Assembly: GCF_051622035.1 (NCBI RefSeq)
Contig: NC_135355.1
Location: 4,030,001-4,094,000, forward strand
Origin: Arctopsyche grandis
Taxonomy: Eukaryota; Arthropoda; Insecta; Trichoptera; Hydropsychidae
Reading direction: 5' to 3'
DNA length: 64,000 nt
Position 1 is the first letter of the stretch. Each line of letters opens with the position of its first letter. The notes under the pieces are model-generated. The model saw nothing but the letters and a program-made list of their open reading frames with translations. It was not told the DNA's origin and searched no databases. Made by a program: the position numbers and the translations under genes. Positions 1 through 64,000 of the stretch are shown piece by piece.

Positions 1-54
1 ACTTTACTTTTTCTACTTAAAACATTTCTTAACCTACATAAAACACCAACTTTC

Positions 55-407
55 CTAGCCATTTTTTTTTATAACATATTCAGCATGTACTTTAAAATCC
101 AGTCTTGAATCTATATAAATACCCAAATATTTAATATTACCGACAATCTCTAATACTTTGTCATCCATTTTCACTTCACCTACGTCAGTTTTATTATTTA
201 TCCATATCATTCTTGTTTTATTAATATTAATTTTTAATTTATTTACACACAACCATTTATTTATATTGTTCAATTCCACATTCAAAATATCACACATCTC
301 TTTTGCATTCTCACCTAATATATATACTAATGTATCATCCGCAAAAAGATGAATCTTACAATTATTTACTGTTTTAATAATATCGTTAATATATAAAATA
401 AAAAGCT
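55..407 (-). pseudogene. second RT fragment with FADD catalytic box
   Basis: The stretch reads LYINDIIKTVNNCKIHLFAD, then the second catalytic Asp and TLVYI, then LNNINKWLCVNKLKININKT and IKYLGIYIDSRLDF. This is the palm region of a non-LTR reverse transcriptase with FADD in place of YADD. It belongs to a different family from LINE A, to which it is fused in frame downstream of LINE A's GRHQ. The copy has no start, and runs out near position 55. Confidence 0.85.
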
Positions 408-1081
408 GATGTCTACCACGCACATAGTTATTAGGGCCATAAAGTCCCAAATGTTCCAGCAACGAGGTGCATGACGTATTACCAGGTAGAAGCTGGAGAA
501 AAAAACGAATTAATGAGAAGTTTCTCCGAAGTTCAAGGGAATTATACCCAAGCATGCCCATAAGGAAAGGAGTAGGGTAGAGATATGGGTAATAACCATA
601 CTCATTCCTATATAGCAAAAGATAAAATGCTTTTTGCACTTTCTCAATCATTAGAGAGTATTTTGCTTCATGCGGATTCCACACAATTGCAGTATATTCT
701 AGCTTGCTTCTCACAATCGAATTGAAAACCAAGCGAGAAGACAAGGGGTTGGAGAATAACCTAGTACATACATATGTATATCTCAAGCCAAATCCGAGTC
801 GACTAAAAGAAACATCAGCAGTCTTAATGTGGTTGTGAAAGGAGAGTTGAGGATAAAAAGTGTTACTCAAATCGACCATAAATTCCGCACGCTTCAACAA
901 AACGGATCCAATGGAATATCCGTGAAAATAGAGCGAATGTGCACATAATTGCACATTTATTAATAATGAGATCTAGAACTAAAAAAAAAATAGAATTGAG
1001 CTCGAAGACAGTGTTAATATCAGCTTGAAGAAGAGAAGCTTGCCTATCATCCTTGAAAGAAAACTTGTTATACAATGACAT
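408..1081 (-). pseudogene. LINE A reverse transcriptase, C-terminal fragment
   Basis: A broken non-LTR retrotransposon of Jockey/R1-like type. In one frame (1081 to about 955) it reads KDDRQASLLQADINTVF and IINKCAIMCTF, the post-catalytic region with the N-x-x-KC motif. After a frameshift it continues HNHIKTADVSFSRLGF, RSKLEYTAIVWNPHEA, YYPYLYPTPFLMGMLGY. The copy is cut at about 408 where it joins a second, unrelated RT fragment. A sister copy lies at 2941-3930. Confidence 0.85.
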
Positions 1082-1599
1082 ATGTTGAATTACATAACGT
1101 AATTGAAGCTAATGTTGAAAGATTGTTTCAGATCAACGCCAAATGCAACATGACAATTTGTATTTACGGTGTTTGGACAAATGCATCGTTTGATTTGACT
1201 CATTTGTCCGACAGCTGCGAAGTGCATTTGAATAATTGAGACGCGTTGCATGCTTCGTTGCAGTGCGTTCCCGAGCTCGCGAACTTTTCGATCGCTTTTG
1301 CAACGTGTGCAATTTTAATTGAACGAAAAATTACAAAAATTATCCTTTTGATGCGACATATGCAACATTCATCAGACAGATCCAGTCCACTCAACCCTTT
1401 TTTTTCATATGCGGTAGATCGTTTATGCAAAATACTGATTACATGTATGTACTAAACACATTTGGGATAAATTTGGTTTAATCATTGGTAGAAGATTTAA
1501 AATTATATCAAACTATTATGACAGGTTGTCCCAAATCGACACTCTTTTATATATGTATTTATGTGCTATGTATAAGCTTGAAATTGCATTCAATCAAAC

Positions 1600-1889
1600 A
1601 GTGGTGACCAGAGAAATGTAATTATTATACAAGTGACTTTAGGCGTTATACTGTTGTAAAATTGCAGTATGGCTACAGCCATACTCAATTAGTTTCCACC
1701 ACAGTCGTGTGTGGTATTTGGTGATCAATATATGTTTGATAAATATTTGTTCATATTAGATTGGAAATTGCGTCGTTAAAAGTTTCACAATGCTCGTCAA
1801 TTAAGTATGGCGACAGCCATTCCGAAATCTTACAACACTATTACGTCTAAAGCCACTTATATTATTATTAAATTTCTCTGGTGGTGACA
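1600..1889. mobile_element. MITE M3, 90 bp inverted repeats
   Basis: About 90 bp at 1600-1690 (GTGGTGACCAGAGAAAT...) is repeated inverted at 1798-1889 (ending TTTCTCTGGTGGTGAC), with interior matches around the central sequence ATGGCTACAGCCAT. The interior is only about 110 bp and non-coding. This fits a non-autonomous DNA transposon; no clean target duplication is evident. Confidence 0.65.
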
Positions 1890-2299
1890 AATATTTACAA
1901 GGTAGGTAGATAATTTGTGAGGAACCGTTTCAACAGTTTGAGATCTATTCATACTGGCACAGCACAGAGCGGAAACTGCACGTAAACAGCAGTATGAAAA
2001 GTACCCTATGGTACATTCTATAGCCAGCAGTATGGCTCGGTGGTTGCGTTTATTTTTACAGTACTCTCTCAGTGTTCTTTTGCAGTTCTTCCTGTACTGC
2101 GATTTTATCAGCTCTCTCCTCTTCAAGTCTATTTTCAATGACAACTAACTTATCAGCTTGTTCTTTGCAATGACTTTGAAGTTTAGAATTGGTTTCGGTC
2201 AATTTCGGTCTTTTGCCTCCAGCTTTTTTAATTCCCTATTCCTAGTATCCACTTGGCCGCTCTGATGAACTTTTTTCACTATAACTAAATCAGTCCTAA

Positions 2300-2690
2300 T
2301 TTCCTTGTATGTTAATTTATGTTAAGCACCGGGAGATTACCGGGTTAGATCCCGTGATAATCTGTAATTCTGCTGGTCAGACTTGGATATTTTTGAGTCG
2401 AAGTCAATTTTTTTTTCCAATTTATTTGCCAATTTATCTGATTTCATTCTTGAAACGGTTCCTTTATCAAATTGGAAAAAACCATCTATGCCACCAATAT
2501 CTTAATTTTATTTATGTACAATATGTAAAAAATCCATAGCTGTCTCTATGGATTAATTCATTAATTAATTAATAGTTCATTTCGTGTTGGAATGCCGGAA
2601 TGTTTGTAATTGGCTAGAAACGCGCATTAGGGCTTACATTTTAGGCCTTCCTGATATATATCTATGTAAAATAAATAAATAAATATGGAG
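2300..2690 (+). mobile_element. tRNA-derived SINE-i, degenerate
   Basis: The degenerate tRNA-like head carries a box-B-like GGGTTAGATCC. The shared central domain follows (GCCAATTTATCTGATTTC, GAAACGGTTCCT), then the internal ATCCATAG/CTATGGAT pair and a 3' hairpin with a TAGGCCTTCCTG arm, ending in (AAAT)n. Confidence 0.75.
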
Positions 2691-2812
2691 ACATTCATAC
2701 GTAGCGTAGCGTAGACGTAGCAGCAGTAGCCTACGAAATCTATTCACACTATACATATGTACATCACTATATGTCACCGTAACGTATCACGCAAAAACGG
2801 TTTCTTTTAACT

Positions 2813-2925
2813 AACCTCTTATACGTTTCACATGGTTTTCGTTAAGCGGTCATTTTTTATATCCTTTATCTCTTATCGGATCGTTTTCATACTTTGCCAT
2901 ATTGCTCGTTTTGGTCATCAATATT
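2813..2925 (-). repeat. R repeat, partial
   Basis: Minus-strand match to the R family core (GACCAAAACGAGCAATATGG, CGATCCGATAAGAG). It retains the end of the 19-codon micro-ORF (IDDQNEQYGKV then TGA) but has lost the ATG where LINE A was inserted. Confidence 0.75.
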
Positions 2926-2940
2926 TATTTATTTATTTAA

Positions 2941-3930
2941 TAGTTTTGGACCATTGTGGCATTACAGGAAGAACCTAATGCGCCACAATGGCCTACATTT
3001 GAAAAAGATATAAAAACATGATATAAAAACAAGTATACTGTAAATAAAGGAAAAAAGCAAAAGCAGAAAACATGGTAAAATAAAATAATAAAAAAAAGTA
3101 ACAAAAGGAAAATAATACCTCATTCAGAGAGAAAAAAAAAATAACAAAAGTGTAAAAATTAAAAATAAAATCCATAAATCCCATTCTTTGTTTACACTGA
3201 GCAAAATTAAAATAGTATATAAAAATGTACAAAAGAGAAAGAAAAAATAAAATAAAATAAAACAAAATATGAATAAAAAATAAAATCACAGCGAGGTCCA
3301 AATGGAAGAGAGTAGATTAAGATTTCACTCATTCATCACATTCAAATTAAGAAAGTAATGATGAGCGCAGGTTACCAGATAAATATGTTAAGATAATATC
3401 CGACAATCTACGCTCCCCAAGGTGGAAAATATCACATTCAGGGACAGCAGCAACGATTTCATTGAGAAGTGGAATAGCTCTTGGAATAGGAGCCATTCAA
3501 AAAAGAACTGTGCGAGCAGCAGGTACAACCATTAAATGATGATGTCTACCACGCACATAATTATTAGGGACATAAAGTCCCAACTGTTCCAGCAACAACG
3601 GGCATGACGTATTACCACGCAATAGCTGGAGAACGAAACGAATTAACGAGAAGTTTCTCCGAAGTTCAAGGGAATTATACCCAAGCATGCCCAAAAGGAA
3701 AGGAGTAGGATAGAGATATGGGTAGTACCCATACTCTTTCTTATAAAGAAAACGAAGAAATGCTTTTTGCACTTTTTCTATAATAAGAGAGTAGTTTGCT
3801 TCATGCGGATTCCACACAATTGCATTATACTCTAGCTTACTTCTAACAAGCGAGTTGAAAAGCAAGCGAGAAGACAAGGGGTTGGAGAATAATCTAGCAT
3901 ATCTCAAGACAAATCCAAGTCGACGAAAGT
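2941..3930 (-). pseudogene. LINE A 3' end with ORF end, 3' UTR and hairpin
   Basis: A 5'-truncated copy of LINE A. Residues FNSLVRSKLEYNAIVWNPHE, YGYYPYLYPTPFLLGMLGY and YVRGRHHH run from 3907 to 3497. After a frameshift at about 3500 the frame reads MAPIPRAIPLLNE to a stop near 3350, matching LINE B's SPIPRGLRFLNS. The 3' UTR (about 400 bp) ends in a perfect 10 bp stem, CCATTGTGGC with GCCACAATGG, at 2951-2991, then (AAAT)n. It is inserted in an R repeat, remnants of which lie at 2813-2925. Confidence 0.85.
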
Positions 3931-3954
3931 TAAGGTATAATATAAGTTAAGGTA

Positions 3955-4400
3955 TCATCCGCAATTACGATGGTGAAAAAATATCGTATTAGACACGTTT
4001 GAAAATACTCCATCGTATTACACGGTGACGTTTATCTGTCACATTCATCATTCACATCGGTAGTTTCATTACTTTTCGCCCTGCCATCTCGCTGTCAAAT
4101 TTTAATTATTTAAACGCCTATAACTTTTTCTTTTTCCACTCTATATTTTATAAAATTTGCTTTATAGGTTCTCGTTATATCTAATATATAAATATTTATA
4201 GTTTTGTGGAGGCTTGCTGAGCCAACGGTATTGGGTGTTGCCACACCAGCCTTTATGCAGGGTGGCAACACTGTTCGGTGAGTCTGACAGAATGGCGTTT
4301 AACCCATAACCTCAAATCAAAACAAACTTTCTAACCAATACAGGCTTAATATATGTACACAGATCAAACAGTGATAGTTTTATTTTTAGTTATTAGCTAT
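3955..4400 (-). repeat. R repeat, diverged copy
   Basis: It shares GTTTAAACGCCTATAA, GGTTCTCGTTAT, TCTAATATATAAATATTTAT and ATCAAACAGTGATAGTTTTA with the copies at 48, 49 and 58 kb. An insertion-like stretch with GGAGGCTTGCTGAGCC interrupts it. Confidence 0.7.
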
Positions 4401-5180
4401 CATTTCCCACTGTGGAAATATTCACACACGACGTGATGTCATAGTGGCGGGTGTACGCGTAGTAACGAAATATTGTAAATATTGTTAACAATATGTGTCC
4501 GTTATAAAATCGACTCGTACGTGGGAATTGATTAACGGCCGCCAGCGAGAAGCGAACGCGCTATACTCGCAGCGGCGCTAAACTAAATCTTTGTCGCGAA
4601 TTCGAGGTCTTTTTGTCGTGTCGTCCGAGCTTTTGTCCGTCTGTCTGTCCCATGGACATTCACTTTCTCAATGTCAAACTGTGGCACGCGATAAGTCAGA
4701 GACGCGCCTCGTAAATACCGGACGCCGTTTGCCGAGAGCTTAAACGCACCGGTGCGGAATGCAACTCGGTGCATACATACAACTGCATACATCGAACCAC
4801 ATGCATATAGTAATATGTACCTATTGCGATGCACCGGAAACGCACCAAGCAGGAAATGCAGGCACTCCTCGTCTTTCGTTCACAATCCGTTTCTGAAAAG
4901 TTGAGCGGTGCATTTATTTATGGGGTAAGGGAGGATCCGTTGCAGTGTTGAATAGTAGTAAAAATGAAAATGTACTTTTAAAATCCACGTTGTTTAACCC
5001 TCCCTCGCCGAAGTGGGGTATGCAAGTGCCCCAATTTTTACGTTTTTCGTAATAACTATGTGATTTTCAAAGCTATATTTCTAAAGCTATATACACTCTA
5101 TATTTCTTGTATTCCTAGAATGAACTACAAGAAATTTATTTTAATAGATTTTGTATGATTTAGAAATGGGGTACATCGTA
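4400..5180. other. non-repetitive stretch, no gene seen
   Basis: Moderate GC around 4480-4870, with no coding pattern that is convincing on either strand. A CCCTCCCTCGCCG segment near 5000 and a GGGGTAC near 5167 flank a short AT-rich interval and could be an old DNA element. Nothing can be assigned. Confidence 0.4.
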
Positions 5181-5289
5181 AAAAGTGGTCTCCGTGACGA
5201 GACAGAATGTTAAATGACAGAAAACGCAAATATCGGAAGGCAAAGATCGAAAGATCGATAAAGTTAACGCGGCTAGTAATAACAGTGGG

Positions 5290-5395
5290 TTAACCCTTTG
5301 AGGAGTACGGCCGTACGGGTACGTGCAAAGTAAAATGGCCCCGCCAGAGTACGAACGTACTCGTACGGTTTGACACGTTCAATCACTCAAAATAC
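5290..5395 (+). repeat. TTAACCCTTTG element end with TACG palindromes
   Basis: TTAACCCTTTGAGGAGTACG is followed by self-complementary TACGGCCGTA and GAGTACGAACGTACTC. A TTAA followed by CCC is typical of piggyBac-type ends. No matching second end was found, so this is a fragment. Confidence 0.4.
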
Positions 5396-5540
5396 TCTAC
5401 CTCTCTCATTGTTCGACATATTTGCATTTCGTTTTTTTTCAAGTGTTGCTGAGATTTCTCTTTCACTCTTGTGTATGTATATTTTTGTATTCGAATAAAG
5501 AAACCAAATTTAACGAGGCGTGAAAGCCAGTTAAATTTTT

Positions 5541-6368
5541 ATGACTGAACATGATAACAATTTTTTTTCTAAAGTAATATTTTCCACATGTAAAAACTAT
5601 AAAAGAATTCACGCAGCGAAGACAAAATTTATGATTACTACCAAAAATACAAAATTGGAAATGCCTCCCACTCCACTAAAAATAAATGACAAAAACATTG
5701 AACTAGTGCATCAATATAAATATTTAAGATGCTGGTTGAACGACCAATGGGACCATTCACAAGAGATTAAAATCAGAATAGAGATGGCGCGAAACGCTTT
5801 CTTCAAGATGCGTGATCTCCTCTGCAATAGAGATTTCAATCTTGACCTAAGGATGAGAATTGTACACTGCTACGTTCTATCAGTACTTTTTTATGGGGTC
5901 GAATCCTGGACCATGACTCAAGCTACAGAGAAAAAGCTGGCAGCATTTGAAATGTGGTGTTTCAGGAGAATGTTGAGGATCCCCTGGGTGGACAGAGTCC
6001 GAAATGAAGAAGTATTGAAACGAATGAAAAAAAAACGAGATTTATTAAGCGTCGTGAAGCGCAGAAAACTCGAATACCTGGGTCATGTGATGAGAAATCC
6101 GAAATATGAAATCATACAGCTCATATTGCAGGGGAAAGTTCAAGGGAAAAGAAGCGTTGGTAGAAGACGCATCTCATGGATGGGAAATCTCGGTGGATGG
6201 TACCAATGTGACTCCACAACACTTTTCAGGGCAACCATGGATAGAGAGAAGATATATGTGATGATTAGAGGTAGGATAGTCACAGTGCTATCCATTTTTC
6301 GGCAAACCTTTAACAATGCATTTACAACCTTTGAACAATACACGGCCTCCTCAGGCTCCGGTGACTAG
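5541..6368 (+). pseudogene. LINE reverse transcriptase C-terminal part, RTE/BovB-like
   Basis: A 275-codon open frame with the well-known C-terminal block of insect endonuclease-reverse transcriptases: YKYLRCWLNDQWDH, RMRIVHCYVLSVLFYGVESW, KLAAFEMWCFRRMLRIPWVD, RRKLEYLGHVMRN, GKRSVGRRRISWMGNL. The expected G of KYLG is R, and the catalytic FADD region is absent, so it is a 5'-truncated dead copy. The 3' tail is (GAA)n at about 6408-6422, as is common for RTE-type elements that end in short tandem repeats. The clade call is tentative. Confidence 0.85.
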
Positions 6369-7597
6369 TCATAATATCCAACCTCCTACGAGGAGAGGAA
6401 TAAAAAAGAAGAAGAAGAAGAAAGATCGAAAATCTAAAGATCTTAAGTCGAAAGATCAAAAAAAATGGTGCATGGTAAACGCTACATACTCGGTACATTA
6501 ATGTGCGCGCGCAGAATACGGGAGGAAAAGCATGTTCCTCTTGTTCCTGTTGTATCCTGCTCGCGCAAATTAAGTGAGTATATACGTGAGTACGTACCGT
6601 TTACCATGCACCATTTTTTTTTGATCTTTCGACTTAAGATCTTTCGATTTTCGATCTTTGCCTTCCGATATTTACTTTTTCTGTCAATTAACATTCTGTC
6701 TCGTCACGTAGACCCCGTAAAAAGATACATTTATACGTTCCAAAGCATGATTTAAAGGCGGTAGAGATAAGTTATGTTTTTGACTGTTCGCTTGCATATT
6801 CTTGTTGATCGATGAATCAATGCGAGAGAAAGAGACAGCTATATTTTCGTAAGCTATTGTTTTCGTAGCTTTCGGCGCTTGGCTATTGAGTCTTGCAGTC
6901 ACCTGTTGGCCTTACCTATGTGCGTTTTCATGTCGATACTTGTCGTTATTTTTTAATATAAAAATAGTCAAGAGCATTTACAAAGTAAACAAGAATACTA
7001 CCCACTAAGCCTTTCCAGGTAGCATCGAACATGGGTCGTGCAATCCGTGTCATATATTTGTCAACGTTTATAAACACTGGTTTACACTGGAATTTCTGAA
7101 TTTATAATAACCACAGCAGAATCTCCCCATAGAAATCCCTAACTGCTGAGCATTATAGATCGAGGCTTGGCATTTCGATTGTGAGCATTGCATTTTAACA
7201 ACAATGAAGAAGATGGAACTAGTTTTGGAAAAATACATTCATTAATAGACTTCTTTTGTTTATTTTATATTGTTGCAAGATATATTAGCGAATCTAAACT
7301 CACCTTTACAAAAAAACTCGAAATCCTCGGTGTTAGTTATTTAGGGTTTGTTTGGATTAGCTATAATTTTCATACCTGCTTTCTATTGAATTTCTTAATA
7401 ATTCTAGTTGGAAATGATGGCGAAATTTTCAGAGTGGCGGGCTTTCCACCGGAAAATCGTCAGCATTCAAAGGGTTATTACTTATTGTAATGCTATCACC
7501 TTTTACTTTTGTGAAACGACAACTAATTTACTTAGAAACTTACTCCAAGCAGATTTAAGCCCAATTTAGTTACAGTGCAAAACTAAATGCACCTCAC

Positions 7598-7990
7598 AAG
7601 GGTTTGGTGCATCCGCTCTAAAATCGCCAGACAAACGAACGGCAGCTTTAAACGTAATTCTCGTTTTCTCGAATGATAGATTGCACATCGAGATGACGAG
7701 TAACCTTTCGATGTGCACAGATGCAATTATTAAAATGGTAATTATTAAAATTGAGTTGGATCTTTCTGGCGAGTTTAATAAGGCAAGATTCGGAACTTAT
7801 CGAATATTGCCTTATTAAACTCGCCTGAAAGATCCAACTCAATTTTAATAATTGCATCTGTGCACATCGAAAGGTTACCCGTCATCTGATGTGCAATCTA
7901 TCATTCGAGAAGACGAGAATTGCATTTAAAGCAGCTGTCCGTTAATCTGTCGTTCAATTTGTCTGGCGATTTTAGAGCGAATGCACCGCA
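7598..7990. mobile_element. M1, near-perfect 390 bp palindrome
   Basis: About 180 bp on the left (GGTGCATCCGCTCTAAAATC at its outer edge) is repeated inverted on the right (ending GATTTTAGAGCGAATGCACC). The arms meet around 7795 with almost no loop, GGCAA..TTGCC closing the stem. A small duplicated AATTATTAAAA in the left arm is the main asymmetry. It is non-coding; a foldback-type MITE is the likely identity. Confidence 0.8.
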
Positions 7991-8189
7991 TCCACTTCAC
8001 AAACGGTCACAGATATACACTTAAATACCATGTAAAAAAAAGTTTTTTAAAAACATACCTCTTCTATAATTTGTATATAAAATTATTATTTTGAATAAAA
8101 ATATCAATAATTTTATTTTACTACCGCCATCTATGTTTAAAACTAAAAACTGGATAGACGTCAGGCACTTTTCAGAAATTCAAATTTCA

Positions 8190-8370
8190 AACGCGTCTTA
8201 CACAATATTTTTGCACCATCGTAATGGCGGAGGATCCATTTACTTATACTGATGACCAAAATGAGCAATATGGCAAAGTATGAAAACGATCGGATAAGAG
8301 GCAAGTTTTTTCCTGAATTGTAATCGTAAGTGAAACGTAAAGGAGGTATGTTAGGAGGTAGTTGTAAATA
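8190..8370 (+). repeat. R repeat, 3' part with micro-ORF
   Basis: It contains the intact 19-codon frame at 8224-8283 (MAEDPFTYTDDQNEQYGKV then TGA), followed by the usual AACGATCGGATAAGAG and AAAGGAGGTATG. Confidence 0.75.
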
Positions 8371-8399
8371 GTTGCTTTAATATTTAAAATGTACAAAAT

Positions 8400-8800
8400 T
8401 AGAGTGGGTGCAATCGAAGACCCTAATCATTCGTCCAATTATCCGATTGGCGAAAGGAGATTTTTTTGTCTTCGGGCATCTTTTTATTTGGGATTCCCGG
8501 GGAGAAGGCGATAAATTGCCAGTGACCCCGAGTCCCGAGGGTGCGTCAATAGAAACAGGAGCACTTAAGCGAATTAATCCTAATTAACCCGGCTTTAATT
8601 AAGACGGACGGACAGACATTCCCAGTCGGATTCCACGTGTATCCGCAAATAAGTACGAGTGTGCCGGCGAGAGTGAAAAAAGTGCGTCTATAATAAATAT
8701 CTTAAATGTGTCGATTTGTCTGCGATGCTCTTCGGTTGCATTTTCAAGATTGGATCCGCGGTCAGATTGCGAGCAGTTTTTTCCAAGGTTCAATCTGGGT
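8400..8800. promoter_or_regulatory. candidate conserved non-coding island
   Basis: A higher-GC, repeat-free stretch with clustered homeodomain-type sites (TTAATCCTAATTAA, TTAATTAAG) and CGGGGAGAAGGCG. It has no convincing ORF. The regulatory call is inference only. Confidence 0.3.
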
Positions 8801-8895
8801 AATGCTCGCTTTGATAATTATTTGCAGATGTGGCTGTTTGCCTATTTATAACAAACTACATGTAAATTCAACATGCTGTAACATTTTATTTTTGC

Positions 8896-9329
8896 ATAGA
8901 TATATACCAGGAAGGCTTGACAGGAAGACCCCAATGCATATTCATTGACAATTAATTACAAACAATGCAGCATTTTATTATTACATAAATCACTGTATTT
9001 CCAGAAGCTGAAGAACACGAAATAACAATTTATTAATTAATTAATTACAGAATAAATCCATTGAGACGTCTATGGATTTTAGATTTGTACATAATTTTTA
9101 CAAACTATACACACAATAAATACAGAAGATTTGCGACAACAGGAAAGATGATTTTTTGTCAATTTTGAGGAACCTTTTCAATAATTATCAGATAAAATTG
9201 GCAAACTCTGATAAGAAACGATCGATTTGGAGTCACAAATACCCCCAAATCTAACCAGCAGTATAGTGGATCGAATCCACTGATCACTTGGTGCTAAAAA
9301 TACACGCTACCAATGAGCCATACTGCTGG
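8896..9329 (-). mobile_element. tRNA-derived SINE-i
   Basis: Minus-strand order: head with CAGTATGGCTC-like start and box B GATTCGATCC (9268-9280), central domain (GATCGTTTCTTATCAGAG, CAATTTTATCTGAT), internal ATCCATAGACGT, and the 3' hairpin arm CCAGGAAGGC at 8907-8916. The other arm has mutated. Element E follows directly on its head side. Confidence 0.85.
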
Positions 9330-9333
9330 ATAT

Positions 9334-9530
9334 AATGTTATATATAATGTAAGAGAATTTATCGGCACGCGCACCTATTAATAGTAAAATGTTGAGTGCG
9401 TGCATTACAAGCTCTCCGATCCAACCCGTTCGAAATTATGAATGAATGTGGCTTTGTGGGTGTGTCTACATATGTGTGTGTAGGCTCCCGCATAGCGCAT
9501 CTGACGCTGACGTCACCCATTCCAAGTCAG
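9334..9530 (-). repeat. element E, copy 1
   Basis: About 195 bp shared with 11041-11232 and 17128-17248: TAATGTAAGAGAATTTATCG, GCGCACC, TCCAACCCGTTCGAAATTAT, GTAGGCTCCCGC, GACGCTGACGTCACCC. Two of three copies lie on or in a SINE head. No ends or coding are diagnostic of a class. Confidence 0.65.
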
Positions 9531-9632
9531 GTGCTCAATATCATGAGCACGTATCAGATGCTCCCCTCCCACTTCTCCACGTCTCCTCGACACGATCGGT
9601 CGTCACACCATATCCCTATAGCGAATGCTTAA

Positions 9633-10161
9633 GAGGGCTGAACACCAGCGCCTTGTCCATACAAACGTATTAGACTTCTCCCTTCCTCAATTATGGCACT
9701 AGAGAATTTTTTTTTTAATATGCTATGGATATCCACCATTGGGATGCATCTATTGTTTTATTTTTTTTATTAGTTATTTTTTATAGGAGCTAGGAGCCGC
9801 CAAACATCTATAAAATCGCCTCTTTTTTACACCCACGAAAAGAGTCCAGCGTGCTTATTTAACGGTCGATTTAAAAAAAAATACGCATATAGTTGCACAG
9901 AAAATATCTTTCTCATACCGATGATGATTTTTTTTAAAAAATTGGTCTAGTTTCGGAGGAGAAAATAGGAGAATACGAAACCTCGATTTTGTCGACTTAA
10001 AATAAGTTTTAACTGGTCGAAGCGCAGCTGTCGCATTGACTCAATATATATATATATTGATATATATTGTCGCATTCACTCAATATATACATTCACTCAA
10101 TATATACATATATCGAAGAAAGGAACGAGAATAAAATTAAGGTTTCGGGTGTACAGCCCTC
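9633..10161. mobile_element. 529 bp element flanked by TTAA
   Basis: It is bounded by TTAA at 9629-9632 and 10162-10165, with inverted ends GAGGGCTGAACACC and (complement) GAGGGCTGTACACC, one mismatch in 14. The interior is non-coding, with (AT)n and repeated TCACTCAATATATAC. TTAA duplication suggests the piggyBac superfamily; the terminal bases are not the canonical ones, so the superfamily is tentative. Confidence 0.7.
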
Positions 10162-10195
10162 TTAAAATGCATCCTTTAATCAGAATGTGTTGTCG

Positions 10196-10390
10196 TTGCT
10201 CTAATTGGTCAAACGTTTTGGTTTTGGACCACTTCACGCTGATTTGTTGTGCACCTCGTTCGTGTTTATTTATTTTATTAAATATCTCAAGGCATAACAT
10301 ATACTTCTGGTATTCTAAATTTTGTTTTTTTGAAATCTCTATACTGGTCGACGCGTCCGCCACATACCCTCATACATACATACATCACGT
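10196..10390 (+). repeat. repeat F, copy 1 (holds a Helitron empty site)
   Basis: It matches 57477-57880 (GGTCAAACGTTT, TTGTGCACCTCGTTCG, GTCGACGCGTCCGCCACATA). Position 10284/10285 (AATA|TCTC) is the exact uninterrupted counterpart of the Helitron insertion point in the second copy. Confidence 0.75.
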
Positions 10391-10995
10391 CCGTTATTAT
10401 ATATATTATTATATACCGGGCATTGTATGTAATGACGATTCCATGTGTATCTCCATTTCGTTGATGTCGGTTCACTTTTGGGAATCTAACATTTTCAGCG
10501 GACATTTCAATCTCGAGCAAACACTCTTAAAAGTCCGAACACTCTTTTGAAATGCAATGCAACTTGAAGAGAGTGAGGAAAAGCCATTGCGATATCCATT
10601 GACCTAAGTGACTGACTGTGGCTTTAAAATCGATTTTGAGAAGAGCTTCGAAGTTGTTCAATCGAAGCGCACTCGCTATCCTACAAAGCTCAAAAGCTCG
10701 ACACAAACCTACAAATTCGGATATAGACCCTCTGAAAGCATATTTCACAATAGGTGAAAAGTATAACAAATTAAAAGTATTAAAAAAAAATAGGTGAAAA
10801 GTAAAACAAATAAAATTAAAAGATTTATAAACAGTTCCTTCTAATGATATCAGAATGATCATTACTTACTTCTTTTTACTTTATATGTAAGTAGTAAGAA
10901 AATATGAAACTTTGTAATCATGATTAAATTTGGCCTTGAGATTTTAACTGAAATGAATTAAGCTTCGACCATTGTTTTTACTAGGGGTTCCAAAT

Positions 10996-11335
10996 TTAGC
11001 CAGCATTATGGCTCAATGGTAGCGTGTATGTTGCTAAACATATACGGGTGACGTCAGCGTCAGATGCGCTGCGCGGGAGCCTACATACACATATGTAAAC
11101 ACACCCACAAAGCCACATTCATTCATAATTTCGAACGGGTTGGATCGGCGAGCGTGTAATGCACGCACTCAATATTTTTCTATTAATACGTGCGCGTGCC
11201 GATAAATTATCTTACATTGTATATAAAATTAAAGCCAGCAGTGATCAGATTCAGATTTTTAGCACCAAGTGATCAGTGGGTTTGATCCGCCATACTACCG
11301 GTTGGATTTGGGGGTATTTGTGACTCCAAATCGAG
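10996..11335 (+). mobile_element. SINE head interrupted by element E
   Basis: The tRNA-like head (GCCAGCATTATGGCTCAATG, box A TGGCTCAATGGTAGCG) runs to about 11040. Element E fills 11041-11232. The SINE resumes with TAGCACCAAGTGATCAGTGG and box B GGTTTGATCC, and stops in the central domain at about 11335. Confidence 0.75.
11041..11232 (+). repeat. element E, copy 2
   Basis: Same sequence as 9334-9530 in the opposite orientation (GGTGACGTCAGCGTCAGATG, CGAACGGGTTGGATCGG, ACGTGCGCGTGCCGATAAAT). It is inserted inside a SINE. Confidence 0.7.
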
Positions 11336-11744
11336 TCTTTAAGTTCATTTTTTCCGTGAAAAGTATGAACGTATTGAAAATTTGATCTAAATAATAATAT
11401 AAATAGAAGTTTATGTATTTATAGACAAATAAACATAAAATTCTCTGTCAATTTGTAACGTTGTTCAGAGATTAGCAACTTGTTTGTTAACAGATAAATT
11501 TATGTTCTCAACACAATATCAAGAAGCCAGTTGATAAAAGTTTCTGATAAATTTAATACCAAGATTTTTCTCTCATCATTTCTGTCGTAGCGTTTCTACC
11601 TGATCATTTCTGATCCTTGTCTCTACTTATTAGCTGACAAATATCTACGAAGATATTCATCTTTACATTGACTTAAATGGACTTAATTCAATAGTACATA
11701 TCTATATAAAGTTTGTTATCTTCATAGTACATATTGTTATTTTT

Positions 11745-12170
11745 ACATAGATATATACCAAGAAGGCTTGACAGGAAGTCCCTAATGCGCCTTCCTGGAC
11801 AATTAATTACAAACAATGCAGCATTTTATTATTACATAAATCACTGTATTTCCAGAAGCTGAAGAACACGAAATAACAATTAATTATAGAATTAATCCAT
11901 TGAAACATCTATGGATGTAGATTTTGTACATAATTTTTACAAATTATACACACAATAAATACAGAAGATTTGCGACAGTAGGAAAGATGATTTTTTACCA
12001 ATTTTGAGGAACCGTTTCAATAATGATCAGATAAAATTGGCAAACTCTGATAAGAAACGATCGATTTGGAGTTACAAATACCCCCAAATCTAACCAGTAG
12101 TATGGCGGATCGAACCCACTGATCACTTGGTGCTAAGCATACACGCTACCATTAAGCCATACTGTTGTAT
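11745..12170 (-). mobile_element. tRNA-derived SINE-i, well preserved
   Basis: Box B GTGGGTTCGATCC lies near 12110-12122 and box A near 12150. The central domain is intact and the 3' hairpin CCAAGAAGGC (11758-11767), 21 nt loop, GCCTTCCTGG (11789-11798) is nearly perfect. It ends in TATATATCTATGTAAAAAT-like AT-rich sequence. Confidence 0.88.
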
Positions 12171-12950
12171 ATACATATGTACATATGTATGTCATTTGAA
12201 TTGTTACTCTAAAGCTCATCTGCAAACATAGCCCTATATATTCCTTTACAACCGTATTAATCAATTAAAAAATAATGGGTAATTTCATTGAAAATAAACA
12301 CACAATTTATTGATTTATCTATATTGTTAAATTCATATGTATTACATATATATGTAGATACTTTTTTCATCGTATTTTGATACCATTTCGTACGTGGATA
12401 AACGAGTGCCTTTTACCGTTCAGACATACACCGTAGAAGGGTGTTTTAAATTCGCTCAAAACATGCAAACCTGCCGTTTCAGACGTTTCAATGCCCAGAC
12501 TGACGTGTTCTTTTGCAAATTTGCAAATCAGATATCACATCGTAGCGGCACCCACACACACGTACTATATTATACATGTACATAAGTGAGTCGTGAAGTA
12601 TTCGAAACGGAACAGCTTTTGTGGTTTAAACGTGTTGTTGTTACGCCTTTTCGGATGAAAGGTACGAGATATGTATATAGGGGGGGCTAGGGAAGATTGT
12701 TTCGCGTGCACACACAATGCAAAAACAAAACAGGAAGCTGACGTAACAACTGGGTCACGTGGCCATTGTTCCACAATGGAACTTGACTGTTTTATACTGC
12801 CTGCCGCATGACACTAACTGTCTAGTCGTTAAACAATGCTGTTAAACTACATGTATATATATATAAACTACTCATATATAACCTCAAAAGATTGATCATT
12901 CTATCTTTCTGTTCAAAACTAACTTGTGAAACATTTCGAATTGATGTTTA
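12170..12950. other. no gene or repeat recognised
   Basis: Mixed AT-rich sequence with a (TATA)n patch near 12850. No coding pattern or relation to other parts of the window was found. Confidence 0.4.
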
Positions 12951-13387
12951 GACTCGTTCAGAGAATGGTCAGTTTGGAATAGTGCTTCCAATCCCGGAAG
13001 ATTACTTCAGCACCAGAATTGCGGTGCTAGGAATATCTGATCCCGGGATCCCGGTGCTAGCACCGGGAAATTAAATGTACATATAACAAAAAAAAGGAAA
13101 AAAATGTGCAATTGTCTATTTTCGTATTTCAAAACCGTTCAATTGCATTTTACAAACTCTCCCGATGTTTCACGCAAAAAATACTACGGTTCGAATCCAT
13201 TTCTAGATTTCTAAGATTAAATAAAAGACATTCTTTAATGTAATCAAATAAAGTAAAAAACATCACTTTGATTAATTGATTCATCTTTTACAAATAGTTG
13301 GTACCGTCTAGTAATTATTCATCGAAATAAAAGAGTGTGGATATGAACCCAAATATTGTCAGACAAAAAAAAAAAGAAAGCAAGCTT

Positions 13388-13735
13388 AAAAGAGGCTAGT
13401 AATAACAAGAACCAATAGAGCAAATTTCATAAAATATAGAGTGAATTATAGGCGTTTAAACAATTAAAATCTGATAATGCCGTGTCATGGCGAACAGTTT
13501 ACGCCTTGTTAAACAACACTTGTTAAACATCAGGAAGGTTTACTTTCTCCGTTTTAAAAACGCGATATATACGATATTTTATCTATTTACGTAATGGCAG
13601 ACGATACATTAACGTTTATTGATGACCAAAATGAGCAATATGGCAAAGTATGAAAACGATCGGATAAGACATAAAAATGACCACTGACACGAAAGCCATG
13701 CGAAACGTAAAGGAGGTATGTAAAAAAGAGATCAC
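13388..13735 (+). repeat. R repeat with intact micro-ORF
   Basis: It starts AGAGGCTAGTAATAAC, continues AGAACCAATAGAGCAAATTT and GTTTAAACAATTAAAATCTG, and has the 19-codon frame at 13594-13653 (MADDTLTFIDDQNEQYGKV then TGA). It ends AAAGGAGGTATGTAAAAAAG. Confidence 0.8.
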
Positions 13736-13945
13736 CTATAATAGGAGGTACTATTTCCGGTCAACTTCAAAATTTGAAAAAAATTTACGTCGTATCGATG
13801 GTAATTTAAGTAACCGATACTAAGTTTCAGTTTGATAGGACGAACGGTGTTCAAAATATCACCAAAATACACAGACCCACAGACACACGTGAAAACGTGA
13901 TCAGTGATCGATTCTGAGTTCGAATCAGTCAAAATATGCTACAAA
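13736..13945 (+). repeat. G repeat, 3' part
   Basis: It matches 24280-24500 (CACCTATAA..GGAGGTAC, ATTTCCGGT, GTTTCAGTTTGATAGGA, GATCGATTCTGAGTTCGAAT). It abuts the R repeat exactly where R ends in other copies. Confidence 0.65.
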
Positions 13946-14249
13946 TATCATTGCAGTTGAGCACAAAATCTGCGACACAAATACAGGCCGTTGATACCAT
14001 TTCGTGGGAACGGCAAGCCGGCGTCAAAACGGGTCAGAGAAAACAAATGGATTATGACTGTCATTGCTCATCCCACAAAAATAATATAATTTTAAAGAAA
14101 TTTTGCCAACACCGTAATCCCGGTATTCAGACTAGTTTCAGCACCGGGATTTACGGTACCAGAAAACACCGGTATCTCGGGATCCCGGGATTGGAAGCCT
14201 TAGTTTGGATGGTCAATAGAATATGGTCAGAATGTAGATGGTCAGTTTG

Positions 14250-14990
14250 ACCCAAACTCACTCTACCAGGTTTTCATATGACGTTGATGTCATATCTTTG
14301 ATAAAATCGGACAGATGTACATATATTGAAAGCTGTGTTCAAATATGAGACGATTCGGATGATCGGATGAGCCGATGCGGTCTTTAATTGCCTTGTAGAT
14401 ATGGTCTAAATTCGCGTGCAGCTTCGTATAGGTAAGCAACGTTGATGCGATTCAATCGAGACATCCATTCATTCGACGGGGGTTTTTGAATCGAGTTCTT
14501 TATGTAAATTTATAAATAAAACCCGAGGAGGTGAACTTTAGAGCTTTCGATTGTGTGTGCAAATGGATCGAATTTCCGTTTATAGAAACATAAAAGGCCT
14601 TGTGAGAATTTCCACCTAATAATCTAATGGAAACGTTTCAATGCTTCCGTAATACGCAAAAGTACAGCCACTGCGAGTTGAGAGCTTCAAATATATTTTT
14701 TTAATAATGTATATGTACATATGTATGTAGATCTGTGATTATGGTGATTCGAGGTTATAGATTTGCATGTAGTTGTCCCGATTTCATGTCGTCTAAAACG
14801 TAATTTAAGGTTTCATTCGGAATGCACAACATAATTTCAATAACTGGTTTTTAATTCAGCTATGATGGTTCATCATTTTAAATATAATCTACTTGCTTCC
14901 AAACTTTTTCTAAGAAAAATTTAATTAAATAGTAAATCGTATACTACTTATGTATGTACATATATAAATGTATGCATACATAATCGTTTT
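14250..14990. other. no gene recognised
   Basis: AT-rich sequence without internal repeat or coding pattern. There are short ATGTACATATGTATG runs of the kind scattered through the whole window. Confidence 0.4.
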
Positions 14991-14994
14991 TCTT

Positions 14995-15165
14995 AAACAT
15001 TGTAGTGCATTGGTAGAGCTATTGAATACCAGTAGAAAGGTCTTGGGTTCAAGTCCCATCCAAATACGCTGCTGGCGAGATCTTATGGAAATTAAACCAT
15101 AAATCGACCATATCCTGTTAGAATTTTCTTCGATTGTATTGGATCCAATAAATCAGTATACTCCC
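14995..15165 (+). mobile_element. third tRNA-like SINE fragment
   Basis: A tRNA-like start with box A TGGTAGAGC and box B GGGTTCAAGTCCC at 15040-15060, ending GGATCCAATAAATC and then a run of about 14 C. It lacks the central domain of SINE-i/ii. It does not fold as a real tRNA gene by eye, so a SINE relic is preferred. Confidence 0.5.
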
Positions 15166-15942
15166 CCCCCCCCCCAGTCTCTCTCAAATTCAAGTTATTA
15201 GCATCTCGAATTTGTTGAATATATCCTACCAAAATAATTTAATTCTCGCCAATTTGCTGTGTATCAATAAATTTGTTGATAATCCATATATGTCTTTATT
15301 GTATGTTTACTGTTATGTTTGAAAATTTTTTAGTACTTATGAACAAAGATAATAAGTATGTGTATCGCCTTTGGGTTAATACCTGTCATGGCGCATATGA
15401 AGTATAATAAAATATTATTAAACGAAATTTTAATAAAGATGTCAACATTGTGACTTTCCATGTTGCCTTAATTTTTGATTTCGTATTTCACAAATTTTAA
15501 TATTTTTCCGTTATTTATTATATTAAAAATTTATGGAAAAATTATTAAAAAAATTATTTTCTAAAAATTAATACTAATTTATAAAAAAAATATTTAATAA
15601 ATCGAAATCATGAAATAAATACGATATTCTAGGAAGTAGGAAGTCTCGGTGACTTTGAATTTACATTAATCGATCAAAACTAATCAAAAGTGATTAATTA
15701 AAATTGTAAATAGGTAGCTATTGATATCATATTTTATTTAAAAATGTAAAAAAAAACAAATTTCACAAAAATATCTCTATGTAAAATAAAATAAAATAAA
15801 ATAATAAATATGGAGGCCCGTCGACCTCAAGTTCGGAACCTTTCCAAAACAAAACTTTATATTTGTAAAGTGATCAAACATATTTTTTAATATAAATAGA
15901 CAACTATTTAAATTGTATAGATAAAATTAGCTATAATCATAT

Positions 15943-16199
15943 TGTTACTTGGGGGTGGGTAAAGGATCCAAATAAAAGGCCAAAGTCGCTTCACAGCATT
16001 TATGGGTGATTATTGAGATCCACGCACTGCCAGTGCTCCGTCCAGAATGCCTTGGTATGAGTCAACTGTCAGTTCTGAGAATTCTATCGGGAGTGTCGTT
16101 ACCGACCACTAAGTAAATTCGGGGGTCTCCAGTGTTAGCCGACTGCACTTAAGCCTAGAAAACCAATTATAACGGCGGCTCCTTTTAGCATATGCTACA
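15943..16199 (-). mobile_element. solo LTR, 257 bp
   Basis: TGTAGC...GTAACA ends on the minus strand, flanked by ATAT on both sides (15939-15942 and 16200-16203). It shares an exact 34 bp block (15964-15997) with the LTR at 21657-21986. No internal region or second LTR is present. Gypsy-type is likely but not proven. Confidence 0.7.
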
Positions 16200-16859
16200 A
16201 TATTAAACCTAATTAAATATCCCCAAATTATAAGTAATCATATTCCAAGTATGTAGTCTGGAATTATTGCTGTATTATACGCTTACCTATGGATAAACGG
16301 GATAAATCCAAGTTAGTTGGGGATGAGGGGGTGGGGCGTGAGGGGGACGGGGCAAAAGCTATGATATTCTGGCATGACTCGGTGTCGAAAATTCACGCTC
16401 GATATAACGGTCATAAACGACACGTCACCGGAATGGATGCGAGTCGATTTTTCAGCATTCCGAGCAACACGTTATTCGCGAAAATGAGTTTTCGCGCTGG
16501 GAAATGAGGCTCAAACTGAGGCCCCGTGTCGAGTATTAAATTTTACGCGTGTGCGCGACACTAACGCCCTCTGCAAATGGCCGCTCGCGATATTTCACAA
16601 CAGGCCAAATTTATTTTACTTAAAATGTCATTCGTCAAGGGCGCAAATCTCCGTCGGCAGCGAACGGGTTGACTTTCGACCGTGAAAGAGCGGTTTATAC
16701 GGTTCGATTGTCGAGTGTCAAAAATTATTTTTAATATAATAATATATATATAAAAACCGAGTGTCGCTAAATATGTCTGTATGTTTCGGACGATCAACCA
16801 GTATGGGGAACCAATCACAGCTGAGTAATCGAGACGCCGGTTAACGTGGTAGTGGGCAA

Positions 16860-17128
16860 GTAGGGGAGGGGGGGGTGACGAGCGCGTTTATATTTGCGCT
16901 GGGATCGTTGGCCGCGCCGGACGTCTCGGATGAGGGCGCGGAGGCGAAGACTCCCGAGCGCGGGAGGCGCTCAGGGCGTCGGGGGCCTTGGGGGCGAAGC
17001 CCCAGAGCGCCAGGGGCGCTGGGGTGAAACCTCCAGGGTGCCAAAGGCGTCGGGGGACGTGGGGGGCGAAGCCTCCAGGCCACTGGAAGCGTCGAGGTCG
17101 CGGGGGGCGAAGCCCTCAGGGCACAAAA
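16860..17128 (+). repeat. GC-rich degenerate tandem array
   Basis: Around 75% GC in an AT-rich window. Units of GGGGGCGAAGCC and CAGGGCGC, about 30-50 bp, are repeated imperfectly. Open frames of about 100 codons on both strands here are composition artefacts. Similar but smaller arrays sit inside the Helitrons at 31509-31618 and 60785-60935. Confidence 0.7.
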
Positions 17129-17248
17129 ACACACACATTCATTCATCATTTCGAACGGGTTGGATTGGTAAGTGTATAATGTGCCACTTTTATTACGATT
17201 AATATTACGTGCGCCTATAAATTAACTTACATTATACTACATATAACT
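17128..17248 (+). repeat. element E, copy 3
   Basis: CATTCATTCATCATTTCGAA, CGGGTTGGATTGG and TACGTGCGCCTATAAATTAA match the E copies at 9.4 and 11.1 kb, here directly after the GC-rich array. Confidence 0.6.
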
Positions 17249-17261
17249 TTATTTTTTTTCG

Positions 17262-17385
17262 TGTTTCAATTCCTTTTCGAAACCACCCGTTGAAATCAAC
17301 GGGCACAACACTAGTACCTATATACTAGTATTGTACCGGTTGACAATGCAACGGGCTGCTTTGGAGAGGAATTGAAATACACCTA
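17262..17385. mobile_element. two Helitron-like 3' ends facing each other
   Basis: Plus strand: hairpin CCCGTTGA/TCAACGGG (17286-17303), seven bases, CTAG (17311-17314), T. Minus strand from 17385: TTTCAATTCCTCTCC, then an imperfect hairpin CCCGTTGCA...TCAACCGG, then ATA and CTAG ending near 17325. The two ends share TTTCAATTCCT upstream. Only the last 60 bp of each are present. Confidence 0.6.
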
Positions 17386-17389
17386 CATA

Positions 17390-19180
17390 CGTTTGTACAT
17401 ACGTAAAATATTGTAACGTGGGAACATGAAAGAGTATATAATAAGTGCATTCGCTTTAGTCTATAATACAATTGTCTTTCCATACATGGTTTATTGTGCC
17501 ACTGTGCCAGACATGTTTAATGGCCTAGATTGAGGAAAAATACAAAAATTACAAAATTAAGCTATGACAGGTATTTTGAATGTTGGTACATTGAAAAGTA
17601 TTGGAAGTATGTTAGATGTGATGTGTGGATAAGTGGGATGGATGTAAGACTTCCAAGCCGCTTTAAACCGAAACTGAAAAGCCAGCTTTTTGAACATTTT
17701 TCAAAAAACCGAAATCCGGCTTTTTTTAGCTCGATCGACCGGCTTTTTAAGGTTCTCTTTAATTAATGATTTTTTCCTCAATACTAACAATTACGAATTT
17801 CAAATTTCTATGAAAGATCAAAATAAATGTGTATATCTATACTCTCTTAGGTGACAGGCGTATATTTCTTTGAAAAACAAAAAAAAAGGTACAGCACTTA
17901 GCGGTTTCTTTGAGATTTAGCAAACGAAGACAAGGTCATAAACTAATAAAATATTATATATAGTAAGTAGTTTCAATGACCTACACAAGTTTAGGTATAA
18001 AAGTATACAAAACATTAGTATCGCAAAAGCTTGTAATTGACAACAACAAAAAAGGAGTCGTAACCTCAAATGCTTTATGGCAAAATGCATGAGAATTTCC
18101 GGAATATAATTGATTTTTCTTCAAAAGAATTAAGGAGCCCTTTAAATTTTGAGGCCACATATTTACTTTTTATTATGGTTTTAAAATGTTTGTGATATGC
18201 CGTTTTTAATGAATTTGTTTCCGAAATTTGCAACGGTTTGACAAGCTTTTGGATTTTTTAAGGTGTTTTATATATATTTTTTGCTTATTAAAATGAAGTT
18301 TATAATGTTTGGCATAATATCTAGTAGCAATACAATAAAATTTAAATAAAACTACCATGTTATTTATATAATATGCTTCATTGATATAATTTTATATTTT
18401 AAAATTTCTAAATAAATTTAGGTATAAATGTAATAGTTGTTAACAGTAATACTAAAAATAATTATAATTATGTATCATTTATTATTATTATTAAAACATT
18501 TTATTATTTATTATTTAATATTTTTATTATTATCATAATTATTATGTCATTAATTTATGTTTATTTATTCTATCTTCTCCCCGTCATCTGGAATATAATT
18601 TTTATTTATATATTAAATTCTACATATCAATTGTGTGTGTATCCGCAATCAGAATTGAAAATTTTACGCTGAAAATTCAACAAAATTTGAAAATGAGTAC
18701 GAAAGCCTTATTTTCTTCCGTTACTATTTTATTTCTATCGTAAATTGAAACACCAATAAAGAATTGATATTTATAAATCACATAAAAAGTATTACATACT
18801 TGACATTAAGTTTTATGAGAAGTCCGAAGCGACCGTTCTTGATACGGCAGGGATCGCCAACGCAATATTATATATTTATTTACTATTAATAAAATAGATT
18901 CGATCATAAAAAAGTTCATTGAAACTTCATAACCCAGAGACGGCAACATATACATATTTATGTACCTATGTATATAAGAACGATCAAAACACAAAACAAA
19001 AAATATATATATAATACATATTTTCGAAACATCGTGATATTGATATACATACATACATATATTAATTTTAATACTTCTTTAAAATTTATTAATTGAAGTG
19101 TAGGTAGAATAGTTATATCCGAATAGTTTTTGAACAGACAATCAATCAACACATAAAATACTACTGAACTAAAACATTTG
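17390..19180. other. AT-rich, no gene seen
   Basis: Low-complexity TTATT/ATTAT runs near 18470-18560 and no coding signal. A dull stretch except for GGCTTTTT-like repeats near 17680-17750. Confidence 0.4.
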
Positions 19181-19194
19181 AGCCTTTCATTGGT

Positions 19195-19290
19195 TCTAGG
19201 ACACTTACCCCCTGGACACATACCCCTGGTCGAAAACCCCCTCCTGGACATTAACCCCCCCATGCAAATAACAACCCCCCCCCCCCCAAC
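19195..19290 (+). repeat. C-rich periodic repeat
   Basis: Runs of C spaced by GGACA-type units: GGACACTTACCCCCT, GGACACATACCCCT, GGACATTAACCCCCC, then a run of 13 C. A short degenerate tandem array. Confidence 0.6.
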
Positions 19291-19407
19291 GTTTTACAAA
19301 AATTATTTTATAAAAATTGACAGTATCTTTAATAAAAATCCAGAAAAATACAGATATTAATAATACATATATCAGATTCTTTATATATAATCAATAACCA
19401 ATAATAA

Positions 19408-20081
19408 ATTGATGCGATTTATCCTCAATATACCCAATATTTAATCGCCGTAGTTCTCTATCAACTCAAAAATAAAATAAAATTATATCGTGCGGTCATA
19501 TTACCATTATTAACCTATGCTTCACCTGTATGAAATAACGCCTCGAATACTAACCTTTCCAAGCTCCAAGTAATACAAAATAAATCCCTAAAAATAATTT
19601 ATAATACACCCATATATACTAACATAAAAAACTGCATGCCATATATAATATTCCGTTTGTTACAGACATTACTAACAAACTAACCAGTAGATTCTATGAC
19701 AGAATCAATAATAACCATACTAACACACTTGTGAAGAGTCTCGGTGATTACAACAAAATATCTATACCCTTCAGGTATATACACAGATTACCCAAAAACA
19801 ATCTGCTTTAGGTCATTGACTTAAGACAGTCTTTAATTAATATTATGTATTAGATGTATTATGAGCATTTATTAGAATTGTAAATAGGTTTTTGAACTCT
19901 TGTTCCTATTATGCTGTACATTCAGATTGGAATAATATATTACTATGATTACTAACAAAATTAAATTAAAATTGTAAAATAGAAAATGATCAGTAGATCA
20001 GTAGCTATTTAAATAGATATAAGATGTATTGTGAATATTAATTTCGTAATAATAAAAAGCATTTAAAAATCAGAAAAAAAT
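19408..20081 (+). pseudogene. LINE C 3' fragment
   Basis: The same LINE as 55150-55918, with frameshifts: AAAATTATATCGTGCGGTCA (KLYRAVILPLLTYASPV in the intact relative), GCATGCCATATATAATATTC, CAATCTGCTTTAGGTCATTG. It ends AATAATAAAAAGCATTTAAA. The stop codon directly after NNLL marks the C-terminus. Confidence 0.8.
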
Positions 20082-20089
20082 ATATATAT

Positions 20090-20790
20090 AGAGATCATTC
20101 GATTATAATTTTTATTGAAACAATACTACAAATAAATGGAATGAAGGAAATGTTTGGATACACCTGCAAGTGTACAAGTTTCAGAAAGGGACATCAATAA
20201 TTCATAAAGTTCATAACAAAACGGGTGAATATCAAAAAAGTTCTCCTAGCCGGCTCCTCTCCTCTCGGGAAATGTTCGCCTATATTCGTATGTACGTATA
20301 GTCGAGACGGGTTCGTCCCGAAACTGTTATATCCATAAATATCGTTTTCCTATTACGAATATTCCTCACATAGATGTATATGTGTAGAGTATACGAGTGA
20401 AATTAGGTACGTCCCGAGACCTAGAATATACTTTATTGGTTAACGATGTGTGTTCGTCGCGAGTTCGATCGCGATAAGCTCGCGAAAGCTCTCGTCGTCT
20501 CCTTTGCTTTCGGCACACTAACTTTTTATTGTTTCCGTTTTGCGAAAATTTTCCACACAGCAGTAAAATTCACTTAGCGGAGAACTTTCGCAGGAAAGTT
20601 TCGCGTGTCGCGTTTTAATGAGGGACATTGCGACGCTCCACTATGGCGAATAACGAACTGAAAAATTCCTTTGTGCATTCTAATACCGTCGAAACTTTCA
20701 CCAGTTATGTACATTATTCATTTCAATTAAGCTTATCCTAAGAATACTCGTATACATTATTTTTAAATTAATTTCTGAGATTTAGATTAG
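20090..20790. other. non-repetitive stretch with GC-rich core
   Basis: 20440-20660 carries several GCGA/TCGCG-containing words (GAGTTCGATCGCGATAAGCT) and no convincing ORF. Possible regulatory island; nothing specific seen. Confidence 0.3.
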
Positions 20791-20809
20791 AATAACCATT
20801 CAATTCTAA

Positions 20810-21650
20810 GCACATCATCTTCTATTAAGGATCTTGGTGTAATAATCAATATATCTCCTCTTGGATTCCTACTCCGCTCAAAAAAACCCTTTAATGATCC
20901 TTATGTACTTAAATTACTTTAGTTTTCCTTTGTAAGGTCTCACCTTAAATTTTCCTCAATTATCTGGTCACCTTTTTATTTATCCCATATTAATTGTATC
21001 GAAAAAGACCAACTTAAATTTATTAAATCCTTACGCTACCTTTGTATACCCATTCTACTGTTCCCGATATTTTAAAAATCCTATTTTTAACAATCTTCTG
21101 TCAGGCGACGACTTACTGATGCTACATTCTTCTTAGCTCATAAATGGTTTCCTTGATTGTTCTGATTTGCTGAGTAAGGTTGATTTCAGGATCCCAGTTA
21201 GGTATTCTAGACACGTTGCAATCTTTTCACTTAATCCTTTCAATACTTATTCCCAAAAATATTCTTATCTGAAGCGTGTTTATCGTATGTTTAACGGGGA
21301 GCTGAATGAGGGTTGATCTGTTCGGTATTTCCCTACATCAATTTAGGACTAACATCAAGAGAATCTTGACCGATCGATCCATTTCTTCTTCTATTCTATT
21401 TTATAACCTTTTTCCAATATTTTTACACCTTAGTTTAGTTATTCAATGTGCTATTTAGTCGTATTATAGCTTTTATTCTTTTCATTTTCATTTATTTATG
21501 TTGTATTTATCTTTTTCATTTGTTTATCTTTGTAAAAATCTATAATTGGACTCGGATGTTGTATATATATTATATATTTACTCTTTGTTTTTATGCATTT
21601 CTACATCTTGTTGTCTGTCGATTTTTCAATAAATAAAATAATAATAACAA
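20810..21650 (+). pseudogene. degenerate LINE C-terminal fragment
   Basis: In pieces it reads SIKDLGVIINISPLGF, SFVRSHLKFSSIIWSPFYLS and EKDQLKFIKSLRYLC, the post-catalytic KDLGV and RS-L-F-S-IW-P motifs of Jockey-like reverse transcriptases, with many stops. It ends with an AATAAATAAAATAATAATAA tail. The solo LTR begins a few bases later. Confidence 0.7.
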
Positions 21651-21656
21651 TAGAAA

Positions 21657-21986
21657 TGCATATGGGTGGGTCAGGATCCAAATAAAAGGCCAAAGTCGCT
21701 TCACAGCGTTTATTCAACGATTTAGCAAGTCCACACGTAACCACCACTCAGTTCAGAATACTTGATCTACCGTGTGTACCTCCGTATAAAGGTCAAGTTA
21801 CACAGCACAGCTTCCCCGATCCGTTAGGTTGTCTATTTTCTACACTGCTAGGTCACCCTGCACTCGCTCCGTTCTGTGAGAACCCCAGCGTATCCTTTGT
21901 TCGGGCACTTTAGCCTAATCTGGGGTCTCTATTGTTCACCCACGAATGCACTTACACAGTAGATACTCCTATGTTCCCATGTTACA
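21657..21986 (-). mobile_element. solo LTR, about 330 bp
   Basis: Minus strand: starts TGTAACATGGG, has an AATAAA at the GAATAAACGCTGTG site, and ends CCCATATGCA. The 34 bp after AATAAA (21674-21707) are identical to the other solo LTR, while the rest is unalike. No clear target duplication. Confidence 0.65.
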
Positions 21987-22288
21987 ATAATAATAATTTT
22001 TTTTTTATTCCAGACGATAGAGAGAATAGTGCCATCCCCATCGTCCATATAAAAAATATGTATATAATGCAAATGAATGATTAAATAAATAAATATAATG
22101 ATAATAATAATAATAATGAATAATAATAGCAGAAATAAATAAGAAGAAAGCCAGTAACATACAAAACATACAAAGAAGAGCGGAAATGAGAAAGCGCGGC
22201 AGGATGCAAACAATTTTACGATACAAATACGACGTAGGGAGGCTGCTCTCATCCTGAGAATATTATAGTATCGTATTATAATAGACAC

Positions 22289-22514
22289 ATTTCGATATAA
22301 TTTCGAAAGAGACTTTTTTTGTATTTTTGGTTGGGAATCGAAAACAAGTCAAAGTTTCTATGACGGCGATTCAATTGGTTGAATATTATTTATTTTATTT
22401 ATTTTTCGATTCAAATAAATTTAATGAAAACACAAATGAATTTTTACTATTAGATTTGCCATGTTTACGCTGTTTATATTACAAATACTGAGCGAAGCCG
22501 GGTAAAATAACTAG
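22289..22514 (+). mobile_element. Helitron, degenerate 5' end
   Basis: The 5' part keeps AATTTCGAAAGAGACTTT, and the 3' part AAATACTGAGCGAAGCCGGG, then TAAAATAA and CTAG (22511-22514) followed by T. The first bases have diverged from TCTAATATATAA. Confidence 0.7.
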
Positions 22515-22639
22515 TATTATATGTACAAAATTGATCAAATTAGTCAATTTGTTGTATATCCAGTATTGGTTGATGCTTCAACTGACACACTTGACTCGAC
22601 TTTAAAGGCGTTTCGAGATTCGTTCACTTTCCTGGGGTA

Positions 22640-23140
22640 GTTTTGGGTAAACACACATTACGTCGACATGCTGGGGGGGGGGGAGGGGAGGAAAACAGCG
22701 AAGGGTGGGAAGAAGGGTAAGGGATGGTCACGGAGATTGTCACTTATCCGGGGTGATGGTGGGCCCTTTCGTCGTCACGTAGCACGGCGTAGCACTTTAC
22801 GTCCGTACTTACTTTATACTACGACTGGGTCGAAATGTGTAGCAGTTGGGAAGCTGGAAGCGCAATTCTACAAAACACACAGATCCGGTCCTGTGACGTG
22901 TCCGCAACAAACAAACTCGACGTGGCAAAAATTGGCCCAAAACAAACAAAACTGTTCGGAATTTGCACGTCCGCCACGGCGCTCTGCGGCTAAAGTTCAA
23001 CGTCGGAAAATGGACCACTTCCGGTCACGATCGTATCGAATCAATAATGAAAATGCCACCGTCACTCTTGAACAGCATTTCTCTTCCTTATTCTATCGGG
23101 GATTATTTTTATGTATGTATGTATTTATATAGGCAACAAT
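22640..23140 (+). other. GC-richer non-repetitive stretch
   Basis: It begins with a run of about 11 G (22673 on) and has CpG-rich sequence to 23040. A 154-codon open frame is present, but its protein is low-complexity and basic with no family features. A regulatory or UTR-like island is possible. Confidence 0.3.
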
Positions 23141-23189
23141 TAAACGGTCAGTCTTTATTCAATAACTGTTCAATAACTTCAACAAAAAT

Positions 23190-24548
23190 ATTCGGATGGT
23201 ACCAACCCATGACTTTATCTATGTATTTGAGGAATATAAGAAAGTCACAATACAAAATTTTATATTAAACCGTACAGACACATTCACACATACCGGCAGC
23301 ATTATTTTTTTATTTATTTATTTTATTTTACATATATATTTTCACATACATACATATATACAAATATACCAGGAAGGCTTAACATGTAAACCCCAAATGC
23401 GCCTGCCTGGTCCACATAATTATTACATAGATACATGTAAATCTTAATATCTGACATCTATGGTCAGTATACACATATTACAAACATCGTATTAATATGA
23501 TAAATAACGTAGAATAACTTTCATGTAACAATACGAATTTTATATTCGATAAACAACCACAGAGACATCTATGGTGAGCAATATGGCGAAACCTAAGATA
23601 TAACAATAAATAAAGGTTCGCAACAGAAAATTGGGAAGGAAACGCCAATTTTACAGGAAACGTTTCAATGAAAATCAGAAAAATTGGCAAATTCTGATAA
23701 GAAACGATCGACCTAGACAAATCAAGGTCTGGCCAACAACGAGACTTAGCGGGGAATCGAACTCGTAACATCAAGTACGAAATAATTCAACATTCACCAC
23801 TAGACCACGCTGCTGGTTGTGAAATACTAATAGCTATGACAGCATATTCGATACAAATTGAGCGCAAATGTATGGAAACTTGCACAAGACAAAAATTCTA
23901 CTTCCGGTTGTCGGATTTTGTTCAATTTTTTTTCATTACTTAAAATCACTATCAGTCTTATAAACAATAAATATCAAAAAGATTAATATAATTTAAAAAG
24001 TCAAAATAAAATAATGAAATATTGTTTTAAAAAAAATTACGAATTCTGACCAAAGCCTTATCAGCTCTAATTTAGTACATAGATAATACAAATATACATT
24101 TTCAGCTTGATACGTTCAGGGGTGTGAGCAGGATTAAATCCCACTTCTGGTATATTAAATTTAGTGATTTTTTTTTTATTTTCATCGCATTGATACAAGA
24201 ATTATACTTGAATTTGTTCGTGAAGCGGAATTTTAGCGGTTTGGGAGACAATTGAATTCAAAAACTTAAAAAAAAAGAGGACACCTATAAGGTGAGGTAC
24301 CATTTCCGGTTAACTTAAAAATTTACGCCGTGTCCATAAGAAATTCAGTAACTAAGTTTCAGTTCGATCGGACTAACGGTGTGCAAAATATCTCCAAAAT
24401 ACGCAGACACACACACACATTGTTTTCTAGATCATGAAAACGTGATCTGTGATCGATTCTGAGTTCGAATCAGTCAAAATCTCGAGATCGAAGTTTCGCA
24501 TGATCACAAAACTTCATCTATTATTACTTCGTACATAGATTGATAAAG
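23190..24548 (+). repeat. G repeat, long copy, split by a SINE
   Basis: It matches 40735-41255: ATGACTTTATCTATGTATTT, then (after the SINE) GACAAAAATTCTACTTCCGG, GGATTTTGTTCAA, ATTGTTTTAA, CAGCTTGATACGTTCA, and the end CTTCATCTATTATTAC..TACATAGAT. The SINE 23300-23820 sits between GGCAGCATT and GACAGCATA. Class unknown; no ORF. Confidence 0.65.
23300..23820 (-). mobile_element. tRNA-derived SINE-i
   Basis: Minus strand: box B near 23755-23765 (AGTTCGATTCCCCGC), central domain GATCGTTTCTTATCAGAATT, ATAGATGTCTCTGTGG, and 3' hairpin region with CCAGGCAGGCGCATTTGGGG. The AT-rich tail is at 23300-23370. Confidence 0.82.
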
Positions 24549-24549
24549 G

Positions 24550-26150
24550 AAAAATTGTATACTTTAAAGACAAAAATGAACGGACAGTAAACCGCTTATG
24601 GTTTTAAGTATTATATTTTTTTGACACACAGACAATAGTCATGCAGTCAGTGACCGATAATACATAAAACTTCCGATCATTTATTTTCTGACCCAATTAA
24701 TGTTACTGACTGCATAGATACTTGTACAGACCGTATTTACAAGTACATATGTATATATGAAGTAACAATAGATACAGTGTTTGTGAGAAATTTCAACTTC
24801 GATACTCTGTTCGATATCTTAATTATTTCTTATATATTATATGTAGTTGCCTGATCGTATTTTAATGCCTAATTTTATACAAAATAATGGCCTTTTCTGA
24901 AAAAAAATCATCTGGAGTGCAAAATATAGAAAACAATTCATTTGAAACATATGGTAAACGGATTATTGCGCACATTGTGATCACGCACACGAGATTTGTC
25001 ACCACGAAAATCGCAAATATGGAATATCTGGCACTCAAGTTGTCGTTAGTATGATAGTTTGCATGCGTGACTCTCGATGGATGGAATTTGTGGATGCCAG
25101 ATGTTCTATGATGGAGATTTTAGTGACGTTTGCGAGATCGTTTTGTGCGGAATAATCACCGAACTGAAAAATATGTCTATTATATGTGAAATCAATTTAT
25201 TAAATGACTAGAAATTAACTATTGAGCAAGATCGATTTAATTTCGGAAAATCGATTGATATATACAATGTAGTCAGTACTGATTCTTGATTATATTTTAA
25301 AAAATAATTTGTCTTTGTAAAATTTTCGAATTTCAATGTTGTCTTTTGACGGTAACCTTTTCTGAGGCAGTAATTTTTTTACTTTACTATGTTTTTAATG
25401 ATACTTGATATCTATTCAAACTAAAATATAGATTTTTAAAATCAAAAAGATTGACAGCCGCAAAAGTTTTAATTATTTATTTTTTCTGCCATTTTCTGTC
25501 TTCTTGAAATTTCATAATTATATTGCTTATGGCTATAAAAAAAGGCTAAGGCTAAAAATTAAATTAAAAAAGGCTAGAAAAAAAATCTAAATAAATCAGA
25601 AGTAGAACTGTTTTCTTACCAAATATCCAAAATGTATGGGTCTCCATTGATTAATACTTACATTTGTTCCAAGAAAGCTCTCATTGTTATCTTTGTGCGT
25701 AGTTAGCGAATTTTGTTTGTGATACTCTTTATAGTCTTCAAATATATAAATGAATTTATGAAGTAAATACGCCCCAATTTCTCATCATTTTATAATAACA
25801 CAAAATAATTCTCTTATTTACATTAAATTCGTAAGTTTTCGCTCCACATCATTTAACTCGCTTAAAAAGTAATGAAAAAGCAGCGCACATTCAAAGTACC
25901 GAAAACTTTTCCTGAGAAGTTTCGGAAAGCAATTTTCTGCTTTGAACTTCTCAAAGCAACTATGAATGCTTGAAAAATTTCAAGACCGACTCAAATGAAT
26001 TTATGTGTGTGTGTAAAATATGACAAGTTCGCGTAAGAATGTACGCTGAATCATTTCGCGGAAAATGCCAAGTGGTGCGTTTTGAAATATTTCGTACACG
26101 CCACGAGAACTCGTTCCAATTAAATTCAAAATTCAAATTTGTCCGCAAAA
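24550..26150. other. no gene recognised
   Basis: AT-rich; short matches only. The interval 24980-25150 has a local inverted GATGCCAGAT/ATCTGGCA-like pair. No coding pattern. Confidence 0.35.
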
Positions 26151-27522
26151 CTGTCACATTTCAAATGTGACATTTTAAATTTGTGTAAATTGTTTGTGTC
26201 GCTGGGAAAATATTCCGAACCTGTAAATTAAATGTTGAGGCGGACAAAAATTCGGTATACTTTTGAATGTAAATTTATTAATAACTTATACAAATATTTT
26301 TATATTTTTTTCACTACATTTACATAGTTCGTATCACAGATATTTCTTTAAACAATCTATTCAAAAACGTAATCGTTATAATGTGAACACAATATATATA
26401 TTATAATACAAACAATCATGTTTCGCCACGTACTTGCAACAAAATATTTCGTAAACTTCGGACGCGAGTCCGAAAAAAGCTTTTTTTTTATTTTATAAAA
26501 TAGAAAATATTTTGGCACGAAAATTGGTAATATGCTTCCTCATTTAATAAACAAAATAATATTACACAATTATGCATTTACAATATAATAATTGTTCAAC
26601 ACTTATTACAGCACATATTTACTATTGTCAACTACCATCAATGTTTTCATTATATTATGTACAGTTTACAGTGTATTCGTAATACACATTAAAAATATTT
26701 TTTCGTATATGTGTATGTGTATGTATTATATTTATAATATATATATAATTTTCGCTTTTTTATTTATAAAACTGAAATAAGGCAATTATTATTTTATTTA
26801 TTTTCTTATAGGTATTAATCACTAGCTCCAAATTACATAACAGTCTACTCTCATTGAATGATTGGCGATTTAAAGTGAAAAAATTAACCGTATTTCAATT
26901 TTTAATAATGCAAAATAATGTAAGACCATTTCTAAAATAAGCTTTTAAATAAAATTATTTTTTTAAAACTAGAAAAATTATATTTTTGATGGTCCCTTCT
27001 ACGTTTTTGATTGAAACAATATTACACGAATAAAATAAAGCTGTCTGTACAAAAAATATTTTACAAAGAAATATGCTTAAAAGTTTAACAAATTATAAAT
27101 TGAGGTATACAATATAAATCGTCTCAAAATCAGTCAATGTCGTTATTTTAAAATAAATAATCATCTCTACTACGTATAGTAAAATATAGGTTCGCACAAA
27201 TTTTAATGAATCACTTCATATCAATTAGAAGATTGACGAGTTTTTTTTTCATTGAATTACTATATGATTGACGTGATTGTCACACAAACCAACAATTTTG
27301 AACATTTATCAAACACTAAATATGTATATATGTAGACTCTTTTCATTTTTGGCTGTACATTTTCACAACAGATCCAAATCAACCTGACTCGATCGAATAG
27401 ATTCCACTGAAGTTTTTCCTGTTGTCAATTAATTATTCATCTGGATTTGATTTTTGTCGAACAAACTACAGTTCTTGACAGGGGTCTTTTTCTTTTTCCA
27501 AAAACAATTCAAAACTTATCGT
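26150..27522 (-). other. probable UNC5 3' UTR and downstream flank
   Basis: AT-rich sequence following the UNC5 stop, without repeats shared with the rest of the window and without a convincing ORF. Several minus-strand AATAAA hexamers occur (for example near 26791, 26757 and 26274), so the real poly(A) site cannot be chosen from sequence alone. Confidence 0.4.
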
Positions 27523-28742
27523 TTACAACCAACTGGGACCCAAACAACTCTCCATAACTTTGACGGCATCATTTCTACCCATATTTTTCAAAATGGCTGC
27601 CAAATCGGCGACTGCACTAGTATTCTTATGGCGACACTCCCACAGATCCAAAATGGATTCTGTAGGAGAACTTTTAGTAGCGAAAAAGTTTATATACCTG
27701 TCGACGTTCAATTTTTGAGCCAACAGTCGCCAATCGTTGCCTCTAGAGTTTGGAGGGTCTAAACAAGCACACAGTTGCTTTTTCACAGACTTGGACAGTT
27801 TGAAAGGAGTTACACTCTCAAGAATGCAAGAATTTATCCCCTTATCGTTGACGCTCATACTTTTTTGCTTAGATTCGTTGCAATCGTCAACGCTAGATAG
27901 TGCCCTGCCCGGAAGGGTTTTGCTCTCGAGGGAATTTTCAGTGATTATCATATTCAAATCGTTATTGAAATAAGTCCTTCTTTTGCCGCGTAATGGCGAA
28001 TCACAATTGGAATACTCATCGCTACATTTAATATTGAAAGTTTGTTTGTATGAAGGGTTCGACTTTTGACAAACAATCACTTTAAACTCTAATATGTTTA
28101 TAGAGTCGGTCTGTTCCAAAGTGAAACTGCAATGCAGAGAGTTCGAGGAAGAGTTCCAAACGTGGCCAAAAGGTATCTCTTGATAGTTAGAACTGGATTT
28201 GACCCTCCAACCCAATCCCACATCCTCCAAATTGAGGCACAGATTAGAACCACCGTCTTGGAAGAGCAGAGTCTTTGGCGTGTCCATCAAAGTCCCACCT
28301 AGCCTATTCTCCTGCTCTGAGCAATAGTGCAAAGCGCAAGGGGTGTCTTCGAATAAATACACCCTTATGTTTATGTCAGCTGCCGATGAGGAATTGCCAT
28401 GTGGACCAAACACGGCAAGTTTCAGTTTCTTCACGGACTTACCGTTTAGACTTTCGCCGATTAGGACGAAGGTTGACAGAACTTCCGTCACCAAGAAGAC
28501 CTTGTCGGCGTCGAGTTGAGTGAATATCGGAGTGTTGATCGTCTCCTGTCCCAAGCTGACGACCTTCTTCCATACAGATCTAGTGTCTTTATGGTGATGA
28601 TTCTCCTTGTCGTAAACGCACAGGGATAAATTCCAGAAACCGTGCTTGAGACTCGCACAGTGCGGGATCTGGACGATGACCGATTTGTTCAGAGGTGTCG
28701 ACGATGGGCCGATTCTGATGACGGGACTCACCTGGGTTGCAC
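27523..28742 (-). CDS. unc-5: UNC5 exon i: rest of ZU5, UPA and death domain, stop
   Basis: The terminal 1220 bp coding exon. It continues ZU5 with TQVSPVIRIGP and IVQIPHC, runs through the UPA region (NIRVYLFEDTPCALHY; TLLFQDGGSNLCLNL) and ends in a death domain with LCACLDPP, DWRLLAQKLNVDRY, ILDLWECRH and ILKNMGRNDAVKVME. The last residues are PSWL before TAA at 27525-27523. The acceptor is CACCAG at 28743; the G left by exon h completes a glycine codon. Single-exon coding of these three domains is plausible for an insect gene. Confidence 0.95.
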
Positions 28743-31700
28743 CTGGTGTTGAACAATATTCAATTACAAATGTGTACCTTTCGAATTTTAGACAGAGGTT
28801 TTATAGTGAAACTAACCTTCGCCGAGTTTGGGTCTGTACTTCTCGTCCTTCATGACAGTTATATACATGTTCTCTTGCTTGTTCTTAGACACGGCACCCT
28901 CGGGTATTGAAAGGGCCACCCCTATCTGATCCAAACTCAACCAGGCTCCAGAGGGTCCCACACTTTGGGAACGGGTCACAGGACAAACGCCGGAAACGTC
29001 ACCAAACATTCCATGGAACGCCAATAGGGGTAAAACCACCTTGTCACCGTTGGGATCATGCGTCGATTCAGCTGCACACAAAAGGATAAAATTACAATAA
29101 AACCACAAAAAGAACATACATACAAGTTCGATCAATCAAATGGAATACTTACAACTGGTACAACAACTAGCCGTCGAATGCTCAGATTCACTATAAGGTT
29201 TCCTATCGTAATTGTCGCTTTCGTTTGATGAATTCGGCAATTGCTGATCTATCGGAGTGGCATAACTAAAATAAAACAAATACAATGTATTCCAAACTAT
29301 ATCACAAATGAATATGTGATGTATTAAAAACAAAACAAGTACCTATTGCTCAAATGCGGAACATCGTAATGATGTTCGCTGACACTCCTGCAAATCGGAG
29401 GATTGACCTGTTTGCCCAAAAATGGCGGGTATTCGTAAGACGGTGGTACTTCGGCTTGTGGCATCAGATCTGGTTGTAATTTTTTGTCGAGGTCTTGAAA
29501 GAATTGAGGTCTCATATCTGTTCAAAAGATGCGCCATTTGAATTGTGCCGTACTTTTAAAATATGATATAAAGTGAATGAAGAGTGTTTACCAGTTCGTC
29601 TGTTGTTGTATAGAGAACGATCTCGTTCTTTTCTTCTGAACAAACGAAAAACTAAGAATGCAACTATTGCAAATACGAAAAATGCAACCACCAATCCTAT
29701 GTACAGAGGAGCGTTATTGGAAACTGCAGCGACTGTTGGTGAAAAAAAAGCACAATATGAAACAGTTTTCAATATTAACATTTTCCAACGAAGTCTCTAA
29801 GACTGCATATCAGTTCCACGAATGGAAAATAAATCGTAATAACTGACTTCAAGTACCAATACCGATTTTAATTGCCTATTAAATAATATATTAAAGTATA
29901 TAGCATAAGTAATTTAATTAATTCAGTTGCATATAAAAATCCGTTGTCTTCAGCATATTTTCAAACAATGCTAGATCTTCCATCTATTTACATTTACTAA
30001 CCAATTTTTTTTATATACATTTGTAGAATATGCCAGCAGTATGGTTAATGTTTAGCACCGAGAGATTACTGGGTTCGATCCCGTGCTAATCTTTAATACT
30101 GCTGATATTTGTGACTCTAGGTCGATCGTTTCTTATCAGAGTTTGCCAATTTATCTGATTTCATTGTTGAAACGGTTCCCCCATCAAATTGGCAAAAATT
30201 ATCATACCCGCTGTCACAAATATCTGAATTTGATTTATGTACAATATGTAAAAAAATATATACAAGTTTAAATCTATAGGTGTTTCAATAGATTAATAAA
30301 TTAATTAATTGTTCATTTCAAAATACAATGATTTTTGTAGTAAAAATGCTTCAATGTTTGTAATTAATTGTCTAGGAAGGTGCATTCTACCTAACAGGCC
30401 TTCATTGTAATAATATATATGTATGTATATAAAATATGTATTATACATTGTAAGGTAGATAAATATATGACATTAAAAATAAAATAATAATATTTATAGA
30501 GAAAATTTTTGTAATGAATATTTAAATTATACTAAAAATTCACGATTCATTTCAATATTTTTCGCATAGATCGTATTAGTTGTGTTTTATCGTCGAAATT
30601 CCTTGAATATTTCACAAGTACGACCATTAAACTGCACCGAACGAGTTTCAAAATTAAATTTAAAATCACTGAACCGTGGCAAATAAATTGACCGAATTAG
30701 AAACCAAACCCAACTCCTCTGCGCATATAACATACATAGTACATATGTACATACACACGGAAAGGCTTCGATGCAATTACACACAGGTATATACAAGCGA
30801 TTCGGACAAGGTGGCAAGGGTGATCCCTTCGGAAAGTCCATCATCCCCTCGTGAAATTTCAGACGTGGAATGTGGAATTTTATCCACTGCATCCACTCTC
30901 AAGATCGAGCACACCGAATTCCTGGGATGAGGAATTTCACCTGGTACACACCTGCTCCGGCTTCGTCGGGAACTTAATATTTTCTCGTTTATTGAAAAAA
31001 AACGGTCCGGAGGATTGTTTTCCCGATTTTGGGGGTTGGGTCCACGTACTCTTGGGGCTTACGAACCACGGTGGGGTAATGGGATGGGGGTGTTGGTCCA
31101 CTGGGCTGTTTAATATTCACCGCAGCATTGAGCGCTGCAGGAGACACCCGACACATTACACCGTGGCCTGGACTCCGGACTGGGGATGTTATTTTGAATA
31201 ATTAATGAAGAGGACCGCAGGATAAATGGTGGTAGCTCTCGGACACACCCTTCTGGAGTATGTCGGGGAAAAACAATCACAACAATACGCATTCGGCCAC
31301 GTGTCAGTCATTTTCGGAGTGGAGTGTACCGGACGGTTCACTATTAATCAAATTTGTACCCATCTGATTTCAACTCGTTGTATATATTCATATACAATAC
31401 ACAAATCTAATATATAATTTGAAAGAGACTTTGTATACATATGTGTATTATTGGTTCGTAAATCCATGACGTCATCGAACAAATGATTCGATTCAAAGGA
31501 TTCGAAGTCCCCGGGGGCAAAAGCACCGATGGCGAAGCCCTAGGGCTCCGCCCCCTAGGGGCGCATATGCCGGTGGCGGAGCCCTAGGGGGCGCAGCCGC
31601 GGGGGCGCAGACGCCGGATTATGATATACATATATTTTTTTATAAGAGACTTACTATATACATATGTTTGTTTGTTCGTGACAGTCAATTGAATAAAAAA

Positions 31701-34700
31701 AACAAATGAGTATTCAAATAAATGTATATATAATAAAAATGTTTACTATTAGATAAGTCATGTTTAAGTGGTTTATATTATAAACACTGAGCGAAGCCGG
31801 GTAATACAGCTAGTACACTATAAGCAGTTGTGACAATTGAATATTACCGGAAAAACAGACGGTTTGTGTATATACATATATGTATATGTTAACGGCCGAA
31901 GTGTATTTTCAGTTTTAATATTTTATTTTATTTATTTTATTGTTACAAATCAATATACACTCGCCATTACAGATTTGCTCCAATGCGACGGGTGTACGTT
32001 AATGAAAATACAGAATACATATACAATCAGAAATCAGAAATACAGTAATACATACATATACAATCAGAATATATAGCATATAACAATTAATCAGAAATAA
32101 TAATCATAGAGACATCTATGGATTATTTTTAGATTTTTTTTTGTATACAATTTTTATACATATAATAAATACGAAATTATAGAGATATCTATAGATTTCA
32201 GATTACTGTGTATAATTATTACAAATTACTGTGTATAATTATTACAAATTATACACAGGCAGATTTTGTGACAACAGGATTAGATCTAATACCAATTTTC
32301 AGGTACCGTTTCAGCAATGATCAGATAAAATTGGCAAACTCTGATAGAGAAACGATCGATTTGGAGTCACAAAACCCCCAAATCTAACCAGCAGTGGCGA
32401 GGACTCGAACCTTTGACCTCAGTGGTGCTAAATATATACGCTACCACTAAGCCAAACTGCTGGCTTATATATTCCAACTGGCGTTTTAGCTCAATCATAT
32501 TCGAATACAACTCAACTAGTTAATTATATATCTACAAGCGCAGATAAACTATCAACAATGTGCGCCAGTTGTAATATAACAGTTGAATTTTAACAATTAT
32601 TATATTTCGGTACCACCAGTAGTCTCTATTTTGTACTACCGGAAAAAAATTTGATCAGAAACCAGTAAAACTGGCTTCGGTAGTACCGGTATTGGGATCC
32701 CTAAGACATATGTACATTGTGGAACGCAGCGCGTGTTTTTTTTAGGTAGTTTTGCGCATGCATAAAAAATCATATGCCATCGCGATCCTTTCGTGATATT
32801 TTAATCTTATATTGACATAAGTTTGCCAGTGATTGATAACGGCGATTTCTATATTTGAAGAAATGTAGAAGAAACTTTTTGAAAAAAAGCCCTGTAATTT
32901 TTCACCACAGGAGGCCAAGATCGTGCCCGTGCTGTTTGATTTAGTGTATTTTCACCTTAAAAGATTTAATATTATTAAACGCACTCGTTTCTATGCTTGT
33001 CAATGTTTGGTAAAATCTATGTTGTTATAATATTAAGTCAACGATATTAATAAATATAATAAAATTATCTTCTATATGTATTATATTAATATCGGTTTAA
33101 ATAAAATAAAATAAATTGACTTCTACGATTTTCTTAGCAATAATTTTCTTACTGGTAATGATTTCATATCATATTACATACAGAAAGATGGATAATGACT
33201 AGTCTATCCACATTCGAAGGTATACTGGACAAATAATTGTCAATTTAAAATTTAAATTTGACGTATGCACATACATATGTATGTACGTCTTATATTGTAA
33301 TTAATATTTCGAAACACAAGTATTAATTAACAGTAATAGGCCCGATGAAATATCATCTGACGGATTTATCTTTATATTATAAATACCGAGCGAAGCCGGG
33401 TAAAACCACTAGTTCCAAATATTAACGCATGGAAAAAAGTATTATGTTTAGATCCAGATCCACCCCCGATCGTACCTTTCCATATCTTGTTGGTAACTTT
33501 TTATTGAACTAGATCGATTCAACTGTTGATCTTGGGGTTGCATTCCAAAGTGACCTAAATTTCTCTGTTCATATCCACTCTGTGTGTTCCTCTGCCTCAC
33601 GAATGCTTGGGTTTGTCTTTCGTAATTCTCGACACTAACATAATCCCGCTGTTTTGAGATTGCTGTACAATGCTCTAGTTAGGAGTATCTTGGAATACGC
33701 CTCTATGATCTGTAATCCTTACACTAAGTCTCTATCTGTGAAGCTCGAACTTGTCCAAAGACGATTTCTCAGACTGCTTTATAAGGAGCAATATGGGATT
33801 TACCCAAACTTATTTCCTTCAAAATTTGTCATGGGTATGGTCGGCTATACTTCTCTTGACCACAGGAGGAGTGTTGCCCTCATCAAGTTCTTGTTTTCCA
33901 TATTTAGAGGCTGTATCTCCTGTCCGTCTATGCTGGCTGAGTTGGGCCTTCATGCTCCAGAGAGTGTGATATGGACCCACCATCGTCCCCTTTTTCACAC
34001 TCCTTTGGCTAGAACTGTGGCATTTAGTTATTCTCCCATTCCTCGCGGCCTCCGTTTCTTAAATTCACTGGATGGTGCCACTGGCATTTGTCACGTCTCT
34101 CTTCATTCTCTGCACCACTTCCTAAGTTATGGAGGTCGCGACCATTTAGAAAGGTTGAGTTAGTGTTTTTGATTATGATTTTATTATGATATCATGTTTT
34201 ATTTAGTTATCCTTTCCTTATTTAATTTGTATATATAATTTGTTTATTTAACTTGTATTTTTTCCTTTTGTACTTATTAATTTTTTTAGCACACTCGTCG
34301 CTTTGGAGCAATCTGTTAGACGAGTGTGCTTGATTAATTGATTTTGTAAAATAAAAAATAAAAATAAAATAAAATGTGCCTATGTACATAGTTACAAATA
34401 AATGTGTCAGATATAATCATATCCCGATATTTTCACTGACCGCACCGCACCTCTTATGACTTTCATTAAACATTCATATCATATTTCACGAAAATCCAAT
34501 CGATAAGAGTCGACAGACACGATGAGCTAATAAGTGGTCTTTACAAGTTTTGAATTAACACAACGATAGCATCATCGCACACGTCAACGGACCCCGTACG
34601 AAAGGAAACGGCATTGTATCATCTATTATTTGTGTTTTCAATAAGAAAACAATGGAAGACGACGGGCCATGGCACGCGATGTTGTAATTACCCGTGGCAC

Positions 34701-37700
34701 GCTTCGATGACACAAATATCACTTGCGGCAACATCATTTCGGTGTCGCTCTCGTAATTGGATCTAATTAAACCGCGAGCCGCCCCTGTGAAACTTAAAAG
34801 CGATGACGGATTTAGTACTACCGTACTGCTCCCTTGTCTATCTGTCAGTCTTGAATTAATTTTTAGTCCCAACACAATATGTCGTGAGTGCGACAGTGAC
34901 GGTGACGTTGTGATTGATTTCGGGCACATTCGTGGTAAAAGTCATACTGAATATATATGTATATACCGTGATTACACTGTTGGACATTAAAAATGGTTCA
35001 GCGATGAGAAATGACTTTTCTATAGATCTATGCCCAGTAAACACAAATCTGGTAATAAAAAATGTTGATTGGCTCGAGATTCGGAGATACATATATAATA
35101 CGGGAGGAAAAGCCTGTTCCTCTTGTTCCTGTTGTATCCTGCTCGCGAAAATTAAGTGAGTATGTACGTGAGTATATACCGTTTACCATGCACCCTTTTT
35201 TTTTGATCTTTTGATTTTCGATCTTTGCCTTCCCATATTTGTGTTTTCGGGCGTTTCACATTAGGGCCCGTGACGGAGACCGGTTAAAAACATATTTTTA
35301 AAAATTTTAACATTTTCTAGATACATATGTATATTATATGTATATATTTGCATGTCGTTGGTTGTTTTATATGTATGTATATCGAAATCCCTGAAGTTAT
35401 AAAAATGATTATTATAATATATAAAACTAGTGGCATTTATGTCTACATTACATTGTTTACATATGTGGTTATTACAGAATTAGCGGTTATTTCTGTATAA
35501 GTTCTGTTACAAGTTATAATGACAGAGATTCTTTTAACACCAAAATTCGTTTATTTTATCAAGGTAAGCCAGTTATCAATAGAATTTTGGTTATTAATCC
35601 ACAAGAATAGTCAAAATATGATTTTTCTCAGTGTAATTTAATTTAATTTTCATATAATGACAATTTAATATATTATCCCTATTAATTCAATTCAGATTCG
35701 TGTAAATACTAGTACGAGTTTTTAGCTCGAATTTTACCAATTTAAAATTCGGCACACTTCCAATTAACCCTTTTAAACGAAAACAAAAAATAGTGTGGCC
35801 AGAACACTATCCCAATAAACATGTTCCAGTAGAAAATACTCAATATAAAATAGTATTAACAGTGGAAAAAAATCCCAAATGAAAATACGTACTTTTGACT
35901 TTTGATTTGAACTGGACGACTACTTAGAGAGATTTGAAAGCTGAAAAGTACTACAAATGAAAGATAAAACAACCGACTATAGATTACAATATACATTTTG
36001 AACAGAAAATTGACACATTTTGAGACATCGACCGAATAACACCAAGATATAGAAAAATCGCGCGATGTAAAAAACATATATATCTCCGAATCTCGAGCCA
36101 ATCAACATTTTTCTCGAAAGCCTGTTCCTCTTGTTCCTGTTGTATCCTTTTCGCGCAAATTAAGTGAGTATGTACCGTTTACCATGCACCCTTTTTTATC
36201 TTTCAATTTTCGATCTTTGCCTTCCGATATTTGCGTTTTCGGGCGTTTCACATTCGGGCCCGCGAGGTAGACCCGTTTTTAACTACTATACATTTTTAGA
36301 TTTCCCTGTTAATTTTATTTTTACTAACCTCTTCTTACTTCCACTAACGATTAAAAGTCAGTAAAAATTTTGACTCTTATTATACATACATATGCATATA
36401 CACATGAAAAGTCTAACAGGCAATTTATTACGCTGTATATACAAACATTAAAATAAGAAAACATTATACATACATATGTATGTAGATACTAAACAGAAAA
36501 AATAAATGTAAAATAGACAATGGTCACAGGCTCAGTAGTCATTAGAATAGACCAAAACATAATGTATAGACAATAAAAAGCATTAAAAATTAAAAACTCA
36601 ATATACATATTTGTGTATCGGATGAACATTTTTTCTTGGACGCATAATATTCTTGAGTTTTTTTGATTTTTAAATACTTTTTATTACAACGAAATTATGT
36701 TCACAATACATCTATATCTATTTAAATATCTACTGATCTACTGATGATTTTCTATTTTACAATTTTAATTTCATTTTGTTAGTAATCATAGTATTATAGT
36801 ATTCTTCTTATGTTTATGTACAGGCGTTATAGTTGAACGGGAACCTTATCGTTACTATCGTATTTGATTTGATTTTTAAATGCTTTTTATTATTACTAAA
36901 TTATGTTCACAATACATCTTATATCTATGTATTTTAATAGCTACTGATCTACTGATCATTTTATATTTCACAATTTCAATTTAATTTGGTTAGTAATCAT
37001 AGTATTATATTATTCTAATGTTAAGCATAATAGGAAAAATAGCTCAGAAACCTATTTACAATTCTTATAAATGCTCATAATACATCTAATACATAATATT
37101 AATTAAAGACTCTCTAAATTCGATGATCTAAAGCAGATTATGTTTAGGTAATCTGTGTTTATAATATTGTTGAGTTAGAGAGGACTTTAGCTTAATTGTA
37201 GTGTTTATTTTATTTATAGTTGCCTCATTTTTAGTAAGAAATAATATAAATTGCTAAGATTTTCAATCAGTATTGGATGCCGAAAGGTTAGCACTAATAA
37301 TCAAGATCGTAATAGAATAGAAAAAGTTGATTAAATCAGCAATAATTTAATTTACAAAACGTCCCATATCTCTGCCGCTCCCTAAAAGCGCATTGTTCTC
37401 CCCGACCTAACATCCGAATTACAGGGGCGTTGCCGCTCATTTGCAACGAGTGCATCTCAATCTTTGCCAACGTGTGGGTCTTCAGACACTCAAAATGAGG
37501 ATGAGGAGAGAGGGGAAGGGGGGGGGGTAAGAGAGGTTCTCGATTTATTAAAGTGCGAATAAATCAGGGTTGGCGCGACAACACCGAGCTAATTATACCG
37601 CGAGAAGCGGCCCACGCGACGTACATGCAGAAAACGCACTTAAACGATATTTACTGTCGTTCCAATTAAAACCGTACATTCCCCGGTGGTTGACACCGCA

Positions 37701-38772
37701 AGATGGATGGGGGTCTCGGTGGGTGTGTGGATGTTGTGTGTTACCAAGATGTTGCGCCGAGACAGCCCAACCACCCACTCGCAAATCGGAGCTTTCGCTA
37801 AAGCTCTATATCTATCACGTCGTCTAACAATCTAGCCATTTTCGGCAGCCTAAGACAGTGTGTCTATGTAGTTTCAAATTTATAGGACGATCTTGTTACA
37901 GCCTAAATAAAATGCGAAAGCTTGTTGTTGATTGTTTTGGGGTGGGTTCGGCTTGGGCTTAATGAGGTTAAAGTTAATTGAAGCTATTGCAGTTTCATTT
38001 TGGATATCGTTAAACAAATATAATCATATCGTCCCATACATAAGAACCAGCAGAATACACTTGTGGTTAGCATATAATGCTTTGAACAAACGGATTCAAA
38101 TCCCACTGGCTTCTGCTGGCCATACCTTGGATTTGTCACTACAGGTGGATCGTTCCCTATCAGAGTTTGCCAATTTATCTGATTTTCATTGAAACAGTTC
38201 AATTTGTTTCAAACTGAAACATTGAATCAAATTGACAACCTTACCCATTTTCTTGCAAATTTCGAATTAATTTTTAATTTATAATTTTTTATAACAATTC
38301 CCGCATCTCCTTTTATAGCCCTCTTCTACCAAATGGATAATAGAATCTTCATACATATGTATATCTAATTTATGTATATATTCTATCTACTTTATTGATT
38401 GATGTGGTAAACCATATATATGTTTTGAAAATCTTCTACATTATAAAAATGAATTTTTGTAAGTTTGTTATGTAAATCTACAGTTATTTGACAACCATCG
38501 AATTTGGCAAATAGTGTCGTAGTAAACAAACAATCATTTTCTATACAAAGTATTCGGAAAATATTCAATGTTTTTACTTTTTTCAAATTCAATTCACTTT
38601 ATTTATATTTTTATCATATTATAAAATGTATAATCATATTATAAATTACGCTTAAGCTCTGATACAAAATAAGCCTTATTGAGAAATTTTTGAATAAGAA
38701 TATCGGTTGATGCTCGAGTAAACGATGCCTGAATTAAACGTTACATTATATATTATTATAAAATACTAATGA

Positions 38773-38871
<99 letters not shown>

Positions 38872-41800
38872 CATATTCTATACTATAAATGCCTAATGCT
38901 AAATATGATTAATTAGCCTCGTAACGCTTTCCGATGATGATATAAGATTTGTGTATAAATAACCACTTTTTTTTCCAATTCATTTCACTTGTCCAAGTCA
39001 TATTATAAAATACGTTCAAGCTCCGATAAAACATAAGCCTTGTTGAACGAGAATATCGGTTGATGCTTGAGTTAAACGTTACTTTGTATATATTATTATA
39101 AAATACTATTAATTATATCTATATATACATACTATAAATACCTGATGGTAAATATGATAAATTAACCTCTTAACGCTTTCCTATAATGATATAATAAAAT
39201 TCGTGTATAAATTAGCCCTTATTCTATAGTATCGAATAGTTTAAAAGTGGCTTATTTGTGGATTCAAATTTGAACGTATAATTTAACAAAACAAATCGTA
39301 GAATTGTTTCATATTCTTACTGTAGATGTTCTTAATTATAATGATGATTTTTTTTTATTTCATTTACAGTCATTTATCTCAAAATCAGAAGTAGTCTAGA
39401 CTTGTACAATAGTTAGATTCAACAGACATATGCAGGATAAAAGGCCGTTATTGAAATCATCAATGTATTCAAGGATTACACACACAATGAAAGACATGTC
39501 AGAAATCATGGGGAAAGATTTGATTGATTACATTTTCAATCGATCACATTTATCCGTTATACAATGTACAATAGGTATATGCTTACTTCTACGGCTATGA
39601 AGGGTTTTATTTTACATTGGTAATGTACATTGAAAATCTCCTCGAGAGATTCTGATCGTTTCGCGAGACTTACGCTGGATTATTTTCCGTTTTATGACCC
39701 GCCGTATAAAACGAAGCGCGAGAGCGAAAGCTCGATAAGGGCCCTCGAAAGGGGAGATGATAAACGTTTGAAATATTATAATATATCAACAAATTGAGAA
39801 TCGTTTCGAGAGATAGGGAGAGCTCTTTCGAGAAGAAGAGTTGCACGTGAGCTTCCAATGGTTGCGACAGGTCGCACAGACACTGTCACGTGTTTTCGTA
39901 ACGGACATGTGTAATAATAAATAGAGAGAAATAAAAACAAACATTTGCGGATGACAGTGCCACCCCCTCATGATTCATGGGGACACTTATGGGGAGCAGA
40001 TGACAGTGGCGGGGGATGAAAGTGCACCATCAAAAGCCTTGCTCGGATGACAGTCGTCCCATTGTAGTTTTTCATACGAAAGAGTACGCGAAAGAATTGT
40101 AAAAAACATTGTAAACATAAATATATATGAACTATATGAAAGATACTGAAAAAGACCTGCGAATGAAACGTCACGGTGTTACTTCTCAAATTTTGCCGAC
40201 TTTAAAAGTCGTCTGAGAGTTTCACCAACGATACAAATCTTCTACAGTACATATATATTGTATCAAAAAATAATGCTTAAATTTTATGTACACGATTACT
40301 ATGTCTATGGCAGGGGTTTCAAATATAAAGAATCTCTACATATACAAAAGTCATAAATGAGTAAATGGTAGACATAAATTCTAGTCTATTATAGCTTTCA
40401 AAATATATACATGTATGTACTTTCTACATGATTGATTATCATCCTAAAAAAATTGCACTCCCAATTTATGGTTCAAATCCTAGTACTCACATAGTTGCTT
40501 AAACTATTTACATACTATTACCTAAACACAATTTGCTTTAGATCGTCAACTTTGAGGTGTCTTTATTTTTTTTAATTTATGAATGGGTACTTGGGAAAGG
40601 TGGCATAAGCGATGGACTCAAGGGTTTTTTTAATACATAAAGTATAATACAAAAAATTAAATATCCAATAAACAAAACTAAAAAAAAACCCGAAAACCTC
40701 AAAATAGAGGGAAAAAAAATTCAAATGTGAAAAAATCATAACTTTATCTATGTATTATTTGACGAATATAAGGATTAAAAACAAAATTCGATGATGAAAC
40801 ATACATACACGTTCACATGCTATGAGAGCATTTTCGCTACAAGTTTGAGCGCTAATGTGGGGAAACTCAAACAAGACAAAATTTCTACTTCCGGTGATTG
40901 GATTTTGTTCAAACATTTCTCACTACTTATTATCACTATAATTATCATAATTATAAAATATCAAGAAGATAGAAGTAATTTAAAAGGTAGAAATAAAATA
41001 ATTAAATATTGTTTTAAGAAAACTTCCTACTTCCGGCTTACGAATTCCAAAACCTTATCAACTCGAAGCTGGTACATAAAAATACAAATATAAATTTTCA
41101 GCTCAATACGTTCAAAAGTGTGGAAAAAATCGTGTGGTCACAACATTTTTAAGTGAAATTTATTATTTTAAAATCAAATTTGTTATTTTTTCTTTGTTTA
41201 CATGCTTTTTCTGTTTACTTCATCTATTAATACTACGTACATAGATAATATTAAAAAGAAGATAATAATGCATAATAATACAATAGATAAAGTGGAGAAT
41301 GGAAGAATTTTTATTTTATTTTTAAGTTTATATTTTAAATGGTATAACTTACTAGTAGTTACTTATTCATTGGATATACTATTTCAAGTATTTATTTAAA
41401 AATAAAAATGTATAAAATATACTACAATTTCTAATATTTCCCCACGGATGACCGGTATAGACGTCATGAGTAAATTTACAGTAGCTCGAATAGCTTGATT
41501 TAATGTGTAAACAATATATTTCAGGCGTAACTTCAGGTGTACATTGACTAATTTGGTTATTTAATTAATAATACAATACATATATAAATATTTATGGTTG
41601 AAAAGTCGATTTAAAACTTCACTGAAAAAAAAATCTATGCTGCAAATCAAAATAATATACATATGTACATATGTATATCACCATTATAAAGGTTTGGGGA
41701 TTAAGTCGAACAATATATAAATGCACAAATAAAACCCGTATTATATTATATTTATAAGGAATATATGTACCTTCAAGATACTTAAATGAAAATATTAAAA

Positions 41801-44800
41801 AAAATATATATGCTGCAAATCAAAATAATATACATATATCGCCATTATAAAGGTTTGGGCATTAAGTCGAACAATATATAAATGTACAAATATAACCCGT
41901 ATTATATTATATTTATAAAGAATATACCTACAAAATACGTACATACTTAAGTATTTATGTACACAGATAAATAGGTATTTGATGTATGTATATATGTCTA
42001 GATTGACCTACATATCGGTCCTTTTCGACCCGAGATATAATACATATAACTATGTAAGGTACAATAGATAAGATACAGAGAGATGTTCAAATACTGTGTT
42101 GGATTTAAGTTCAACACTTTGAGGACGAGCCTAACATAGTTTCCTAACAATTACGCAAATAAAGCAATACGGGTTCCACATTGCGTGCGGGTCGTTTATC
42201 AAAACTTACCCAAATACATAGGTATATATTGTAGTATTCGAGGAATTGCCGAGTGAAATAATATTACACAACGTTGAATGTTTGAAAAGGCTCGACTCAT
42301 CGAAAGCTTTCGCTGCGACTGATGTGTGCACAATGGAAGTGTATAAAAGGGTACACAGAGACAAAGCAATTTTTTCCGAACGTTGCGTCGTCGTCAAGGG
42401 GTTGAATGAAGTTATATGAGGCGAATGTACTATGCTGGAAAATCTGCTAGTTTTTCTTTTCTCTTTTCCTTATATCAAAGTGAACGATGTCTATTGTGTA
42501 TATACATACATATACGTACATAGTATTGAGTTGTATTAAAGCTACATACATATGTCATTTCTTCGCAATGAAATTGCGACAAAGTTTTCATATTGTAATT
42601 ATTTTTTTATAAACATATTTTTCTAATGTGTATCATTCTTGTAATTTTCCATAGATATATACCAGGAAGGCTTGACAGGAAGACCCCAATGCGCCTTCCT
42701 GGACAATTAATGACAAACAATGCAGCATTTTATTATTACATAAATCACTGTATTTCCAGAAGTTGAAGAACACGAAATAACAATTAATTAATTAATTGAA
42801 GAATCAATCCTTTGAGACATCTGTGGATTTAGATTTTGTACACAATTTTTACAAATTATGCACACAATAAATACAGAAGATTTGTGACTATAGGAAAGAT
42901 AATTTTTTCCAATTTTGAGGAACTGTTTCAACAATGATCAGATAAAATTGGCAAACCATAATAACAAACGATCCATTTGGAGTCACAAATACCCCAAATC
43001 TAACCAGCAGTATGGCAGATCGAACCCCAATGATCACTTGGTGCTAAACATACACGCTACCATTAAGCCATACTGTTGGCTTATGTGTATGAATATGTTA
43101 CAGTCGAAGTTTTCACTCCTGTTCATGTATGAACTTACTAGAAATTAGTTGGTAACAGTCAAAAGCTATCTTTAGATAGACTCACCAGGTGTTGCATGAA
43201 ACTATTAGCTGTCAAAACCATTGAGATGTCAAAATGCCAAGTATTTAAAAGGGAAATCCTATCCCCATTTCTTTTAAATTGCGATCCAAGCTTACATATG
43301 TATGTACATGCATAGATAGTGGGAACAACGATTGAGAATACTTTAGTTTATGTTCGTTTGACATTTTTTCTTTTATGAATATTATAAGGGCACAGACACA
43401 CAGAGTAATATGTGGTACATGCTTTTTAAAACGCTAGTACACCTGATCTATTACAGAAACATACCCTGTAAGGTGAAAACACACTGAAGGGAACGGCACG
43501 GCACGTCTTCGTGCCTTCCAGCCAAGGAAGGGCGTTCCAAGTTCATTGTTAATTTAAATACTGATATTAAATCTCTAGTATTTATACATATCATCAATAG
43601 CGATGAACCAGTTTACCTTTCAGATCGAATACGAGCCCATAATCTCCGTCCGTTAATAGATCGTAACCGTTTCGACAGTGGGATAGTTGTTTAGTGGCCA
43701 TTAGGGAAAGCGGTTGCATTTCTGATGGCCCGAACATTAGTCATTTGATTAATTTAGTTATGGCCCCGGACATTCAATTAAACAGCCCTGGCCGGCTGCA
43801 GATGCACCGGCCGATAGCGTAAATTATTCGCTGCCAAAATACGAGCCGCCCCTGCACATATTTATGGGTCGATAACGTTTCGCACTAATCCCGTCCACTG
43901 TAATTTAATTAGATTGATCCGATTAGATATCGTATTTTACACTGAAAGCTCAAATTAGCAATTTTTTCTTTAAATTTAATATTAATCTAAGTGAAACTTT
44001 GTGAAAGCGCGATGCACCCTTACAAAATGCAGGGTACAAACCACGCTCATTTTCTAACAACAGCTATAACAAGTTTGGATGTGTCAAAATCTGTCCGAAC
44101 GTGTCAAGACAATAACAGTCCTGTTCAGTTCTTCCTCGTATTATTAAGGCTTTAAAGGCAGAGACACACAGAGAGGTGAATAGCATGAGTTTTTTATACA
44201 TTCCATTTTCAATATATGTACATATTTAGATAAAATATTCCTTTTCAATATCATAAACATATATCTACGTATATAATATCGCTATTATGTGCCTATCTGA
44301 GATAACGCTCGCCGTACTATAATAGTCGTAACAATTCGACATACATACATATTTATTTATTTTATTTTTATTTTTATTGTTACAAATCAATATACACTCG
44401 TCATTACAGATTTGCTCACATGCGACGGGTGTACGTTAACGAAATACAGAATACATAAACAATCAGAAATCAGAAATACAGTAATACATATACAATCAGA
44501 ATATATAGCATATAACAATTAATCAGTAATAATAATCATAGAGACATCTATGGATTATTTTTAGATTTTTTTTGTGTACAATTTTTATACATATAATAAA
44601 TACGAAATTATAGAGATGTCTATAGAGATATCTATAGATTTCAGATTACTGTGTATAATTATTACAAATTATACACAGGCAGATTTTGTGACAACAGGAT
44701 TAGATCAAATACCAATTTTCAGGAACCGTTTCAGCAATGATCAGATAAAATTGGCAAACTATGATAGAGAAACGATCGATTTGGAGTCACAAAACCCCAA

Positions 44801-47800
44801 ATCTAACCAGCAGATGGCGAGGACTCGAACCTTTGACCTCAGTGGTGCTAAATATATACGCTACCACTAAGCCAAACTACTGGCTTAGTGGTAGCTTTTT
44901 TAGCTGTACGTCACAGCTAAAAAACAAAGATTCTATATATACTGATCACAACTAATATTTTCGCTTGGCAGAGAATTTACCGCCATCTATTGAAAATTTA
45001 TTTAATTAATTAATTAATTTTTCTATTGGTGTTTTATATTGTTTATATTTGAAACAAGTAACAATTCCATGTCTCTCACAAGTAATACTATGTGAGAGCA
45101 GGATGCAAACTTTGTACCTTACTAGTGTGTAATTTTTTAATGTTATTATTATACTGGAAGCAATGGTTTAAAATTCCCACCTTAATAACCCTGATCTTAC
45201 AGATATTAGAGGCAATGCCTAAAAAAAACCTGTTTTAAAATTGGTCGACAGATAGGTCGACAGAACATTGCTTGAGATTTAGTGAAAAGTAATAATCGAA
45301 TGACAGTTCTGACTTTTCAATGAGATAAAGACATTCTAAAAGATATGCCAAAATGCAGCAAGCTTGGGTGCTGAAGAATTTTTTTCCTGATGCAATGGCT
45401 AGAATCAAAGGAAACTAATTTCTATCAAAGGGTTAGAAGGGTTGAGACAAATGTTTCAACTTTCTATATAATTCAATTATGTATATGTATTTTCTGGAAG
45501 CTTTTTGAATGCCTTTCGGTATGTACATACATATGTACAATATACAAAAAATATAATACAAAGTATACTTGATTTGAATTTTTGGTCTGTCTCCCTTGAG
45601 TGATCAATCACATTCGCTAAAACAAAGCTCGATCGGACCCTTCCCCTTCTGGCGTGTATAATGTCACGGAAGTCAACCCCTCGATGACAATTTTTCCTTT
45701 TCGCAAACATGTTCGTGTCTTAGTCATCGTTCGCTATTAGTAAGCTGAGTAATCATGTGTATGAGTCGGTTCTTATATAGGGTATGTAAGCTTATTGTTC
45801 CGTGTCAGCTTTCAGCCAGTACGAGTGAGTGTCTCTTTGTGCCTTTTTTCGATTTCAATGTCTCCTTTGTCTTTCGTGAAGGGAGAGAGACGGCGAGAAA
45901 AGGCTCGTGATGTGACTTTCTATCATTTAAAACCCTTTGCTAGGATTTCTCGCCGTTGAAAATGCACAGAAATAATTATTTTCCGCAAAAGAACCGTACT
46001 TAAAACCAAACGGTATACTTTTTAGTTAAAATAATATTTTATATGATTAAATCATATCGAATCCATTTTTTAATATATTGTTAATTAATGCCATATTTAC
46101 AACCCTTTTATAACCAACATTAAAATATAATTTTTAGATTCAAATGATTGCTTAAATTTCAATGGAATGTTTGTTTGAAGCTTAAAAAATCAAATTCAAT
46201 TGCGGCCTATTTTATCTTGGTTTTGATCATTTTTTAAGTAAATTATATTAGATTAGGCTATTTTGCGTAGTATATAATAAGATTGGGTAATGTTTGGTTA
46301 TCTATATAAATTAAAAATAATTATATTTATAATCAATCACACTAAGAAAGAGATTAATCACATTGAATGTAAGATATGTATCATATGTCTTGTTTTATAT
46401 GTATCATATCTAAATTTTATCTACCCTAGCAATGCTAACGATGCTTTTGCATAAAATCATTTCACAGATTCTTCTTGTATTATATCAGAGAAGCTGGATA
46501 AATCCATGGAAGTGGATTATTTTATATTTGCTCAAAATCGTACTGCTTAAATTCCTTTTCGACAGATTCAAAGTGTTCTTTCAGATGATTATTATTATAT
46601 CAAGTACACCTTTTCAGAATCCTATAATACCAATCAAAAATAAATTTTACATCATGTTCAGATGCTTATTCAATATCTTCTTAGTCTTTGTAATTCGTGT
46701 AAATTTTAAATCAAATATCGTTCACTATTAAATGAAAATAATTATATGTAAGTATTCATTTGATACATGGGAAATTCAAACCGCACCTAATTAGTATCGA
46801 AAATCACCCCATCGTTTATTACACCTCCTAAAACATACCACCTTGCCTAGCGAACTACAGAGTAGCAAAGGGTAAAGGCGATTTCGTAATTATAAAAATA
46901 AATTAACGTTAAGGGGTACATAAAGTGTGTAACCTTCTGGTTCGCGGCTCTGCAGAATTTACGCTCGTTGTAAATGAATTACAGCCATAAAATAAATCAC
47001 AGGTTCACCCCCCCAGGGTAGTAAACTGTCCTCGGACCTTACTTCCGAAAGGTTTTATCCCATATTTACGACGACCGAAGCTCGATAATGTATAAATTTA
47101 TAGATATATCACAGTCTGAACGAAAGCGCAAGCGCAAAGTTGCACACCGAATCAAAAATATCAGATGTTGAGATATACATATGCTCTGAGTATATCATAT
47201 GTGTATGTACGTACTTACTTACTTCCCAATTCCTGAGAGTTTCCATCTCATTTTCTATCCCGGGAACATCTGAATGACATAGATGGATGACCGAATGAGT
47301 TCGCTTTCAGGACTCGTTCAGATTAAGTCCTTTCATGCGAGAGCGTATTCAATTTCGCAACTTAACGAAGTATCCGATAGGTATATACGCAGTGAAGTCT
47401 AATTAACTCTATATATATATATATATATATTATAATATTATCTGGCGTTCTACATATAAAATTACCAGAAATTCACACATGGCTGGGGAAGCTTTTAAGC
47501 TCGAATGAATGAAATGAGTACTACAGGTATAAAATGTAATAAAACGATCCATTATAATTATTTACAAATTAATTTAATTATTATTTACATTGTTGAGTAA
47601 TATCGAATCTAAATGACTTTAAAGGAAATTTAAAATCTCAATATGTAGTATTTCTATAAATCATAGTCATCAAGTCCAGTTGCAAAGATGTTTGAATCTT
47701 AAAATTGTATACATGCATCTACGGACGAGAGGTGCTGTATTACATAAAAATTAAATCAGCTGATAACTAAAAATAAAACTATCACTGTTTGATCTGTGTA

Positions 47801-50800
47801 CATATGTAGCTTGTATTGGTTAGAAAGTTTGTTATGAAGGAATAAACAATGAAATTTGAGGTTATGAGTTGCTGCCGGCAATATGTATAATCACTTATGC
47901 CGGGAACCTTACAGTTTAGAATAGTTTATTAATACTAAGATTGTTTTAAGAATAGTTTATCAATGTATGATTGTCCATAAATGAGTTTATGTATTTACAG
48001 AAATGAACTTTTCAATCATCAGATAAATTAAATCAGCTGATATAACTTATTATTGAATACTTATCTCGCAGATAAAACCCAGTGAAGAGATATACTTTTA
48101 GCCGTGAAATGTCAAATCTGACATATTTGGCCAAAAATCAATAGATATCGTGTATTACCCTACAAGAAGCTACACGCCAAATTTGAAATCTATATATACA
48201 TATGAGAGTTAAAACTATAAATATTTATATATAAGAGATAACGAGAACCAATAGAGCAAATTTCATAAAATATAGAGTGAATTATAAGCGTTTAAACAAT
48301 TAAAATCTTATATCGCCATATCAAGGCGAACAGGTTGGAAGATACGGAACGAACGCTTATTAAACGTCAAGAAATTTACTTTCCACGTGTTTAAAACGCG
48401 TTGTATACGATATTTTATCTCCAACGTAATGGCAGACGATACATTAACGTGTATTGATGACCAAAATGAGCAATATGGCAATGTATGAAAACGATCGGAT
48501 AAGAGATAAAAATGGCTACTGACACGAAAGCCATGTGAAACTTAAAGGAGGTATGTAAAAAAGTGTAATGATTCAAATCAATTGATGAATTTTTTGAAAG
48601 ATCGCTCTTACATTCTTACACAATATGTATTATTACTATTTTACATAAGTGATCAAAAATTTGAAGCACAGTCTTTGAATGCTCGTCAAACAGTGTAAGC
48701 TAGTCATGAGCGATTTTTATAAACTTAATACGATCTTAATTATTTTAAAAATATAAAAAAAATCTATTCTATTGATAATATTGTAATAAAAATTGAAATC
48801 CAATATATTACCAATAGGTAACCTGTTGTTGGTAATTTAATATTATATTATCAGTTACCGCACGCGTTGCATGATACTTGACCGTTAAAGTAAAAATGTT
48901 AATGGTATTGTATTCATTAATTACATCGTCAGCATACGACGAAAATCCATTAACTACATAAAACATTGTACATGGTAAATTATCATAATATTTTGTTATA
49001 ATAAATAAATACAAAACTTTTTCTTCATATGCATGTATTATTTATGCAAGTAATATATTACATTATTTATTAATTATCTTCTTTTCCTATATATGTATGT
49101 ATGATGACGATTTATTGTCCTACTATGCAAATCTACAGTTATTAATTTGAATCCACCAAATAAGGTGTACTATCACACTTCGACAGCAAATTGCAAAATA
49201 TTTTGAAATATTTCCGTTTTTACATACCTCTTATACAGTTCACATGGTTTTCGAGTTAGTGGTAATTTTTTATATCTCTTATCTCTTATCCGATCGTTTT
49301 CATACTTTGCCATTTTGCTTATTTTGGTCATCAATATACGTCAATGTATCGTCTGCCATTACGTTGGAGATAAAATATCGTATATAATGCGTTTTAAAAA
49401 CGGGGCACGTAGACCTTCTTGACGTTTAACAAGCGTTCGTCCCGTGTCTTCCAACTTTTTCGCCTTGATATGGCCATATCAGATTTTAATTGTTTAAACG
49501 CCTATAATTCACTCTATATTTCATAAAATTTACTCTATAGGTTCTCGTTATCTCTAATATATAAATATTTATAGTTTTAACTCTCATATGTATATATAAA
49601 TTTCAAATTTGGCGTGTAGCTTCTTGTAAGGTAATACACAATATATTTTGATTTTTGGCCAAATATGTCAGATCTGACATTTCACTGCTAAAAGTACTTC
49701 TCTTCAATGAGCGTTATCTGCGAGATAAGTATTGAATAAGAAGTTATGTTTTATCTAATTGTTAATATGATTTACAATAAGTTTTCCACCAACTAAAAAT
49801 CAAAGCCACATTTTTTATAGTATGGTTCCAGCATTGATGGGTATACATAACTCATAACCTCAAATTTCATTGTTTATTCCTCCAAAACAAACTTTCTAAC
49901 CAATACAAGCTTAATATACGTACACAGATCAAACAGTGATAGTTTTTTTTTAGTTATCAGCTGATTTAATTTATTTTTATATATTTTTCCAACTTTCATT
50001 CGTCCGAACAATGCCTGGAAATTCGGCTAATATAAAATAAACCACGGTTTTCTATTCTTCTTATAATTAAATGATATATTTATTAGTTCCTAAAATAGAC
50101 TTTTTAACAAAGCTTTTGATAGGATTTGAATTGAAAAAAGTGGATGAATATAAATCATGAAAAATTTCACATGTTAGAACTGTTGAATTAATTTCCCAAA
50201 ATTTGATAGCTAATTTATTTTCATTTTTCAACGTGAACTTTAAAACATATAATACCAGCAACAGTGGTAGCCTGTAATGCTTTCAATTGAGGGATCATGA
50301 GTTCCCTGGCTCAGTGTTGCTGATCAGACCTTAGATATGTGTGATTCCAGGCCGATCGTTTCCAAAGAGAGTTTGGCAATTTATCTAATTTCGTTGTTGA
50401 AACGATTCTACCAAATCGGCAACCTATCCTATTTCTCAAAAATTCGAGTTATTAAAAATTTTCTGTACATCGATTTTTTCTCTATAATACTGTATAAATA
50501 TAATTGTTCATCGATATTTGTAATTGGCCAGGAAGGTGTATTTTTTCACCTGTTAGGCCTTCTTGCTATGTATATATTCTTTATTTTATTTTATTTCAAT
50601 CGAACTTCTACGTATGTATACTCAACTTTACAGATCGCTCCAAGGCAACGAGTGTACTAATACAGATACAATACAATAATACAATTAATACAAGCAATTT
50701 TATACAATGAAAATTCTTACAAACATCATCCACAGAGACATCTATGGAAGAAAAATTTGCCAAATTTTTATTATAGAAATTGGTGAACCTCAAGGCGCAG

Positions 50801-53730
50801 AATAATTTGATATTTGCAAGAGAAGTTGGAAAGGAAATGTCAATTTTCAGGAACCATTTCAATGAAAATCATAAAAATTGACAAACTCTGAAAGGAAACG
50901 ATCGACCTGGAGTCACAAACCAAGGTCTGGCCAACAGCTACTAGTGGGTATCGAACCGTGACTACTCCGCACGAAAGCATAAAATGCTTAACAACAGTCC
51001 ACGCAACTGTTTACAAAAATACACATACGTGTAATAAACTTACATATTTTCATAAAATTAGATTCGAATGTGTATGTTCTTAGAAATGTAGACTTAATTT
51101 TACAAAATAAAGCAATCAATGGATTTTCGTTGCACGTTGAAGATATAATAAATATTTTCGAGGGCATACTCAATAACTGAGATAGTGATATTATATCTTG
51201 GTACATATGTATTGTAGACGTGCGATATATTTAAAATGATTAATGTCGATTTAATATTGTAAAATACATTATATGTATATGAAGTGGGCCAGAGTATAAT
51301 TCGATAAATAATTGGCTTTTAAAAACGGCGAATTTAATTAAAGCTGCTCGACTCTAATTATGACTTAATTAGATTAATTCGAGACTCCATCAAAAAACGG
51401 AGCTTTCGCCGAAACGGGACGCGCATTCTTCTTATCCCCGGCCGAGATAAATGGCAGATTTGATTGCCCCATTATCCCTGCTCGAGAACAAGGGACGATT
51501 CTTATTATTATACAATATATTTCCGTCTCTTAATGATTCCGCTTTTTTTTCCATTACTTAATTTATTCGGGAATGGCATTATGCGACTTTTAGTATACAT
51601 TTCTGATTGTATTTGAATATACGCTTCAAGCTTGTCAGCTAGGCAGGAAGTGAAACGAAGTTAGCTAGGCAAAAGTTGTCAATTAAGAGGAATCTACATA
51701 TGTATGTAGATACTGCTTAGTAAAGTGATATGTGTAAGTGTAAATCAAACAAAGGCAGCATTCATTAGAATAGTTTCAAAAGTGTCGCTTACCTTCTTGA
51801 TGCTCCTGCACGTCGTCTTTGCAACTTCCTCCGGTACAAGGAGCAGTTTGGATGTCTCTCCCGACGCAGTTGTCTTCCTCTTCCAGACTTTCACTTCCGG
51901 TTCTGCTGGACAAACATTGTCTTCGTCTAACTTGGCGACAATCTCTACCGCAACGCGACCAATCCGACCACGAGCCCCAGCGTCCGACGACACCTACGAG
52001 GACAAAAGCAGACTTGCAAAACCGACCCAAATCACACGCCAAAAACTTTCCACGCAACACATACCTAACAACGATTCGGATTTGTGGAATGTCGCCGTAT
52101 TCAAATACAATCCATCTTCATATTTAGAAAGCAGCGAAAAATCACACGAACCATTTAAATCAAGTCTAATCATTGGGAACTACAGACACTCGACACACTC
52201 GAGAAAGGATAGTTACCGTTGTAGCAGGGTTGGCAGTCTTTGGAGCGTTGGGTGTCTGGACCAGTGCAGGGCTGTCCACCGTTCAGTGGTGGAGGTCTGT
52301 TGCACATCCTGATCCTTTTCTCGCCGCGAGCTGGCTGTCCAGGACATCTGCATTCCATCCACTGGAACCAGGAAGACCAGCCTCCGTTGACTGTAAAAAA
52401 ATAAATAAACATCATCATCGTATTGTCACTATTTAGAGCTGTAGCATCACATCATAGTTAGTAAGCCAACTTGTCGGCAATTGACTTGCCGATAAGTTGG
52501 CTTACTAGCACTTCTTAAACAATAATAATAATATTGTTTTTATTTCAGAGGATAGAGAGAATAATGCAATCATCATCGTCCATATAATAGATAATACAGA
52601 TAAATGATAAAAATAATATAATATTGTTGCGTAAAGATAGGATGCTAAGTGCACGCCGCCCAATTAGCACGCGGCACTCATCGTCTAATCAGAGAGCCCG
52701 ACTCAGTGACCAATCGGAGAGCTCGGCTCACCGACCAATGAGCGAGCTCGACTAAACGACCAAACCCGTGCGGCTTCCAAAACATGTATAAAAGCCAGCG
52801 GATTGGTCTTAGCATTCATTTGGAAACCGGCTACCACCAGAAGAGCATCTATTAAAGATCTGAAACCTATCTGATTAATGTGCGCGCGCAGAATACGGGA
52901 GGAAAAGCATGTTCCTCTTGTTCCTGTTGTATCCTGCTCGCGCAAATTAAGTGAGTATGTACCGTTTACCATGCACCATTTTTTTTGATCTTACGACTTA
53001 AGATCTTTCGATTTTCGATCTTTGCCTTCCGATATTTGTGTTTTCTGTAATTTAACATTCTGTCTCGTTACGTAGACCAGATGTACTTACGTATATGAAA
53101 TACTCATCAGAAAAAAGAAGAATGAAAGCGTATTGTAAGAGATTTAATTCGTGAAGGTTACGTTATAAAATTTATAGTTATGAAAATCAAAACAATATGG
53201 ACTCTTTTCACAACCTAGATAGATATTTGATCCGATTATAATTCATCAGATAAGAATTTCCGAGACTGTTACTAACGTACATATGTATGTTGTATGATTT
53301 GAGAATAAGCTCAATTTAACACTTTTAAAAACTGCTTATATGTGTGTATGTACATATTATAATAACTTACCATAAACAGTGAGCAAAGCTGGTTCAGAGA
53401 TTCTCTTGCCAGCAACGTTCTCAGCCACACAAGTATAGTTGGCCATATCCTGCGAGAAAGAAAGTCCGATTCAAAGCCATTCTCCAGTAAAAGTTGCACA
53501 GTTCTTATAAATATTTAACAGTACCTGAAGCGTTGCTTGAGAAATCAACAGGTGTCCTTCAGCCGATACTATAACGTTAGAATTGGAGCCATAAACTATC
53601 GGAGAACCGTTTTTGAGCCAAGTTTGATGAGCTGCAGGTACTCCAGTCGGTGCCAAACATCTTATGGTAGTCTGGCCATATTGCTCCACGGTTGTAGCTA
53701 TCGGTGGCGAAACGAACTGCTTTCTCAAAA
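27523..53730 (-). CDS. unc-5: UNC5 netrin receptor, nine exons, 5' end missing
   Basis: A repulsive netrin receptor of axon guidance, a single-pass plasma membrane protein. Joining 53730-53525, 53449-53371, 52390-52217, 51993-51793, 29732-29592, 29517-29343, 29265-29153, 29071-28817 and 28742-27523 gives 853 residues after two leading bases of a split codon, then TAA. Every junction is GT-AG and every phase matches. Order by residue: Ig 1-94, TSP1 95-152, TSP1 153-215, membrane segment about 229-248, linker with SH2-ligand-like tyrosines, ZU5 about 395-500, UPA in the middle of the last exon, death domain about 765-853. Family members normally begin with a signal peptide and a first Ig domain; neither is found up to 64000, so the model is 5'-partial. 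The 22 kb intron 29733-51792 splits extracellular from membrane and cytoplasmic exons. Family assignment is very secure; exact exon ends are inferred from splice consensus and phase. Confidence 0.95.
28817..29071 (-). CDS. unc-5: UNC5 exon h: start of ZU5 domain
   Basis: A 255 bp exon. The motifs SLDQIGVALSIPEGAV and MYITVMKDEKYRP match the conserved opening of UNC5/ankyrin ZU5 domains (the IP-x-GA turn and the ITV strand). The ZU5 domain packs on UPA and the death domain to hold the cytoplasmic tail in a closed supramodule in studied family members. Acceptor TGTGTGCAG, donor GTTAGT. Confidence 0.93.
29153..29265 (-). CDS. unc-5: UNC5 exon g: serine-rich cytoplasmic linker
   Basis: A 113 bp exon, phase 2 in and phase 1 out, with acceptor TTTTATTTTAG and donor GTAAGT. 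It encodes a polar low-complexity linker (SSNESDNYDRKPYSESEHS) ending in a short cysteine cluster CCTS. No domain is recognised. The linker is variable across UNC5 proteins, so its placement rests on phase and splice sites. Confidence 0.87.
29343..29517 (-). CDS. unc-5: UNC5 exon f: juxtamembrane cytoplasmic linker
   Basis: A 175 bp exon linking the membrane segment to ZU5. It contains PPSYEYPPF and EHHYDVPHL. The YDVP sequence is a typical SH2-ligand motif (Y-x-x-P); UNC-5 proteins are known to be tyrosine-phosphorylated in their cytoplasmic part, so this is a likely phosphosite (inference). It leaves in phase 2, completing an AG|T serine codon. Confidence 0.9.
29592..29732 (-). CDS. unc-5: UNC5 exon e: transmembrane segment
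   Basis: A 141 bp exon entered in phase 1 after a T-rich acceptor. It encodes about 20 hydrophobic residues starting LYIGLVVAFF, then the stop-transfer cluster RLFRRKERDR. This marks the boundary between the extracellular modules and the cytoplasmic half. The donor is GTAAAC, followed by a 74 bp intron. Confidence 0.93.
30030..30440 (+). mobile_element. tRNA-derived SINE-i
   Basis: GCCAGCAGTATGGTTAATG start, box B GGGTTCGATCCCG at 30071-30084, central GATCGTTTCTTATCAGAG, TGTTTCAATAGATTAAT, and 3' hairpin TAGGAAGGTGCATTCTACC..AGGCCTTC. It lies 300 bp inside the long UNC5 intron. Confidence 0.87.
30560..31350. other. non-repetitive island in the UNC5 intron
   Basis: Higher GC (CACCCTTGCCACC, GGTTGGGTCCACGTACTC), with no convincing ORF and no copy elsewhere in the window. 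Candidate conserved regulatory DNA; unproven. Confidence 0.3.
31406..31813 (+). mobile_element. non-autonomous Helitron, 408 bp, intact ends
   Basis: Starts TCTAATATATAATTTGAAAG directly after A, ends GAGCGAAGCCGGG, TAATACAG, CTAG directly before T: the A|TC...CTRR|T signature with a subterminal hairpin. There is no target duplication. It contains a GC-rich array (31509-31618) and no Rep/helicase coding, so it depends on an autonomous partner. Confidence 0.88.
31915..32465 (-). mobile_element. tRNA-derived SINE-ii
   Basis: Minus strand: head with box B AGGTTCGAGTCCTC near 32400-32412, the same central domain as SINE-i (GATCGTTTCTCTATCAGAG, CAATTTTATCTGATCATTGC), a duplicated TACTGTGTATAATTATTACA, and a 3' hairpin ACACCCGTC..GGCGAGTGT (31957-31995) followed by AATAAAATA. 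Confidence 0.87.
33330..33412 (+). mobile_element. Helitron 3' end fragment
   Basis: TATAAATACCGAGCGAAGCC, GGGTAAAACCA, CTAG (33409-33412), then T. The 5' part is missing. LINE B begins just downstream. Confidence 0.7.
33480..34376 (+). pseudogene. LINE B, Jockey-like, C-terminal ORF and full 3' end
   Basis: Frame 1 reads FDSTVDLGVAFQSDLNFSVH and ASRMLGFVFRNSRH up to 33633. The frame then shifts and continues for 169 codons (33654-34163): LLYNALVRSILEYASMICNP, RRFLRLLYKEQYGIYPNLFP, GYTSLDHRRSVALIKFLF, SPIPRGLRFLNS, stop. The 3' UTR ends in a perfect 11 bp stem GCACACTCGTC/GACGAGTGTGC (34289-34329) and an A-rich tail. Related to LINE A. 5'-truncated and frameshifted, so inactive. Confidence 0.87.
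34500..34960. other. higher-GC non-repetitive island
   Basis: GTCAACGGACCCCGTACG, GACGACGGGCCATGGCACGC, and similar. Open frames on both strands are not supported by any recognisable protein. Candidate intronic regulatory region. Confidence 0.3.
35057..36112. repeat. inverted 32 bp arms 1 kb apart, each beside an M2 end
   Basis: The 32 bp beginning AAAAATGTTGATTGGCTCGA at 35057 is repeated inverted and exactly, ending at 36112. M2 right-end sequence (CTGTTCCTCTTGTTCCTGTT... to GCCCGTGACGGAGACC) follows at 35110-35285, and again in direct orientation at 36119-36280. A rearranged or composite DNA element. Confidence 0.6.
36500..37161. repeat. three LINE C 3' ends clustered
   Basis: A plus-strand end at 36500-36590 (AATAAAAAGCATTAAAAATT) and two minus-strand ends at 36655-36830 and 36866-37161 (TTTTTAAATGCTTTTTATTA, CTACTGATCTACTGATCA, AATTAAAGACTCTCTAA). 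All are 5'-truncated; the last keeps the final codons (CAGATTATGTTTAGGTAATC inverted). Confidence 0.7.
37350..37850. other. higher-GC non-repetitive island
   Basis: CCGCTCATTTGCAACGAGTG, GAGCTAATTATACCGCGAGA, CCCCGGTGGTTGACACCGC. Small overlapping open frames on both strands look like composition. Candidate conserved non-coding DNA. Confidence 0.3.
38045..38300 (+). mobile_element. SINE, diverged and truncated
   Basis: ACCAGCAGAATACACTTGTG head, GTGGTTAGCA box A, GGATTCAAATCCC box B (38092-38104), central domain TCAGAGTTTGCCAATTTATC. No 3' hairpin left. Confidence 0.7.
38627..39215 (+). repeat. two-copy tandem duplication
   Basis: 38627-38962 and 38998-39215 share AAGCTC(T/C)GATA, ATAAGCCTT(A/G)TTGA, GAATATCGGTTGATGCT, AAACGTTAC, CTCGTAACGCTTTCC/CTCTTAACGCTTTCC. 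The first copy contains the long (AT)n tract; the second only a few AT units at the same place. Confidence 0.75.
38779..38870 (+). repeat. (AT)n microsatellite, about 92 bp
   Basis: An almost uninterrupted AT dinucleotide run, broken once by an ATACAT. Confidence 0.97.
40505..40570 (+). repeat. LINE C short fragment
   Basis: CCTAAACACAATTTGCTTTAG and GTCAACTTTGAG match the LINE C terminal codons and stop at 55640-55660. Confidence 0.6.
40735..41255 (+). repeat. G repeat, copy without SINE insertion
   Basis: ATAACTTTATCTATGTATTA, then directly ATGAGAGCATTTTCGCTAC, then CAAACAAGACAAAATTTCTA and CTTCCGG. This is the uninterrupted counterpart of 23190-24548. The terminal CTTCATCTATTAATAC..TACATAGAT is shared. 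Confidence 0.65.
41637..41940 (+). repeat. direct duplication of about 135 bp
   Basis: 41637-41770 and 41810-41940 share ATGCTGCAAATCAAAATAAT, CCATTATAAAGGTTTGGG, ATTAAGTCGAACAATATATA and CCCGTATTATATTATATTTA, with few differences. Confidence 0.8.
42645..43085 (-). mobile_element. tRNA-derived SINE-i, well preserved
   Basis: Minus strand: CCAACAGTATGGCTTAATGG head, box B GGGGTTCGATC near 43017-43027, intact central domain, and a perfect 10 bp 3' hairpin CCAGGAAGGC/GCCTTCCTGG at 42662-42702 with a 21 nt loop. Confidence 0.9.
43490..43950. promoter_or_regulatory. candidate conserved non-coding island
   Basis: A repeat-free, higher-GC block rich in homeodomain-type sites: TCATTTGATTAATTTAG, AATTTAATTAGATTGATC, plus GCCCTGGCCGGCTGCAG and GGTCGATAACGTTTCG. 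No ORF. Regulatory role is inferred from composition and position in a developmental gene's intron. Confidence 0.35.
44345..44890 (-). mobile_element. tRNA-derived SINE-ii
   Basis: Close to the copy at 31915-32465, including box B near 44821-44834, the shared central domain and the 3' hairpin ACACCCGTC/GACGAGTGT (44394-44432) with a 21 nt loop. Confidence 0.88.
46780..47130. other. non-repetitive island in the UNC5 intron
   Basis: CTTGCCTAGCGAACTACAGA, TTCGCGGCTCTGCAG, GGTTTTATCCCATATTTACG. No ORF, no copy elsewhere here. Candidate regulatory DNA. Confidence 0.3.
47745..48562 (+). repeat. R repeat, long copy (left arm of inverted pair)
   Basis: About 820 bp from AAATCAGCTGATAACTAAAA to AAAGGAGGTATGTAAAAAAG, with the micro-ORF at 48429-48488. 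It repeats inverted at 49222-49985 with a few internal deletions. Confidence 0.85.
49222..49985 (-). repeat. R repeat, long copy (right arm of inverted pair)
   Basis: Reverse complement of the left arm: TTTTTACATACCTCTTATAC to TTAGTTATCAGCTGATTTAA. The micro-ORF is intact at 49300-49359. The 660 bp between arms is unrelated AT-rich sequence. Confidence 0.85.
50245..50590 (+). mobile_element. tRNA-derived SINE-i
   Basis: ACCAGCAACAGTGGTAGCCTG head, GATCGTTTCCAAAGAGAGTT central domain, hairpin GGCCAGGAAGGTGT..GTTAGGCCTTCTTGC, and (TTTTA)n-like tail. It faces the next SINE. Confidence 0.8.
50600..51010 (-). mobile_element. tRNA-derived SINE, SINE-ii-like tail
   Basis: Minus strand: box B GGTTCGATACCC near 50945-50957, GATCGTTTCCTTTCAGAGTT central domain, CCATAGATGTCTCTGTGG, and a degenerate ACACTCGTTGCCTTGGAGCG hairpin end near 50640. 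Confidence 0.78.
51290..51600. promoter_or_regulatory. candidate conserved non-coding island near UNC5 exon d
   Basis: Dense TAATTA-type sites (TTTAATTAAAGC, CTCTAATTATGACTTAATTA) followed by GC-richer CTTATCCCCGGCCGAG. No ORF. About 200 bp from a UNC5 exon; regulatory role inferred. Confidence 0.35.
51793..51993 (-). CDS. unc-5: UNC5 exon d: second thrombospondin type 1 repeat
   Basis: A 201 bp 1-1 phase exon. It encodes WGSWSDWSRCGRDC, then a basic RQVRRRQC stretch and the closing CTGGSC motif, followed by a short acidic juxtamembrane stalk (DDVQEHQE). The donor GTAAGC opens the 22,060 bp intron. Phase fits the membrane exon directly, so no extra exon is required in the long intron, though a small phase-neutral exon cannot be excluded. 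Confidence 0.93.
52217..52390 (-). CDS. unc-5: UNC5 exon c: first thrombospondin type 1 repeat
   Basis: A symmetrical 1-1 phase exon of 174 bp that holds one whole TSP1 module. It begins VNGGWSSWFQW, with the W-x-x-W-x-x-W series that is typically C-mannosylated, and contains the CRCPGQ segment and cysteines spaced as in TSP1. Acceptor TTTTTACAG and donor GTAACT fit well. The intron upstream (52391-53370) contains an LTR fragment, an M2 MITE end and a 22 bp-stem hairpin. Confidence 0.93.
52459..52507. repeat. 22 bp-stem hairpin in UNC5 intron
   Basis: TAGTAAGCCAACTTGTCGGC pairs with its complement on the right, two mismatches at most, around a TTGAC loop at 52481-52485. It lies about 70 bp upstream (transcription sense) of the exon c acceptor. 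Confidence 0.85.
52625..52875 (+). mobile_element. LTR-like fragment with promoter
   Basis: Starts TGTTGCG, then three imperfect 25 bp units with GACCAAT boxes and GAGCTCG, then TATAAAAG (52787-52794) and an initiator-like CTTAGCATTCATT about 25 bp further. No partner LTR; the right side merges with M2. It is antisense to UNC5. LTR identity is probable, family unknown. Confidence 0.55.
52876..53082. mobile_element. M2 MITE right end
   Basis: ATTAATGTGCGCGCGCAGAA, CTGTTCCTCTTGTTCCTGTT, ACCGTTTACCATGCACC, GATCTTTGCCTTCCGATATT, ending TCTCGTTACGTAGACC. It matches 6490-6713. Confidence 0.75.
53371..53449 (-). CDS. unc-5: UNC5 exon b: end of Ig domain
   Basis: A 79 bp exon, separated from exon a by a 75 bp intron. 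It encodes DMANYTCVAENVAG, the classic D-x-A-x-Y-x-C motif that closes the Ig fold, followed by LLTVY. The acceptor is CTCGCAG and the donor GTAAGT, leaving one base of a valine codon. It is too short for a normal ORF scan and was found by reading across the intron. Confidence 0.93.
53525..53730 (-). CDS. unc-5: UNC5 exon a: second Ig domain, first part
   Basis: The exon starts after a pyrimidine-rich acceptor ending TTTCAG and enters in phase 1. It ends in phase 0 at CTTCAG before GTACTG. It encodes the beta strands before the second cysteine of an I-set Ig domain: the first cysteine is in TTIRCLAP, the tryptophan in HQTWLKNG, and the strand before the join reads LLISQATLQ. The match to UNC5 members, which start this domain with a LRK-like motif, indicates the second of two Ig domains, so at least one more exon is expected upstream. 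Confidence 0.92.
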
Positions 53731-54242
53731 CTGAAACAAAAACACAAACACATATACCATTTGCTGTTTACATAATTTCTTCTCGTAATCGTCCGAATGT
53801 GTACCAATTTTCCGCCCCATTCGGGAATTTCCCGGGCAGTTATCCCCAACCATTCCGAACAGATGTTAACCGCTAATCACCCGTCGTACACGTACCCTAT
53901 TAGTCACCAAAAATTATGGCACATATGTATTTAATAAGTAGATATATAACCGACCTCGCAAATTGAAATATTAATTTTGAAAAACTGTCAATCTAACATT
54001 TGGCCAGTTTTGCATAAAGCAATCGACCTGCATTGATGACATTTTGGCAAACGCAACATTATTAAATCATTTTTGTGAAGTCTTATATGAATTCAGATGT
54101 ATTATGCTAAATTCTAATCGCTCTTTGATTATTTTATCATCGAGAAGATCGGATAAAGGATGATTTATATGAACATACCTATACTTATTGTTCTGACTAA
54201 AAACCCCATGGCCGAGCTTCGAGGTCTAAAAACCCGAATTAA

Positions 54243-54279
54243 AACTGACAAACATACCTAATAGGTATGTTTGTCAGTT
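54243..54279. repeat. perfect 37 bp palindrome
   Basis: AACTGACAAACATACCTA, one A, and its exact complement. An 18 bp stem with a 1 nt centre. Confidence 0.97.
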
Positions 54280-54690
54280 CGTAATATCATTATTCATCAA
54301 TATTCATTAAATATCGATAGATTATAAGCATCAGGTTAATATTAAGTAGCATCATAAATTTAAAGGAAAATCCGTTGACAGGAAGTGGCAGCTTACTCTT
54401 TTCCGCTTTTCTTTTATTTTTTTCGAGCTTTTAAATGTCTGTAAACTTTTTGAGAAAATTACAGTCAAATCTTTATATCAATATTATATAAATTAAAAAA
54501 AAAATAGCAAATTTGACAAACCGGAAGTGGATTTTAAAGTCAGAAATGTTGTTACCACACAATTTTTCCTACACCATTGAATGTATAGAGCTGTTTGTAT
54601 TCTTTATGTAAAATTTCATAGTTGATAAGGTTTAGGTCGTAATGTATAAGCCAGAGATTGTTTTATAATGACCTTTTGGATTATTAGACA

Positions 54691-54869
54691 CTAGTGGTTT
54701 TACCCGGCTTCGCTCGGTATTTTTAATATAAACTGCTTAAACATTGCTTATCTAATAGTAAACATTTTATTAAATTTATTTGTTTTTATACTAAATTTAA
54801 AGTCACTGATTATAACACCCAAACCTTACATATTTACATACAAAGTCTCTTTCGAAATTATATATTAGA
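54691..54869 (-). mobile_element. short non-autonomous Helitron, 179 bp
   Basis: Minus strand: A|TCTAATATATAATTTCGAAA ... CCGAGCGAAGCCGGG, TAAAACCA, CTAG|T. Both ends are intact; it lacks the GC-rich array of the 31.4 kb copy. Confidence 0.87.
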
Positions 54870-54889
54870 TTCTTGGTATTTATATAATG

Positions 54890-56214
54890 TAGGGTTGTCA
54901 GGCATCCCGATTAATCGGGATTGTCACCAGTTTTAAGTCTCGTGTCACGGTGTCCCGAACAAACTTCTCGGGGCGCCCAAATTTCCCAGTTTACTACTTT
55001 TTAATTCCTACAGAAGTTTTTAATTAAAAATATGTAACATAAACTATGAACAAAAAATTGATGACAGATGAAAGAAATAGACTTTCTGTGGATACTGTTG
55101 AAAGTGTTCTAAAATGCATTAAAAACTATGATTTATGTTGATGCCAAATAGAAAGTCTGAAATGGCAGTCAGTAATAAAATATTTAGGAGTAACGTTTGA
55201 TAAAAGAATGAGATGGGCACCTCACATTGAGGCAGCGAAATGCAAGGCGATGCGGGGTATATCTTCAATATATCCAATATTTAATCGCCATAGTTCTTTA
55301 TCAACGCTAAATAAAATAAAATTATATCGCGCGCTCATATTACCATTATTAACCTATGCTTCACCTGTATGGAATAACGCCTCGAATACTAACCTTTCCA
55401 AGCTCCAAGTAATACAAAATAAATCCCTAAAAATAATTTATAATACACCCATATATACTAACCTGAAAAAACTGCATGCCATATATAATATTCCGTTTGT
55501 TACAGACATTACTAACAAACTAACCAGTAGATTCTATGACAGAATCACTAATAACCATACTAACACACTTGTGAAGAGTTTCGGTGATTACAACAAAATG
55601 TCTATACCCTTCAGGTATAAACACAGATTACCTAAACACAATCTGCTTTAAGTCATCGACTTTAGAGAATCTTTAATTAATATTATGTATTAGATGTATT
55701 ATGAACATTTATAAGGATTGTAAATAGGTTTTTGAGCTCTTTTTCCTATTATGCTTTAGATTAACATTAGAATAATACAATACTGTGATTACTAAACAAA
55801 TTAAATTAAATTGTAAAATAGAAAATTATCAGTAGATCAGTAGCTATTAAAATAGATATAAGATGTATTGTGAACATAATTTCGTAATAATAAAAAGCAT
55901 TTAAAAATCAAAATCAAATTGATGCCAAATGTATGATTATCTAATTACAAACAAAATACTCTTGCAAAATGCTAAATCTAATGACAAGAATAAAAAATAT
56001 TATTTTAATTTAGATTTTTATGGCTACTTTTGTTCCTATTCGTTAATTTACATATATTATATTGTGAATTGTTTTTTTTATGACTGCCTTTGTTCCTATT
56101 TAAGTAATTAATATAGTTAAATTATTTAATATAAATTAAAAATTATTTGATTTGATATTTTTTTTGGGGGGGGGGGATGTCCCGGTTTGACTTGCATGAA
56201 ATCTGACAACCCTA
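54890..56214 (+). mobile_element. hAT-like transposon remnant split by a LINE
   Basis: Inverted ends TAGGGTTGTCA (54890-54900) and TGACAACCCTA (56204-56214), with ATGT beside both. Inside, a short frame reads MTDERNRLSVDTVESVLK before the LINE insertion, and YDYLITNKILLQNAKSND after it (about 55937 on), resembling the end of a hAT-type transposase with its ERNRLSV motif. The rest of the transposase is deleted. Subterminal CCCGATTAATCGGG is palindromic. Confidence 0.65.
55150..55918 (+). pseudogene. LINE C, 5'-truncated insertion with target duplication
   Basis: Flanked by TTGATGCCAAAT at 55138-55149 and 55919-55930. The 147-codon frame 55208-55651 reads KLYRALILPLLTYASPVWNN, LQVIQNKSLKIIYNTPIY, KLHAIYNIPFVTDITNK and ends KHNLL: the C-terminus of a Jockey/I-type reverse transcriptase. 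The 3' end is AATAATAAAAAGCATTTAAA with a short A-rich tail. Open over its whole retained coding part, hence fairly young. Confidence 0.9.
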
Positions 56215-56299
56215 TGTGAAAAAACTTCTGCTTCAAAAAAGAAAGCTCATGACGTTGTTGCAGCCAAAGTTTTGAACAACGTTTGAAGTGTTTTCAAAC

Positions 56300-56720
56300 T
56301 GGCCATCTAAAATTCAAAGACCGCCTACAAAACAGGGATAGGGGGTGGAATTATAAATCAAGGCATAGCTTTTAGCGCATCCCTGCACATTCTCGCGTGG
56401 TAATTAATACAGCGGTGCATTCGGTCGTTGATGGGTGTGTGCTTTCGGTGAGGGGGTGGTCGGGCGGTTTAATGGAAGAAACGGGGGTGGGTGGAAACAT
56501 CCCCTGTTGCGGCTGAAGAAGCCAGAACTTCTTCAATGGCGTTGAAAGTTACCGAGGCGCGTATTTACCGCTCGCTTAGCAATTCAGGTGTAATTATGGG
56601 AATGCTATCAGTTACTGGTTAACTGCTCTCTCGCTGTTTCAACTTAATGCCAGCAGCGGGGAAAATGCACGCTCCACGATGCCACTAAACATTCCTTTTA
56701 ATGTGTACATTTACTGGTGT
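56300..56720. other. non-repetitive higher-GC stretch
   Basis: GTGAGGGGGTGGTCGGGCGG, GAAGCCAGAACTTCTTCAAT, ATGCCAGCAGCGGGGAAAAT. No ORF. Candidate regulatory island upstream of the modelled UNC5 exons. Confidence 0.3.
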
Positions 56721-56999
56721 ACGTATGTACATATGTATGTATGCATGTATATGGAAGGAAGTTGTACTTTTAGCTAGCGTTGTAAAACTGTCACAAACGG
56801 ACAATATATATGTATTAACTGTAGTTCTCTATGCTCTATGCTTTAGATGTATTTAGAGATACATACATACATATATTATAATGAATAAAAATTGGTGCTA
56901 TAGTTAGGGGTTCCAAATATTCGTAAAATCCATTATTCGAATATGAAATTGGTAAAATATTAGAATAATCGAGTATTCGAGACTTGACTCGACCCGGCT

Positions 57000-57054
57000 C
57001 ATCTCTTTCAAAGACCGTCTGTTATCGGTGAACAGACGGTCTGTGAAAGAGATG
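57000..57054. repeat. 24 bp-stem hairpin
   Basis: CATCTCTTTCAAAGACCGTC..TT pairs with the right arm AACAGACGGTCT..GAGATG, one mismatch, 7 nt loop. The right arm and its downstream TGTACGTAATG are repeated imperfectly at 57093-57132. Confidence 0.85.
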
Positions 57055-57476
57055 GCTGTGTACGTAATGGCATAGTAAACGAGATATTAGTGAACAGACG
57101 GGGTGAGAAAGAGATGGCCGTATACGTAATGCCTGGAGCGCATCCTCGGTTTACGGAAAATCTGTGAACGAGTTGTCGTATCACCGACCCGGCCAGGTAA
57201 TGACTTAAAACCCGGATTCGGGACCCGATTTCGTGTATTAACGTAAAAATTCAAAATAATTTTCAGTCAATACATTGAAAATATCCAAATACGTATGTGT
57301 CATTAATAGATTCTGCGTGTACATGATTCATATATGGCCTTATTTGTTCGTGAACTTTTACGACTTGTGAGTTATGAGAGAACTGCAAACAATGGAACGG
57401 ATTTTGCAAATACCGAAAACTATACGGCGTACTGAAATTAGGCTAAATTTAGAATTCATCAGAACGTATCATCGTT

Positions 57477-57880
57477 TCTCTTTTTGGTCAAACGTTTCAC
57501 GCAGATTGGTTGTGCGCCTCGTTCGCGTGTATTGATTAAATACTAGTGTTTTTACCCGGCTTCGCTCGGTATTTGTAATATAAACCGCTTAAACATGGCC
57601 AATGTAATAGTAAACATTTTATTGCATCTATTTGAATAGTTTTATTTTATTTAAATTTATTTGAATATTCATTTGTTTGACGACGTCACGGATTTACGAA
57701 CCAACATTACATATTTTCTTACATACTTACAAAGTCTCTTTCGAAATTATATATTAGATCTCTAGGCACAACATATACTCCTGGCATTCTTAAAGTTTTT
57801 TTTTTAAATATCCATACTGGTCAACGCGTCCGCCACATACCCATTTACTTTCATACATACATCGCGGCCATTTTTAGCCT
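57477..57880 (+). repeat. repeat F, copy 2, split by a Helitron
   Basis: GGTCAAACGTTTCACGCAGA ... GTTGTGCGCCTCGTTCG before the Helitron, and CACAACATATACTCCTGG ... CAACGCGTCCGCCACATACC after it. It matches 10196-10390. Confidence 0.78.
57543..57758 (-). mobile_element. non-autonomous Helitron, 216 bp, with proven insertion point
   Basis: Minus strand A|TCTAATATATAATTTCGAAA ... CCGAGCGAAGCCGGG, TAAAAACA, CTAG|T. Removing 57543-57758 gives ATTAAATA|TCTC, identical to the uninterrupted repeat F at 10277-10288. There is no target duplication. Confidence 0.92.
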
Positions 57881-57894
57881 CTTCTTACTTCCCT

Positions 57895-58810
57895 TTCGAT
57901 TTTTACATACCTCCTTTGCGTTTCACATGGCTTTCGTGTTAGTGGTCATTTTTTATCTCTTATCTGATCGTTTTCATACTTTGCCATATTGCTCATTTTG
58001 GTCATTAATATACGTTAATGTATCGTCTGCCATTACGTTGGAGATAAAATATCGTATACAACGCGTTTTAAAAACGGGGCACGTAGACCTTCCTGACGTT
58101 TAACAAGCGTTTGTCTCGTGTCTACCAACTTTTTCGCCTTGATATGGCCATATCAGATTTTAATTGTTTAAACGCCTATATTTTATAAAATTTGCTCTAT
58201 AGGTTCTCGTTATCTCTAATATATAAATATTTATAGTTTAAACTCTCATATGTATATATATATAAATTTCAAATTTGGCGTGTAGCTTCTTGTAAGGTAA
58301 TACACGAAATATATTGATTTTTGGCCAAATATGTCAGATCTGACATTTCACTGCTAAAAGTACTTCTCTTCACTGAGTTTTATCTGCGAGATAAGTATTC
58401 AATAAGAAGTTATGTTGTATCTAATTGTTAATATGATTTACAATAAGCTTACATACATTTAGTTTTTTACAACAAGGTTACATATATACATCACATACAA
58501 TTATTTGTAGTTATCAGCTGATTTAATTTATCTGATGACTCATTTATGGACAATCATACATTGATAAACTATTCTTAAAGCAAATCATTAAAGCAATCTT
58601 AGTATTAATAAACTATTCTAAGCTGTAAGGGTCCCGGCATAAATGAGTATACATAAATATGTATTTCCGGCAGCAACCCATAACCTCAAATTTCATTGTT
58701 TATTCCTCCAAAACAAACTTTCTAACCAATACAAGCTTGATATACATATGTACACAGATCAAACAGTGATAGTTTTATTTTTATTTATCAGCTGATTTAT
58801 TTCGTCTCAC
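57895..58810 (-). repeat. R repeat, long copy
   Basis: TTTTTACATACCTCCTTTGC to GATAGTTTTATTTTTATTTA. The micro-ORF is at 57974-58033 (MADDTLTYINDQNEQYGKV). It differs from the 49 kb copy by an extra block around 58440-58680. Confidence 0.83.
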
Positions 58811-59115
58811 AAAATTTGGGTCCTCATCCGATCGTTTTCAAACATTGCCATTTTGCTCGGTTTGGTCATCAACATATGTATGTGGAAATCAAATCCGTCA
58901 TTACGATGGTGAAAAATAATCATAATAGACACGTTTGAAAATACTCCATTATCGTTCTCGGTGACGTCTATTTACCGTATTTATCCACGTTGCCGGATTT
59001 ATCCACACTGTTTTGATCGTTTTTTACCTTTTCGCCACAATCTCGCTATGTCAGATTTTAATTGTTTAAACGCCTATGACCTTTTCTTTTTTCACTCTAT
59101 ATTTTATTATACATA
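58811..59115 (-). repeat. R repeat, diverged subfamily
   Basis: TCCGATCGTTTTCAAAC, GCTCGGTTTGGTCATCAA, ACGTTTGAAAATACTCC, GTTTAAACGCCTATGACC. The micro-ORF frame is broken here by a 2 bp difference. It matches 62445-62735. Confidence 0.75.
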
Positions 59116-59129
59116 TATTATTCTATCCT

Positions 59130-59720
59130 AAGCGTATCGAACCCGGATTTTAGCCCTCAACAGAACACGTCCGCACCGACACCGACCAGACGAAGCACAA
59201 AATCAGTCCCTTTCCGAATTCAATTGGTATACAAACATTTCCGGCACCGTTCAGGGGTCGCACACCGGTTTAACTCGATTGGCCTGATTAAAACAAAGGT
59301 TTAACCGGGAATCCGCCACAACTCGTGGACTTTGACTAATGTCTCGTAACCGATGAGGTCGTAATTGCGTCACAGTCACGTACGAAAGTTGTCCCAACTA
59401 ATTCCCTGGCTCGGACGTGAGAGATACACGTCTATCTGTCTGGGACTTACCCACACCCAGGCCTCAACTCTTCCCGTCGGGACCTCCATAATGGAAGGCC
59501 CGAAACCGAAAACAAGGTTGTTCCGGGAGAGGTAACACGGCCTGGGAGGATTATATCGAATTCCATTCAGATCTTCCCGGAGAAGTTTGCCCTTGCTTCG
59601 GAAACTTGCGGACAAAAGAGATTTCGCATGAATTGAATAATTCATACGCGCGACGGCTATCGAGATACGAATTGAGTTATCTGTGCGGAAGCGAGTGCGT
59701 ATGTTACGCCATTAAAAACT
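59130..59720. other. GC-rich non-repetitive stretch with an unassigned ORF
   Basis: An 89-codon frame on the minus strand (59645-59376) starts MNYSIHAKSLLSASF and includes VEAWVWVSPRQIDVYLS. It resembles no family I know and lacks Ig hallmarks, so it is not taken as a UNC5 exon. The region's base composition differs from its AT-rich surroundings. Confidence 0.3.
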
Positions 59721-60185
59721 TTGCCCATAAATTTCCAAATCGGCCATGTAACGACTATTCAATATAATACGACGCTACCTGAATGTATCCTTTTGTGCGG
59801 TCGTAAAATTTGACCTTACGATTTACATACATTGTCACTTTTTCTACAAGGTTAATATTGGCTTCAGTTCGTCTGTTAGTATGGACAAACTTCCTACACT
59901 CTTCCGATTGCTTTGAAACTTTACCATTTTGCAAGGTTTAGCCGCCGAAAGAGATTTCAATTCGGTCCGCGGAAGTCGATGGTGAAATATAATCGTAATA
60001 AATACGTTTTAAGAATCCAAAAATTTTGGAGACGGTTACAGCTAACCTATTGCCAATAGACCCATTGCCAGTTGACTTTAAGTGCCTATTTTTTTGTTTA
60101 CAGATTTTAATTGTTTAAATGCCTATGTTAATTCGTATTATTATGTAATATTTTATATAATTTTATTATTTCGATAAAATAATAG

Positions 60186-61110
60186 TGTAATATATAATTT
60201 GGAAAGAGACTTTGTATAATGTATGTATGTATGTATTTTATTTTTTTATTGTTCCAAATCAATATAGACTCGTCATTACAGATTTGCTCAGATGCGACGG
60301 GTGTGTACGTTAACGAAATACAGAATACATAAACAATCAGAAATCAGAAATACAGTAATACATATACAATCAGAATATATAGCATATAACGATTAATCAG
60401 AAATAATAATCATAGATTTTTTTGTGTACAATTTTTATACATATAATAAATACGAAATTATAGAGATGTCTATAGATTTCAGATTACTGTGTATAATTAT
60501 TACAAATTATACACAGGCAGATTTTGTGACAACAGGAATAGATCAGGAACCGTTTCAGCAATAATCAGATAAAATTGGCAAACTCTGATAGAGAAACGAT
60601 CGATTTGGAGTCACAAAACCCCCAAATCTAACCAGCAGATGGCAAGGACTCGATCCTTTGACCTCAGTGGTGCTAAATATATACGCTACCACTAAGCCAA
60701 ACTGCTGGCTATGTATCCTTCGTTTGTAGAAATCCGTGACGTCATCAAACAAATAATTAGCTATTATTATATTCAAAGGATTCGAAGTTCCCGGGGGCGT
60801 AGGCGCCGAGGGCGAGGCCCTATAGGGCGCAGACACCGAGGACGGAACACTAGAGGGCGAAGCCTTAGGGCTCCACCCCCCAGGGGGCGCAGACTTCGAG
60901 GAAAGAAGCCCTAGGGGGCGCAGACGCTGGGGGCGTACATATAATTATTTATAAGAGACTTACTATATATGTTTTTTTGTTCGTAACAGTCAATTTAATA
61001 AAAAAACAAATGAGTATTCAAATAAATTTAATAAAATGTTTACTATTAGATTAGTCATGTTTAAACGGATTATATTACAAATACCGAGCGAAGCCGGGTA
61101 ATACAGCTAT
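60186..61110 (+). mobile_element. Helitron with mutated ends and nested SINE-ii
   Basis: It starts TGTAATATATAATTTGGAAA (C of TC lost) and ends CCGAGCGAAGCCGGG, TAATACAG, CTAT instead of CTAG. The SINE at 60235-60715 is inside its 5' part. The GC-rich array is at 60785-60935. An old copy of the 31.4 kb family. Confidence 0.8.
60235..60715 (-). mobile_element. tRNA-derived SINE-ii nested in Helitron
   Basis: 3' hairpin ACACCCGTC/GACGAGTCT (60266-60304), shared central domain, box B AGGATCGAGTCC near 60648-60660, and TGTAT-like short repeats at both edges of the insertion. Confidence 0.87.
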
Positions 61111-62290
61111 TATTTTATATAATAGTAATATTTCTTTATATAATCGAAATATTATTTTATATAATAGTAATAGTAATATATGTCAATAAAAGGATAAAAT
61201 ATCACCGAAAAAATTCGCGACAGTAAAGATTAGGCATGCTAGTGTTTTTTTACACGTGCAAAATTATCTAAAATAAAGTAACAAGTGCCGCGCACTATTT
61301 TGTTTGTCCGCAAATTTAGTGATATCATTATAGGGTGGGATATTCAAGGCATGTGTTTAAATTAAATACTATAGAATTACTACATGGAAAATTTAACACG
61401 GTGAAATGTCATAATCCGAGAGCGGAATATAAAGCGGAAAATTTAAACTGCAAAACCTACGATGGATGTTTTTCAATAGATTTAAATCGAGGATCAATTC
61501 TGTCGACGTCCAAAATCCCCGAATTCAACGGGACTCACACACACAAACACAATGCCAGGGATTTAAAACTGGCAACCGGACGAAATTAAATTGAATTATT
61601 AAAACGATTCCCTTTGTCTCGTTGTTGTCATAATACGCTGTGATGAATGAACGATTTTGTTCATTTTTTACTTTTTTGATAAACTGTATTATATTATTTA
61701 GCCTTAAATTATATATATAGGAGATCCGAACGAATTTACAGGTTATCATTTGAATTGGCCTCAATGCTATTATATACATTCCTTTATTGTTCATTTTTAT
61801 GACCTAAACTCAATTACATACATGTGAATTAGTTGCCATAAAAATCGCTTTACTGCGCTCGAAGTTTAACGATTAGACAATTTCCAGAATAGATTAAATG
61901 AATTTTCTTGCAATTTATCATAAAAACTTCAGAAGTTGATACATACATATATATTTTATTTCATTAATTTGTATATAAAACGAAGACTATTGAACTCTGT
62001 TTTGTTTTACGTATAATTGTCATAATCATAATGATCAAATTTGCAAGAAAAATATTATGTAGGTAGCATATATTTATAGATTCAACAAATTTGAGGGCTC
62101 ATGACTCGAATTTTCGAAAAACTGGGAGGAAATTTATTTATTGAATCCGTCACAACAATTGAGCTAGAAAAATCGGAAAATTCTAACAGAAAAAGGTCGA
62201 TATATGTTTTAATTACCACAGGTATATATTTTTAATTCACTCATAGGTTATATAATGAATGTTAAAATGTTTATATTATAATGGTGATTC
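61110..62290. other. no gene recognised
   Basis: AT-rich; small AATATTATTTTATATAATAG duplication at 61110-61180. Nothing else seen. Confidence 0.4.
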
Positions 62291-62299
62291 GATATGCTT

Positions 62300-62735
62300 G
62301 TTATGGCCAAATACGTCAGGCTCAACTGTCATTGTGACATTAAATGTCACAATGTTAATTATGTTAATATCATACTAAGAAACAAATATTATTAAATTTG
62401 GTAGACTAAACTTTTTAAATTTTTTCTTTAAAAAGTATAAAATATAGAGTGAAAAAAGAAAAAGTTATAGGCGTTTAAACAATTAAAATCTGACATAGCG
62501 AGAGGGTGGCGAAAAGGGAAAAAAACGATCGGAAGAGTGTGGAAAAATACTAATAAAATTCACCGAGAACGATAATGGAGTATTTTCAAACGTGTCTATT
62601 ATGATTATTTTTCACCATCGTATGGCGGATTTAATTTCCATATATATTGATGATCAAACCGAGCAAAATGGCGAAGTTTGAAAACGATCGGATGAGAACC
62701 CAAATTTCGTCTAAGAAGAGGCTAGTAATAAAAAT
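62300..62735 (+). repeat. R repeat, diverged subfamily, micro-ORF intact
   Basis: It matches 58811-59115 inverted. The 19-codon frame at 62622-62681 reads MADLISIYIDDQTEQNGEV then TGA. It ends AAGAGGCTAGTAATAA, the motif that starts the 13.4 kb copy. Confidence 0.78.
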
Positions 62736-63049
62736 CTTATACGTCACATGATTTTCCCACAACTACATATTGTACTTAAAATATATAATAACTCCAGATC
62801 CTAAAACGAATCCAATTATTAATTATTTTCTCATTCAATATATTATAGTTGTTTAAAATACATGAATATGTAGAGCTTATTATAAATTGAATAACATACT
62901 TCAATTGTTTCGTAAGTAAACTCGTATTTTTTACACTCTTGCTAAGCAGACGTGAATTTTGCACAGATTAAATTCGATACTTTGCAGACATGTTATAGTA
63001 CTCGCTTTACAACTCTAATTACCTGTAATTTTATATGTAATGAAATTGA

Positions 63050-63520
63050 ATATTCGTGAGAAAGCTGCAGTCTGAAAGGCAACTTCCTTTACCCTGATGA
63101 TGGCCACCTCGTGATAGTACAAATTGAAATCGTGCAGCATGATCATCATGACCGCTGTATTATATTATACTTACACTGCGAGCAATCATCAGTCATAAGG
63201 ATAATTACCGAAATCCTTGCAAATCTTACGCACAGACAGACAAACGCACACGCCGTTTAATTAATTTACGGATACGTGGAAATGGGATTAAGCGTCCCCT
63301 TAATCGAATACGATCGGGAGGTAATCGAGAGTTAATTAGCAAGGTGTCTGCGTGTGACAAAAGGCAAGGGAGGGGTTTTTAGGGGGGGGCTGGGACAGTT
63401 TAATCTAAAAATTATGTCGCCCCTTGTCAGTTAAATTACCCGGGAAAATTAAATCCCGTGTTCGTTGCTGGATCGAATACGCAACGGAAAACTAAACTCT
63501 AATCTTGCCGAATTTTTTTT
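63050..63520. promoter_or_regulatory. candidate conserved non-coding island
   Basis: TTACCCTGATGATGGCCACC, CGTTTAATTAATTTACGG, GAGAGTTAATTAGCAAGG, with no ORF. Upstream of the modelled UNC5 exons. Regulatory role inferred only. Confidence 0.33.
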
Positions 63521-63689
63521 AATGTAAGAAAAGCATTGCGAAAACGCTCGAATGTATTATATTACCGAATATAAAATTTCTTTGATTTTTTTAAGTTAAT
63601 AAATATTAATAATAATAATAAATTTGACACGTTGAATTCCAACATGACAATGATTTTTGTTGGTTTTTCCTCGTTTATGAGATAAATTA

Positions 63690-64000
63690 TACAAAACTAA
63701 TTCCATAAAAATAATTTATGATACACCCATATATACTAACATGAAAAAACTGCATGCCATATATAATATTCCGTTTGTTACATACATTACTAACAAAGTA
63801 ACCAGTAGATTCAATGACAGAATCAAAAATAACCATACTAACACACTTGTGAAGTGTCTCGGTGATTACAACCAAATGTCTATACCCTTCAGGAATAAAC
63901 ACAGATTATCTAAAGACAATCTGCTTTAGGTCATCGACTTTAGAGAGTCTTTAATTAATATTATGTATTAGATGTATTGTGAGCATTTATAAGAATTTTA
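63690..64000 (+). pseudogene. LINE C 3' fragment running out of the window
   Basis: Frame 63741-63929: KKLHAIYNIPFVTYITNKV, HTNTLVKCLGDYNQMSIPF, KDNLL, stop, then the LINE C 3' UTR continuing past position 64000. Confidence 0.85.

Follow-up and report, generated by a model that had tools for sequence, protein, structure and literature searches.

The window analysed here, a stretch of 64,000 nucleotides from Arctopsyche grandis (contig NC_135355.1, positions 4,030,001 to 4,094,000), lies in the gene of an UNC5 netrin receptor, a coding exon of which carries the ZU5, UPA and death domains (Table 1). The closest named UNC5 proteins in the search are those of a moth and a butterfly (55%); other named insects stay at or below 50%, and other sequences reach up to 96%. 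By reading only, and with no Pfam match, the ORF at 51776-52117 (-) resembles the UNC5 thrombospondin repeat; any LINE or SINE between it and the exon would be intronic. Two LINEs of the window, LINE A and LINE B, retain the C-terminal region of a reverse transcriptase (RT), and the corresponding ORFs (3500-3946 in LINE A and 33639-34160 in LINE B) gave no Pfam match. The named homologues of LINE A are insect endonuclease/RT proteins, with a best identity of 34% for any match among those listed. Between the endonuclease and the RT, LINE A has a Pro-x-Trp motif and a basic run. The column of tryptophan W339 holds a residue in 116 of 120 LINE A homologues, this being W in 99% of those 116, and conservation is 0.90 at P337, 0.99 at W339, 0.91 for K/R at 351 and 0.86 for K/R at 357 (111-116 residues). 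The endonuclease-linker piece of LINE A found no match in the LINE B loci fetched, from which the LINE B linker was not recovered. Two further LINE fragments, at 5535-6368 (+) and 55142-55651 (+), have no tblastn match to LINE A or B and belong to other groups. The SINEs of the window comprise SINE-i, whose body with a tRNA-like head starts at about 43080 (-), and SINE-ii, whose body starts at about 32465 (-). SINE-i (42640-43080, -), SINE-ii (31930-32465, -) and other copies have in common the tRNA-like head and a core, GATCGTTTCTTATCAGAGTTTGCCAATTTTATCTGAT...AAAATTGG, which in some copies contains an internal inverted repeat, GCCAATTTT/AAAATTGGC.

Table 1. Positions of the 3' hairpins and of the coding regions in the window
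Feature	Position	Strand	Basis
LINE A 3' hairpin: lower stem GGCCATTGTGGC/GCCACAATGGTC, tip GCATTAGGTTCTTCCTGTAAT	2949-2993	-	
LINE A end beyond the hairpin, with (AAAT)n repeat	2922-2948	-	
LINE A RT, C-terminal region upstream of the hairpin	3374-3946	-	tblastn similarity to LINE A RT
SINE-i 3' hairpin, stem CCAGGAAGGC/GCCTTCCTGG	42660-42704	-	
SINE-i 3' hairpin, second copy	11756-11800	-	
SINE-i 3' end: 5' arm mutated at several places, tip and 3' arm intact	8905-8949	-	
LINE B 3' hairpin: stem AGCACACTCGTC/GACGAGTGTGCT, tip GCTTTGGAGCAATCTGTTA	34287-34331	+	
LINE B RT, C-terminal region	33483-34160	+	tblastn
SINE-ii 3' hairpin, LINE B-type tail, C.A mismatch in stem	31955-31997	-	
SINE-ii 3' hairpin, second copy	44392-44434	-	
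SINE-ii 3' hairpin, third copy, absent from the earlier note; two stem mismatches	60266-60304	-	
Older SINE, CCAGGAAGGC-type hairpin	23367-23412	-	
Older SINE, CCAGGAAGGC-type hairpin, tip shortened	50526-50568	+	
Older SINE, CCAGGAAGGC-type hairpin, tip shortened	30370-30409	+	
Older decayed SINE, CCAGGAAGGC-type hairpin	2612-2656	+	
Coding exon with ZU5, UPA and death domains	27523-28800	-	Pfam

All six hairpins quoted in an earlier note on this DNA were found in the window at the coordinates and on the strands given there. They share one fold: the lower stem, which is specific to each family, has 10-13 bp, and beyond it come an internal loop, a short upper stem that includes wobble pairs, and the apical loop. 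The hairpin adjoins a short A-rich terminal repeat, just upstream of it and near the 3' end of the element, where the recognition hairpin of a stringent LINE should lie. RNA folding against 200 shuffles gave z = -6.35 for LINE A, -5.84 for LINE B and -3.86 and -4.01 for two SINE-i copies; the two SINE-ii copies gave z = -2.20 and -2.43, and 5 and 3 of the 200 shuffles, respectively, folded equally well. The 21-nt stretch (19 nt in LINE B) that had been described as a loop is indeed a conserved tip; however, it is not an open loop, as folding predicts within it the internal loop, the upper stem and the apical loop. Five of the six folded copies have an upper stem of 4 bp, and the SINE-ii copy at 44394 has a weaker one of 2 bp. 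The predicted upper stem is UAGG/CCUG in LINE A, UGGG/CCUG in SINE-i at 42662 and UGGA/UCUG in both LINE B and the SINE-ii copy at 31957. The apical loop of LINE A is UUCUU, which contains UCU, and that of LINE B and of the C-type copies is GCAA or near it. In the SINE-i copy at 11758-11798 the tip deviates slightly and the stem contains one G.U. In SINE-i (42662-42702, -) the tip repeats the CUUCCUG of its own 3' arm, and therefore the 5' arm could pair with the tip over 7 bp; this alternative fold was rejected as far weaker (-8.7 versus -23.1 kcal/mol), but one decayed copy, L065, is predicted to adopt it.

A covariance model built from LINE A and two SINE-i copies (R1) matched four older SINE copies in the window (2612, 23367, 30370 and 50526) and the broken SINE-i copy, with more in the fetched flanks. 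A second model (R2), built on 24 matches, re-finds the R1 copies, necessarily so for those from which it was built. In the window, R2 did not report LINE B and gave SINE-ii only 13.4 bits (E 1.8); LINE B and SINE-ii were placed in the hairpin set by their spacing, not by R2. No Rfam family matched the window at the gathering threshold. In 6 Markov shuffles of one strand there was no stem that was 10 bp or longer, had 5 or more G/C in its 5' arm and enclosed a loop of 12-28 nt. Alone this is a weak control, because the real window also has several such stems unrelated to the tail motif, for example at 4234, 7767 and 31537. The long perfect inverted repeats at 31537-31594 (15 bp) and 7767-7825 (19 bp) are perhaps the ends of small DNA transposons.

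The hairpin is abundant in the host genome. Exact matches to the tip pattern GCNTTRGGN{3,6}CCTGTNA, which leaves out the LINE B and SINE-ii tips, number 16,196 (8,064 + 8,132) in 475.7 Mb and 189 contigs, as against 37 for the reversed control of the pattern in the same genome. For the 3' ends of LINE A and LINE B, 1,467 and 1,662 first-look candidates were obtained, and the best 40 scored of each were 98-100% and 93-100% identical to the window copies, respectively. Over about 80 nt at sampled fetched places, the median pairwise identity was 0.90 both among 15 copies with the LINE A tip and among 13 with the SINE-i tip. Virus contigs contained no match to the 41-nt pattern of the LINE A/SINE-i type.

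Because the search pattern fixes only the tip, the flanks provide a free test of the lower stem. The earlier note had allowed that other copies might prove unpaired, but at the first 40 consecutive places chosen by their tip a mean of 9.4 of the 10 lower-stem positions were paired (G.U counted), compared with 4.5, and never more than 7, in control flanks shifted 15 nt outward (60 places). All 10 positions were paired at 28 of the 40 places, 9 at four, 8 at five, 7 at two and 5 at one, so that 37 of the 40 pair at 8 or more. Swapping arms between stem classes gave a mean of 6.0 and a maximum of 10 (60 rows), a high control value because the stem classes have outer and inner letters in common.

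Covariation was examined in two alignments. In the first (80 places and 13 further hairpins, that is, 93 rows, 63 of them distinct), the stem pairs ranked 1, 5, 7, 11, 23, 30, 80, 108, 110, 117, 191 and 651 among 666 column pairs ordered by corrected mutual information. Near the top there were also several column pairs that are unpaired in the structure, as family structure predicts. Each of the middle stem pairs occurred as at least three standard pair types; pair 6-35, for example, was GC in 28, TA in 12, CG in 6, AT in 4 and GT in 4 of the 63 distinct sequences. In the second alignment (102 rows, 73 distinct; 500 shuffles), three of five pair-counting measures of compensatory stem changes lay above the shuffles, none of which was as high: paired cells (93.4% versus 83.6%), cells changed on both sides (84 versus 24.1) and the covariation score (0.329 versus 0.167); related copies inflate the counts. 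The other two measures were not separated from the shuffles, namely pairs with a change on both sides (7 versus 6.5) and further pair types (23 versus 20.5, with 40 of 500 shuffles as high). Slid structures paired at only 29-50%. As there are only about 7-8 stem classes, independent covariation events are few. Within classes, single-side changes prevail: class S (48 rows) has 36 and 33 single-side and 5 double changes, 3 of which keep a standard pair, and class A (30 rows, loosely assigned) has 14 and 12 single-side and 7 double changes, 5 of which keep one. This excess is expected for dead copies and in itself lends no support.

Five LINE families (A-E) of one RT group carry the hairpin, each with a different stem, at 0.13-0.55 kb downstream of the RT matches. 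Those families that were compared are about 39-56% identical in their RT parts, and RT precedes the hairpin in A (and its variant A3 in L137), B, C (L044 and L133), D (L023) and E (L130); LINE A2 was seen only as short ends (L136), and no second LINE E copy with RT was present among the fetched loci, which leaves L130 as the single instance of RT with the E stem. The hairpins align between families, whereas the 22-nt flanks outside them are not clearly similar, with about 9-18 of 22-30 columns matching by raw count. The earlier note had the stems differing completely while each pairs with itself; the self-pairing stood, but the contrast was too strong for LINE A and SINE-i, which have 6 of 10 pairs in common and differ only in the middle 4 (CCA-UUGU-GGC versus CCA-GGAA-GGC). 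The stems of LINE A and LINE E likewise have the outer CCA/TGG and inner GGC/GCC in common and differ in the middle 4 bp. Nor is the stem of SINE-ii the same as that of LINE B, as had been stated: in all three SINE-ii copies of the window (31957, 44394 and 60266) the T-A pair of LINE B is replaced by a C.A mismatch, the two copies that were folded have in addition one pair changed on both sides, from C-G to T-A, and the copy at 60266 has one further stem mismatch. Other stems with a similar tip are CCACAGTGAC (L023), CCACAGTGTC (L026), TTGGTGTGAC (L013), CTAGTGTGAC (L095) and CCATTGTAGC (L022), and stems drift within groups, as in CCAGAAAGGC/GCCTTTCTGG of L021 and CCATTGTAGC/GCTACAACGG of L022. 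The C1-type ends L044 and L055/L135 have two adjacent unpaired lower-stem positions in common, a fixed stem mismatch as in SINE-ii, whereas the C2-type ends L095 and L013, unlike the C1 type, are paired throughout, with wobbles; L019 and L091 look related but more decayed. Perfect pairing is thus not required, since the SINE-ii and LINE C1 stems contain mismatches.

SINE-i and SINE-ii differ mainly in their 3' parts, that is, they are one SINE body with the tails of two LINEs. By sequence comparison, the SINE-ii tail is that of LINE B (34 of 45 hairpin positions identical). For SINE-i, the partnership with LINE A that the earlier note had put forward was rejected once LINE E was found with SINE-i's stem (L129-L131, with RT only in L130): the hairpins of LINE E and SINE-i are identical at 38/46 and 37/45 positions, compared with 31/45 for LINE A and SINE-i, and all 10 stem pairs of L131 are exactly those of SINE-i, L129 and L130 each being one wobble off. 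The SINE core precedes 13 of the 16 CCAGGAAGGC-type hairpins that were examined and, by reading, 1 more (window 50526); the remaining ones are L037, which is ambiguous, and L042, which has too little upstream sequence. When extended, the latter is L131, which groups with L129 and L130 and has in common with them a different 3' end. As RT is present in L130, LINE E is likely to be the source of the SINE-i tail. The tip stretch UCUUCCUGU of SINE-i is common to LINE A, and LINE E has YUUACCUGU instead; this likeness to LINE A may be chance, because the SINEs carry many tips, some of them intermediate (for example, AUUUUCCUGU and GUAUUCCUGU). L136, once considered a SINE with a LINE A2 tail, was rejected as such; it reads as a short A2 fragment, truncated at its 5' end, that inserted into a SINE core and is bordered by AAAATT at either end, a clean record of 3'-tail-led insertion.

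A structured element in a 3'-terminal position, which covaries between families, is shared by LINEs and SINEs and occurs with several stems beside related RTs, is most likely the 3'-tail recognition structure of one stringent non-LTR group (LINEs A-E), captured by tRNA-headed SINEs. The recognition structure proposed in the earlier note therefore stands as a conserved 3' RNA structure, with pairing kept across stems and a conserved tip, but not as a LINE A-SINE-i partnership. We infer that the hairpin would be bound by protein and needed for retrotransposition, with its stem, its tip or both as the putative source of specificity. The ORF2 protein of the LINE would grip the RNA hairpin via the conserved internal loop and upper stem (GCNUU-R-GG ... 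CCUGU-N-A), and the lower stem would serve as a helix of about 10 bp, the letters of which may drift if both arms change together. Docking of ORF2 could then set the downstream A-rich repeat at the nicked target for target-primed reverse transcription, and SINEs would move with a borrowed LINE tail, SINE-ii with that of LINE B, SINE-i and its relatives with that of LINE E.

An alternative division of labour is that the lower stem is a private address, each LINE protein reading its own stem letters, mainly the middle 4 bp, with the tip as a general contact. Each LINE family does have its own stem, the stem of L131 is that of SINE-i, SINE-ii is one mismatch and one compensated pair away from LINE B, and only the middle 4 bp separate the stem of LINE A from that of LINE E. 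However, tail sharing by descent explains the stem match with no address, stems drift within groups (L021 and L022), and in zebrafish L2, as far as the available part of the report goes, stems are exchangeable and loops are not (PMC4176376), which favours a stem that is free to change; we regard a private address as rather unlikely. Somewhat less probable still is a two-part address, in which a group-wide tip serves any ORF2 and a private stem is added to it, with SINE-i as a natural chimera of a LINE E stem and the LINE A tip stretch; if true, SINE-i would be a SINE in the course of switching partners, its tip altered by point changes and its old stem retained.

The hairpin might also act ahead of reverse transcription or independently of it, as an element at the 3' end of the transcript that serves stability, export, 3' processing or protection of SINE RNA, and not in ORF2 docking. 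As this reading would have it, LINEs and tRNA-headed SINEs alike carry it near their 3' end as an RNA structure in transcript sense, but the stems of the SINEs follow those of particular LINEs (E with SINE-i, B with SINE-ii), and the window's two LINE fragments from other groups have no such hairpin within 1.5 kb downstream. LINE and SINE transcripts are expected from different polymerases. As SINE stems track LINE stems despite this, a LINE-encoded reader fits better than a general host factor, and the transcript element is improbable. A palindrome that acts at the DNA level in integration, or is a by-product of integration, and has no RNA role, would suit the long perfect arms and a lower stem that pairs nearly equally in transcript sense and antisense (729/800 versus 720/800 cells). 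Against it, the upper stem needs U.G and G.U pairs, which form in one sense only (320/320 cells paired in transcript sense versus 187/320 in antisense at 80 places, most of this being fixed by the search pattern), and the element ends in the repeat beyond the palindrome, not in the palindrome itself; we consider this very improbable. Least credible of all is mere inheritance, in which the SINE tails were copied once from LINEs and their likeness reflects youth, with no selection on pairing. Most copies do belong to few families, many are old and decayed, and single-side changes prevail within classes; yet the hairpin is kept across LINEs of such divergent RT and with flanks of no clear similarity, and between families the stems have changed on both sides.

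That the hairpin is carried in one genome by five LINE families, two SINE lineages and thousands of copies makes it a natural mutagenesis that can show which letters matter. In the R2, SART1 and I elements, the 3' RNA is needed for target-primed reverse transcription; their 3' UTR structures belong to other clades and differ from those of LINEs A-E. The general principle is already known: tails shared between LINEs and SINEs, stem-loops and, in monocot L1/SINE tails, compensated stems alongside conserved loop letters have been described, as seen in the available part of PMC3747384. What appears to be new, in that we did not meet it in the literature searched by title and abstract opening, is one tip motif in an insect LINE group with private stems in five families; within that same search no report of such a tip hairpin in this group was found, and the words "hairpin" and "stem-loop" are absent from the main text of a caddisfly genome paper (PMC8881205).

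The monocot L1-clade LINE/SINE hairpin of Ohshima (PMC3747384), as described in the available part of the paper, resembles the one reported here in its variable, compensated stem, its conserved loop letters and its sharing between LINEs and SINEs. In contrast to the caddisfly hairpin, it is not described there with an internal loop and upper stem, and it belongs to a plant L1 clade with a conserved UCU loop and a CGAG 3' flank, which were not found as such here; in the hairpin sequences inspected, CGAG was absent directly after the stem. The tails of zebrafish ZfL2-1 and ZfL2-2 and of eel UnaL2, according to the portion of PMC4176376 available to us, likewise end in a 3'-terminal stem-loop with an upper and a lower stem before short repeats, although LINEs A-E differ in LINE sequence from these L2-clade elements. 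As in eel UnaL2 and its SINE partner, the tail is common to LINE and SINE. The same source reports that exchanging or deleting the whole stem-loop, or the loop, of zebrafish L2 abolished or sharply cut movement, whereas exchange of the stem did not abolish it and a disrupted stem did; in UnaL2, changed stem sequences lowered movement. The zebrafish L2 proteins bind the tail hairpin via the region between endonuclease and RT (PMC4176376). How a LINE protein chooses its own RNA, and how a SINE steals that choice, has been tested in few elements so far, to judge from the portions of the literature available. In zebrafish, two LINEs have different loops that are read strictly by their own proteins (PMC4176376, available part), whereas here one tip occurs in five families with private stems. 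SINE-i joins the stem of LINE E to a tip like that of LINE A, and with it stem can be tested directly against tip as the partner signal.
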